Below are positions 1 through 64,000 of a stretch of 64,000 nucleotides of DNA, piece by piece (the first letter of the stretch is position 1; every line of letters starts with the position of its first letter). The DNA is from Bolinopsis microptera. Lineage: Eukaryota > Ctenophora > Tentaculata > Lobata > Bolinopsidae. The stretch lies in NCBI RefSeq assembly GCF_026151205.1, contig NC_087074.1, forward strand, positions 3,534,001 to 3,598,000. Direction: 5' to 3'. The notes below the pieces were generated by a model, which had not been told where the DNA came from, made no database searches, and saw only the letters and a program-made list of their open reading frames with translations. The translations under genes and the position numbers were made by a program.

Positions 1-564
1 CTAGTAAGTTAGGAACCCTATTTATAGATTATAGTACGTCAATGAGTTACCAAGGTAGTGACTGATAGTTAACGACTTAGCATTCGCCTATAATATCAGC
101 TGATGTAACCTAAACAGGTACGCTGTCATCTGACTTCTGAGAGAATTTCGTGTTTTCAGTTATTAAAGTCAGCTGATATGCGGTAGTTAATATACTATGT
201 TATCATTCAGTGACCTTGTTATAACAGCTACCACGAGAATGGTTACGCCACCATTAATTAGAAAAATTCAATTAGATGATGAAGCGGAGACATAAAAGTT
301 GAGCATTTGCCAGAATTCGGATGGTTATCGAGTCATAATCGAGGAACAATTCAAAACTGCACGACTTGCAGCAGTGCCAATTCTAATCACATTCCTTTTT
401 TTTATTAGATTCGGTAATCTTATTTCTACCTCATACACAGATTATTATAACGAAATGTGAGTTAAATGAACCGAGGGCCGTTGTCGTGCCATGTGGTAAA
501 CGGAATGCGCTAAATAATTTTTTGAAATTTCAGCATTTCAGCGCGCGCGTTCTCACCTAGCGAC
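1..564. other. Intergenic, no gene seen
   Basis: AT-rich sequence without a convincing exon or repeat. A GC-richer stretch begins near 535 and leads into the TIR-bounded block starting at 565. Confidence 0.5.
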
Positions 565-1084
565 CCACGGCTGTTCAGAACGTCGATTTCTGCGATTCTA
601 ATTAGACAGGATTACCCTAGGATTTATCCTAGCGCGTCCGAGATCTCTCGGATTTTATCAATCCTAACGCCGATCCAGTCCCCCCAGGATACCTCCGATG
701 AATTCCTATCGCCGAGCGGCGATAGGATGTGTAAGTTCCGAGAGGCGATAGGATTTGCTCTCGGACCCGATAGGAAATTAAAAACCTATCGGATCCGAGC
801 GCTAATCCTAGCGGAGATAGGATTTAACAATTCCGAGTGCCGATAGGATTTGCTCTCGGACCCGATAGGATACTCAAATCCTATAGGATCCGAGAGCAAA
901 TCCGAGAGGCGATCAAATTTCAAATATCAGGACCGATATAATTGGAAGACGACGCATATCTAACTGTAGGTTGAAACTTCATGCTTTCTGTCAGTTAACT
1001 TCAGGATCATATCATCGCTTTATCTTAAGTTGATCCACGGTTGCCTGCAGGTTACAACAACATGGAGGTTGTTTAGTTTAAATT

Positions 1085-2975
1085 AAGTAGATAAATGATA
1101 ACTTGAAGCTAACTTGTAGTTCTCTATAAGAGTTAACTCTAGGATACCTTGTAGTACTCTTCAAGTTAACTTCAGGATACCTTGTAGTACTCTTCAAGTT
1201 AACTACAGGATACCTTGTAGTACTCTTCAAGTTAACTTCAGGATACCTTATAGTACCCTTCAAGTTAACTTCAGAATACCTTGTAGTACTCTTCAAGTTA
1301 ACTTCAGGTTACCTTGTAGTACTTTTTGAGTTAACTCCAGGATACCTTGTAGTACTCTTCAAGTCAACTTCAGGATAACTTGTAGTACTCTTCAAGTTAA
1401 CTTCAGGATACCTTGTAGTACTCTTCAAGTTAAGTTCAGGATACCTTGTAGTACTCTTCAAGTTAACTTCAGGATATAACCTTGTAGTACTTTTTGAGTT
1501 AACTCCAGGATACTTTGTAGTACTCTTCAAGTTAACTTCAGGTTACCTTGTAGTACTCTTCAAGTTAACTCTAGGATACCTTGTAGTACTCTTCAAGTTA
1601 ACTTCAGGTTAACTTGTAGTACTCTTCAAGTTAAGTTCAGGATACCTTGTAGTACTCTTCAAGTCACCTTCAGGATAACTTAAGTAGTACTCTTCAAGTT
1701 AAATCCAGGATATAACCTTGTACTTTTTGAGTTAAATCCAGGATACTTTGTAGTACTCTTCAAGTTAACTTCAGGTTACCTTGTAGTACTCTTCAAGTTA
1801 ACTTCAGGATATAACCTTGTAGTACTTTTTGAGTTAAATCCAGGATACTTTGTAGTACTCTTCAAGTTAACTTCAGGATACCTTGTAGTACTCTTCAAGT
1901 TAAGTTCAGGATACCTAGTAGTACTCTTCAAGTTAACTTCAGGATATAACCTTGTAGTACTTTTTGAGTTAACTCTAGGATACCTTGTAGTACTCTTCAA
2001 GTTAAGTTCAGGATACCTTGTAGTACTCTTCAAGTTAACTTCAGGATACCTTGTAGTACTCTTCAAGTTAACTTCAGGTTACCTTGTAGTACTCTTCAAG
2101 TTAAGTTCAGGATACCTTGTAGTACTCTTCAAGTCACCTTCAGGTTACCTTGTAGTACTCTTCAAGTTAAGTTCAGGATACCTTGTAGTACTCTTCAAGT
2201 CAACTTCAGGATAACTTGTAGTACTCTTCAAGTTAAGTTCAGGATACCTTGTAGTACTCTTCAAGTCACCTTCAGGATACCTTGTAGTACCCTTCAAGTT
2301 AAGTTCAGGATACCTTGTAGTACCCTTCAAGTTAACTTCAGGATATAACCTTGTAGTACTTTTTGAGTTAACTCTAGGATACCTTGTAGTACTCTTCAAG
2401 TCAACTTCAGGATAACTTGTAGTACTCTTCAAGTTAACTTCAGGTTACCTTGTAGTACTCTTCAAGTTAAGTTCAGGATACCTTGTAGTACTCTTCAAGT
2501 CACCTTCAGGTTACCTTGTAGTACTCTTCAAGTTAAGTTCAGGATACCTTGTAGTACTCTTCAAGTTAACTTCAGGATACCTTGTAGTACTCTTCAAGTT
2601 AAGTTCAGGATACCTTGTAGTACTCTTCAAGTCACCTTCAGGTTACCTTGTAGTACTCTTCAAGTTAAGTTCAGGATACCTTGTAGTACTCTTCAAGTTA
2701 ACTTCAGGATATAACCTTGTAGTACTTTTTGAGTTAAATCCAGGATACTTTGTAGTACTCTTCAAGTTAACTTCAGGATACCTTGTAGTACTCTTCAAGT
2801 TAACTTCAGGATACCTTATAGTACCCTTCAAGTTATCTTCAGGATACCTTGTAGTACTCTTCAAGTTAACTTCAGGATAACTTGTAGTAATTTTTGAGTT
2901 AACTCTAGGATACCTTGTAGTACCCTTCAAGTTAACTTCAGGATACCTTGTAGTACTCTTCAAGTTAACTTAAGA
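1085..2975. repeat. 33-bp minisatellite, about 57 copies
   Basis: The unit contains GTTAACTTCAGGATACCTTG followed by TAGTACTCTTCAA. Variants differ at few positions (GTTAAG, GTCACC, TTTTTGAGTTAAATCC, GGATATAACC). Because 33 is a multiple of three, the minus strand reads as an 11-residue repeat (KSTTRYPEVNL) over long stretches, but stops break it repeatedly and there is no start, signal or splice context. Degenerate copies occur upstream from about 955. Confidence 0.9.
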
Positions 2976-3230
2976 ATATATTCTAATCAATTTTGAGCAG
3001 ATAACAATGTTTCAGATAGATCTTAGAATGAAACTCCAAAGCCCTTTCAGACAAAACTTTGTAGCTATTCTAAGCCATGTTATTCTGACATTTGGAAACA
3101 TTTCCTTGCGTTTGAACATAGACTATATTGCTAAGGATAAAATGCTATTCTTAATAACCACTGCAATTCTGAAAAAGCCATTCACAATTTCTTCTGTTCA
3201 GTAAAACAATTCTTCGGAAACATAACAAAA

Positions 3231-3348
3231 GGATACGGCACCGGGAATTCCCAGGCGGTCACCCATCCAAGTACTAACCCGGCCTGCAGTTGCTTAACTT
3301 CCCAGATCGAACGAGATGGGGTGTATTCAACCGAGTATGGCCGTATCC
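3231..3348 (-). rRNA. 5S ribosomal RNA gene
   Basis: On the minus strand the 118-nt sequence starts GGATACGGCCATACTCGG and ends CCGGTGCCGTATCC, so the 5' and 3' ends pair as helix I. The internal control region is present: an A-box-like AAGTTAAGCAACTGCAGGCC and a C-box GGATGGGTGACCGCCTGGG, followed by GGAATTCCCGG. A run of four T follows the 3' end on the transcribed strand, a Pol III terminator. Length and motifs fit an intact gene. It sits alone inside a repeat block rather than in a 5S array, so a dispersed or transposed copy is likely. Confidence 0.9.
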
Positions 3349-3735
3349 AATGATGATGAATTTTGCTTCTCTATATGTTCTCATTAATTTTACGGAAGAA
3401 TGAAAACATACTAAAAGTTAATATTTTAAATTTTTTTTTTCATGTTTTCGATCTCGATGGAATTTTATTTGAGTTCGGAAACGCGCAACACGCATTTTAT
3501 CTCCCGGAAATGGTAAATCCGAGAGCACACCTCTCGGAAACGTAAAATCCTAGAGCTAGGCTCTCGGATTTTTTTATCCTATCGCCTCTCAAAAATAAAA
3601 TCCGAGCGCCTAGCGATCAGGAGCGATCGGACGACGATCTGAAATGCGATCGGATCGCCCTAGGACAGCGAACGTCGTCCAACCAGGAATGGCGTAATCC
3701 TATCGGATTAGAATCCACGCTAGAACAGCCGTGGA

Positions 3736-3793
3736 CTACCGACTTTCTCGTGATTTGATTGGTCGACCAATCAAATCACGAGAAAGTCGGTAG
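3736..3793. repeat. Perfect 58-bp palindrome
   Basis: Two 29-bp arms with no spacer, centred on GGTCGACC. It abuts the right end of the TIR-bounded block. Confidence 0.95.
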
Positions 3794-4928
3794 TAACACT
3801 TCCCGCTGGAAGTTTGACTACCAACTTGAACCTAGAACCTCACGTGTAAAACGTGATAGATATTTATTGACCGAACACATTTATTAATGTTAGACACAAT
3901 TGTAGATATCGGATAATATGAGTTAGGATATTGTTATTTCTTGTGATATTGCATATTTGAACTGGAATTTTGAAGCTTTACAGTGTTTAAAGTTTACACT
4001 ATAAATTGTGTGCGTGTATTTTTAAACATACACATTTCTTGAAACTCAAAACTGCCACTGAATAAACACTTGCTGCCAGGGTGACCAACAGAGTGGCCTA
4101 TATCATGCTTCGCATCTAGCATATTCTGCCAAATATTATTTGTTGATGGTTGAGAGAATCTGTGATAGTATGAAGTGACCAGATATTTGTTCCGTCATCC
4201 GTGGGTTTATGATATATATTGAATTAGTAACGAATATTTGTCACTTTTCCCTTATCAGAGGGTCTATCATTTTGAAGTACAATTGAGATTGGCTTTAATC
4301 TCCTCTGAGTAACACAAGTTATTGGCAATAACTTGTGTTACTCAGAGGAGATAAAAGCCAATCTCAATTTTACTTTTCACCACAGTTTTCTTAGTGATAA
4401 ACACATTTCCACGAATACTGGACTATGTTGTTCATTATTTAAACTTTCTTGATATGCATAGAGCCAACCTGACTGTCACCTTAATAGCTTTTATCATTGA
4501 ATAAAATGTCTTATGAAAGTACGTGATGAATTTCTGCTTGAGAATAAAGAAGATGGGATAGAAATGTGTAAACTTTTTATTTATTTCATCTCCGAATAAA
4601 AGTTATGTGGCATGATAAATTCATCTGATTTTAGGCTGGTTGCATGATTGAGAGCCCCATCGTTGAAACTTGTTCAAATTGCATTCAAACAAACTAAAGA
4701 AGTCGCTTTGAGCTCTCACTTGATGCTACTATAATAAGCGAGTGAGAGATCTCGCAGCTATTCTGTTACTGCAGAATTAGTCCGTCGTCTTGGAGTTTAC
4801 CGGGTTATAGTGTTTCACTGATTCGTCGACAGAATGTTAAGTCGGCCGGGATATGGTACATTTTGCTGCACTGTTAAATCGGAAAATTTAGTAAAAAAGA
4901 TATCTTTGTTAGCATAGGTTGAAAGGGA
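3794..4928. other. Intergenic, no gene seen
   Basis: AT-rich; no supported exon. It contains a near-perfect hairpin at 4281-4369 (separate entry). Confidence 0.5.
4281..4369. repeat. Near-perfect 89-bp hairpin
   Basis: Arms of about 43 bp, the left beginning AATTGAGATTGGCTTTAATC and the right ending with its complement, centred on ATTGGCAAT. One base differs between arms. Confidence 0.9.
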
Positions 4929-5209
4929 GCTGGGCAATGGGCACTGGGAACTGGGCACTGGGCACTACGCACTGGGAACTGGGCACTGGGAACTGGGAAC
5001 TGGGAACTGGGCACTGGGAACTGGGAACTGGGAACTGGGCACTGGGAACTGGGCACTGGGAACTGGGCACTGGGAACTGGAAACTGGGAACTGGGCACTG
5101 GGCACTGGGCACTGGGAACTGGGAACTGGGCACTGGGAACTGGGAACTGGGAACTGGGAACTGGGAACTGGGAACTGGGAACTGGGCACTGGGAACTGGG
5201 AACTGGGCA
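4929..5209. repeat. 7-bp minisatellite (ACTGGGA/ACTGGGC), about 40 units
   Basis: An uninterrupted run of CTGGGAA and CTGGGCA heptamers. A 7-bp period gives a 21-bp/7-residue period, so all frames stay open on both strands; these ORFs are artefacts. It lies in the 3' flank of the lectin pseudogene at 5232-5659. The same flank of the intact paralogue (about 7165-7205) has only a short purine run between the matching words GCATAGGTTG and GTTCTTGAA, so the expansion is specific to this copy. Confidence 0.95.
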
Positions 5210-5231
5210 GAAAGGGTGGAGTTCTTGAACC

Positions 5232-5659
5232 TCACAAGGGCTTGCTAAACTCGATTTTAATCAACTTACAGTCCATTATGTGTCCATAGACCTCTACTTC
5301 CGCAAAATTGAGATAGACCTCTAGATAAGCGTCTTCACGTCCTCTTATTGTAATTTCCGATCCCGCCACATTCAGATCAGGATAAGAGTAAGGATTTTTG
5401 TCAAGCTCGTATTCTATGTTCAGTGAACATGGACGACAATCAGTGTACAAGGAACGGAACATCGAATTTAAAAGAATGTATCTTATACAACCATTTTACG
5501 TATTTATGTTCGAATAAATGTGTATTGTGTACTATACATAATACAAGATTATACATAAACTTGGAGATTGATTTGAAAGCACTTACATTTGCATTCATTT
5601 GGAACTGCATCTGCTAAAATACTCCTTTGAAGTTGAAGCAAAATAGTTGCTATAAACAT
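5232..5659 (-). pseudogene. F-type lectin, deleted paralogue
   Basis: Broken copy of the intact lectin at 7266-8095. Exon 1 (5587-5659, 73 nt, same length and phase) is preserved and encodes a signal peptide starting MFIATILLQLQRSILADA, followed by a GTAAGT donor. The end of exon 3 is preserved and encodes GSEITIRG and FAEVEVYG, the last strand of the F-type lectin fold. One deletion appears to run from the middle of intron 1 into exon 3, removing exon 2 and the WWKV and sugar-binding region. Sequence before IEYE in the remaining exon has no match in the paralogue. A short chimeric product cannot be excluded. Confidence 0.75.
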
Positions 5660-5900
5660 AGCTATAGCTTCCTTTGCTGAAGGGAACTAAATAAATAAAT
5701 CATTAATAACTAACATTACGAGAAAGGATTTATTTTCAAAGTGAAATAATTTTGAATCGTTTGAAAGTATGAATTTTAAGACTAAATTTACTAGTTCTAT
5801 TCCTAGATAATGATGGTGATATATTCATACTTTGAAATTAACAACTGTAGTTTAAAATTATATTTCATAAGGCTGTATTAATGTATTATGCACGATTGCC

Positions 5901-5950
5901 ATGACGTCATCTTAGCAACCCAACCATGACATCATCTTAGCAACCCGACC
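5901..5950 (-). promoter_or_regulatory. Duplicated CRE plus RFX-like half-site
   Basis: Two tandem 25-bp units, ATGACGTCATCTTAGCAACC and then ATGACATCATCTTAGCAACC, each followed by a few more matching bases. The first has a perfect CRE (TGACGTCA, 5902-5909). Both carry TTAGCAAC, which resembles an X-box half-site of RFX factors. The pair lies about 240 bp upstream of the start codon of the minus-strand lectin pseudogene. Function is inferred from motifs only. Confidence 0.4.
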
Positions 5951-7265
5951 ACATATAATAGTATTATTGTGCAACCTATCTGGACTAGGGATGTCACCTG
6001 AAAAACAAATTTTAGTTCTCGAGCCTTGCCATTAAAGTACTGGACATCTTAGCGGAGGACTACTCGGTAGAGGACAGTGCAACAGAATCACATGAAACAA
6101 CTCTATAAACTCAGCACCCGAGCAACTGAACACAAAGGCAAAGATCGCTATTCTGTTAGCTTTAATGCAGAGGTACGAGGTTGCTCAATGCTCATTTCCT
6201 GAGTTCGTAGGGTAATGTCCGTAGGGTATTGTTCTGTGTTCTTAACGGTACCAAATTTCCTTCTAGCATTAGTGGCTTGCCGGCTAAGATTGTTATAATA
6301 CGTTAGGAAGTAAGAGTACGAGTTTTACTCACATCACAACGTCCTATTTCTTGTAAGTACAGCTTATCATTCTCGCTACAAGTTATTGGCGGGTCTCTTT
6401 TTAAAGGGTGATCTGACCACTGACCAGTTACCAAATGGTGCCTAGTTTGTCCAGGACTAAAATAGATTTAAGACGTCTTTAGGCTCATGGTTTCACAGCC
6501 CGCATGAAATAACGAAAATGATTCTTTCACGTCTAATTTGATGCACTCAAAATTTATTAAATTTATAAGGCAGAAATACTTGAATTATTTGTCTGGCAAC
6601 TGTACTTGTTATACCTCTACTTCAAATTTTTTTAAACCAGAAACAATCGAAGTCTTCATTCTTGAATTATTCGCAATTTTTTTATTATCATGTGAGCCAA
6701 ATTGAGTTTATCTCTAAGGATAAAACAAAATCACAACTTAAATAGAATAAATGAAGGAGGTTAAATACTAAATAGTTGATTAGATAAATTATCAGCAGAC
6801 GTCGCATTGGTTTTTATCTATTTAAATCATAGTTCATAGTTGGGGGAATTGTTAAATATATACGCCGCGCACTGAGGAATTTAACACAATTCTGCCTCAC
6901 GCAAATTATGCAGGAGCAACCCTTCTTTCTTGTCGTCATGGCAAAGTGTGACACGCTGATGGAAGGACGGACAACATATTATCCAGAGTCCAGACCAAAC
7001 CACCCCGATCTCCAAAATCCCTCTTTTTCTGCACCAACAACGGATACTCTGTTTTGTGATGAATAAGTTATATGGCAACAAAAGCCACCACAATTTTACG
7101 CACTAAATTTCATAATGCATCGATTGAATTACCACAAAACTCCTGAAACTTTAAGATATCTATGTTGGCATAGGTTGGAAGGGAAGGGAAGGGGGGGGTT
7201 CTTGAAATTTTGTACTCTGTCTTAATGGGGCAGAATAAAGTAAATTTATTGAAGGGGCACGTAAT
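5951..7265. other. Intergenic, no gene seen
   Basis: AT-rich, no exon with matching splice signals. The last 100 bases are the 3' flank of the intact lectin gene and include a G-rich run near 7190. Confidence 0.5.
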
Positions 7266-8095
7266 TTATTGCTTACTAAACTTGACTTTAATCAACTTAC
7301 AGTTCACTATTATGTGTCCATAGACCTCTACTTCCGCAATATTAAGCTCATGTTCTGGATGATTTTGTTCACGTACACGTCCTCTTATCGTAATTTCCAA
7401 TCCTGCCACATTCAGACCAGGATAAGAGTAAAGATTTTTGTTACGCTCGTATTCTATCGTGATGACCAAAACGTCTCCGACATAAACTCTGACTCCGTCT
7501 AATCTAACGGAGCAGCAGTCTTGCCGATTGTAGATGTCGATTGTGTTGATAAAGGAGTATTTTTGAAGTTTCACTTTCCACCACGCATCTGGACCCTTCG
7601 AGGCTGTATGAACAATCTCATTGCTGAGGAGTAAGGAGTGACGGTATATTAATTGTCAATTTGTCCATACAGACACAAATGACATTCCTAAATACTCTTT
7701 AAAATTAAAATTTCATTTGCTTATTAAAGTTTTGTAAACCCTCACCTGTTGCTTCTAAGATGCGTCCCACTCCCATTCCTGTTTCCATCTATTGCTAAAC
7801 TCGCGGGGGAATAGGTAGAAACGTAATCTATTTGAGAAGCTATCCCATCTCGTGCAATGTTTTTACAAGGTCTCCCTGAAAATGGACGAAAATCCGTTTA
7901 AACTCTGCAGTACAAAAAAGCAGCGCGTCGTTGCAAAGTTAAGCAAAAAATATTAATTTTGTGACGTGTCCATATTTGAATAGATGTGTAGTAGAATCAT
8001 ATATTGATTTGAAAGAACTTACAGGTGCATTTATTCGGAATCGCTTCTGCTATTAGACTTCGTTGCAATTGAAGCAGAACAATCGCTATTAACAT
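7266..8095 (-). CDS. Secreted F-type lectin (fucolectin-like), 3 exons
   Basis: Exons on the minus strand: 8023-8095, 7746-7875 and 7266-7623. All junctions are GT-AG and keep phase (1, then 2), giving 186 residues. Residues 1-18 form a hydrophobic signal peptide (MLIAIVLLQLQRSLIAEA). The rest is one F-type lectin domain (FTP, F5/8C-related): it starts RPCKNIARDGIASQ, then SLAIDGNRNG, DAWWKVKL, the CCSVRLDGVRVYVGD segment around the usual sugar-binding arginine, then GLEITIRG and IAEVEVYG. Proteins of this family bind fucose and act in innate recognition in fish and invertebrates. The strict HX26RXDX4R/K fucose motif is not obvious, so specificity is uncertain. A deleted paralogue lies 1.6 kb downstream on the same strand. 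Confidence 0.85.
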
Positions 8096-8330
8096 ATTTT
8101 CTTCTGCTGAAGTGCGTTAAGATTTATTTTCGTGCGTATAAGTATGTTTTACTTAAAATATATGGAACTATGGTTAAGTAAATAAACAAAACACCAAGAG
8201 GGCGATAAATTCGATTTCGAGAAAATTTCCACGAAGATCCCCCGCTCGGCTCTTAAGCAGTTATTACCCTTATTCTTAACAGTTAACAATAACGAGTCGA
8301 AGTTAATATAGCCGATTATAATGTAATTAA

Positions 8331-8576
8331 AAAATCACAACACTGCTCCAATCATCTTTGCACGTGCACTCACTAAACGTGCGCGTTACTAATGCTTTAA
8401 TCACAATGAAATAATCACAACACTGCTGCAATCATCTTTGCACGTGCACTCACTAAACGTGCGCGTTACTAATGCTTTAATCACAATGAAATAATCACAA
8501 CACTGCTGCAATCATCTTTGCACGTGCACTCACTAAACGTGCGCGTTACTAATACTTTAATCACAACAAAGCAGAT
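8331..8576. repeat. 80-bp tandem repeat, three copies
   Basis: Three near-identical units containing CACTGCTGCAATCATCTTTG and CACTAAACGTGCGCGTTACT, with copy starts at about 8341, 8421 and 8501. It lies upstream of the lectin gene start (8095). Confidence 0.9.
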
Positions 8577-9597
8577 CATCATACTGCTCCAATCATCTAT
8601 GAAATAAGATACAAGTTTGGGAAAAAGTTACAGGTACAAGTTACAGAATGCAAGTCACATTCACATTTCACATCCTTCAATTAACTTTTTAAACTTATAT
8701 CCCACAGAATAACACTTCACTGAATTGATTTCTTTATCTAGTTAGGAGCTGAAGTTAGGGACCCGGACAGAGTGTTCACAAAACCTCGCACGTTTTCTCC
8801 CTCTTCCCTGGCCCCCCTTTCTTGACTCACTCATCTGGATTAGATACTTAGCATGCTAATTCTAGCGAAGCTTCCAGTCTCCAAAACCTTATGGCTTGAA
8901 TAAAAACTATAGAGCAATGAGCAAGCAGTTAGAGTAATCTTATGGCTTGAATTTACCTGGGGACCTCAGGCTATTATATTTATGTTCATAATCATAATCG
9001 AATAGAGATTTGGCGGAATGACAGGCTGAGCGCGGCCCAGTGAGGCTTGAATAAAAACTATAGAGTAATGAGCAAGCAGTTAGATTGGAGCAAAGCATTT
9101 ATGAGGATGCGCCATACTCTCATGCGACTGTGTGATGGTCTAGCCAGGAACATTTATGACCAGCAATACTACAAATGGTTGATGCCCCTCCCCTCGCTCA
9201 CTCCCAATGAATAAACAAACACGAGCACCCAGAAATGAAGGAATGGAGCTCGCTCTCAAATGTGATGGTAATATATATATAGTCACTCTTATGAACTGAC
9301 TCCGGCCCGGTCCTGTGACCCCCAACTGTTTTCATTGTTCTCCAAAAGTGTTAACAATGGAGCATGAGATACTCTAGAAAGTCCTAGTGCTGTAAATCAG
9401 TTAATTGAGACTCGATAAGTTGAGAGTTATTAAAGCTTCTATCGTCAGTCTTTCTAATTCTTCTCCAAATTCTTCTCTTTTAGGAATAAATTTAGCATTG
9501 AGAAAAGTTTTAAATTTTGTATATTTTAGATTTTGTTATCTCCCTGGAATACACTGATTAACACAGATAACTATTTCAGGTTGGCTTCCGCCCAGAG
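8577..9597. other. Intergenic with a short direct repeat
   Basis: A segment of about 45 bp (GGCTTGAATAAAAACTATAG and following bases) occurs at about 8893 and again at about 9045. No supported gene. Confidence 0.45.
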
Positions 9598-9780
9598 TTA
9601 TACGATGTAGCGGTCGGTGGCTTCTTCTTCCTCAGTGGCATCATCTTCTTTAGACTGGATGGTACCCTGCCCTTTGCTCATGCCATCTGGCACATCTTCG
9701 TATTTTTGGGGACCTACTACCACAGTACCGCTCTGGTAGAGTTGCTCATCAGAAATAGTAAAGAATTCCTCCATCCTCAC
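9598..9780 (-). CDS. Candidate short acidic ORF or C-terminal exon
   Basis: A 60-residue open frame on the minus strand beginning MRMEEFFTISDEQLYQSG and ending in an acidic stretch (DDATEEEEATDRYIV). Composition is protein-like (acidic, tyrosine endings), unlike the AT-rich shadow frames around it. It could be the last exon of a membrane protein's cytoplasmic tail or a small gene. No upstream exon with a clean acceptor was identified and no family was recognised. Confidence 0.25.
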   Translation of the reverse strand: MRMEEFFTISDEQLYQSGTVVVGPQKYEDVPDGMSKGQGTIQSKEDDATEEEEATDRYIV

Positions 9781-11305
9781 GGAGTTTAACTCTTGTTAAG
9801 CTGTAGGTTGAATTTGTAGAAATCGCAATTTGATGTGGAGACTTTAGTTTGATTAGTATGGACTTATTATTATATAATTGAATAATAATGTATTAATTTA
9901 CTAAGTTAGTGAAAAAATTAAGGTTTACAATTACATTGCTTTAGGCTATGTTTTTTCCAGTCCAAAAACTTTAGGGGAGCTTACAAGTTACCTGGTTAAG
10001 CAACTGAAAGCGAAACTGAAAGTGAAACAATATATAATATTGAGATGGAACTGGTGATGTTATATTTCTTTTATATTTGAACTGCCTTTTTATTTAAGTT
10101 TGGTGCTAGACCACAACACACCCGAATACTCAATAGTTATTATTATCACAATTCTGGCCGGAAAGGAAAACCTGTATGGATAAAATTTTTGAAAGTTGTC
10201 AGATGGATTAAGTTAGTCCTGTGATGTATCGGACAATAATTTTTGTATGTATTGCGTTTTACCCGGGTTGTGGTTGCTGCAATCTTTATATAATTTATAA
10301 TAAGAGAGTTAAAATTATTTTCATGATTGTAAATTTTCCCTCGACCGTTGATCTGTTTGTTGTATAGTAGTTGTTGAAAGCTGAAGCTTTGAATAGCTCG
10401 ATAAATGTGTTTTATGTGTAACACAATGATAAAATAGTTTTATATATGGGTTCTTAAATTTCAAGAAAATATCAAGATGTACCATGGATAACTTCCCAAC
10501 TTTTAAATGCCCTTAATATGTTAATAAAATGTGGTTGATATTTGCTGAGCATCCGATTGTTGCGATGACAAATGTTCCATGGCCATGCCATGTGTAGAAT
10601 TTAGTTTTTCTTAAATCTGTTGAAAGATCTGTATTAGCTGCTTCTTCTTTTGCTATCTATCTTTAATTTTACTGTTTCATTTTCCTCCCAAAATCTCATA
10701 AAGTCAATATGGAGAACTGGATCTGATTTTGGCTCATGGTACCCCGGAAATTTGTACTTATCCTGGAAATTTAGAAGCAAGGTGATCGTTATGAATATTG
10801 AAGATTCGAGGGACTTTTGGTGATGAAAAATGATCATCACCCCTCATCAGGCCTCAATTTTTATTCCTATTGCAGAATAAAGCTAACCTTCACTGTTTGT
10901 CAAATTGATAAACAAGGATTATTATATCAGCAAAATCATCGATTGAGGCTTTTACCCCTACAAGATTAAAAGTGGAACATCCTGTCGCACGGTGGAGAAA
11001 TAGATTTAAACCCAAACTAGCACCTTTTTTTTGGCCCAATCATTTTTACATATCTATTGATTTGACAAATTAAAACTACTGGGATAATGTTTTAAAACAA
11101 AATTACTTTCCAATTCTTAACATAACCCATCATACAATTGCGGTGGAAAATGAAAGAAAAAAGCCAACTGAAAATATTAAATACATTCATTCAGAAATGA
11201 AATCTTATATTCCATCTTGCTACTGTCCAGATTTTCTAGCCGTAGTTGCAACTGTAAGCAATACAGTTTACTTTACACACAAACGTAGTACGTACCCAGT
11301 AAACC
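9781..11305. other. Intergenic, part of a local duplication
   Basis: The stretch from about 10740 to 11305 matches 12590-12985 and 14510-14650 (shared words GAAGCAAGGTGA, ATCGTTATGAATATTGAAGA, TTCCATCTTGC). It is mostly the 3' flank of the minus-strand gene at 11480-12097. No further gene is seen. Confidence 0.5.
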
Positions 11306-11479
11306 TTACGTTAGATTTTCCTTTTTTGACTCATTCAGCATGCACTTTGCCAGCATTTTGCCAGACTTGTAAGAGATTTCTTTACAATCTTTGTCTTCTC
11401 GACACTTATTCATGGCAACATTGGAAAGTCCTCCTCGGCTAGTGCATAGGAAGTGTCTGCAATTATCCAGTTTCCATGT
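11306..11479 (-). pseudogene. PAN/apple-like C-terminal domain beyond a stop codon
   Basis: This continues in the same frame past the TGA at 11480-11482 of the upstream gene for 57 codons, to a TAA at 11306-11308. The translation has a cysteine pattern (DNCRHF, NKCREDKDCKEISYKSGKM, AKCMLN) like a PAN/apple module and aligns with the intact exon at 14592-14869. Compared with that exon it also lacks one base near 11325 (an A run), which causes the early TAA. It therefore looks like the former C-terminal domain of the gene, cut off by a nonsense codon and then decaying. Confidence 0.6.
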
Positions 11480-12097
11480 TCACTCTTCTTCGTCGATATC
11501 TTCCGTACCTGCCTCCTCGTCAGTGACAGCTAGATACAGATCATTCCCAGTGTAGTCCCAGACCTGCGGGTAGATTGTGTTCGTATCCAGTCTGCAGACT
11601 CCGTCCCACGATGTGAACATCTTGCTCCAGAGAACTTTATTCGTGTTAGCGTCTATCAACTTCACACATTTGGTAGTTTTCTCAACTTTAAGTACCTTCA
11701 CCCCGTCTCTACACTTCAGAGCATCACATTTGAGGTTGAAGTCAGTTTTTTCACCACCCCACCATCTTTTTGCGCCAGCTCCTTTGCAGAAGAGATTTCC
11801 GGTGAGGTCACTGTTGGAGGAACGTTTCTTGTACATCTCTACGTGCCCCAGAATAGCCCCAGATCTAGTCCTCAAATAGAGCTTATACTTGACACTTTGG
11901 TTACAGGGATATTTGACGTAAAACTCGGCAGGGTCATTTTTATAAACGGGCAAGGACACTCTTTTACTTTGGTTGATCTGTGTCCATGTGAGAGCACTGG
12001 TATCCTCGACACTGTTCCTCCGGACAAGCTTCTCAGTTGTGAGCCGATACGACTGAGAGACTCCAATCATCAGCATCAACACTATCATCAGTTTCAT
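11480..12097 (-). CDS. Secreted single-exon protein, unknown family
   Basis: 205 residues. Residues 1-16 are a signal peptide (MKLMIVLMLMIGVSQS). The mature part has six cysteines and several basic and aromatic patches (AKRWWGGEKTD, FTSWDGVCRLDT, YPQVWDYTGNDLYLAV) and ends in an acidic linker (DEEAGTEDIDEEE). A TATA-like ATTTATATTT lies about 25 bp upstream of the ATG. No family was recognised for the N-terminal part. The next codon is TGA, followed in frame by a decayed PAN/apple-like domain (11306-11479). The ancestral protein was probably signal, globular domain, acidic linker and PAN module; the present one ends at the linker. It is probably extracellular. Confidence 0.7.
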   Translation of the reverse strand: MKLMIVLMLMIGVSQSYRLTTEKLVRRNSVEDTSALTWTQINQSKRVSLPVYKNDPAEFYVKYPCNQSVKYKLYLRTRSGAILGHVEMYKKRSSNSDLTGNLFCKGAGAKRWWGGEKTDFNLKCDALKCRDGVKVLKVEKTTKCVKLIDANTNKVLWSKMFTSWDGVCRLDTNTIYPQVWDYTGNDLYLAVTDEEAGTEDIDEEE

Positions 12098-12589
12098 CTC
12101 AGCAATGGAGGTGGAAATATAAATTCACAGTTAGCACGCTCAGTACAGGTCTATACGTTCAGACAGGCTAGGTCAGGGATCCGTCAACAAAATAAAAACG
12201 ATGGCACGATAGTATTAGTTATAAAATGCCTCGTCTTTCATCCCTTATATATTTACAATTCTAACAATAGTATCATTGTTAATTTGGATTGGGTTTCATC
12301 GTCTACTCTTGTGTGAATTGTTTGATGAACTGGTTAGTATCTGGTTAATTGGATTCATTGTATTATAGCACAACTAAAAGTGGAGGGAACAACAATATAA
12401 ACCCTTAAATATACTTAAATATAAATCAGTTAACTGTTCTAAATGAGCAAAATTGTTAAGTGGGTTTTGATAAAGATATCATGATATGATTAATAAAGAT
12501 ATTAACGTACCAAGGTGACGTGTAATTGAAGGATAACGATGTGGATATCAGGTCCGTTGGCGTTTTTCCACAAGCAGCGCCAGGATGCG

Positions 12590-12985
12590 AAGTACCACGG
12601 AAATTTGTTCAAAACTTGGAAATCTAGATTCTAGAAGCAAGGTGAAGGAGATCGTTATGAATATTGAAGATTAAGTGGTTCATCACCACTCTTCTGCACT
12701 GGCTCTTTATTCCTTCTGCAGAAAAGTCAACCTTGACTGTTTGTCAGCGGCTTTTAGTTTTACTTACTGGCTCAGTCTGGGGTCCCCAGGTAAGCTTTTG
12801 CATAAAAGTGGGATTCAACATCCTGTCTGTCGTCCAATGGAGAAATATATTTCAAACCAAACTAGCACTTTTTGTTCCCAATTATTGTTTACAATACTAT
12901 TGATTTGACAAATTAAAAATACTCAGATGATTTTTTTTAATGCAATAATTTCCCAATTCTTAACACAACCAACCCAAATTAATTT
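12590..12985. repeat. Second copy of the local duplication
   Basis: Matches about 10740-11110 in the same orientation (shared GAAGCAAGGTGA, ATGAATATTGAAGATT, and AATATTGATTTGACAAATTA-like text). The copy is interrupted at 12991 by the TIR element and resumes at 14491, where it matches from about 11180 onward. Neither copy codes here. Confidence 0.7.
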
Positions 12986-12990
12986 AATTA

Positions 12991-14490
12991 GGGGTCGTTC
13001 AAATCAATGAAATTAACATATTCATGTTAATTTCATTGATTTTAAGGCAGCGTTTGATTCCATCAGAATAGAGTTTATCTGGTCAAGCATGAGACACTTT
13101 ATGTTAGAATCTTCCAGGCATTTTTCAACGGAACCATGAGTGCTGTCAGGGTTAATGGTAAAATGTCTGATTGGTTCTCTGTCAATTCAGGCACTGGACA
13201 GGGCCCTCCTGTATTTAATTTTTGTCTGAACTTTGGTATCTTTTTGGCTGAGGTTCACAAGGCAATCAGTCATGGTGCTGTACTGCAAAAGGAACTGAAG
13301 GGGGCAGATGAAAAAGTTATCATGGATAGTGACTACGCTGATGATCTGGCAGTGATGGACAATACTGAAGAAGGGCTGCAGGAGTCCACTGATCTTATCG
13401 CTTATTACACCTCTTATGCTGGGTTAAAGATCAACGCTAAAAAGACACAATGCATGGCGATCAGCAAGTGTGCATCCCAGCGACCTTACACCGAAAGAGA
13501 CAGTATAAAGCTAACAGTGGAGGGAGAACCTGTTGAACAGGTCACTAACTTTGTTTATCTTGATGCCAACGTCAGTGGGGATGGTACCATTGACCGAGAT
13601 CTTGACATCAGGATTCAGCGTGCTAATGGTGCGTTCCATCAGCTTTGGAAGATATGGAACAGTAGAACTAGAGAAGTTCTCAGAACTGAAGAAGTTCTCA
13701 GGCGTGCTGGAATTAAGTCTATTGAAGCTTTCATCGGTTCGGTTAGACTAAGGTGGTACGGACACGTTGTCAGAATGCCAGAGACACGATTTCCCAATTT
13801 TCTACTGGATTGGAAACCAAACTATGGAAAGAGACTGAGAGGACGACCCCGCAAAGGCTGGATGGCCTGTGTACTTGAGGATGCGGCTGACTTTACAGGT
13901 GTCGATAACATCAGCAGAGATGCAGTAAAACAATTAGCTCTAGCTCTAAAACGAGTGGAATGGAGGCACATGATACACCGTAGAAGAGATGTGTGTGATG
14001 CAGGCCACTCCAACGACTAGGAGGAGACCTCTAGCCTCTTTATGTAGCATGTATGTCACATATTACGTAATCAGCCGAGGGGGGTTTTCCAAATGCTTAC
14101 GGTTGATTACGGAATAATAACAATTTGACAATATTTTAATTCAAATTCCACTCAATTTCACTCTGATAGTGATAAAATTTAGAAATTGATCGAATATCCG
14201 GCTATAAGTATAATAGTAAGAAGTTTAGAAAGTGTTTAGCCGGATATATTAATGATTTCGGCTCATCAGTCATCATGATAGCATGAAACGTAGAGAAAAG
14301 TGTTTTCTAGGGAAAAAAGTCGAGGGGGGGGGGGGGGGGGGGAGGGTCAGGCCGTGATTATGTAATATTGCTGTCAGGAGGGGGGGGGGGGGGGGGGTTG
14401 GGTCTTGATTAATGATTACGGTTGATTACGGAGGGGGGGGAGGGGGCAAAAATTGCTTAAATATTGATTACGTAATATGTGAACGACCCC
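12991..14490. mobile_element. Short-TIR element (GGGGTCGTT ends) split by a LINE
   Basis: Outer ends are GGGGTCGTTC (12991-13000) and GAACGACCCC (14481-14490), flanked by TTA on both sides. The 3-bp TTA duplication and G-rich TIR are features of PIF/Harbinger-type elements. The TIR continues inward as CACATATTACGTAATCA on the right (reverse) and at about 14055 on the left, so a LINE-derived insert separates the first 11 bases of the left TIR from the rest. The interior has long G runs (14329-14341, 14380-14397). No transposase is present. A small 40-bp hairpin lies at 13003-13045. Confidence 0.6.
13030..14054 (+). pseudogene. 5'-truncated LINE reverse transcriptase fragment
   Basis: An open frame of 294 codons at 13136-14020, with the preceding DFKAAFDSI motif in another frame (a frameshift near 13100). 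Visible RT landmarks are the NSGTGQGPP motif, the catalytic YADDLAVM box, GLKINAKKTQCM, and the typical LINE C-terminus RLRWYGHVVRM and GKRLRGRPRKGW. Between WNSRT and EEVLRRAG about 50 residues normally present (the TLLYGAETW region) are missing, an internal in-frame deletion. This looks like a dead non-LTR retrotransposon copy inserted into the left TIR of the surrounding element. Confidence 0.85.
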
Positions 14491-14591
14491 TTATTAAATA
14501 TTAAATAAATCCAGAAATGAAATGTTATATTCCATCTTGCAACTGTCCAGATTTCCTAGCCGTAGTTAATTTGTAAGCAATACAGCTTGCT

Positions 14592-14869
14592 TTACTCACA
14601 AGCGTACGCAGTAAACTTTACGTTAGATTTTCCTTTTATTGACTGATTCAGCTGGCACTTTTTCTGCATGCTTCCTTTGCAAGAGATTCCGCTGCACTCC
14701 TTGATTCCTTCACATAACGTCATGGTCTCAGATTTCGTGTACTTTAACAAAGTCAGGCCCTTCTTAAACTTCCTGTCCTCTACTTCCCTCCACGTACAAG
14801 TTTTTTTCTCTTCCTTGTCGTCATCATCGTCATCGTCATCATCGTCGTCGTTTTCGTCATCACCTCCAG
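14592..14869 (-). CDS. Partial: acidic linker plus PAN/apple-like exon
   Basis: A minus-strand exon preceded by a good acceptor (TTTTTCTAG) and entered in phase 1. It encodes GGDDEN, a run of ten aspartates, KEEKKTCTWREVEDRKF, then MTLCEGIKECSGISCKG, KKCQLNQS, NVKFTAYACE and a stop at 14592-14594. Cysteine spacing and the W-VE-RKF start resemble a PAN/apple-like domain. It is the intact counterpart of the decayed domain at 11306-11479. The upstream exon (signal peptide, globular domain) was not found. A TATA-like word lies near 15250 on the same strand. It may be an orphan exon left by the duplication. Confidence 0.45.
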
Positions 14870-15008
14870 CTAGAAAAATGTATATTACAAGGATAACCTA
14901 AGGTTTCACCTAGCAGTAAACAGAAAGGATTTCCGAATATCATTCCCATAGAAGAATAGCACCAGCTATATTAAGTATTATAAATTATGTAAATATGTAT
15001 TATTACTT

Positions 15009-15162
15009 TATTACGTAATCAATTTTTGGACAATTTGTAACCCCCTCCCCCCTCCTTAAAGTTAATCAGTCTTACACATAGCTATCGTGTAAAAATTACA
15101 CTAGCGTAATCATTTGGAAACCCCCTCCCCCTCGGCTGATTACGTAATATGTTAACGACCCC
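15009..15162. mobile_element. Truncated second copy of the GGGGTCGTT element
   Basis: Ends GATTACGTAATATG then TTAACGACCCC at 15162 like the element at 12991-14490, with the same CCCCCTCCCCCTCGGCTG sub-terminal stretch. The left end begins at TTACGTAATCAATTTTTG, so the outer part of the left TIR is missing. Confidence 0.6.
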
Positions 15163-16151
15163 ATATTGGTTAACGAAGGCACTGACCCATCAGAATAGGA
15201 TAGTGAGCGTAGCTAGCAATAGCACATGTGTTAGTACCTCTCCTAATCTTTATATAACCCTTGTCTCCCCAGGATGAACCCCAACTGAAAGTGGTGGAGG
15301 TTGTCATAATGTCATCGCCTCGAAATCTCGATCAAATCATAATGTCAGTTATAGTACTATGCAATGACGAACTTGATGAAGCTTAGGCAGCGCCTAAGCA
15401 ACAGACACTGTAGCGGAAAATAGAATATCTGCAGTAAGTATCTGCCTACCTGTAAAGCTGTAACCTAGCGAACGCGAACCTAGTGGACATCATTGCTGTA
15501 TGATGAACAAGAAAATAGTTATGGATAGTACTGTACTGTGTACACTGTAGAATCACGATTCAGTGACACAGCTGAAATTGAGAAACAGTTTATATTTTCC
15601 TTAACTGTTTCGCAACTATTGTATTAAAACGTGATATTAAAGCTTATGCACTACTTTTAAAACGTGATATTAAAGCTTATGCACTACTTTATTGGACTTA
15701 ATTTGGTCGGAAATCGCGCGAATGGTAAAAGTGTCAGCGCCCATAATAATATCCACTCACGCAATAATAATATCCATCCAAATAAGGCCAAGGTGCTATA
15801 ATATATGTGATCATGGCGAGTAAGAATTATCCACTATATTCAGTGCCTTACTCCCCTTACTTACAAGCAAATTTATTTATATCCTACATGAAAGCATAAA
15901 GCTGATAAGCATGTTATGTGTGACATAATAACTTCAGCACACCTGATGTACACGATATAAGCACTGCTTCAAAGTTTGTAAATTTCGCAGTGGAACTGCA
16001 CGCCAAGTGCACGTGACCTGTACATTCTCCTGCACGTCATCTCGTCTTATCAGATCTTTCTGAAATCGCTTGTATGTTACGTTGACGCGAATTTGTCCAT
16101 ATTTTAGTGTAAACCTTCTAATTGTAGTTAAGCTAATTGGTTAATTAAAAT
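15163..16151. other. Intergenic, upstream of the coiled-coil gene
   Basis: Contains a 32-bp tandem duplication (AAAACGTGATATTAAAGCTT and following bases) at 15627-15690. The proximal promoter of the gene starting at 16152 must lie here; no TATA box stands out. Confidence 0.5.
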
Positions 16152-19100
16152 ATGACTATCATGGATGAGAGTAGTGACATGTTGTCAAGGTGGGTGTTGG
16201 ATCCTTTCACAATCTTTCTGTTTGCTAGAACTTCCGATGATCCACTATCCAGGAGTTCAAACGCTAGGTTAATATAATTTTGTTTGCTAGTCCATTCACA
16301 AATCACGCGTTTTCTCCCCAAAGGTTTTATCAAAGTTTGTTGATCACGCAAAGGAAGAACGAAGAGCTGATTTGTACGTTGGAAGATAGTGTGCTACAAT
16401 TGGAGAGATTGGAGTCTATGTCCGAGGATGATCCTCTGAATGAAGTCATAGCAAATCTCAGGTAGCTGCTAGGATCCTTTTATCCCTTTCTTTACCTGCT
16501 CGTATAACCACTTCAGCTATTATTCACCAATTACCTATTATTTGTCCCCTCCTGATCTAAACAGACAACATGCAAAATAGCCAACTCTAAACCTTGAATT
16601 TTGTCGATTTCTTTTACCTCTGTGTTCGCCTCAGGGTGGTTACTTTGGAAACAATCCGTCCTAACCAGAATAGCTCACGGGAACTGGACGGTTTTATGAA
16701 GCTGTTGGAGGCGAGGCTTTGTGAGATCAAGGCTCAGGAGAAACACAACGAGAAACAGGTAATAGTAGCTGCAGGTTCCACATGGCATGATGGGCGGTTA
16801 TTTTACATTATTGTAGCTGTTATTGTTAACGGTTAGGTCAATAAATATTAGGTCAATTTGTTATTATCATCGCCTCCGTAGCTCAGTGGTTAGAGCACTG
16901 GTCTTGTAAACCAGGGGTCATGAGTTCGATTCTCATCGGAGGCTAATCCATAGCCTTTGTCGCCTTTGGAATGATCTTTTACGAAACTATGCTCTTTCAG
17001 ATTTTAACAATTGAAAAAGAGAGACGAGATGTGAAATCCCAAAGGTCGGCTCTTGATGAGCAGAAGAGGTTGCTTGCTAATGATAAGGAGAAGCTGGAGC
17101 AGAAAATTGACCAGGTGCACCACATAGTTACATCATCAATCATCATATACTATATAGAATTACCATTGAGTTGCTACATTCAATTTCATTTAATCTATTT
17201 GTACTTTTGTAACATTCTCATCAAATTTAATAGATTAACAGTGTTGTATGAGTTTAAAAATAAAATATAGAATTTAATGATCGTGTGTGTGAGATTACAG
17301 AACGAGATCGTGCACGCCAAAGTGGTGTTGTAACATTTACAGATAGCTTTTTCACACAGGAAAGAAGCGAGTTATTAGCTCGAGCAGAAAAGTTGGCGGC
17401 AATGGCAAAGATAATCGAGCATGAACCTGAATCACTGGAGGTGTCCGTTATCAAGGTCGGGATTATGTATTTATATAACGTCGTGTTCATGAACTTCATT
17501 TCATAATTTTCACCTAATCTAAATCAACTCATAATCATACTCGAAAATTAATTTTCTTTTGTATATATAGGGGATGCCAGAATTATTGACAGACTGATTG
17601 TAGTCTCACAAAGAAAACAAAGCATAAGTAAACTGTAAGTTTCCACGTAGGAGGCAGAGAAGGGTAAACTGAAGTCAGAGTTGTCGGTAATGAAGAAGAC
17701 AGAGGAGATCAAGGGACTGGAGACGATGTGTGAACGTTATCAGGAGGAAATTAAGAAGGTTAGTTGAAGAGTTGGTAACTGGTTACTGTTCCTGTTGGTA
17801 ACTGGTTACTGCTTACCTCTCACTGTTTACTTATAATAACCTGCCACTATACTGCAACAGTCGATGAACTCTGATCACAAGTTATATGATTATAGTTGAT
17901 GGAATGGTAGCAGCTTATTCGAGTTTGACTTGTCGTTTTCCAGGTAAGGGATGATGCTAGAGAAGCGATAAAGATCAGTGAGAATCAAGCGATTGAGGGT
18001 AAGTAATAATAAAATAACGCCAACAAGCCTATCTCAGCGTTTACTTCCAGTTTTTCAACTAACAAAGAAATTATACAATCTGCAGCTTAATGACATTCTT
18101 ACTTATGGATATTTGAAAATGATCATTTTTGTATTTTCACAGCTTGCAAGAGGTTGAAACAAATGAACACAGAGTTAGTGAAATCACAAGATACAGCCAG
18201 AAGAATGCAGCAAATTCTTGTGGCAGAAAAAGATCGAAACAAAGAATTGAAGGTAACAAAATTTAAGTGTAGCAGCGTAACTGTGATTTTCCGATAAATG
18301 GTTTTCAATTTTTAATTTCAATACTCTATTATTGTTGTTGTCACGATCATCGTTATCGGAGCTTTACGCTATGCAACGAGATAATTAAATTGAAGTGCAA
18401 TCGTAAGAAGCAATCAAGAGTTTTAACATTTCGTAAATTTTAACCAAAAACGATTTCCTTACCAAATGTTTTAAAGCTTTGAATGCTCAATAGTTCAATT
18501 AGCCTATCTAATCACTATCATTGTTAATTGAGAAGAAATCAGCTTCATCAGGTTACCTTATCATCCCAATCAATCAAAATTCAGAAACGGCAATTTCACC
18601 CTAAACGCGAGTCTGTAGACAGCCCACCATCGGCTCGAATCTCCTGTCTTCCTAAACTTAATGAGTATGAATCATATCCTTTCTATATGCATGAGAAACA
18701 TCGAGGGTTTCTCATAGACACGAAACAATGTGCTTTGGGAGTGGTTTGCTGTAATTTAGTAATTGTACAGTTAATACTTTAATAGGGTACACATGGAACG
18801 ATGGGCGGCCAATATCCCTTATATTTTATTCAGTAAATTTATCATCATCATCGCCTCCGTAGCTCAGTGGTTAGAGCACTGGTCTTGTAAACCAGGGGTC
18901 ATGAGTTCAATTCTCATCGGAGGCTGATTCAGTGACCTAGTCACCTTTTGGAGTGATTTGAAGATAATAATATGGTATAGGTGTCCATGGAATTGCAGCG
19001 TAGATTGTAGACCAGTGAATGGATTGTAAACCATTGAGCACTCAGCTGCAGCACTGGTCTAGTAAACCAAAGGTCATGAGTTTCATTATATCAACGAACG

Positions 19101-22100
19101 ATAAAAATTAGAATAAATGCAATTGATTTTGCTGCCGCTGCAAGAAAAGATGAAAAGGTAATGCTATTTTCTTAAATTCTCGAGTTTTTGAGGGATATTA
19201 AACAAGATCCCACACTATGCACCCAAACCCATGCAACCTTGGCGAACCAAAGTAAAAGGGGTACTTCCGAGCAGTTCGGTAAATAATGGTTTCCGCATTG
19301 ATCGACTTATACCTTGTTAGTACAGACAGATCCGTCTGAAAAAATCGATCTGCTGACACTCAAAGCTTTCAGAGGATTTTTGACGTTTTTGAGTCCCATT
19401 AGGTGCCCTTTATGGCTGACCAACTTTTCCGAACTTTTCCACTTGTCTTAAGGCCACTTTTTGCCACTTTACCACTTTTTACCACCTTTCTTGTTTGTCG
19501 AATATCTTTAGTTGTGAACATCGTAAAAGGTTGCGGATCAATCGAGTGTGTTCATATTATCAGGAAGAAAAACTTTTGTTGCAACAATTTTTACGTCAGA
19601 TAATAAGTTAATTGGATAATTATCAATTAACTAATTAGCTAAATTCTAAAAAATTTTACATTTTTTAGAATTACATTTTTTTTCGAGACTTTAAAAATTT
19701 CGAAAATTAAAAATATTTTTTCCGCCAAAAGTGATCAAATCGCATGAAACACGGAGAAAAATGCCTTTCAAATAAACTTAGTTAATTTTTCGTTTCAAGA
19801 ATACTTAAATCGCCAATATTTGTAGTTGGAGTTCAGTAAATCTCGGCAGATTTTAGTAATCAGGAATTATATTACTACGTGAAGAGGTCTGAAACTGAAA
19901 AACGTTAACCATACGATCGCGCGGCGACATAAGAGAGTTTCATAAACTAATTTTTACAGAAACTGCACCAATGGCACAGTCATGATCGAAACGATAGCCT
20001 GCTGTACTGTCATTTTATTGATTTCAATGATGAATCAGTGGGGTTAAGATAATCACATTTGTAATAAAATATAAATAAAACATATCTATACCGTCAATTG
20101 TGCTAGTCTAAACCAGCCTACCTGTATTACCAGGCCTCTTCTTTTCCTCGACAATCAAACCAAGTTGCTCATATCGCATTTGGTGGGTGATGTAAGTGGT
20201 AATGCGCTTAGTCAATAAAGACACCGTGTTTTTTATTAAAAGGAGTTAATGAAGCAAGTATTCATGACACAAAGAAGAATGGTCGGTGGGGATTGGGACC
20301 CACTTAAATCACCTTAACACAGTGCCCTCAGTAATCCATCCTGTTATTCAAATTATTTGTTATATAGTAGTGTTGAAAGTATTGAAACTAATACATATCG
20401 AGCTGTATTCAATCAGAATACGACACAATACGTGTATATTAAATATGGCTCTTAATGAGGTTTATGTTACGCTTTATACCGTGAGAAACCCGGTATAGAG
20501 ACGTTTTAAAGTTTATCACGAAAACGTATACTTGGCCTCATTACATGGCTCATTTACAGTTCGAAGAAGGCAAGAACAGATCAAGGAAACTAAGGAACAG
20601 CCAGGTCCAGGAAGCAAGTGTAAATATACACCTTCCAACATCAACTGTGACTTGTTTTGTATTGTACTGCATACCGCTTCATTTGCTGTGCTGGATACCT
20701 CAAATCACCCCCATATTTCAGGGTCGGCTAAACGTAAAATCAGCAAGGGTAACATACTGGCAAGGGTAAGATGTAGATACGAGTGACGGGCAAGGGGTAG
20801 TAAAGAACCGGTAATAATTAATTCAGTGAAATATTCCACGAGAGTCAGGATATTTTGGAAATTGCTAATAGAGACAGATTCTGATCAGGAAGGATTGTTA
20901 ATGTTATTGAGGGTGTTGATTTGAAATCCGGACGTCGTGAGGTAAAAATACAGGTTCTTCCCGTAGAATATTCGGGGCTATGATGATCAGCTCAGGATTA
21001 ATGTGGGACAGATCGACGGGCATTGAAAAGAGCGAGTTGAAAGCTTTCTGGTCTTTTCTTGCCTTCTTTGAGCCATGAGGCCAAGTAGACGTTTTCGTGA
21101 TAAACTGTAAAACCTCTCCATACTATTACTGGGCCTCTCACGGGAGAAACGAGAAGTGTACGATATAGAACGTTTCATATACCTCATTAAGGGCCATAAT
21201 ATAATATACACGTATTGCATTGTGTCGTTTTGTGATTGAATACAGCTCGATATGTATTACTACTTACATCACCCACCAAATGCAATATGAGCAACTTGGT
21301 TTGATTGTCGAGGAAAAGAAGAGGCCTGGTAATACAGGTAGGCTGGTTTAGACTAGCACAATTGACGGTATAGATATGTTTTATTTATATTTTATTACAA
21401 ATGTGATTATCTTAACCCCACTGATTCATCATTGAAATCAATAAAATGACAGTACAGCAGGCTATCGTTTCGATCTTGACTGTGCCATTGGTGCAGTTTC
21501 TGTAAAAATTAGTTTATGAAACTCTCTTATGTCGCCGCGCGATCGTATGGTTAACGTTTTTCAGTTTCAGACCTCTTCACGTAGTAATATAATTCCTGAT
21601 TACTAAAATCTGCCGAGATTTACTGAACTCCAACTACAAATATTGGCGATTTAAGTATTCTTGAAACGAAAAATTAACTAAGTTTTAGTCAAATAAATTA
21701 TTTGAAAGGCATTTTTCTCCGTGTTTCATGCGATTTGATCACTTTTGGCGGAAAAAATATTTTTAATTTTCGAAATTTTTAAAGTCTCGAAAAAAAATGT
21801 AATTCTAAAAAATGTAAAATTTTTTAGAATTTAGCTAATTAGTTAATTGATAATTATCCAATTAACTTATTATCTGACGTAAAAATTGTTGCAACAAAAG
21901 TTTTTCTTCCTGATAATATGAACACACTCGATTGATCCGCAACCTTTTACGATGTTCACAACTAAAGATATTCGACAAACAAGAAAGGTGGTAAAAAGTG
22001 GTAAAGTGGCAAAAAGTGGCCTTAAGACAAGTGGAAAAGTTCGGAAAAGTTGGTCAGCCATAAAGGGCACCTAATGGGACTCAAAAACGTCAAAAATCCT

Positions 22101-24460
22101 CTGAAAGCTTTGAGTGTCAGCAGATCGATTTTTTCAGACGGATCTGTCTGTATTATGTCAAGGAAAATTGTTGACTCGGTGAATGGTCCTTTAGAGTTGA
22201 AACTATTATCGCTCCACGTGACACTGATTGACCGGTTATAGTCACATGATTCACCGCCAGCATTTGCACAAATCACATGATCCAACCAGATCGGCTTATC
22301 ATGTGACAAATATTCGGGTGACCATAGGATCCAATCAAACGTGTAACTGGACTCTCATACCAGACAGCAGACTATTTTCAGACATCAGAAACGTCTGATT
22401 ATGATAACGATAAACCATGGGTTAAAGTATATAAGGATGTTATATCTTGTTCATTGTTATCAATTGTTTACAGTCAGTTCATCTCTTCTTCCACAACCTA
22501 TCAACTATTCAACAACCTTTAATAATTAAACATCTTGTCAACAATCTATAAGATGCACTCTTTCGTACAGTACGCCATCAAACTAGGATACACTGCTTGT
22601 GATGCTGAATTAGCTCTCTCTAGATTGGGACACGATGCTATCACCAACGACCTCCTTACCCTGGTAATCTCCTTAAAATCAGCAACATCCGCTCGGAGGA
22701 ACGATCTACCGGGACAAGGAAAGCGTTTGCCAAAACCAAAACGATGTTTGGGATACAAACTGGAAAGTCTCTCCTATGTACCAGTTCCTGAAATGTGCTG
22801 ATATAGAAGCATTCTTAGGATTTTATGTGTCAGCAGCATACACAAAATCTTTATCAAGGCTGTATGGTCGGATGGTCCTATTCAAGAAACATAACTGAAG
22901 TTTATGCTTAAACTAATGGTCATCCTGAACTTAACCCTTACCCAAACCTTTCCGCTCTACCTTGATCCTTCCTTGCATGGCACCGATCCTGAACTTAATC
23001 ATGATCCCTGAACGGTGCTTGAATCCTTAACTGCAATGCTGAATTGAAACCTAGTGTATAAATTAATGGCTAACCATGATCCCCGGAACATAAAGTTGTT
23101 ATTCATTAAAGACAAAAAACATCATGACCTTATCTAGTGTCTTGATCTTACGCATGGGAAAATTCTTGATTTTCAACATACATTATGTCACCTGAACATG
23201 TGATTTGGATTTGATATTATTGATAATTGTGTGTATGTAGTTATCTATTGTTAATATTTATACTTTTTACCACTCTCACAAAATACTTTGTATTCTTCGA
23301 TACGGTAAAAACTAAAGAGCAATCATAAGATAAAAATGAATCCTAATTTTCTTCAGGCATCACTTGACCACGAGCGACTCCAGCCCATCAGCAAACACAT
23401 GGCTTCGAGTCTGGCAGATGGTAGTGTTGAGGGAAACTTAGCCACTATTCCTGGACTGTCACGTGCCCTGATACAACGTGCAGCACGTGCTGGCAATATG
23501 CCAACTGCTATCAGGGTCGAGGAACTGCTCAAGAAAAACGAAGTGAGTTTAATAAAATGCTGTTAATTCTTAATGTAGATGTTGTAGCTATAAATGGCTA
23601 CAGCTAACACTATTAAAGTATTAATGCTAAGTACCAAACAACAAGTGGGAGGTGGATCGTTGGTATACCATTAAATCGATTTAACACCGCAATTCCAGTC
23701 GCAATTAGCCTGGGACCACTACTAGCATAGTCACAACATCTACAAAGCTGCCATATAGCCTGACTGACAATTTTCTCGACTGACTGACAATGTTTCTTCT
23801 TTTCCCCATTTAGAATACAAAGATTAGTACATTTTAGCTTATAATTAATATTATATTTTTACCTATAGTTTACCTAGATTAAACAAGACTAGCCACTAGG
23901 AGTAGGACTTGTTAACAAGTTTTTTCCCTCGGAATAATGATTCATTCATAGATTGATCGTCATTTTTTTAGAGTCTGAGACTTGAAGTGGAAACAAGCAA
24001 CAAAGCGTTAAGTGATCTCCAAAGAGAGCACACCAAAGTTAAAGAGAGTTGTAAAACAGCTTGTTCAAACCTTCACTACACCACGGTTAGTTGAAATCCC
24101 TCGAAAGTCACGCCAGGCATGGAGTACACATTTTCCAGCTTCCGATTGCAACAATTTCTAAAATATGAGACTCAAACATTTATTCTTGTACATGTAATCT
24201 ACTAATCTAATCTACTAATCTAATCTACTAATCTAATCTACTAATCTAATCTACTATTGTAGATGCAAGTGACGACCCTAAAGCAGAGCCGGGAGAATGC
24301 GTTACAAAAGCTGAAGAAAGCTCAACAGAACTACGACGCTCTGAACAGATCCCTGACGAAACAAGCTGCAGGCTGGGTGCAAGAGAGGCTAGATGATCGT
24401 ACAGTGGACAGAACGAGGAAGATGCAACGCCTCTTCCCCAATCTCAATACCGTTGCATAG
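16152..24460 (+). CDS. Coiled-coil protein, 11 exons, 426 aa
   Basis: Exons: 16152-16189, 16324-16461, 16635-16758, 17001-17114, 17360-17455, 17651-17758, 17944-17998, 18143-18252, 23357-23542, 23972-24085, 24263-24460. All introns are GT-AG and every junction keeps frame, giving 1281 nt. The protein starts MTIMDESSDMLSR. Most of it is charged heptad-rich sequence (ELICTLEDSVLQLERLE, KERRDVKSQRSALDEQKRLL, KQMNTELVKSQDTARRMQQ), i.e. long coiled coils. A less helical insert (GNLATIPGLSRALIQRAARAG) lies near residue 280. It has no signal peptide or membrane segment, so it is probably cytoplasmic or cytoskeletal/centrosomal. I do not recognise the family. Intron 8 (5.1 kb) holds a large inverted repeat, a tRNA gene and a Regnase-like mini-gene. 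Confidence 0.85.
16872..16944 (+). tRNA. tRNA-Thr (TGT)
   Basis: 73-nt cloverleaf. Acceptor GCCTCCG pairs with CGGAGGC, D arm GCTC/GAGC, anticodon stem CTGGT/ACCAG around CTTGTAA (anticodon TGT), T arm ATGAG/CTCAT around TTCGATT, which matches the Pol III B box. It lies in intron 3 of the coiled-coil gene, same strand. Flanks resemble those of the copy at 33394. Confidence 0.9.
18853..18925 (+). tRNA. tRNA-Thr (TGT), second copy
   Basis: Identical to the copy at 16872 except for TTCAATT in the T loop. All stems pair. It is in intron 8 of the coiled-coil gene and is followed by the shared tail GTGACCTAGTCACCTTTTGG also seen after the copies near 33.4 and 33.6 kb. Confidence 0.85.
18996..19082 (+). 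pseudogene. Degenerate tRNA-Thr-like relic
   Basis: Fragments of the tRNA-Thr sequence (GCACTGGTCTAGTAAACCAA, AGGTCATGAGTTTCATT) about 75 bp after the intact copy. Anticodon stem and T arm are partly kept, the acceptor is lost. Confidence 0.5.
19322..22152. repeat. 2.8 kb inverted repeat (foldback)
   Basis: Arms 19322-about 20205 and about 21265-22152 are inverted copies, near-identical apart from small indels, starting CAGACAGATCCGTCTGAAAA on the left. The middle (20340-20600 versus 21030-21260) also contains diverged inverted matches (AATACATATCGAGCTGTATT, GTTTATCACGAAAACGT). No transposase ORF is visible; the 66-residue ORF present in both arms is low-complexity and probably chance. It lies in intron 8 of the coiled-coil gene and would form a long hairpin in the pre-mRNA. 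Confidence 0.85.
22205..22440 (+). promoter_or_regulatory. Promoter with four MiT/TFE-type E-boxes and TATA
   Basis: Four E-box-like sites: CCACGTGAC (22215), GTCACATGAT (22242), ATCACATGAT (22273) and ATCATGTGAC (22299). A TATA box GTATATAAGG follows at 22427-22436, about 120 bp before the ATG at 22553. The arrangement is conserved in the inverted copy at about 53900-54230 and in part near 60300-60500. Factor identity is inferred from motif shape. Confidence 0.5.
22553..22801 (+). CDS. 82-aa protein like the Regnase (ZC3H12) N-terminus
   Basis: The frame starts MHSFVQYAIKLGYTACDAE and continues SRLGHDAITNDLLTLVISLK. This matches the pattern F-x-x-KLGY-x(8)-LxxLG-x-x-A-x-xND-x-L of the UBA-like N-terminal domain of ZC3H12/Regnase RNases, from memory of the family. 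The frame stops at TGA without a NYN nuclease or zinc finger. A GGTAATCT donor-like site near 22662 could extend it to unseen exons. A nearly identical copy lies inverted at 53604-53852, promoter included. It sits inside intron 8 of the coiled-coil gene. It could be a retained first exon, a dominant-negative mini-protein, or cargo of a mobile segment. Confidence 0.45.
   Translation: MHSFVQYAIKLGYTACDAELALSRLGHDAITNDLLTLVISLKSATSARRNDLPGQGKRLPKPKRCLGYKLESLSYVPVPEMC
24195..24255 (+). repeat. 13-bp repeat of branch-point-like motif before an acceptor
   Basis: Five tandem units of AATCTACTAATCT end 7 bases before the TAG acceptor of the last coiled-coil exon (24263). Each unit contains CTACTAAT, close to the metazoan branch-point consensus. 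Confidence 0.85.
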
Positions 24461-24674
24461 TTAATCAAAGTTTACCTGTGGCGTTATAAACTTGAACTCA
24501 TGAATTATTCTCTAGTGGTTCGATGAAGTTTTATTTGAACGCTAACAGCATTGAGACGAAATCAGATCGAACATCTATAGCCTGTTTTTTTATTTTATGC
24601 CTTTCCGAGATCTTATAAATTCATTACGATTCGTAGTCTAATGAAAAATACAGTAATTTGTTATTCGTTATATA

Positions 24675-25842
24675 AGCAGTGTTCTGCCGTTTTCTCAGAA
24701 AAGGCAGTAAGTCCAATTTTTCGAAATATGGCAATATTGGTATCAAAATTTTCAGTAGAAAATTCTCTACAACATGAGCTACATATTAATGTATAGAAAC
24801 GTTGTTGCATGCAATTCCTAAGGAAGTAAGTCCAAGTTGAGAAACATTATGTTCGGTTTTGGCCAATTATTTTCTGAGAGAAGGACGTAAGTCCGGACTT
24901 ACTGCCTTTTCTGAGAAAATCTTGAAAATTTTCTGAGATAAGGAAGTATTTCCGTGGACTTACTGCCTTTTCTGAGATAAATTATCTGTGATAGGAAGAA
25001 GTAGCTGGACTTACTTCCTATAAAACCATGCTAAAAACAGAATTTTAGAAAGCGATTTCCCAAAAAGAACATAACTTTACTGCCGATTGATATTTTCGCT
25101 TGAAATTTTCAGAATCGATGTATAATTAAATTTCAACCTTACGTAAGTGATCAAAATTTTCATTTAGGCCTCAAAAAAAATTTGGTGGCCGATTTTCAAA
25201 AACGCTGGATGTATTTTAGTCGCAAAACATAAACATACGAGCAGTCATTGAGCTGTTATAATCGCAGAGAATGTTTAGTTTAGGTATATCTTTTAGATCA
25301 AGTTTATCTTCATCAAAATATCGATAAGATATCATTTAATGCACTTAAATCTTTCAAAATTGGCGAGTTTGCCTAAATAAGGGCATACTATTATTCAAAA
25401 ACATTTATCATATGATATGGAGCAATTTAGATTTACCTAATTGTTTATATTTTACAATATAATCCAAAATACATAGATCCCAACCTCAAAAATTTGGTAA
25501 AAAGCTTGGACTTACTTCCTTCTCAGAAAAATATTGAACAGAGATTTTTCTCAGAAAAGGAAGTAAGTCCAAGTTTTCTCAGAAAAGGCAGTAAGTCCAT
25601 CCAGTATGAAAAATTAGCTCGATTATTTGGCATAAAAATGGTTATATCTAAGCTTATGGACGGCTCAAAGCTTTAATTTTTTTGACAACTTATAATTTGA
25701 CTTATTATTGATAACTCAGCGTGTTTACTTTCGATCTTACGCAAAAAATAAGCGAAGAAAAAACCATAAACGCAAAAGTCGCAATATCTCGAAATGGCAA
25801 ATATGGACTTACTGCCTTTTCTGAGAAAACGGCAGTGTTGTG
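24675..25842. mobile_element. Non-autonomous TIR element with internal palindromes
   Basis: Inverted ends: CTGCCGTTTTCTCAGAAAAG on the left (24684) and its complement on the right (ending near 25836), then GGCAGTAAGTCCA inside. The same word, TTCTCAGAAAAGGCAGTAAG, recurs inside in both orientations at about 24880-24990 and 25500-25600. No transposase frame. It lies 215 bp after the coiled-coil stop codon. Confidence 0.7.
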
Positions 25843-26110
25843 GAGATTGAAATTTAATTCCAGAGCCATTAATTATAATCCGCTGCTTTGTGATTTTTCT
25901 TGCTTCCCACAAATTGCAGGTGTGATCATCCACTACTTTCTAAAATCGCAAACCATGACGCTGTTTGGCAACAAACCAAACCTATTACGTAGCAGAACGA
26001 TACAAATCTTTTATCAACTAATTTAGTATCCCCTCCATTGTTCAAGATTAGTCACTAATTAAAGCCGAATCACCGCGTGGAACTCTCGCGGAACCGCATT
26101 TAATGCAGAT

Positions 26111-26202
26111 GTCTATGTTACCTAAATTAGAACGTATACCACCGACCCGGCCAGTGCACCGGCCGGGTCGGTGGTATACGTTCTAATTTAGGTAACATAG
26201 AC
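26111..26202. repeat. Perfect hairpin, 42-bp arms
   Basis: Left arm starts GTCTATGTTACCTAAATTAG and the right arm is its full complement, separated by 8 bases (AGTGCACC). The stem near the loop is GC-rich (CACCGACCCGGCC). Confidence 0.95.
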
Positions 26203-27355
26203 AGGTTAAGATACCATGGTATATTAACCTCTAAATCTTTAGTGCGTTAGTAAAACTAAACAGAGTCGCTGTGGCCAAGGAAATTGAAAATTGTAGTTTG
26301 TAATGGCGTAGTTAAGCCACACTGTGAGTATAAAGACTACAATAACTTGTTTCCTAACCCCGTGCTTCCTGCCATTTTCGTAGACTGTTTGAGAAGTTTC
26401 CACACATTTTACTGTCATATTTAGACGTTCGCAACGTCGCTGTATTGGGGTAATAGGCCAAGTTCGCTTCTAAACGGCAGTGTAAATCTATTCGGATGAC
26501 CAGTAACGCAGTTCCAAAGCCTTATTTTCGCAGTTCAGTTAATATTCAGTTGTGCGAATGTTCGTTTTCGAACCATCTAGCTCAATGCTCAAACTTGGAC
26601 TGACCTATATTTGCAGCATAGCAAACTATTTCGTCATGGTTGATGCAGCTGTGCAGTTTGCGCGGCTGTTTGGTCATAATTAAACCTGGTTATAAACTTT
26701 AATCATTGTTGGTTTCGCAATTACTTCCAGTCCAGAGTTCTACGTGGTTTGTTCTTAATAAGTTAATTTGGCTTCTTATTTATTAACGTTGGGAGTTAGA
26801 GCCAAAAGCAAATTGTTACGGAGACCATCACAACGTTTTAGCGACTATTCGGCTTTGACTTCGAAGAGCAAATTTTGTTTAATAAATAGTGAACTGAGGC
26901 CGCCAGATCTTTGACTTGATTTCCCTCTCCGACGCAAATCTACGGAGAATAGTCGAAATTATTTTAGCCATTAGCCAACTGAACGTCATACAACGTCATA
27001 CAACGTCTATATAACGGCAACCGTTGTCTGGATACGCTCGTGGACCCTCCTTGTGGTCGACCTTGTCGTGCTGAAAGGAATCTTGATAATCATATCAAAA
27101 TACCTTGTAAGTTGTAGTTGCTTAGTTGTAAGATACGTGGCCGATATCTCGATATGGTAATATTGGGATCTGATTGGTGGTTTATTAACAATGGCAACCC
27201 TGACAAAGACAAATCTACGAAGCTCGACCACCATCTTAATACTACAATACAACTTCAGAAATACACTCGCTATACATATGATACAGCACTAGCTTTATTC
27301 TGTAGGCCAGAGTATTGTATAGCTGGATAGTTAGCGTGCACTTCCGATAAATGAA

Positions 27356-27597
27356 ACTGTCCAAGAGTTTGAGAGTTTGAGAGTTTGGGTTCTGTCTAGA
27401 GTTTGAGAGTTTGAGAGTTTGGGTTCTGTCTAGAGTTTGAGAGTTTGAGAGTTTGGGTTCTGCCTAGAGTTTGGGTTCTCATGCCTATAGTTTGGGTTCT
27501 GCCTAGAGTTTGGGAGTTTGGGTTCTGCCTAAAGTTTGGGTTCTGCCAAGAGTTTGGGAGTTTGGGTTCTGCCTAGAGTTTGAGAGTTTAGGTTCTG
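27356..27597. repeat. GAGTTTGAGAGTTTGGGTTCTG minisatellite
   Basis: Irregular tandem units made of GAGAGTTT and GGGTTCTGCCTA blocks. Non-coding, 5' of SLC27. Confidence 0.85.
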
Positions 27598-28388
27598 GTG
27601 AGATACGTATTTGTAGGGAGAATGCTGACTTTTACCCTTTTACTTACTAAGTTACTACAGAGATATTGACTTTGATTCATCCATTAAAGTACCTCATTAG
27701 TCGTTATGTTATTACCTTGTTACTCTGTTCATAAGATGCTTCAGATATCTCCTGTTTATCGTTTACCATTTTACTGCCTCGATATTACCAGTTAACCATT
27801 TTGGAACAATAACTTCGGGTTACATTTAAATATCTGAGTATCTACTCTGCGAGTATGATTAGTATGATTGTACAGTAGCTTATTGGTATCGTTTATTGGG
27901 TTCTTTGATCTTCAGACATTGATATTAGGTTCAGTCATTTTGACTTTATGATATACTCCAGTAGCAGAGAGGAGTTCAGTGTGCACTTCGATGTACAGAG
28001 TTTTTTGCTACTGGATATGGATGAATAAGTCATTGGTAACTCAAATCACCGAGGGCCGCATGTTGTGTCGCTAGTCCCAACCCTGTGGAGCCACGCCCAT
28101 ATTTCATATCAGGTGCGTATATGGGAAATATGTATCTCAGCTTCTGAAGGTCTTAGAGACTCAAACTTGAGTTTAAAGTGACCGCAAAGCACATGTTTAT
28201 ATTGGTACTATGAAGGTCACGAAAGCAATAGTAATAGTTCAGCATCAATGTTTGACTTTGTTCTTGTTATAATCTTTCTAAATTTGTTTACCGGCCTGAT
28301 CATTTTTAATTTCAGTGTAAATTTGATAATAATAACAACGATTTGTGCAATAAATATTACCAAAACTAAACTCGCTTTTAAGAGCAGA

Positions 28389-31300
28389 ATGGAAATGTTA
28401 CACATAGTTCTAGCAATCCTGGTGACGATCCCCACTTTCCTCCTATTTATCGTATCTATCCTGTACTTCCACTATGGTATTGACGGCTGGGACGACATGA
28501 TCCGCGAGTTTAACATCCTCAAGTTCAAATTCTCCTTCGGTTGGTCTCAAGTCAGAATCCAGCGTCGAAAAGTTAACTACATAAAGACTTGGAAACATTC
28601 GGTAGACAAGTTTGGAGATTTGGTGTTCTTGGAAAAGGGAAGATCGACTTATACTTATAACGAGGTAAATTGCAATTTTTATAGGATATCCTGATCAATG
28701 GCACTTCATATCAAATAGACATTAGACATTACACAAGCTTAAGTCATTTCGGATACAAAGCACAATTCCATTTTTGGCCAGGTAGCGCAGTTGGTTAGAG
28801 CGCCAGCTTTGCAATCGTGAGGTTGCGAGTTCGAATCCCGCTGTCTGCCTGGTCGTGGGGTGAGCGTCGTTGACGTTCAGCTAAGGATCCTAAGTGGTCT
28901 ATGCAGCCCCCCGGTCTACTCAGCCGAATACTCGAGAATCGGGTGTGAGGGTTAAATGAGGAGCTGCCCATTGCAGCAAAGTCTCTGGAGAAGAAAGTAT
29001 GGTACACACTACCTTAACCGTCACTGGCCGAGTGAATCCTTCAGCTTCCTGTAATTGGCTGGTTACACTTGTGTAACAATGTGGCTGTTGGAATACTCCG
29101 AAGTAAAATAAGTGTGAGATTTTTAAAAACCTAGTTAAGATTAAATTCTAACAACATAATTCCAAGATCCCATGACATATCTAATAAGAATCATCAGAAG
29201 TCATGATCTTAATTAATTTATCAGCGCAACTTCAATCATCACTGTGATAACAACTCGAAAAAGTTCCACAAATGTAAGTAGATATTTCCAACAACAACTT
29301 TACCCAGATAGACGATCTGAGTAATGGTGTTGGCAAGTTCCTTTACGAGAAGGGTGTAGCGGATGGTAGTGTGGTGGGGATCATGATGACGAACAGTGTG
29401 GAATTTATAGTGTCCTGGCTGGCTATCATTAAACTTGGAGGTCGGCCAGCCCTCTTTAATACCAATCTCAGGTAAATCTAGCATGGCCCTCTTTAATACC
29501 AATCTCAGGTAAATCTAGCAGCCCTCTTTAATACCAATCTCAGGTAAATCTAGCAGCCCTCTTTAATACCAATCTCAGGTAAATCTAGCAGCCCTCTTTA
29601 ATACCAATCTCAGGTAAATCTAGCAGCCCTCTTTAATACCAATCTCAGGTAAATCTAGCAGCCCTCTTTAATACCAATCTCTGGTAAATCTAGCAGCCCT
29701 CTTTAATACCAATCTCTGGTAAATCTAGCAGCCCTCTTTAATACCAATCTCAGGTAAATCTAGCAGCCCTCTTTAATACCAATCTCAGGTAAATCTAGCA
29801 GCCCTCTTTAATACCAATCTCAGGTAAATCTAGCAGCCCTCTTTAATACCAATCTCTGGTAAATCTAGCAGCCCTCTTTAATACCAATCTCTGGTAAATC
29901 TAGCAGCCCTCTTTAATACCAATCTCAGGTAAATCTAGCAGCCCTCTTTAATACCAATCTCTGGTAAATCTAGCAGCCCTCTTTAATACCAATCTCAGGT
30001 AAATCTAGCAGCCCTCTTTAATACCAATCTCTGGTAAATCTAGCAGCCCTCTTTAATACCAATCTCTGGTAAATCTAGCAGCCCTCTTTAATACCAATCT
30101 CAGGTAAATCTAGCAGCCCTCTTTAATACCAATCTCAGGTAAATCTAGCAGCCCTCTTTAATACCAATCTCTGGTAAATCTAGCAGCCCTCTTTAATACC
30201 AATCTCTGGTAAATCTAGCAGCCCTCTTTAATACCAATCTCAGGTAAATCTAGCAGCCCTCTTTAATACCAATCTCAGGTAAATCAAGCAGCTTGGAGGT
30301 CGAGTATAGCGGCCGAGATGGCTCACCAAAATTTTCACTGAAAATTTTGAATTAAAAAATTAATTATACAATTAATCGCAAAACAAAAACGATTTTGAAT
30401 TTGATTTGTAAAATGATTTTAAAATTTAAATAAAAAACGATTTTCATATTGAAATTGAAAACGATTCTCATTTTTAAAACGATTTTGAGTTTGATTTTGA
30501 AAACGATATTGATTTTGATTTTGATTTTGAAAACGATATTGGTTTTGATTTTAAAAACAATATTGATTTTGATTTTAAAAACGATATTGATTTTGATTTT
30601 GAAAACGATATTGATTTTGATTTCGAAAACGATATTGATTTTGATTTTGAAAACCATTTTGATTTTGAAAATGTTTTTTTTTTTTTCCCCCGGTGGCGGC
30701 CGAAATGGCTCAGCTAGCTAATTAGCCGTATGGGATTTATGTTCCGGGGTATTTGGAACAGGTTTAGGGGTTTAAATAGTTAGTACCCGTCCCAAACCAT
30801 CAGAAAAATCAAGTTTCGACCTCCCAACCCACTCAGGCCACTCCCAGAGGCCACGTTCATCCCAAAATAGCTGAAATCCAGGTCGAATCAAGATAGTTAG
30901 ATGGGCGTGGATCCCATACGGCTAATTAGCTAGCTGAGCCATCTCGGCCGCCACCGGGAAAAAAAAATTTCAAAATCAAAATGGTTTTCAAAATCAAAAT
31001 GGTTTTCAAAATCAAAATCAATATCGTTTTCAAAATCAAAATCAATATCGTTTTCAAAATCAAAATCAATATCGTTTTTAAAATCAAAATCAATATCGTT
31101 TTTAAAATCAAAACCAATATCGTTTTCAAAATCAAAATCAAAATCAATATCGTTTTCAAAATCAAACTCAAAATCGTTTTAAAAATGAGAATCGTTTTCA
31201 ATTTCAATATGAAAATCTTATATTTGATCCTTCGAACAGCTGTTGAGCAATGAAACGCAAACATAATCTTAGCAATATGAAAATCGTTTTTTATTTAAAT

Positions 31301-34300
31301 TTTAAAATCATTTTACAAATCAAATTCAAAATCGTTTTTGTTTTGCGATTAATTGTATAATTAATTTTTTAATTCAAAATTTTCAGTGAAAATTTTGGTG
31401 AGCCATCTCGGCCGCCATAGTCGAGGTAAATACTTACTTTTCCTTATAAAAAACTTAATCATGAATAGAATTTATAAAATTATAGTCGCACATTGTCAAA
31501 AATACGTGTAACAAGAAAAGGCAAAAATTGACCCAACAGTTGTTTGTCCCAGAGGAACATCAATGGTGCACTGTCTCCGGTCTTTAACTGACTGCAACTA
31601 CCTGCTGCTAAACGTGGAAGCAAAAGCTCAGCTCGACAGAGAAACACCTATAGATTTCAAGCTGTTGCGAATAACTGTTTTCCTGGCGGACTTATGGTCG
31701 AAGGACATTGGAAACACCATTATTGGAGAAAGAGTTATGAGCATGATGAAGATGATTTCTGATGAGGAAGCACCGGGCAAATGGGCTGGAGATAATAAAG
31801 GTAAGTTTTTGAGAAAACTTTGAGGATTTTGTCATTTTGATAGAGCTTCAATAATTTGATAGATCTTTCTCTCAGTTTGACATTTACTCGATTCTTAAAT
31901 TCAATCTATGACGAATACCCCATTTTCAGCGCATGACGCAATAGTTGGATACTTGTTTACGAGTGGTACCACGGGTTTCCCAAAAGCTGTTCCGATGGCA
32001 TTCAACAGACTTTGGTCTGTACTTCAAGTGGCTCTGATAAACAGGTGGTTATTATTCATTCTCCTCGTGTTTTACATTTTCAAATGATTGTTTGAAAAGC
32101 ATCCGAAGTATCTGAAGTATTTAAAATACTGAGTATTCTGATTATTCTGAGTATTCTGATTATTCTGAGTATTTTGATGAATTTTGCTCTGAAGTCTGAA
32201 GCTGATAAATTATGAGACATTGCTGATGCTCCAGACCTTCTGGTTCCTTATAATCAGAGCCTCATGGACGTCAGACTAAAGTTACTAACTGAACATACTA
32301 GTATGTAATTTCCGAGATCAACTTCTGATTGGTGCACTTACTATAACTCAATTTCAGGTACAACATTACACAGGATGATAAAATGTTTTCCTCCCTACCT
32401 CTTTATCACTCAACAGCTCTCTGTATTGGTCTCCATATTACAATTTTGGTAAGTTTCAAATCGTTAAATAATGAATAAAACCCAGGTTGTAGATACTATG
32501 CTCGCACAACAGGCCAGGGTATGCGTGCAGTTTACACGTACATGCCTCATATTATCGTACCAACGTGGATCAGAATTTAGAGTGGCTTATTAACTGACTC
32601 CGCGATTTAGCAGTACGACTATTGGCCGCTTTTACTAAGTTTTGGTTCTTAGTAAGGCTCTCCGTTATCTTTCAGAAAAATCGTTTAGTAATTTAGCGAT
32701 CGCTAACTTTTCTGCAGTAACCGTAAGAATCATTTTCAGAGTGGAGGCCGCTACATCATCAAGGAAAAGTTTTCAGTTCAAACATTTTGGAGTGACTTAA
32801 GGGCGCACGAAGCCACAATCTTTCTCTACGTCGGGGAAATGTGCCGATTTTTACTCAACCGAAAAACATCATTTCAACCAAAAGTGGAATACCAAACTAG
32901 GCTAGCCTTAGGAAATGGCTTAGGAAAAGACATTTATACTCCCTTCAAGGAAACGTTCAAGATACCTCAAATAGCTGAGTTTTATGGACAGACGGAATGT
33001 TTAGCTTTTCTTGGATCAGTGCTGAACAAACCAGGGTCACTGGGGTACATTCCTAAAATAAAGCTCGGTCCCCAGCCATACAGGTAACGAACGATCTCCA
33101 ACAAACGGGATCGGCCAAAATAAGTCCTTTTAAATGAAGTTATTAAATTTAAACTAATTGATACTTTAATAAGTTTAATATTATAAATTGCATCGAATTA
33201 CGACCAATGTTCAGATGCTGCACAATTACCTTCATCACACAGACATGGTTTAATGTGATCTTTGAGTCGTTTGCTGGAATTGTATACCAGTTTGCAGATC
33301 CACATGGCGCGATGGGCGGCTATTTTACATTATTAGCTGTTATCGTTATAACGGTTAGGTCAATAAATATCAGGTCAATTTATTATTATCATCGCCTCCG
33401 TAGCTCAGTGGTTAGAGCACTGGTCTTGTAAACCAGGGGTCATGAGTTCAATTCTCATCGGAGGCTGATTCAGTGACCTAGTCACCTTTTGGAGTGATTC
33501 GAAGAGAATCTTGTGAAGAGCAGTTTGTTAATGTTGCTTGGATTTGCCATCATCGCCTCCGTAGCTCAGTGGTTAGAGCACTGGTCTTGTAAACCAGGGG
33601 TCATGAGTTCAATTCTCATCGGAGGCTGATCATCAAGACGTGATCTAGTCACCTTTTGGAGTGATTTAATACCATATTGACTTACTTGACTTAAGGTGGC
33701 TTCAGCGTCCGAGTATTGATGCGCTGTCTCCATAGAACTCTATCCGCCATAAGTCCGCCCATTTCTCCAGTGTCGTTGAGACCCGTATCAGCTCGTAGGC
33801 TATCAACATAAGTCATCATGGCTGGTCTTCCCCTACTCCGCACCCCATGAGTTGGTTCCCAGAGTAGCAAGCGGTTTGCGACTAGTTCTGGGTGCCGGTG
33901 GATATGGCCTGCTAGTCGCATCCTGCGCTCTTGGATCTTCATGGTTGCTCTCGGTAGGTTGCCATAAACTTCTTTGTTGGTTTTGCGCTGCTTCCAATCC
34001 ACATTTAGTGCCATCCTTAGCATTTTAGTGTAGCAGCCATCAATGCGTTTCTTCAATCGTTGCTCTGTCAACGTCCACGTCTCAGAACCATAAAGAAGTA
34101 TTGACTCCACAGTAGCAACAAATAGACGGATCTTTAGTCCTCTTCTAAGGTCAGACTTCCACATCTTCTTTAGCTTGTGGCAGGCTGCCCAAGACTTAGC
34201 TTTTCTGACCCGCAGGTCCCTCTCTGTTGTTGCTATCCATGCTCCAAGGTAAACAAAGCCTGTCACATTTTCCAGCTGGTTTCCAGAACAGCTATTAAGA

Positions 34301-36125
34301 CTACTCGCCTCCTCTGTCATGTTCAGAGTCATGAACTTAGTTTTAGTGTCGTTCGTGGCTAGCCCAACACCCAGTGCTGCTTTCTGAAGCCTGTCCAGGA
34401 GTAGTTTTGCCCCTTCAATGGTATCAGTGATAAGGGAAACATCATCTGCAAACTCGACGTCTGCGATCTTCTCGGCACCAATCCTTCTACTCCGTGCAGG
34501 CCTGAGAGTGAACCCAGAGTATATAATTTTTTAATTCGCAGGGTGATACAATGTGATACAGAGACATTGCAACCAAAGCGAGACTACCCTACAGGCCTCT
34601 GTAAGCTCTGCAACATGAATCAAGCTGGACTTCTCATTGTTAAATCTGAAAACTTCGGTAACAGTAAGTAAAATCAAAATCTCCATCCGCTGAAAATACC
34701 AAAGCCAATAATGAATCCAAGTCATATTGTGTGTCCTTTTCAATGATCTGTTATAACTATTTTTTACTTTTATTCAGGAACAATATACCACAAGAGTAAT
34801 CAAGATGTGAGATTTCTGTCTGACGTGGAAAAGAAAGGAGATGAGTTTATCAATACTGGAGATCTAGTGATGATTGGAACGGACAGATCTTATTACTTCG
34901 TCGACAGGCTAGGAGACACTTTCAGGTTTGTGGGTCAATCTAGTTCTACAATCCAGTGTTGCTTATTGATTATTGTTATTGGGTGCACGATTTTTTTTCA
35001 AACTAATCTACAAACGTATAAATTTGCTTTTATATTTTGTTTATAGCATACTTCTATAACATTCACCATTTAACACGTGGTTACCCAATCAGATGGAAAG
35101 GAGAGAATGTGGCGACCCAAGAAGTGGCGTCCTGTATCAACAAACTCGCCTCCGTTCACGAAGCTTGCGTTTACGGAGTCACTATACCCGGTAAGTTATT
35201 ACGGAGAGTTATCAGTTTAACAGTAATGTTATTAATTTAAGCAGTTAGCTAACATGCCCGGTATTGAGAAATGAAATAAAGTTTTTGGTTTGCTCAGATT
35301 TCAATATTGAGAGAAATCATAGGATGGAAAATCAAAGTCAATTTAATGTTTCACTTTAAAAACTTGTGTCCTGTCATGTCGTGAATCCTTCTGCTTCTTC
35401 TTTATATCTCGTGAGTATGACGTTATGCTCATCCTAACTAAATTAATGTTCACGAATTTTGGAATATTAGATTTATCTGTGAAAGGAATTACTATTAGCC
35501 TAGGATTATGATCCCTCAAATTAAATTTTAAGTCAAAGACTTGACAGCTAAAATAAATATACTATCAAGGTCACTCAAAGTCTGAGAAACCATGCATTTG
35601 CTTTTCGCAATAAAACTGTATTTGAGGCTCAATATCCGATACCCCCAGGACATAATGGTAGAGCAGGTATGGCAGCGATAGTTGTAGATTCAGAGGACAC
35701 CTTCTCCCTTGAAGCACTGTACGAAACTCTTTCTAGCAACTTGCCGAGTTACGCTGTCCCTATCTTCGTCAGGTAATTCCTCAGTATTCCGTTCTTTATC
35801 TTAGAATATTCTTAACCTCATTATGCTTACGATATCCATGACCAAATGTACTACGGATTTCGTCATTTTAAAGATTTAAATCCCCTGTAATAATGACTGC
35901 CACTAAAATGCTAACCATATCTTTCTATTCCCTATCAGGATGGTTCACTCACTGGAGACGACCGCGACCTTCAAGTATAAAACAAATCAACTGAAGCAGG
36001 ACAACTACGACATGAGCGTGATATCAGGAAACCTTTATCTTGTTAACCATAGCCAGAGGACGTACGAAATAATGACTCTTGAAACCAATGATCTGATTAA
36101 GAAAGGAGAAATAAAACTGAATTGA
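28389..36125 (+). CDS. SLC27A: Long-chain fatty acid transport protein / acyl-CoA synthetase
   Basis: Exons: 28389-28664, 29308-29471, 31553-31800, 31930-32044, 32358-32448, 32740-33083, 34542-34657, 34778-34925, 35093-35190, 35649-35772, 35939-36125. All GT-AG and in phase, 636 residues. An in-frame ATG at 28248 would add 47 hydrophobic residues; 28389 gives the usual family length and the usual start with one membrane segment (LAILVTIPTFLLFIVSILYF). Landmarks: NTNLR, the AMP/ATP motif YLFTSGTTGFPKAV, FWSDLRAHEATIFLYVGEMCR, the FATP/VLACS motif [20 protein letters not shown], and LPSYAVPIFVR near the end. The family activates long and very long-chain fatty acids to CoA esters at ER, peroxisomal or plasma membranes. 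The paralogue (A1-A6) is not resolved. Introns are full of repeats; intron 2 carries a donor-site minisatellite. Confidence 0.93.
28776..29082 (+). mobile_element. tRNA-derived SINE
   Basis: Starts with a tRNA-like head (GGCCAGGTAGCGCAGTTGGT, B box GAGTTCGAATCCC, TTGCAAT in the anticodon position) whose stems pair poorly, followed by about 230 bp of conserved body and TTACACTTGTGTAACAATG at the end. A second, inverted copy lies at 60709-61026. It is in intron 1 of SLC27. Confidence 0.8.
29449..30290 (+). repeat. 35-bp minisatellite that repeats an exon end and splice donor
   Basis: 24 units. The first is the real 3' end of SLC27 exon 2 (GCCCTCTTTAATACCAATCT then CAG) and its donor (GTAAATCTAGCA); 23 more follow, the last 22 in exact 35-bp register from 29521 to 30290. 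Units end in CTCAGGTAAATC or CTCTGGTAAATC. After the array a further stretch of exon text (CTTGGAGGTCG) reappears near 30292. In the exon frame, any unit downstream of the first meets TAA immediately after the first donor, so only the first donor gives a full-length protein. Confidence 0.95.
30305..31420. repeat. 1.1 kb foldback element
   Basis: Arms 30305-about 30735 and about 30905-31420 are inverted copies. Outer ends read GGCCGAGATGGCTCACCAAA and its complement, inner ends GGCTCAGCTAGCTAATTAGC and its complement, with a spacer of about 170 bp. The arms are mainly AAAACGATATTGATTTTGAT-like repeats, which produce spurious KIN/IVFKI and ILILKT frames. The right arm has an extra piece of about 70 bp near 31217-31286 bounded by CAATATGAAAATC on both sides. 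It is in intron 2 of SLC27. Confidence 0.9.
33394..33466 (+). tRNA. tRNA-Thr (TGT), third copy
   Basis: Same sequence as the copy at 18853, all stems paired. About 85 bp upstream (GATGGGCGGCTATTTTACAT) and about 40 bp downstream (TCACCTTTTGGAGTGATT) are shared with other copies. In intron 6 of SLC27. Confidence 0.88.
33555..33627 (+). tRNA. tRNA-Thr (TGT), fourth copy
   Basis: Same sequence as the third copy, 88 bp after it, with the same CTAGTCACCTTTTGGAGTGA tail. In intron 6 of SLC27. Confidence 0.88.
33691..34520 (-). pseudogene. LINE reverse transcriptase fragment (second family)
   Basis: An open minus-strand frame from about 34515 to 33691. It contains the catalytic FADDVSLITDT box, then ENVTGFVYLGAWIATTE, SILLYGSETWTLTEQ, RRMRLAGHIHRHPELVANRL and RSRGRPAMMTYVDSL, the C-terminal end of a non-LTR retrotransposon. 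The N-terminal half of the RT and the endonuclease are absent. It differs from the fragment at 13030-14054 (FADD against YADD, different tail). It is antisense in intron 6 of SLC27, ending about 20 bp before the acceptor of exon 7. Confidence 0.88.
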
Positions 36126-37553
36126 AGTTTAGAACTCTAGGTGCACGAACACATGTGCTCTTAAGCATGGAGTGGAATATGAAGCATTAATAAGACAGTT
36201 TGATACAAATTAACCATATCATCTGCATGTCCAGATAGTTATACATAATATGAAACTTTGAAATTTCAAATTATTTCCACAATAAATTTGTTGGTATTTT
36301 TCATGGTAACGTATTTTGTAAACTTCTGCGAGTTAATTGTGTTGATTTTAATTATTCCAATATGACTGGTGAAACAGTTGCATAGATTTTAAATACTTTT
36401 AAAATCTTCATTTGTCTAAAACACAGATTAGGATGCAACGCAGAAACTATCGGACTACGATGAATGGGGACTTGCGACCCCATGGTAACATTGAAATATA
36501 TTGACTCTGTTACATCGTTTCCTCAGTAAATGTAATACTAATATATTTGTAGTGTTGTATTTGTAATTAGTTTACAAATATATTGGGAGAGTTTGATCTC
36601 CAAAACCCTAATTCTTCTTTCATAGACCAAATTACGTTCAATCCTGTTTAATCCCATTTAGTTTGAGCAGATAGTTGGACAACAACATTTCAATGACGTG
36701 TACAGCAATTTGTCAAAAGTAGACTGCTGTCTACGGTAGCACTTTCAGAATTGAGAGCATCTCTTAAAATACAAAACAAATAGCATATCATCAGTCAATA
36801 CATGCCAGCGCTGTCCACAGGAACACGTCCCACAAAATATATTCTAATATTGGTAAACGTTATATTACTCCTCAAAGGCTAACAAACATAGCATTTACAT
36901 AACACTTACATGCCAATTCATGGCACGGACAGATCAATGATAACAGTGCTGGGGCGCAGCACTCACTAGGCACCGACAGGTTTCACACCGCCAGGATTAG
37001 TTCATTAGGATGTCTTTGTGTTGTTCCCTTTACTTCCTACTCAGATTGTAGACATCTTTTGAACTGTGTTTTAACCTTTTGCCCCGCCGATGAACAGATA
37101 GAATGTGAACACAAGTTGGTGACCGCCTGGTGACCGCGTGGTGACCACGTGGACAAGGATGTTATTATTTGTGACAGCTGTTTTGCTTTGTAAAATGTTG
37201 ACCAGTCATTTAATTTGATGGCATTATTAATTATTCGGCGTACCAACTTCAATTTAAACCAAATTCGATTTCAGTATTATTAATCAATGATCCATTGTTG
37301 CGGTTTAATGGGTTATTTAACTTAATAGCATTTTTAGATGCCACTTTCTGCTTGACATGATTATGGCGAATATGAGCATAAGTTATTCAATGTATATTAT
37401 ACAAGCTATGCGGCATGCAGCATTTTTTGGAATTGGTGAACCTTACCAATGAACCGATCAGGAGTTTTTGAGTATACATTTAAGCGTGGCAGACACGACG
37501 TCTTTCTCTTTGACATTTGACAGCCGCTTTGCTTTGGAAAATGATGGGGGAAA
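36126..37553. other. Intergenic, no gene seen
   Basis: 3' flank of SLC27 followed by AT-rich DNA. No exon or strong repeat recognised. Confidence 0.5.
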
Positions 37554-38293
37554 TTGGTAGATCACCGACCGGCTATAAGCCGGTTATAAGCCGGCTATAA
37601 ACCGGCTTATAGCCGGCTACAATTTTTATAGCCGGCTATAAGCCGGCTTATAGCCGGTTAGTAGCCGCTTACATTTGTTGTTGAGCGACGGCTATTAGCC
37701 GGTTATAAGCCGGCTATTAGCCGTTTTTGGTATCGGCTATAAGAAATTCAGTGAAAACGGCTATTAGCCGGTTATAAGCCGGCTATTAGCCGTTTAGGTA
37801 TCGAAAGTGGTTATAAGCCGGCTATAAGCCGGTTATAAGATATTAACTCAACTTCATCGTACTGAACGATAGTCAGGAGCCGGCTATAAGATATTAACTT
37901 AACTTCATCGTACTGAACTGAGTTAATATCTTATAACCGGCTTATAACCACTTTCGATACCTAAACGGCTAATAGCCGGCTTATAACCGGCTAATAGCCG
38001 TTTTCACTGAATTTCTTATAGCCGGCTCCTGACTATCGTTCAGTACGATGTAGTTGAGTTAATATCTTATAACCGGCTTATAGCCGGCTTATAGCCGGCT
38101 TATAACCACTTTTAATACCAAAACGGCTAATAGCAGGCTTATAACCGGCTAATAGCCGTCGCTCAACAACAAATGTAAGCGGCTACTAACCGGCTATAAG
38201 CCGGCTTATAGCCGGCTATAAAAATTGTAGCCGGCTATAAGCCGACTTGTAGCCGGTTAGTAGCCGGCTTATAGCCGGTCGGTGATCTACCAA
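37554..38293. repeat. GC-rich foldback built of GCCGGCTATAAGCCGGCTTA words
   Basis: Ends TTGGTAGATCACCGACCGG and its complement (38275-38293). Both arms of about 350 bp are made of CCGGCTATAA/TTATAGCCGG palindromes plus unique pieces (ATATTAACTCAACTTCATCG, GCCGTCGCTCAACAACAAAT) that appear inverted in the other arm. Confidence 0.9.
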
Positions 38294-39870
38294 CTGGCCA
38301 ATGATGGAGAGTCATGTTATTGATTGATGGTATGTTCGATCATACACGTTGCGAAATAGTTTTCAAAGCGACATTTAATATGTCACTATCACTGACCAGT
38401 TTTATAGTTTTCTAGAGAATGTAAATTAATATAATGTTTAGGCTTCACCTATCTCGTCAAGATTTTATCACCATTGAGTACCCTTTATATGGTGGGTTTG
38501 TGGTTCTTCCGGCTCCTCCTTGATAGACAAGAGACTACTAGTGGGGTTAGTTTAGTGGTCTGTGCTTGTAAAATAAACCGCGTCTTAAGGCCGTTACCAT
38601 ATTTTAGTCAGTTGATATTTTAAATGTAACTTGTGGGCACCATCTTTATGCTTTCATCATCAATGTAATCATCGAAAATGAAAGCTCTATAGGCTCCAAA
38701 GTGGTCACCATGATTGTATGTATAATTTGATTTCGTTCCGGATCTCTTTATCTATAGTTAAAAATATCTCTGTGTAGATATTTTATTACAACATGCAATT
38801 CTGACCTCATATCAACCGAGTGACAGGGGTGATTTTTTTTCAGTTGAAATCCTTATTTTTGCTGAAAACGATACTTGATTTTTGTTCTTCACATTTCAGT
38901 GATTCCTACGTTGTGTTGAATCGTGCATCGACCAACTTTTCTCTAATCTGATATTTATTCTAAGTTTGTGCCGATTCTAGTTTTTAATTAGAATAACAAT
39001 AACTTCGAACTATTCCAAACTTGGCCAAGTTTCACGAATTTAAGATAATTGTGCTAAATTTAGGCCTCTTAGTGGATGAGTCATTTCTCAATTTTAAGCT
39101 GCCAGTCAGTGGTTGGTACTCAATTCTTTAATTAAATGCTGGGTTGACAATTGACCTATTATATGCAGCTTAGAGTAAGTCGCGTTATAACCACTTAGGT
39201 TGAAGTCTCTAGCTTCCCGTTTCAACCGGCAAATACAAATTATTAGATGAGGGAAACGAGGGAAAGTGTGCAGTTTGAAATGAATGAAGACAAAGTATTG
39301 TTGGGCTTTAAGAATTATTATTTCGATAAGATTTTGATATTCTTGATGAGCATGAAAATCATATTCGTCTTTTAACAAAAGACTAACTGTTACTATATTA
39401 TGTAGTTACTAACTGTTACTATAGTTACTAACTGTTACTATAGTTACTAACTGTTACTTATAGTAGTCTTCTAGAAAATTGTAGTATTTGATTTTACTTC
39501 TAGATCCATAAATTCGTGCGGCTTTATTATCGTAGTATTTAGTATTGCGAATTTATATATTCATTTTAAGTAGCTGAGTAGGATTTTAAGTATATAATTA
39601 TTGTGTAATAGGTTTATCTGACTCCTTGCGATCAGTCCAAATCAAGGAGAACCTTTTATAACATTCCTGAAATTCACTCTTGCAACCTATAATAACTTAA
39701 TAACCTACTATCAGGCCAATTAAACCAACGTTATAATACACTTTAATTGTTTAATACTTTAATACTGTTACAGTAGTCAATACTGAGTAACTCAACGTAA
39801 TTCCAAAGGAGACACACAGTCACCAGGCTAATCTCAATCATGATGGTAATCCAGTTAGAAAATCAATAAT
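38294..39870. other. Intergenic, upstream of the Ig receptor gene
   Basis: AT-rich. A short tandem repeat (TTACTAACTGTTACTATAG) lies at about 39400-39460. No exon recognised. The promoter of the gene at 39871 should be here; none stands out. Confidence 0.5.
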
Positions 39871-42800
39871 ATGACTTCATTCGAACAAAGTCTATTCCTT
39901 ATTTGCCTCTCGTGGATGTTCAAGATAGGATATGGTGATGCGAGTAAGTTTGATTTTTGTATACAAAAACTTGTCATCAATGCTTATATTTCATACCAGT
40001 TTGTATATCGAAAATACATGAAATGTACTAAACATTTATAGTAATAAATTAAATCCTCCAGCAATTTACGGAGTCAGTAGAACAAGTGTGGCTGGAAATC
40101 CAGGCAGAGTAGATTGTCAACTGAAAAGTATTACAACCGAACCAAATCAATACATTTGGAAACTTGGAGACCAGATCTTACAAACTGGTTCTGACTACAC
40201 TATTGAAGTGAAGCCCTTGTTCTTCGGTACTCAAGACATTGTTTTGTACATAGATAGTTCTCCTGCTGTAGATACGAGCTACACTTGTATAGCTGACTGG
40301 GGAGGAGATAATACCGTATCTACAACTGCTCTACTTGATATAATCAGTAAGTTTACTCGCAAGGGGGCAAAAATATTCTCAAATCATTTACGTCATTTAC
40401 GAGACAATTATAAAACCTGGCATGTGATTTTTTATTTTGTTTATGTATGCAGGTGTCACTCCGATTAACGTAGTCGTGGAGCAAGGTCAGACAGCAACCA
40501 ACGTTGTTCTATCCTGTGTGGTATCTGGATGGGCAACAGACCTCAATAAGTGTAATCAGGTATCTTGGGTGGACATAGGACAAGATTATTCTCCTGCTCC
40601 AATCTATACTGGAAACTATCAGGCTGAACTCACCATCCCTTCTTCTACAGTGGATATAACTTATACTTGTAGATGTGATCGATCTGTGGTGGATAACATC
40701 GACGTCCCTGTTTATCTGGACTTTATAGGTAATAAAATCAATGCAGAATTTTGGCAAACCAGATCGAATAAAAAATTGTTTGATTACCTTTTCGGCGTTA
40801 AATATTGACATAATTTCTGGGTAAATTTAGGGATGACGTTAGAGGACAGATACGTTGTGATGAGTGCAGACATTGAAGTAACCTGTAGTATATCCCAACT
40901 CTTGAACACTGTATCTGTTCAATGGAGGGATTCAGATGGACAAGTCATCAGTGACGATGATTATTATTCGACAAATCAAGGAAGTAAAGATGAAAGTGGT
41001 AACCAGTATTCTATTCTTACAATATCAGCTTCAAAGCTGCAAGCCCTTGGTTCAACTTCTGTCACGTATTCCTGTCAAGTTCTATCTGGAGACCAGACAG
41101 TTGCAATCACAAAAACCATGACTTTAACCCTCTATGACTTTGGTTAGCAACTCTAGTTTGAAAGACAATTTCTTTCAAGATCAGGATTCAATTCATAATG
41201 TTGGAAGTCATGCAAATCCCTAATGATCTTAAATGTAGAGGGCTACTAAATAAACGCCGAACAATTTGTAAATTATATTTCAATCCACAAGAGTATACAA
41301 TTCATCATTTAAAAATGATAAATTTTCTCATAAACAGTAGGAGTAAGTCGAACAAGTCAAGCTGGAAATCCAGGCAGAGTAGATTGTCAACTGAAAAGTA
41401 TATCAACTGAACCCAATCAATACATTTGGAAACTGGGAGACCAGGTCTTACATACTGGTTCTGACTATACTATTGAAGTGAAGCCCTTGTTCTTTGGCAC
41501 TCAAGACGTAGTTCTGTACATAGATAGTTCTCCTGCTGTAGATACGAGCTACACTTGTATAGCTGACTGGGGAGGAGACAACACCGTATCTACAACTGCT
41601 CTACTTGATATAATCAGTACGTACGAACTGAGGATGGAGTTTTAAGGAAAGTTCAATACCTTCTTTTAAGAATCATCCGATAGTTTTGATACGTTTATTA
41701 ATCTACCACAAATTCATTTGATCAATTTATATAAACCCATCAGGTGTAACTTCATTAAATGTGATTCGGGAACAAAATGATCAGCCTAGAAGTGGTCAGG
41801 AAGCAACTAATGCTGTTCTCTCCTGTGTGGTATCTGGATGGGCAACAGATCTCAATAAGTGTAATCAGGTATCTTGGGTGGACATAGGACAAGATTATTC
41901 TCCTGCTCCAATCTATACTGGAAACTATCAGGCTGAACTCACCATCCCCTCTTCTACAGTGGATATAACTTATACTTGTAGATGTGATCGATCTGTAGTC
42001 AGTGATATTGAAGTTTTGGTGTCACTGGACCTAATAGGTAAACAACACGCCAAAAAAGTCCATGAGCAAATTTAGGGTGCTTCTGGATAATCTTATAATC
42101 AGAAGTGATTGCTGCAGCGAAAATATTCCGTTCGCGTTTACAACCAATAATAATCAAAAAGAATCACAACAAATACGTAAAGAAATATATGAAATAACTT
42201 TCAGTGGTTACGTTAGAGGACAGATATGCAGTCATGAGTGCAGATATTGAAATCACCTGCAGTATATCACAACTCCTTAACACTGTCTCTGTTCAATGGA
42301 AGGATACAAATGGACAAGTTATTAATGATGATACTTACTACTCCACAAATCAAGGAAGTAAAGATGAAAGTGGTAACCAGTATTCTACTCTCACAATATC
42401 AGCTTCAAAGCTACAAGCTCTTGGTTCTTCAGTCACATATTCCTGTTTCGTGTCATCTGGAGACGACTCATCTGCCATCACAAAAACCATGACTCTAACT
42501 ATTTACGATTTCAGTAAGTAATTTTGCAATAATTTTAACCATATAACTAGAAACAAAGACTGTAAAGTATGAACGGTGAAAATTACACTTTTATGTTGTG
42601 GACCGGCCTGAAGTATCAGCCAATGTTTACTCAAAAATATATATAATAAGTGTTATCAATTCAAAGTCAAAAACTCACACAAGATTAGATATTATTGAAA
42701 CGATTAAAATGGAGCTTATCGAGCAAAACATAGCTGAGCACAGATAAAGTTGCCTTTAGGATTGTAAAGTTGAAATTATCGTATTAATGCACTTTTGGAG

Positions 42801-45800
42801 TTGTTTGAGTGGAAACAGGCGCATAGCTACAGCTAGCTCGCTATTCCAAAATTCAAGCAAGCGACAAAACAAATCAACAGGTGGTGTAAGTCGCACGACT
42901 GTGGCGGGAAGTAGGGGACGAGTGGACTGTCAGATAAAAAGTATTTCTACTGCACCCACCCATTACATCTGGAAACTTGGAGAACAGGTGTTACAAACTG
43001 GGTCTGACTACACTATTGAAGTGGGTGCCATGTTTTTTGGATCACAAACCACTATCCTGTACATAGAAAATTGTCCTACTGTAGATACGAGCTACACTTG
43101 TATAGCTGACTGGGGAGGAGATGACACAGTATCTACAACTGCTCTACTTGATATCATCAGTAAGTTCATCAAGGGGGAAAAATGTTCACAAATAATTTAC
43201 TTCATTTACGAGACAATTATAAAACCTGACATGTGATTTTTTATTTTGTTTATGTATGCAGGTGTCACTCCGATTAACGTAGTCATGGAGCAAGGTCAGA
43301 CAGCAACTAATGTTGTTCTATCCTGTGTGGTATCTGGATGGGCAACAGACCTCAATAAGTGTAATCAGGTATCTTGGGTGGACATAGGACAAGATTATTC
43401 TCCTGCTCCAATCTATACTGGAAACTATCAGGCTGAACTCACCATCCCCTCTTCTACAGTGGATATCATTTATACTTGTAGATGTGATCGATCTGTGGTG
43501 GATAACATTAATGTCCTTGTTTACTTGGATTTCATAGGTAAGTTGAACAAATTTCGAAAGAGGTTATTCAATGAATATCCATAGAAAAAGCAGGAACATA
43601 ATATAAATAAAATTTTAGTGAACTATTAAAGATTTATTTCAGATGTAACCGTAGAGGACAGATACGAAATAATGAGTGGAGACATTGAACTTACCTGCAC
43701 TATAACCCAACTCCTAAATACGGTTGTTGTTCAATGGGGAGATTCTGAAGGAAATGTCATCAGTAATGATGATTATTATACGACAAATCAAGGGAGCAAA
43801 GATGAAAGTGGTAACCAGTATTCTACTCTTACAATATCAGCTTCAAAGCTACAGGCTCTTGGTTCAACTTCTGTCACGTATTCCTGTCAAGTTCTATCTG
43901 GAGACCAGACGGTTGCGATCACAAAGACAATGACTTTAACTCTTTACGATTTCAGTAAGCAATTTTGCAATAATTTAAACTACACCACTAGAAATAAAGA
44001 CTAAAAGGCATAAATAAGCGTAACAGTCCTTAGAATATTCATTTGATGCAATTAGATATAGGACCACAAAAATTCACGAAACTTCAAAATAATGCCCAGG
44101 TGGTGTAAGCCGCACGACTGTGGCGGGAAGTAGGGGACGAGTGGACTGTCAGATAAAAAGTATCTCTACTGCACCCACCCAATACATCTGGAAACTTGGA
44201 GAACAGGTGTTACAAACTGGGTCTGACTACACTATTGAAGTGGGTGCCATGTTTTTTGGATCACAAACCACTATCCTGTACATAGAAAATTGTCCTACTG
44301 TAGATACGAGCTACACTTGTATAGCTGACTGGGGAGGAGATAACACCGTATCTACCACTTCACTACTTGATATCATCAGTAAGTTTACTTAAGCAAATAT
44401 ATCCCCTCCGAATCCTTTAAAATAGTGGTTTTAAATTCCTGAGCATTTGATTACGTTTATAACGGGAACTTTGAATGCCACATTAGTCATACTAAACCCA
44501 ATCCAGGTGTGACTCCGATAAATAATATAATGGAACAAGGTCAGACAGCAACCAATGTTGTTCTCTCCTGTGTGGTATCTGGATGGGCAACAGACCTCAA
44601 TAAGTGTAATCAGGTATCTTGGGTAGACATAGGACAATATTATTCTCCTGCTCCAATCTATACTGGAAACTATCAGGCTGAACTCACCATTCCCTCTTCT
44701 ACAGTGGATATCATTTATACTTGTAGATGTGATCGATCTGTGGTGGATAACATTAATATCCTTGTTTACTTGGATTTCATAGGTAAGTTGAAGAAATTTC
44801 GAAAGAGGTTATTCAATGAATATCCATAGAAAAAGCAGGAACATAATATAAATAAAATTTTAGTGAACTATTAAAGATTTATTTCAGATGTAACCGTAGA
44901 GGACAGATACGAAATAATAAGTGGAGACATTGAACTTACCTGCAATATAACCCAACTCCTAAATACGGTTGTTGTTCAATGGGGAGATTCTGAAGGAAAT
45001 GTCATCAGTAATGATGATTATTATACGACAAATCAAGGAAATAAAGATGAAAGTGGTAACCAGTATTCTACTCTTACAATATCAGATTCTAAACTGAAGG
45101 CTCTTGGTTCATCTTCTTTTACGTATTCCTGTCAAGTTCTATCTGGAGACCAGACGGTTGCGATCACAAAGACAATGACTTTAACTCTTTACGATTTCAG
45201 TAAGTAATTTTGCAATAATTTAAACTACACCACTAGAAATAAAGACTTAAAACTATAAATAAGCGTATCAGTCCTTAGAATATTCATTTGATTCGATTAG
45301 ATATAGGACCACAAAAATTCACGAAACTTCAAAATAATGCCCAGGTGGTGTAAGCCGCACGACTGTGGCGGGAAGTAGGGGACGAGTGGACTGTCAGATA
45401 AAAAGTATTTCTACTGCACCCACCCAATACATCTGGAAACTTGGAGAACAGGTGTTACAAACTGGGTCTGACTACACTATTGAAGTGGGTGCCATGTTTT
45501 TTGGATCACAAACCACTATCCTGTACATAGAAAATTGTCCTACTGTAGATACGAGCTACACTTGTATAGCTGACTGGGGAGGAGATGACACAGTATCTAC
45601 AACTGCTCTACTTGATATCATCAGTAAGTTCATCAAGGGGGAAAAATGTTCACAAATAATTTACTTCATTTACGAGACAATTATAAAACCTGACATGTGA
45701 TTTTTTATTTTGTTTATGTATGCAGGTGTCACTCCGATTAACGTAGTCATGGAGCAAGGTCAGACAGCAACTAATGTTGTTCTATCCTGTGTGGTATCTG

Positions 45801-48800
45801 GATGGGCAACAGACCTCAATAAGTGTAATCAGGTATCTTGGGTGGACATAGGACAAGATTATTCTCCTGCTCCAATCTATACTGGAAACTACCAGGCTGA
45901 ACTCACCATCCCCTCTTCTACAGTGGATATAACTTATACTTGTAGATGTGATCGATCTGTGGTGGATAACATTGATGTACTTGTTTACTTGGATTTCATA
46001 GGTAAGACGAAAAATAAGGCGAAATTACCAAAATGTATCTGAATGTTTGAAACTGGTTTTGTCCATGATGTAAGGAACTGTCCAGTATACATTTTAATAA
46101 TAATTGATATGATCAACTGAACATGATTTCAGCGGTTACGTTAGAGGACAGATATGCAGTCATGAGTGCAGATATTGAAATCACCTGCAGTATATCACAA
46201 CTCCTTAACACTGTCTCTGTTCAATGGTCGGATTCAGATGGACATGTTATTAGTGATGATACTAACTACTCCACAAATCAAGGGAGTAAAGATGAAAGTG
46301 GTACCCAGTATTCTACTCTAACAATATCAGCTCAAAGACTGCAGGCTCTTGGTTCTTCAGCGACATATTCCTGTCGGGTGCTCTCGGAAGACGAAACAGT
46401 TGTGATCACAAAACCGATGACTTTGTCTATCTATGCTTTCAGTAAATATATCGCTTATGTTTATTTTAGGTTTTTCTATTTATGTGGATGTTGGATATGA
46501 CGTTCAAGCTAATTATAATTTCATACCTTCCTGTACTCAGAGAGTCCAGGCGTTAATAAACATTCCCATAGGTGCTACGATTACTCCTGCCACAGCAGAG
46601 GTGTACACAACAGATGACCATGTGATCAGCTGCTTATTGGAAAACATTCCTGAACAAATAACTGGTGTACAATGGAGCCCAGCTACACAAACATCTGATG
46701 AATATAATCTAGAGGATGGAAATCATAGTGGAACTTCTCAAACATCAACGCTCACAGTATCGAGCACAAAGCTGAAAATATTACTGTCTTCCAGCGCCTC
46801 TTATTCTTTACCTGTAAGGTAACCCTTGGGTCCTCAAACTCACAATTTACAGCCACACAAACAATTACTATCTATAATCCGACTGTAGCATTGACCGGAC
46901 CTACAGCGGTTACGAATATAGTGCCGGCCACTTTAACCTGTACTTTATCTGGGATCTTTATATCAAGCACTGTTACGTGGTCCGGAGGAGACCTTCCTAG
47001 CTCGGGGATATCCGTCTCTACAACGACATTTACTCTTTCAAGTGGGTCTTACAACGGTGCGAGGAATGTTCAAACTCATACCCTTACTATATCTGCAGAA
47101 GCTCTGAGTAACCTAGGTTCCAGTACCATCTTCACATGCTCCTTGACACCAGGGAACACTCCTGTCACTGACCAACACTCCCTCTTAATACTCTATCCTG
47201 AGGTAACTCTACAACCAATATTCAGTTCCGAGCTAGCTGCTGGAAACTCCTTTACTCTAACCTGTAAAGGAACTGGAGTCGATCCAAACCTCATGACAGT
47301 AACTTCTTTTTGGACGCACGATGATGAGAATGTTAGCCCTGGTTTGATCACTACTACCACTGTCACAGCCACTGTGGTCGAGGCAACATTGGAGTTCGCA
47401 AACATGCAAAGCTTATTATCAGGCGAATACAAATGTGGGATTAATTATGGTGGCGGGATAATATACAGTGACCCAACTTCAGTATCAATTCCAGGTATAC
47501 TTTACTTCCCCACTTCATCTTTGGTTGTCGAGGGACAAACCCTGACAATATCTATCGTTACGGTTACCCTATCATCAGCTAAGACGATTAATTGGTACAA
47601 GAACACCTTACCCTTGGATCTGAGCGATTCTTCTCTAACAGTAACATCAGCAGAAACAACGGAGGGATCGGATAAGAAGACTACCTCTACATTGGTGTGG
47701 ACTGATGTTGCTGCTAGTCACCAAGGCGCAACTCTACGTGTCGAGATATCCACTGATCAGTATTTCCTGAAGAGCGATATTGCGCTTGTTAACGTTCTAC
47801 AAGTTTACACACACCCTAAGATTACAAGCTTCTAAGAGGTGTAGGTACGTACATATACTGTTCGTTTGAAGGACCACCCCAACCCTCAATTGTGTGGCTG
47901 GCTCACTCCTCTCCCACTTCATCAGGGACTGAAGTGTTAGACGGAATGGTGAGGCTAACTTCCCTCAACCCTACCTCCACTTCAACTGTTTACCAAAGTA
48001 GACTTACTGTAAATGCAGACGAAACTACAACAGATCTGTACCGAAGTTGTCGAGCTGCTTATCCGTCATCTAACGGCAAGAATGTGTTCACCGGCGGAAC
48101 ACTTTTCACTAAAGTAGCTCGATTATTTCCTATTGGTATCATCTCACTCACCGGATCCAATACTGTCAGTGCTGGAGAATCCGCAATCTTAACAGCAAAA
48201 GCAGATTATCCACCCGAACCACAGTTTGAGTGGAAGTTTAATGAGAAAATAATTGACCTCGACTTGGCTGCAGGAAAAAGGGTTTCCAGTACCGTGTTTG
48301 AATACGTGTTTACAAAAGTGGACATGCAAGTTCAGGATAGTGGGTTTTATAGTGTGCTTGCCAGTTACAATGACTATGGCTCATCAACATTCGAACCAAT
48401 ATCTGTTGAAGTAGTAAACACATGTCCACAACTAACAGCTCCAAATAACGGTGGTATCACGTGCAACCCTGTGTCCTACTCAGCAGACACGTCAGCCTCG
48501 TGTGCAGTAACCTGCAACACTGGGTACCATCTGCAAACCACAAAATCAGTTTACACTTGTACCAACGGTATCTGGGATCACCAATCCGTCACTAACCCCT
48601 CCAGCAAAGTTAGCAAGTGTTTAAGAACGGTAAACCCTACCTCTTTCTCCGTTACAGTTTCAGTCAGTTACAAATTACCGTGGTTAGCTTCCTGTTCGGA
48701 TTACTACGGGGACTACCTCCGTCTCTCATTCCCTTATCTTCTAGCAGCAGCTCCTCTTTCGTGTGTATCTGACGGTGACTGCTATCTCAATAATAACTAT

Positions 48801-51800
48801 TTCTATTATGAGACCTCGACTGCTGCTTGCTTTACAACTGGAGATAGCATCTGGTTGAAGGGGCAATATATCCAGAACACAAACACCAACAATGACAGAC
48901 GAAACGAAGTGTTCACGCAGATTTCAGAGTATTTGGAATCAACCACCTTCGATCCGTTTACGCTGATGAGTGCTGCAGACTGTGTTGATTCCTGTGGGTG
49001 TTGCATCAAGGACACTTGTATAAAAGCCCCGAACACAGGTCATTTCCCAGCTAAAATGCTCATCAAATAGAAGGAAGCGATCATCTGATAACCAACCCGA
49101 CTTTTCTAAAATTCAAATCGGGAGTCTGGGGAGTACAGGTCAGATAACAAAACAACAGGAAATGTCATGCAGTGCTGGCTCAGTTCCAGAACAAGGCAGT
49201 TGTCTGGTATGTGTTGAGGGGACCTACCAGTCAGGTGACCAGTGTGTTGAATGTCCGATTGGTTCCTACCAGGACCAACCGGGTTCTACTTCTGCAAACT
49301 TTGTCCTTTCAGAACATTCGAGACCCACTCTGCATCGTGTGATCAGTATTGCGAGCTGAGTGATGTTGTATTTGGAACAAGCGATCCACTTGCTGGAGCT
49401 ATCGTTCGAATTGGGGATAGTGTAAGTATTATTTGTAACGATGGATACCAGTTTGGAGGTAAGAGACGCGTAGTGAAATCATTGAAAAGCTGCAGAAACC
49501 AGCCTTCGTGCACAAGAATTAAAATAAGTACAAAAACACTGAACGTACTGAATGGTGAACCACTCGATCTTACTTGCAGAATCACTACTGCTGCATCTCC
49601 TGAACAGTGTGTCTTCTACAGAGAATCCCAGCAAGTCAATACTCCGACCTCCGTCAGGTTTGAGGAAGGACTTTTCAGGTGCGACACGACTGTTCCTTCA
49701 GTGCAGAGAGCTGACGAAGGGTCCTATTCCTGTGCTGTGTACTTTGACGATGGACATGAATTCAGTAATAGTATAAACATAACAGTTATGGAATTAAGAT
49801 TTGATTCCACTGACACGATGTTAAAAGAAGGAACTAACCATTATATCCTATGCGAAGCAACAGTCCCTTCTGATTCTGCAGTTGTAATCTCTTGGACTAA
49901 GAACGGACAGTCAGTGGGTGAGCGCCTGACTTCCACCTCCACTTCAACCATGGCTATCTTCAACCTGGGGAAGGTTACATTGTCGGACCAGGGGGACTAT
50001 CAGTGTCTGGCCACCTATCTTGGTATCGGCACTATCGTGTCAGAGCCTTCCCTACTAACAGTGCTAGGGTTTTGGGAGAAGTTAACGGATGTGGCGGTTA
50101 TGAAGGGCACCTCTGCAACACTAACCTGTATTCCTACATTTGGTGAAGTTAGTTGGAGTCTCAACAATATCCCTCTTCCAATAACCGCCACATCTCTTGA
50201 AATCGTATCTGTGAGCGAAGAAAACAATGGGACATACAAATGTGAAGCTAGATATGATAAAGATACCATTAATTCTACAGCAACAGTCACTGTATCCACT
50301 GAAGGCATTATCCAGCATCCAGAAGACAACACAATACGGTCGGGAGAGGAAACCACGGTCACGTGTGCTACAAATGTGGATGCGACCTTCACATGGTTCT
50401 TAAACAATATTAAAGTTTCCTCTGGCGTCAGCAGCACTGAAAGCAGTTCCACCCTGGTGATCTTCAATCTTCAGAGTAGGTCCAGTGTGCAATGCGTGGT
50501 AAATACAAGTGACGGGTCTATGTACCCTTCTAACGTCGCTGCGATGAATGTCATTGGTTTCATATCTTCCCCCGGACACAAAGCAATACCCCTGAGTGGG
50601 GTAGCTACTCTTCACTGCTCTCTCCCGGGAGAAGGATTGAAGCAGCTCATGTGGTTGAGATTAGATGATAACAATCCCATTCCAGATAGCTGGGTTGAAA
50701 CTTTTATTACTGGATACACAGCAACCAGTTCTATGAAGACCACTGCTGAGGGTAACTACTTCTGTAAGGCGCTGTTTGAAGGGAACATTACTATTGAATC
50801 AGAAATGGGAGCTGTCACTACAGTTCTCATCACTATCTCCAGTCCACCTGTCACTCTCGGAGAGGATACAACTCTTACATGTTCAATTGTAGGAGCTGCT
50901 ATACCTAACACTGTTTACTATACAAGAGATGGAGAACTAATCTACAAAGATCATAGTTCTGACCGTGAAACACATGACGGCATCTTTAACAGCTATCTAA
51001 AGATACCCTCTATAAGCTTAGCTGAGGTGGGGGAGTACCGGTGTGTGGCGTTTCTCACATCTGATCTCACCATGTACAGATCAGATCCCAGCTTAATCCT
51101 TATGGTAGGGTTTGTGGATTTGGTAACTAATGTCGTGTTGAGACGGGGTTACAGAGGGGGTTTCACGTTTAGTGTCAGATACAGAGACCATCTGGAGGTG
51201 TCGTGTGAGCTGTCTGAAGGTGATGTGCACCTGGAATCAAGTGATGTGGTTGGTGATGTGATCCACTACCGAGCGGAGGTAATGAATGTTAAATACGAGG
51301 TTAGAGAAGTTCAGTATAGTTGTAGCGCTGACTATGGACCTGATATCCTATTCAAATCTCACAAAAGCAAGCTCTACTTTATTAATGAACCTAAACTAAA
51401 GGTGGGAAGTTCGAATGTCCTAGTTGGTGATACTGCAGTGATATCTTTAACTGCTGAGTACATTTTCAGAACACCTTCTGTTTACTGGGAAGTTAATGGA
51501 TTAACTAATCTTCAATTCAATGATTCCGATTCCGGAGGAATGTTTACGAGTGTGCTACAGTTAAAGGTGACACAAGATATTCAAGTTGAGGCTACAGTAG
51601 AGCACAAAGATGTAGGCAGTGACTCTTTGCTCACGACCGTTGTTAAAGTTGTTGGTGTTACCGGAATCACCGGACCAGAAGCAGCTTATCTTGGTGACTC
51701 CTGTAATCTTACATGTAGCGTTGTAACCATTAGTGATGAAACCCTGGTCACGTGGTATCACCAAGATAAAGAGCTCATGCCACATATTACTAAGCATTCC

Positions 51801-52325
51801 AACTACCTGTTATTGTCAGTTGTCGTCATATCAAATCTTACAAAGGAAGATTTTGGAATTTACGAGTGTAAAGCTAGAATTTCAGACGAGAAAACCTCCG
51901 CAAGAACGTTTAACCTCAGAAAAACTGATAATTGTAAAGTGCCAGTGATTGATAAAGCCATATTGAATACAACCGTAAAGACAATGTCTCACTTGAGTAA
52001 GATAAGTGCAGCATGTGGCCCTGAAATGTTTGTCTTGAGGTGTAAAAATGGTGCCTGGGATAGATCCCTTACACAATGTCCGGGTTGGAAGAAAAATACT
52101 TGGTTGATCATAACCTCTGCGATTGCTGCTTTTGTGGTTATTCTCATCGCGAGTTTTAGTATTTTCTTTTACAAGAAACTACTAAAAGAGGTAGTTTCAG
52201 TTAATCCACCTAACACTTCAATGCAGTCCGAACAGTGGACCAACAACATTAGCGGTTCTGCTGTCATAAACAACTCCAGTGCTGATAAATCTGTTTTAGA
52301 TAACGTTATCAGCAGGGAGTCGTGA
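39871..52325 (+). CDS. Giant type I receptor: Ig array, CCP, GCC2/GCC3, TM
   Basis: One gene is inferred because only one signal-peptide exon (39871-39943, MTSFEQSLFLICLSWMFKIG) and one membrane helix (ITSAIAAFVVILIASFSIFF, near 52110-52170) are seen. Between them are five A-B-C triplets of Ig exons (15 exons, all phase 1-1) and one 5.75 kb exon with about 15 Ig domains, a sushi/CCP module, a cysteine-rich region, a GCC2/GCC3 module and two CCP-like segments. The cytoplasmic tail is about 50 residues with no ITIM, ITAM or kinase. The N-terminal Ig domains show the C...W...C pattern. Cell-surface adhesion, immune or allorecognition roles are inferred from architecture. Four frame breaks near 46.80, 47.83, 49.05 and 49.28 kb interrupt the last exon. 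Two or more separate genes, or alternative use of triplets, are possible. Confidence 0.75.
40062..41142 (+). CDS. Ig triplet 1 (exons A1, B1, C1)
   Basis: A1 40062-40346, B1 40453-40728, C1 40831-41142, each entered and left in phase 1. A1 follows directly from the signal exon (GYGDA then TIYGVSRTS). Type A has VDCQLKS, YIWKLGDQ and SYTCIADWGGD. Type B has VVLSCVVSGWATDLNKC, WVDIGQDYSPAP and YTCRCDRSV. Type C has DIEVTCSISQLLNTVSVQW, TNQGSKDESGNQYS and TYSCQVLSGDQ. C1 ends at a weaker donor (G|GTTAGC) than the other C exons (A|GTAAG). Confidence 0.85.
41338..42513 (+). CDS. Ig triplet 2 (exons A2, B2, C2)
   Basis: A2 41338-41616, B2 41744-42037, C2 42205-42513, phases 1-1. This is the most divergent triplet at its edges: B2 starts GVTSLNVIREQNDQPRSGQE and is 18 nt longer than the other B exons, A2 uses a GTACGT donor, and C2 ends its domain with SCFVSSGDDSSAI. 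The C2 opening (VTLEDRYAVMSADIEITCS) is nearly the same as that of C5, not of C1 or C3. Confidence 0.85.
42881..43954 (+). CDS. Ig triplet 3 (exons A3, B3, C3)
   Basis: A3 42881-43159, B3 43262-43537, C3 43643-43954, phases 1-1. A3 (VSRTTVAGSRGRVDCQIKS, EVGAMFFGSQTTILYIENC) and the A3-B3 intron are almost identical to A5 and its intron, the only visible coding change being THY for TQY. C3 opens DVTVEDRYEIMSGDIELTC. The frame of A3 stays open upstream to 42787, so an alternative first exon cannot be ruled out. Confidence 0.85.
44100..45199 (+). CDS. Ig triplet 4 (exons A4, B4, C4)
   Basis: A4 44100-44378, B4 44507-44782, C4 44888-45199, phases 1-1. The B4-C4 intron and both flanking exons closely match those of triplet 3. 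B4 opens differently (GVTPINNIMEQGQ) and reads WVDIGQYYSPAP. C4 has ISGDIELTCNITQ and SDSKLKALGSSSFTYSC, the most changed C exon. Confidence 0.85.
45345..46441 (+). CDS. Ig triplet 5 (exons A5, B5, C5)
   Basis: A5 45345-45623, B5 45726-46001, C5 46133-46441, phases 1-1. A5-B5 is almost identical to A3-B3 including the intron. C5 (AVTLEDRYAVMSADIEITC, SAQRLQALGSSATYSCRV, ITKPMTLSIYAF) is C2-like. Its GTAAAT donor leads to the long 3' exon. Confidence 0.85.
46572..52325 (+). CDS. Long 3' exon: Ig, sushi, GCC2/GCC3, Ig, CCP-like, TM, tail
   Basis: The acceptor at 46571 is entered in phase 1. Domains in order (nt): six Ig-like 46574-48420; sushi 48424-48620 (CPQLTAPNNGGITC to VSKC); cysteine-rich unknown 48630-49060; GCC2/GCC3 49165-49340 (CLVCVEGTYQSGDQCVECPI); CCP-like 49340-49510; nine Ig-like 49515-51930 (for example NNGTYKCEARY, VGEYRCVAFL, FGIYECKARI); CCP-like 51930-52080; transmembrane helix; tail. 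The frame changes four times: at about 46801, about 47830, between 49024 and 49067, and at about 49283. In each case domain homology resumes at once in another frame. From 49283 to the stop the frame is open for about 1,010 codons. Confidence 0.75.
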
Positions 52326-52337
52326 AGCAAGTTGTGA

Positions 52338-52539
52338 ATACCTTACGAGACATATTTATATGGTACGAAATTTGGGGATTTTTGGAAAAAATGGGAAAAA
52401 ATCCCCATATTTTCGTACAGAATTTCTGAAATTTCGTACTGAATTACTTTATTTCTGAAAAAAAATCCCCATATTTTCGTTCCCCCATAATTTCGATCCC
52501 CGCTAATTATGATCCACATAAATATGTCTTGTAAGGTAT
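52338..52539. mobile_element. 200-bp MITE in the receptor 3' UTR
   Basis: Inverted ends ATACCTTACGAGACATATTT and AAATATGTCTTGTAAGGTAT. The interior has ATCCCCATATTTTCGT words in both orientations. It starts 12 bp after the receptor stop codon. Confidence 0.8.
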
Positions 52540-53603
52540 GTCGGACATAATGATTAGCTTATTAATATTGAGATGGAAATTCTTGATGGATTATCGTGTG
52601 TAAGTATATAAACATAATTATAACTTAGCTTCTTCATGTTATATCAAGGTTCCGATTATTTAGGCAAAATTCTGATATTTCAATCGTTATGATCTAATAG
52701 TTAGAACTTAGATATCAATGCGATTTTGGGCTATGTTTCATAAGTATTTTAATTACCAAAACAGTCATTAATGTCCTCGGCTGATTCTTATAATTAAGTC
52801 AACTTATAGTGGTTTCTATCATTCATTCTTTTAAACTTTATATTAAAGACGTTTTTAGAAAATTGTTTCATTGAACTAATACAAACACAAATTGATTGAT
52901 TTTGGACACGAAGGGAAACACACAAATTTGGTTAGGAAACTTTGTTTAATACATCGCTAGAGCCTACAAAAAAGAAATAAATTAGTCAGTTAAAATCAAT
53001 CATAATACTCAGTCAAAGAGATTCAAAAATTTATAAAAAGGTCATGATTAGAGAATATCATGAAAGTCGATCAGAAATTGGAATACGATAAAATTGTTTC
53101 ACTGTCAGCGTGGTAGATAAAATTTATAAAGAAAAATTGACGCAAAATTGGCACAAAATTGGTAAAATTAATAAATTTCAGATTATATTGGTAAAAACCA
53201 CAAAAAGCTATTTTTTAATTTCCATCCTGTTCAAACCCCAAACATTAGTCCTAAACTTTGCACAAAATTTAGCCTCATTGAGCCTAAAACAAACACAAAT
53301 TTCATGTTAAGGTAATCTCGTCAGTCTTCAAGTACTAGCTTGTAGTACAAATAATCTCAACCAAGCCACATTTTCAAGATAAGCATATTTATAGATATAA
53401 AATTATTAAGGTAAGATGGAACGGTTTGAGATTTGGGTTGAGTTCCGGATCATCACCAGGTAATGCATAATGTTTAGGATCCACAAGAAGGCCAGGTTCA
53501 AGTCTAGATTTCTGAATAAAGTTTAAGTTTAAGATTAGGACCAGCTTTGATATAGGTCACGTGTTTGTTCTTGACCATCAAAACATAAGGTAGCTTTGCA
53601 AGA
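52540..53603. other. Intergenic, no gene seen
   Basis: AT-rich sequence without supported exons or repeats, up to the inverted Regnase-like copy. Confidence 0.5.
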
Positions 53604-53852
53604 TCAGCACATTTCAGGAACTGTTACATAAGAGAGACTTTCCAATTTGTATCCCAAACATCGTTTTGGTTTTGGCAAACGCTTTCCTTGTCCCGGGAGA
53701 TCGTTCCTCCGAGCGGATGTTGCTGATTTCAAGGAGATTACCAGGGTAAGGAGGTCGTTGGTGATAGCATCGTGTCCCAATCTAGAGAGAGCTAATTCAG
53801 CATCACAAGCAGTGTATCCTAGTTTGATGGCGTACTGTACGAAAGAGTGCAT
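53604..53852 (-). CDS. 82-aa Regnase-like protein, inverted second copy
   Basis: Same length as the frame at 22553-22801 and differing at about one residue visible to me (TVPEMC for PVPEMC at the end). Start MHSFVQYAIKLGY and motif ITNDLLTLVISL are kept, and the few base differences are mainly silent. The promoter region is copied too (next entry). Conservation of the frame and its stop in both copies suggests this short product is real or that the duplication is recent. Confidence 0.45.
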   Translation of the reverse strand: MHSFVQYAIKLGYTACDAELALSRLGHDAITNDLLTLVISLKSATSARRNDLPGQGKRLPKPKRCLGYKLESLSYVTVPEMC

Positions 53853-53899
53853 CTTATAGATCGTTGAGAAGATGTTTAATTATTAAGGGTTGTTGAATA

Positions 53900-54230
53900 G
53901 TTGATAGGTTGTAGAAGAAGAGATGAACTGACTGTAAACAATTGATAACAATGAACATGATATAACATCCTTATATACTTTAACCCATGGTTTATTGTTA
54001 TCATAATCAGACGTTTCTGATGTCTGAAAATAGTCTGGTATGAGAGTCCAGTTACAAGTTTGATTGGATCCTATGGTCACCCGAATATTTGTCACATGAT
54101 CTGGTTGGAACCATGTACAACTTAAACCTGGCGGTGAATCTCAATTCTCATATCTGTAACCGACCAATCTCTCATTCGTGTCACGTGATGCGGTCATTAA
54201 GAGATCACATGATTTGTTGACTTGTTATCA
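53900..54230 (-). promoter_or_regulatory. Duplicated TATA/E-box promoter, inverted
   Basis: Minus-strand counterpart of 22205-22440: a TATA-like word near 53970-53980 (AGTATATAAGG on the minus strand), ATCATGTGAC-type sites near 54092-54100, CACGTGAT near 54183 and CACATGAT near 54206. Confidence 0.45.
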
Positions 54231-54897
54231 TAATAAAATCCTTGATTCCCCCAATCTCAATATTGAGACAGTGTAAACAAACATCATGTTTGATGACGTG
54301 GATTCTGGTAGGGGATATTTGAGTAACATACATCACCTCTTTACTAAAATCCACGTCTCTCAATTTCGAGATGTATATTATAAACCTCGAGAGTTTATAG
54401 TTATTATAGACCCTCACAAAATTCCGCCAGATCCACTGGTCAGGGTAAATTACCATAATCTCTTTAAGAATTCATATTAAGATATTACTCTCAGCGTCCT
54501 TCGCACATCTTTGAACAAAGAAATCCAGGAGGGGGCGCTCGTGAGCATAAGAATAAATGTAGGACTACAATTATACCACTGTAATAAACATCTGTGTTTT
54601 AGTGACCTGCTGTTCGCCAGATACAATACATTTGTGGGATGCTCTCTCAAGATTTCCCCTCACGATGCAAATTCTTAGTTAAGACACCTCGGCCTCATTT
54701 ACATTAACCATGACATAGAGTTAGCAAAGGAAAGACATACTCTCGACTCTTAATTAAGGATCAAAATCTCATACGATCCAACACCATATTATATTTGTTA
54801 GTAACACTGTACGTACCTCAAGTTTGCCTCTCTGTTTGTTCTACGTCAAGATAACAAGCAATAAACCAACCAAGAATCTCTACGAGTCCTGGCTGGA
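54231..54897. other. Upstream flank of the first lectin-CCP gene
   Basis: From about 54515 on it matches 62335-62774 (AATCCAGGAGGGGGCGCTCG; GATCCAACACCATATTATAT; CTACGAGTCCTGGCT just before both ATGs), so the 5' regions of both lectin-CCP genes were duplicated with the exons. Confidence 0.6.
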
Positions 54898-55895
54898 ATG
54901 ATATTTTTGTTGATCTCACTGCTATTCTCTGGAAGAGTATCTCTGATTGAAGGTAGGTTAGTTTAGTAGGCATATTAGGCCATCACAGCCATCACATCAA
55001 TATAAATAAATTCGTATTTGTCATATATTTAAGTTTTTACAAAAACAACTCCAAATACCAATTATTTTACATTCTTTATCGCAGGAGAATCGCAGGTCAG
55101 GCCAGCTCACGTTTCTCAGAGCAGTACTTTAAAATATGCGGGTCAAGTTGAGGAGGCAGAAGACGCTATCGATGGTGATCTGACAACAAAGTCACATACT
55201 GACTGTGCTTGGGACACTGATATCTGGTATAAGATGACATTTGATGCTATCTACTGCTTCTCTAAGGTAGTTATAGTGCAGTCTCACACAAATGGATTTG
55301 GTAATCGCATGGATGGAACGAACGTTTTTGTTGTCAACACTGAAACAGGAACCAAAAGTCTTTGTGGAGTTCTAAAAGTTGGAAGTGGTACGACGATTGA
55401 AAGTCAGACGTACACAATACCTTGTGATCAGAAGTGTGGAAATGAATTTAAGCTGACCCTCCGACATGACAAAGCTACATTTTACGTACCTGATGCCTGC
55501 ATTCACATGAAAGAAATCATGGCATTTTACACAGGTTTAAACGAGTTTCTTTTTGCAGGATTTTCCTCGTTTCATATCGGATCGGCTGTAAGATAGGAAT
55601 CAAATTATGTGACACAAACATATTTATGTATGAGGTTAAATATTAAATAAAACTTGAATAAACTTTTGTAGGATGCACCAGGAAATATTATCTAGAATCA
55701 CGACCATTTCAGGTCGGTTTTGTGACGGATTTGATGTACAGAATGGTACAGTTTCACCCGGTGGCAGTGTGAGAGAGGGCACAGTCATTACAGTGACCTG
55801 TTCACGGCCAAACCGCTACGTTCTGATTGGTGAAAAGAAAGTCACGTGTCAGTTTGTTGAGGGATGGTCAACAAAACCAGAATGTCGAAAATGTG
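54898..55895 (+). CDS. Secreted F5/8C(FTP)-like plus CCP protein, copy 1 (3' end open)
   Basis: Exons 54898-54952, 55085-55534, 55713-55895, all phase 1-1. Exon 1 is a signal peptide (MIFLLISLLLFSGRVSLIEG). Exon 2 is a discoidin/F-type-lectin-like domain: ESQVRPAHVSQSST, AEDAIDGDLTT, WYKMTF, RMDGTNVFVVN, SLCGVLKV, IPCDQKCGNEFKLTLRHD. Exon 3 is a sushi/CCP module (CDGFDVQNGTVSPGGSVREG, VTVTCSRPNRYVL, KKVTCQFVEGWSTKPEC). The exon 2 donor is CAG|GTTTAA; a stronger GTAAGA lies at 55588 but joins out of frame. Exon 3 ends in phase 1 at GTAAGA, so further exons are expected, but none was recognised before 56.8 kb. Probably an extracellular recognition protein. Confidence 0.72.
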
Positions 55896-56835
55896 GTAAG
55901 AACCTTTATAGTTATAATAGGAATTCGGTTTACTATCCCGATAATTCTGGTATTGATCACAGCTGATAAAATATAAAATCATGCGACCTAATAGTTCATC
56001 ACCGTTACATAAACGTCCCCAAGAATTTATGACAGCTGACAAATAGTATAAAGTTCTAAACAGAGCTTAAGGATTGTACGGAAAAGTAGTTAAGGCATTG
56101 CTTTTCGGTACAAGTCCTTTTAATTGATTCATGATTGATTAATGTGTATTTAAATTTAATTCGTTGTAACTCATTTTGCTCGCTTACGTAACCATCTGGG
56201 AACTTTAAATTATATAACTTGCCAGATGATTAATTATAGTCATTAGTATTCTACAGGCACCAAATAGTTAACAAATAACCGTCATTGTGATTATCATCAG
56301 TTAAAAGATACGCTTTCAATACGGCGTAATATGACCATTTTTATCTTGAAAAAGACATCAATACTTTATAAAGAGTTTTGTAATGATAAGTATACAGTAT
56401 CTAAAGATTCTTATTTCGCTATTTTATCTTCACTTCATTTTGATTGTTATTATTTAGATCTTACGCTTAAAATCATGAGTATTGATAATGAGATTGCATT
56501 TATAAGTTTCAAGTAATGGTTATCAATATATTATAGACGTACTATGACCATTTTTATTGTGAAAGAGACATTAATAAAACAAAGTTTAACACCCTTTCTC
56601 CTAAAGATCTTAATATTAAGTATTAACACTGACGAAAAACGGAAAATCCGTCTAAATCGAGGTCCAGATCAGGAAGACCATGCATCTTGTTAAAAACAGA
56701 AACATTCTTTATAAAGGAGCATGTAAACAACGTGTCATTAGACAGTTGTGAATATCGAGGACTTGGACTATCAATTGAGCTGATCAGGGGATCCTTTCCG
56801 AAAAAACTTTTAAGTGGCACTTAAGTGTATGGTCG
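55896..56835. other. No further exon recognised
   Basis: AT-rich; the downstream exons expected for the lectin-CCP gene were not found. Two similar words (ATGACCATTTTTATCTTGAA and ATGACCATTTTTATTGTGAA) lie at 56331 and 56543. Confidence 0.4.
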
Positions 56836-57683
56836 ACTTACCTTATCGGACCTTATTTGGACGGACATTACTTGAACGGACATAATTATGAACGGGCATT
56901 AATATGAACGCTAGAAGGCAATCAAAACCATCAAAAATCCGAATTTTTTTCAACTTTTTTTTTACGTTTTTAAAATTTTAGCAAATGATTTTTAAATCCA
57001 TTTTTCATACACTAAGCAAGAAAAGTAGTCTATAATAAGTAAAAATGTTAAAATATGTGTACATGATCGTTATCTAATAGTCTAATATCACATATCATCT
57101 TCATCAAATGGGTTTTAGTGCAGGGAGATATCCCGGTTTGTCTTCTACTTTATCGAGATGGGTGGTATGGTAGAAGGTATCGTAGCTGACATAAGCCACC
57201 GAAGGTCGCCTATACCAAGTGGGGAGCTAGAGATAAAGCTTAAGCTGTACTTTAGGCATTCAAGTATCTCTCTAGTAGAGCAGTTGGGATCGTTCATTGC
57301 CCGGTACGACTACGAGTTGGACAGACAACCAGTTGTAATACAAAATGAGGTAGAAGAAGCCGAAGATCAACTTCAAGATAGTGATCATGCAATAATGTGA
57401 TATTTACAATTCAGATTGTTAAAATTTTATGATACCTTGTTTTTATTGATTCAACAATATAGTTTAGTCTAATGATAGCAATTGAAATTGACTGAAATTA
57501 AAAAGTTGTCATATTCTGGACAAAAAGTTCGAAATGGAAAAATTTTTGAAAAAATTTCAACGGACTTTAACTTGGACGGACATTAATTGAACGGACTTTA
57601 TTTGAACGGACATTAACGTAAACGCTAGGGCCTCCGCAGCGTTCAAGTAATGTCCGTCCAAATAAGGTCCGATAAGGTAAGTA
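56836..57683. mobile_element. TIR element of the CGGACATTA family
   Basis: Inverted ends ACTTACCTTATCGGACCTTA and its complement (57664-57683), continuing TTTGGACGGACATTACTTGA. CGGACATTA/CGGACTTTA words recur at both ends. The middle has an 80-codon frame (57158-57400, MGGMVEGIVADISHRR) of unknown nature. Related fragments lie at 61027-61132 and 61905-62010. Confidence 0.75.
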
Positions 57684-60299
57684 GAATTCGTAAAAGTGTT
57701 TCTGAAACTCTACTTATGTATTTCCTAAAGTTTACCTATTTTGTTTCAAGTTTGAGACTTAAGTACAAAAGCGCACTTAAGTCGCGTTCAGAAATGCACT
57801 TGAGTAATACTAATAAGTACACGTGTATGGTGCAAAAGCCGCGCTAAAACTCTGACCATTTCTACACTGATCGTGCTACGCGTCTTGTTTGCAATTTGAC
57901 AGTTTGATCCAGTGAACGCGTCATGTTTTGTGATTTCTAACTAGTTGTTAGTTTATCGCAGTGTCGTGATAATTATGCAAGTTCAATTGTGTTGTGTAAG
58001 CAATATTATACTTATAGCCTGTGTAGTGTCCATCTAGTAGAGTAGTCGAAACATTTATTCACTTTAATGTACAAGAGTAGCGACTAGCGAGTACATTCAT
58101 TCATTATAGTGATCGCTCGCTCCTTAATTAACAGTGTAATTAAGTTGCCTGTCAAGCGTCAACTGAATTATAGTTTTGTTGAAATCCTTGCAGTTCTAGC
58201 GAGCATAATTCTTATGTCACTTTTCAAGTGTGAAGGTCCACCTTCACATAGAATATGTCTCTGTCATATTATTATTTTGTTATAAAATCTTAAATTCCCA
58301 TATAAGATATCGTACAGCTGAGTTTTTAACCGGCCGGTAGTGTTATTCAAGGTGCATCACTGTCGAGAGCTGTGATGCCCATATTCAAACACTAAAATGT
58401 TATGAATAAGTCAATTCTCGCCTTTTTTATAGTTACAGGAGCTGGTTATCTCTTTACTCTGCGCACATTTTCAAAACATGTGTTAGTTTCTATTTATACC
58501 TCGCTTTTACGCGCATCGAGGGAGGAAAGAATTTAGACCAAAACCGCTTAGATACATACAACTCCCTTCTAGACAAGGTTGTAGAACGTTTGAGCACTGT
58601 GTGTAAAGACGTTGAAACAGAGCCGCAACTACAGCTCTCTGTACCACCAGCACTTCAAATATCAAAAGGCGCCGTTAGACAGGTGGTGCAAGACTAGACG
58701 TCATAGGGAGAGATTATTCCGGTCGCTAGACAAGGCACTCACTGATGTAAGGGTGGAATACTCAACAGTGACAAGTGCATTTAACAGGTGTACCTGTATA
58801 ACTCGAGAACAAGAAACATGTGAATACAATCAAAAGTCCGGTACTGAATGTTCAAATTTCCCTTCACCCCAATAGTTTTCCCCTATAACAGCAGAGAAGG
58901 CACCAGAGGCATCTCAGTTCCACTTCTAGAAGCACCTACAATAGCATAATAGTCATAGATTATTTCAATCAAGGGACACAAAGGAGTAAAAAGCTTTGCA
59001 ACCTGAGGTAATATGCAATCTGGACATGAACCTTGGTTGGCTTCGCTAGGTCACGTGGCTTGAGGGTACCCGTGAGTGCCCAGGTTATTTAATGCGTGAT
59101 ACTCGCGCGTCTAGGTACAGTAGGTAGGTTATAACTATAAGCCTACAACCTGATGATGAGCTCAGTTTCTCAACAATCACATAAAATTTGATGCTCTCTC
59201 TCCCTCCTTCTTTGTCAGCAATGCCAATTGCCAATACCATTTTTAAAAGTTTAACCTATCCCTGGCCCAGTGGCCATTTCATATCATGTGGTCTCGTATC
59301 TATTTGATGTAGAAACTAATACACCACAACGCTTTCTTTTGCCGAAGTTCCTCAATTCCTTATATAGGTGAGGTACATCAAGAAATTTTGTAATTCTTGC
59401 CATCCTTTGTTAAAGCAATACCACTCTGTGTAACTCAACTCAGTTCCTTATATTTCCTAACAGCACTGTGTGTTCCTTTGTTCAGGCGGGTTTAATCGGT
59501 CTTCATAACTGCACTCAGACAAATTTAGCCTCCTCCTCAATAAATCGGGGGGGGGGGGGGGGGGGGGGTGATGACTGGAGGATCCCTGGAAGAGGCGATC
59601 AAGATTCTCGACGCCGGTTCTGATCACTTAATGGGCCGAATGTAGTGAATAGAATGACGCGGTTCTATAGGAAACGATTAAAACTCACATAGAATCTCTT
59701 GTGTGCTCCATTGGTCGGTTATAAGCCTAAAACCATGAGATGAGCTTAGTTTCTCAACGGTTACATAAAATTTGCTGCTCTCTCTCCCTCCCTCCTTCTC
59801 TGTCAGCAATGCCATGTCATGCTGTGGTCTAATGTCTATTTACTCTTTTACTGTAGAAACTAAAACACCAATGGCCGAATTTCCTCAATTCGTTTTTCGA
59901 AAAACCAATTAACTGAGGCACAAATAAGCGTGCCTGCAACCTCAAAACGATTTTGGAACATCGTTTCATCATTTCGAAAATAGTTGTTTCTTAATTTTTT
60001 ACGTAAGTACCATTTTTGACTTAAGTACCGTTTCAGGAAAGGGCCCCCAGGACAAGAAATTCAGTAAACTCGAAAGTTGAGTTTAAAAATAAAATGTTTT
60101 GGTTATATCGGTGCTGATCAGCAGTTTTGTGATTTATCATAAAGTACATGTATAACGTTTTGTAAGAACCAAAAGTGATTTTAATTATCAATAAAATGAT
60201 TATAAGCGATGACTTTTTATTAAGGTTTTAGCTTTTTGGATAATTTGTTCGTTTCATTTGGTATAAAACTGGTATGGTTGATTTTTCAAAATAATCCAA
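57684..60299. other. Intergenic with a diverged repeat pair and poly-G
   Basis: Segments at about 59130-59330 and 59716-59870 are diverged copies (AGCTCAGTTTCTCAAC, TGCTCTCTCTCCCTCC, GTCAGCAATGCCA). A run of about 19 G lies at 59549-59567. An 87-codon plus frame (58612-58875) with several cysteines has no support beyond being open. Confidence 0.45.
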
Positions 60300-60500
60300 C
60301 GTCTCTGATATTTGAAAACAGTGTGGCACGAGAATCTGATTGCATGACTGATTGGATCCTATGGTAACCCAAATATTTGTCCCATGATCTGGTTGGATCA
60401 CGAACTTACCTGGCGGTGAATCTCATGTCTGTAACCGACCAATCTCTCATTCGTGTCACGTGATGCGGTCATTAAGTGATCACATGATTTCTTGTTACAA
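60300..60500 (-). repeat. Third, partial copy of the Regnase-like upstream region
   Basis: Matches 54020-54220 in the same orientation (TTGGATCCTATGGTAACCCA, CGACCAATCTCTCATTCGTG, TCACGTGATGCGGTCATTAA). No coding part follows, and one E-box is altered (CCCATGATC). Confidence 0.7.
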
Positions 60501-60708
60501 TAAAACAATCCTTGATTGAGCGATCGGAATTATGCCTCTCGCGATCACATAGCAATGCAAGAGTGCGAGATTAATGACTATTATACATTCAATATAATAT
60601 CTTACACAAGTTTCCCGGTACGTTCATACTAACTTGAGCTAGTTTTTTTAACTTTTAAAATCTCAACTTCAATTTATATTTTCACTTCGGACATTCCAAA
60701 AGACATAT

Positions 60709-61026
60709 TGTTACACAAGTGTAACCAGCCAATTACAGGATTTTAACAGGAAGCCGAAGGATTCAATTATACATTAGGCCAGTGACGGTTAAGGTAGTGT
60801 GTTTTTCCATTCTTTCTTCGCCCGAGACTTTGCTGCAATGGCAGCTCTTCATTTAACCCTCACACCCGATTTCTCGAGTATTCGGCTGCATAGACCACTC
60901 AGGATCCTTTAATCCTTAGCTGAGTGTCGACGACGCTCAACCCACGGCTATTGACAAAGTCGGGAATCAAACCTGGTACCTCGAGAAATGCAAGGCCGAT
61001 TTACCAACTGAGCCACTAAGCCGTGA
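60709..61026 (-). mobile_element. tRNA-derived SINE, second copy
   Basis: Inverted, diverged copy of the SINE at 28776-29082. The body shares GACGGTTAAGGTAGTGTG, CCCTCACACCCGAT and TCGAGTATTCGGCTGCATAG. The tRNA-like head (minus strand from 61026: CGGCTTAGTGGCTCAGTTGG) is at the right end. Confidence 0.8.
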
Positions 61027-61132
61027 CTTACACCTTATCGGACTTTATTTGAACGGACATTAATTTGACACTGGAGGCCGTAGCGTTCATTTTCAAGTCC
61101 GTTCAAATAAAGTTTGACAAGGTACAGGGTGG
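61027..61132. mobile_element. Short CGGACATTA-family hairpin element
   Basis: Begins CTTACACCTTATCGGACTTT and ends with inverted AAATAAAGTTTGACAAGGTA; compact relative of 56836-57683. It abuts the SINE on one side and the mariner-like element on the other. Confidence 0.6.
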
Positions 61133-61134
61133 GC

Positions 61135-61894
61135 CAAAAGTCAGTGTGCAAACGTTGGCCTTAATAGCTCAGTCACTGAGTGCCCAATTGAAATACTTCC
61201 TTCTGGTATGACTTAGTACCACCACTGGTTCGAGGAATTTGTCAAATCGAAAAATATTCGCGTTCATTTTTTTCAAATGGAGGTTCATTTTCACATTTAT
61301 TTGATAGTTTGGATAGTCGGATCAACAAGCTAAAGTTATGGAATTGTGTATGCATTCGTAATTACGTTTGTCCTGAAAGAATTAGAAACTGTAGCTTTCG
61401 ATGACCGAGATATGAGAATAACTAGTGTTTATTAATTAGTGTGATCAGTGATTGGTTTACTATCACGTGATAAGGTGACCCCGTTAACTACCCCGTTAAA
61501 CATTATGGAATTGTTAAGGGTTCCCAATTAAGGTGTGTGTCACGGTTGTCACATAATCACCCAGTCAATTTTGTAACGAGATACACAAAATGCTTGATAA
61601 CTTTCGTCATTTCTATTCCGTTTTGCTTCATGTTTCAGATAATATGCAACATTTGGATAATCTGCCGTCTTTGCAAAAATTAGGCGTTCAGCTGTTCAGA
61701 GGAAAACATTTTGGGTGTTTTAATATTGAATTGGGCATGGTCTAAAAATATTAGAATTTCAAAATTTTGACGACGGAATCCTCGAACCAGAAGTACAGTT
61801 TTAGCCTTCTGCAAAGCAACTGCTCTCAAATAATAAAAACACGGCGGAGGTATAAGACCCAACGTTTGCACACTTGACTTTTGGCCCACCCCTG
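61135..61894. mobile_element. Mariner-like non-autonomous element
   Basis: TIRs CAGGGTGGGCCAAAAGTCAG (61135) and its near-complement ending at 61894 (ACTTTTGGCCCACCCCTG), continuing inward as GTGTGCAAACGTTGG. Flanking TA on both sides (61133-61134 and 61895-61896) is the Tc1/mariner target duplication. 760 bp, no transposase frame. Confidence 0.8.
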
Positions 61895-61904
61895 TATTTA
61901 AATT

Positions 61905-62010
61905 AAATACATTAAATTAATGCCTTGGAGCGTTTATTTTAATGTCCGTTCAAAATTATGTCCGTTCACGCAATGTCCGTTCGATTGACGTTCGATAAGG
62001 TATGTCCAAT
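61905..62010. mobile_element. CGGACATTA-family end fragment
   Basis: AATGTCCGTTCAAAATTATG and ATGTCCGTTCACGCAATGTC followed by TTCGATAAGGTATGTC, a right end of the family at 56836. The left end is missing or displaced by the mariner-like insertion. Confidence 0.6.
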
Positions 62011-62774
62011 TTATGGATAAGACTATAGATCTGGACGAGTCATTATGGGGCCTACCAAATAATTTCCACCGGTATTTTGACGAGCTGAACATCCTTCACC
62101 GTTTGAAAATCCTCGATTTGCTTGAATCTCAAAAATGGTGAGCTGGAGGTCAGATTCACAAGTTTTAATCCGACAATTCAGTTGCAGTGCTATTTCCTTT
62201 CATACCACTACACCAAAGGATTTCGGCAATACCTATGTACATTTTATAGACCTTCACAAACCTTCCACCGCAGATCCATTTCTGTTCAGGAGTAAATTAC
62301 CATAATCTCTTTGTTACTCTCAACGTGTCTTATACAAAGAAATCCAGGAGGGGGCGCTCGTGAGCATGATACCATTTTGTATTACAATAATGCAGCTGAG
62401 AAAAGCCAGCCCCTAAAATTGTGAGATCTTAATGTAAATTCTATTGTAATATATCGAGCATTCACAATACGCGGAATGCACCGATGAAACAGCAGTTTCC
62501 AACGCCAGTAATGTCATAGCTCTCCCAGATTTTTCCCTTACAAATTTTTCCCTGCAAATTCTCCACCTAAAAGACAAATCATTAGCCATAACATAGAGTT
62601 AGCAAAGGGAGGACTTAATCTCAACTCTTTAAGATTAAAATCACATACGATCCAACACCATATTATATATTTTGTTAGTAGCACTGTGCACACCTCAAGT
62701 TTGCATCGCTGTTTGTTCCAAGTTAAGATAACAAGCAATATACCAACCAAGGACCTCTACGAGTCCTGGCTAGA
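62011..62774. other. Upstream flank of the second lectin-CCP gene
   Basis: From about 62335 it is the duplicate of 54515-54897. No other gene seen. Confidence 0.6.
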
Positions 62775-63761
62775 ATGATATTTTTGTTGATCTCACTGCT
62801 ATTCTTTGGAAGAATACCTCTGATTGAAGGTAAGTTAGTTTAGTAGGCATATTAGGCCATCAAGGCAATCACATCAAAATAAATAAATTCATTTGTCGTA
62901 TATTTAAGTTTTTACAAAAACAACTCCAACTACCAAATATTTTACATTATTTATCGCAGGAGAATCGCAGGTCAGGCCAGCTCACGTTTCTCAGAGCAGT
63001 ACTTATACTTTAAATAAGGCAGAAAACGCTATTGATGGTTATCTGACAACAGTATCACATACTGTATGTGCTTTGGACACTGATATCTGGTATAAAATGA
63101 CATTTGCTGCTATCTACTGCTTCTCTAAGGTAGTTATAGTGCAGTCTCACACAAATGGAAATAGGTATCGCATGGATGGAACCAACGTTTTTGTTGTCAA
63201 CACTGAAACAGGAACCAAAAGTCTTTGTGGAGTTCTCAAAGTTGGAAGTGGTACGACGATTGAAAGTCAGACGTACACAATACCTTGTGATCAGAAGTGT
63301 GGAAATGAAGTTAAGCTGACCCTCCGACATGACAATATATTGTATATATATGTATTTGATGCCTGCATTCACATGAAAGAAATCACGGCATTTTACACAG
63401 GTTTAAACGAGTTTCTTTTTGCAGGATTTTCCTCGTTTTATATCGGATCAGCTGTAAGATAGGAATCAAATTATGTGACACAAACATATTTATGTATGAG
63501 GTTAAATATTAAATAAAACTTGAATAAACTTTTGTAGGATGCACCAGGAAATATTATCTAGAATCACGACCATTTCAGTTTGGTTTTGTGACGGATTTGA
63601 TGTACAGAATGGAACAGTTTCACCCGGTGGCAGTGTGAGAGAGGACACAGTCGTTACAGTGACCTGTTCACGGCCAAACCGCTACGTTCTGATTGGTGAA
63701 AAGAAAGTCACGTGTCAGTTTGTTGAGGGATGGTCAACAAAACCAGAATGTCGAAAATGCG
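62775..63761 (+). CDS. Secreted F5/8C(FTP)-like plus CCP protein, copy 2 (3' end open)
   Basis: Exons 62775-62829, 62960-63400, 63579-63761, the same phases as the copy at 54898. The signal peptide is MIFLLISLLFFGRIPLIEG. The lectin-like exon is 9 nt shorter: the stretch between SST and AIDG reads YTLNKAEN instead of LKYAGQVEEAED, and TTVSHTVCALDT replaces TTKSHTDCAWDT. The CCP exon is nearly unchanged (VREDTVVTVTC for VREGTVITVTC). Substitutions concentrate near the N-terminal face of the lectin-like domain. Further exons would lie beyond the window. Confidence 0.72.
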
Positions 63762-64000
63762 GTAAGAACCTTTTTTGTCACTCTATAAGTCTATAGCTAG
63801 TTCAATATAGAGTCGAAATTACTTATAGGTATTTATTGATCGATTAAGTATATCATTATCAGTATTGAAACTTAGCCCTCAGTTATTAATTATAAGAATT
63901 TTATTAAAAAATGCGTGATAGTCGAAAACAACGTTGTATTGCATGTTTTAAATATTATGTGGTCTGAAGAACGCAGTTTAGGGTTTGTGCAGGAAAGCAG
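63762..64000 (+). other. Intron 3 of the second lectin-CCP gene
   Basis: Begins GTAAGA and no further exon is seen before the window ends. Confidence 0.5.

Follow-up and report, generated by a model that had tools for sequence, protein, structure and literature searches.

The DNA analysed here, a 64,000-nucleotide stretch of the Bolinopsis microptera genome referred to as the window, contains what is on balance best read as a single gene encoding a giant, single-pass ctenophore surface receptor of the Ig superfamily, with an ectodomain for adhesion or ligand capture and a history of duplication, exchange and intron loss. The predicted protein would have about 30 Ig domains in total, half of them in a repeated array. 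Its distal half would be a stalk of repeated A-B-C Ig units that increases reach and avidity, and its proximal half, running through Ig domains, sushi, Cys-rich domain, furin-type site, GCC2/GCC3 and further Ig domains to a transmembrane (TM) helix, would be a conserved core common to paralogues on contigs C4 and C1. In the first step of the proposed history, a three-exon unit would have been duplicated, array growth being eased by phase 1-1 exons; in the second, sub-triplet segments would have been copied between repeats; and in the third, about 25 introns would have been lost from the 3′ half in one or a few events via reverse-transcribed cDNA. Coordinates are window positions, and contigs C1, C4, C5, C7, C9 and C10 of the genome are distinct from the Ig exons named C1 to C5.

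The 5′ half consists of a signal exon followed by five A-B-C triplets, 15 Ig exons in all, exactly where the initial annotation had placed them:

39871-39943, + strand: exon 1, with the start codon, a signal peptide (MTSFEQSLFLICLSWMFKIGYGDA) whose hydrophobic core is visible in the sequence, and a phase 1 donor
40062-41142, + strand: triplet 1 Ig exons, A1 40062-40346, B1 40453-40728, C1 40831-41142
41338-42513, + strand: triplet 2 Ig exons, A2 41338-41616, B2 41744-42037, C2 42205-42513
42881-43954, + strand: triplet 3 Ig exons, A3 42881-43159, B3 43262-43537, C3 43643-43954
44100-45199, + strand: triplet 4 Ig exons, A4 44100-44378, B4 44507-44782, C4 44888-45199
45345-46441, + strand: triplet 5 Ig exons, A5 45345-45623, B5 45726-46001, C5 46133-46441

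The array spans 40062 to 46441. Its introns are GT-AG throughout and 102-367 bp long, its Ig exons measure 276-312 nt, each divisible by 3, with all junctions in phase 1, and stop codons are absent from the signal exon and all 15 Ig exons. Such regularity of phase and length across 15 array exons cannot be due to chance. Copies of the same exon type share 76-99% DNA identity (A, B and C each compared within type), and similarity between the three types is weak and at the Ig level. A profile search of each domain, as proposed with the initial annotation, recognised the 3′ Ig domains strongly, C exons weakly (C1-set, 0.0016), B exons weakly (Ig_3, 0.028) and A exons not at all. A is nevertheless assigned as an Ig domain by transitive homology, because it matches an Ig array on contig C5 (E 4e-4) whose own exons match Ig_3 (best 1.8e-8). 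An AlphaFold model of the A domain has eight strands (pLDDT 61), for which Foldseek returned almost exclusively antibody-like matches, none of them significant (best E 0.018). In the assembly, the B exon matches only the five copies of the array, and outside the locus A shows no more than weak similarity at the Ig level; A and B are essentially private to this locus. The weak A matches include three within open frames of 1109-1319 aa at contig C3:21006236, 21139388 and 21151313, which are possible intronless Ig genes.

C-like Ig exons by contrast recur in several giant arrays, on contigs C5 (15.99-16.05 Mb, an alternation of two exons), C9, C7, C1 and C10. Given this recurrence, giant Ig arrays are a general feature of the genome, the window gene being one of them. 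In two of the arrays the Ig exons are spaced almost exactly evenly, at 1040 bp in 11 copies of the same score (contig C9:10552302-10562946, - strand) and at 947 bp in six copies of the same score (contig C1:16754134-16759120, + strand); these may be either very young arrays or assembly repeats.

Growth of the receptor by triplet duplication, as first proposed, is supported, and the triplets are mosaics of each other, produced by gene conversion or repeated unequal crossing-over atop that duplication. Triplets 3 and 5 are nearly identical from the A exon through intron A and over most of B, and triplets 3 and 4 from B to C. By triplet number, the A exon groups as 12/345 at 42 sites, intron A as 135/2/4 and 135/24, and C exon sites back both 125/34 and 134/25. 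Overlong identical runs join triplets 1-3, 1-5, 2-5, 3-4, 3-5 and 4-5 (P<0.0002 versus shuffled sites), with edges that ignore exon borders. It is the combination of discordant groupings in adjacent segments with long identical runs that points to gene conversion or unequal exchange.

An array that demonstrably recombines could vary in triplet number, and phase 1-1 exons permit in-frame gain, loss or skipping. Both properties would suit a self/non-self (allorecognition) receptor diversified by triplet number and sequence between individuals, the role put forward in the initial annotation, as would a single-pass protein with an Ig/CCP ectodomain. The array copies themselves argue otherwise. Pairwise dN/dS between them ranges from 0.05 to 0.47, and because all 30 values lie below 0.5 the copies are conserved rather than diversified; B is nearly the same in four of the five. 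Purifying selection therefore acts between array copies, which also weighs against an innate immune receptor.

Downstream of the array the gene continues without introns to its stop codon:

46572-52325, + strand: 3′ stretch, intronless over 5754 bp, that contains the sushi and GCC2/GCC3 domains, about 15 Ig-like domains, the TM and the tail
48423-48581, + strand: Sushi/CCP domain (Pfam PF00084, E 2e-4, just above the gathering score)
48630-49050, + strand: Cys-rich domain that Pfam does not name; identity with the contig C1 and C4 paralogues 47-66%
49069-49080, + strand: furin-type motif RRKR (SNRRKR/SS), with RRRR at the corresponding position of the contig C4 paralogue
49189-49340, + strand: GCC2/GCC3 (Ephrin_rec_like) repeat, interrupted by the fourth frame break (PF07699, E 2.4e-5, narrowly passing the cut-off)
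49500-51900, + strand: about nine membrane-proximal Ig domains (seven Ig_3 stretches; YxC motifs)
52107-52325, + strand: TM helix (WLIITSAIAAFVVILIASFSIFF) and tail, the only tail tyrosine lying in a juxtamembrane YKK

Ig_3 reaches 7.8e-55 across the last 1024 aa, where I-set and related models are also strong, and Ig_3 and related models match the preceding frame blocks too. Pfam scores 11 Ig_3 stretches in the 3′ part; the about 15 further Ig domains originally counted there fit by eye. The sushi and GCC2/GCC3 domains were each confirmed by one Pfam match, and the single TM with a short cytoplasmic tail of about 45 aa was likewise borne out. Profile recognition of Ig-fold domains thus places the predicted protein in the Ig superfamily. 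The Cys-rich domain is among the best conserved parts that the window gene has in common with the contig C1 and C4 paralogues; an AlphaFold model of it (pLDDT 42) was discarded. The furin-type motif suggests that the protein is possibly processed into two chains.

What had been described as a 5.7 kb exon stands as a homology unit ending in TM and short tail, but not as one open frame. Four frame breaks, missed by the initial annotation, lie near 46812, 47834, 49052 and 49292 and divide the stretch into five frame blocks (stop-to-stop frames 46421-46822, 46729-47835, 47820-49070, 49024-49359 and 49251-52325), so that the full-length protein cannot be encoded by the locus as assembled. The stretch is open throughout only in its last 3.0 kb (49293-52325). 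All four breaks are indels, and the frame blocks contain no nonsense codons. The first falls outside the homology with the contig C4 paralogue, inside a single Ig domain; the last three are indels rather than introns because that paralogue aligns continuously through each of them. Short introns were considered as the cause of the breaks and rejected on this continuity, and none of the breaks lies at a former intron.

These breaks would be either assembly errors or a recent null allele. In a control of ten single-exon iGluR genes of the same genome (about 27 kb), seven are intact and three (L039, L040 and L047) carry one frame change each. This rate, about one per 9 kb, means that some assembly-derived breaks are to be expected, and a single break in the window would be unremarkable. 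The published Bolinopsis assembly came from wtdbg2, Illumina reads being used for polishing (PMC10232365), and residual indels from that procedure are plausible if the assembly used here is the published one. Four breaks within 2.5 kb nevertheless exceed the control rate, about three in 27 kb, which leaves some room for a young pseudogene whose frame breaks are real and whose gene has recently died. We consider this rather unlikely: the 15 array exons are all intact, as is the last 3.0 kb, recent array copies still show dN/dS well below 1, the breaks are exclusively indels, and assemblies of noisy long reads contain such errors even when polished. Moreover, the 3.0 kb frame stays open at about 57% amino-acid divergence from the contig C4 paralogue, which requires long coding constraint.

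The same 3′ core occurs in two copies in inverted orientation on contig C4 and in one copy on contig C1, in the order Ig, sushi, Cys-rich, furin-type site, GCC2/GCC3, Ig, TM and tail. The window protein follows this order. Its alignment with the + copy on contig C4 comprises 24 collinear matches (43% identity) that begin in the second domain of the stretch and reach the juxtamembrane domain, and that paralogue retains the TM, FFYKK and a related tail. The contig C1 paralogue is known mainly as search matches, and the sharing of TM and tail was read on contig C4. Since domain order is kept through to the TM on contig C4, the 3′ half belongs to one gene, as had been assumed from the outset, and not to several unrelated ones. 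The three intron-bearing paralogues share about 87-92% DNA identity where sampled, introns included, and as recent duplicates of each other they count as one lineage.

The paralogues share the core of the window gene and differ from it in being intron-rich. For the + copy on contig C4, GT-AG introns could be fitted to 25 of the 26 gaps that separate the matches, 13 of these introns being in phase 1; the total of about 25 is an estimate, as a few modelled introns fit weakly. Over the same stretch the window has none, a contrast beyond the reach of the initial annotation, which had no other sequences to compare, and its 5′ exons keep theirs. Loss of adjacent introns through cDNA is an established model (PMC3652778), whose hallmark is many adjacent introns missing precisely and with a 3′ bias; here about 25 consecutive introns are missing, and the retention of the 5′ introns fits the bias expected of this route. 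The 3′ half therefore looks, from the comparison of gene structures, like a product of cDNA-mediated intron loss. We infer both direction and route: one or a few losses make a far simpler history than about 25 gains within the contig C4 lineage, and gain of introns in the lineage of the contig C4 and C1 paralogues is a formal but less likely alternative. The window also holds reverse-transcriptase-like fragments, of LINE type by eye (13058-14017, + strand; 33694-34530, - strand), a possible source of the enzyme.

Alternatively the gene may be chimeric, its 3′ stretch being a retroposed copy that inserted on the 3′ side of an unrelated Ig array, to which it became joined by splicing, rather than one that lost its introns in place. 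The stretch is intronless through to the stop codon, and A and B have no counterpart upstream of the core in the contig C4 sequence read; nor was the A-B-C array found in the sequence read around the contig C4 and C1 cores. Yet the start of the stretch is a normal phase-1 domain boundary and its first domain is C-like by eye, and the contig C4 core likewise starts with a C-like Ig exon. Neither a poly(A) tract nor a target duplication is evident by eye at the 3′ end, though such marks would have decayed. We regard a chimeric origin as possible but less convincing than intron loss within a single gene.

We infer an adhesion function for this single gene from the architecture of its product. The tail carries no kinase, ITIM or ITAM motif and no tyrosine beyond the juxtamembrane YKK, so signalling, if any, would need a partner. 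Tyrosine-based (ITIM/ITAM-like) motifs are found in the tails of the Hydractinia Alr proteins, and a motif of that type is absent from the tail of the window protein. The fester protein of Botryllus is a CCP/sushi membrane protein and is not known to be Ig based; the window protein shares the CCP/sushi domain in a membrane protein but is Ig-dominated and comes from a ctenophore, not a tunicate. SVEP1/polydom-type proteins combine sushi with GCC2/GCC3 modules, as here, and are secreted and not known to carry a large Ig array or TM, both of which the window protein has. Like Hydractinia Alr1 and Alr2, it is a single-pass Ig-superfamily membrane protein, and it differs in that it is encoded at one locus, has about 30 Ig domains and lacks a tyrosine motif. 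The Alr genes form a large complex of related genes in which two determinants are highly polymorphic (PMC11067881). A search of the assembly revealed no such cluster, given the distribution of A and B described above, and only one array of this kind.

An allorecognition receptor is accordingly highly improbable. Apart from the selection, tail and single-locus evidence, the host is a ctenophore and neither a colonial cnidarian nor a tunicate, and Mnemiopsis allografts held for days in the classical experiments of Coonfield (1936/1937), as cited in PMC10309991. We found nothing direct in the literature on ctenophore allorecognition. The proposal thus has no positive support, and of the giant Ig/CCP membrane receptor first described it is the large single-pass Ig/CCP/GCC2-GCC3 protein that stands and not its allorecognition role; a large adhesion or ligand-capture receptor is likelier. 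An innate immune receptor whose Ig array binds microbes, and which varies by splicing or copy number as other expanded ctenophore receptor families do, is a better candidate than one for allorecognition and still an unlikely one. Hundreds of I-set/V-set genes are reported in ctenophores, with Ig expansion in Mnemiopsis, Bolinopsis and Hormiphora, and these domains are listed among candidate immune-receptor domains in the portion of PMC11797021 that treats them; sushi and Ig domains are also common in such receptors. Against this, dN/dS gives no sign of diversifying selection and a signalling motif is absent. The window gene resembles that expansion in being built from Ig domains and differs in its three-exon higher-order unit and long intronless half; PMC11797021, in that same portion, counts domains and does not describe genes of this type.

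The rest of the window is mixed in content. Two closely similar exons without a confident Pfam name lie on the + strand at 55033-55593 and 62908-63459, the former followed by a sushi-like exon at 55658-55963. There is an F5/8 type C (discoidin-like) exon at 7269-7655 on the - strand (PF22633, 4.1e-8) and an AMP-binding enzyme exon at 32707-33084 on the + strand (PF00501, 5.9e-9). Four tRNA genes, equal in score and all on one strand, and a 5S rRNA gene occupy 16872-33627 and 3230-3348. At 1099-2978, 29447-30292 and 30385-31217 there are large minisatellites, with 56 repeats of 33 bp and 24 of 35 bp, and two AT-rich repeat arms in inverted orientation. As to host affinity, two iGluR ligand-binding domains of the genome score 227 and 240 bits against Mnemiopsis ML032222a and 199 and 208 against 4zdm, which we take to be from the ctenophore Pleurobrachia. 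The next chain, from another animal, reached 113 bits in the first search, which places the host among the ctenophores. The best identity to ML032222a was 71-77% among the loci compared, so that the host is probably a species other than Mnemiopsis. A search of the genome for mitochondrial COX1 gave no match.

The locus shows how a giant ctenophore Ig receptor is constructed: phase-1 exons are duplicated as triplets, with gene conversion below the level of the triplet, and the resulting array adjoins a core from which about 25 introns have apparently disappeared. It also provides a concrete locus at which variable surface recognition in ctenophores may be tested.
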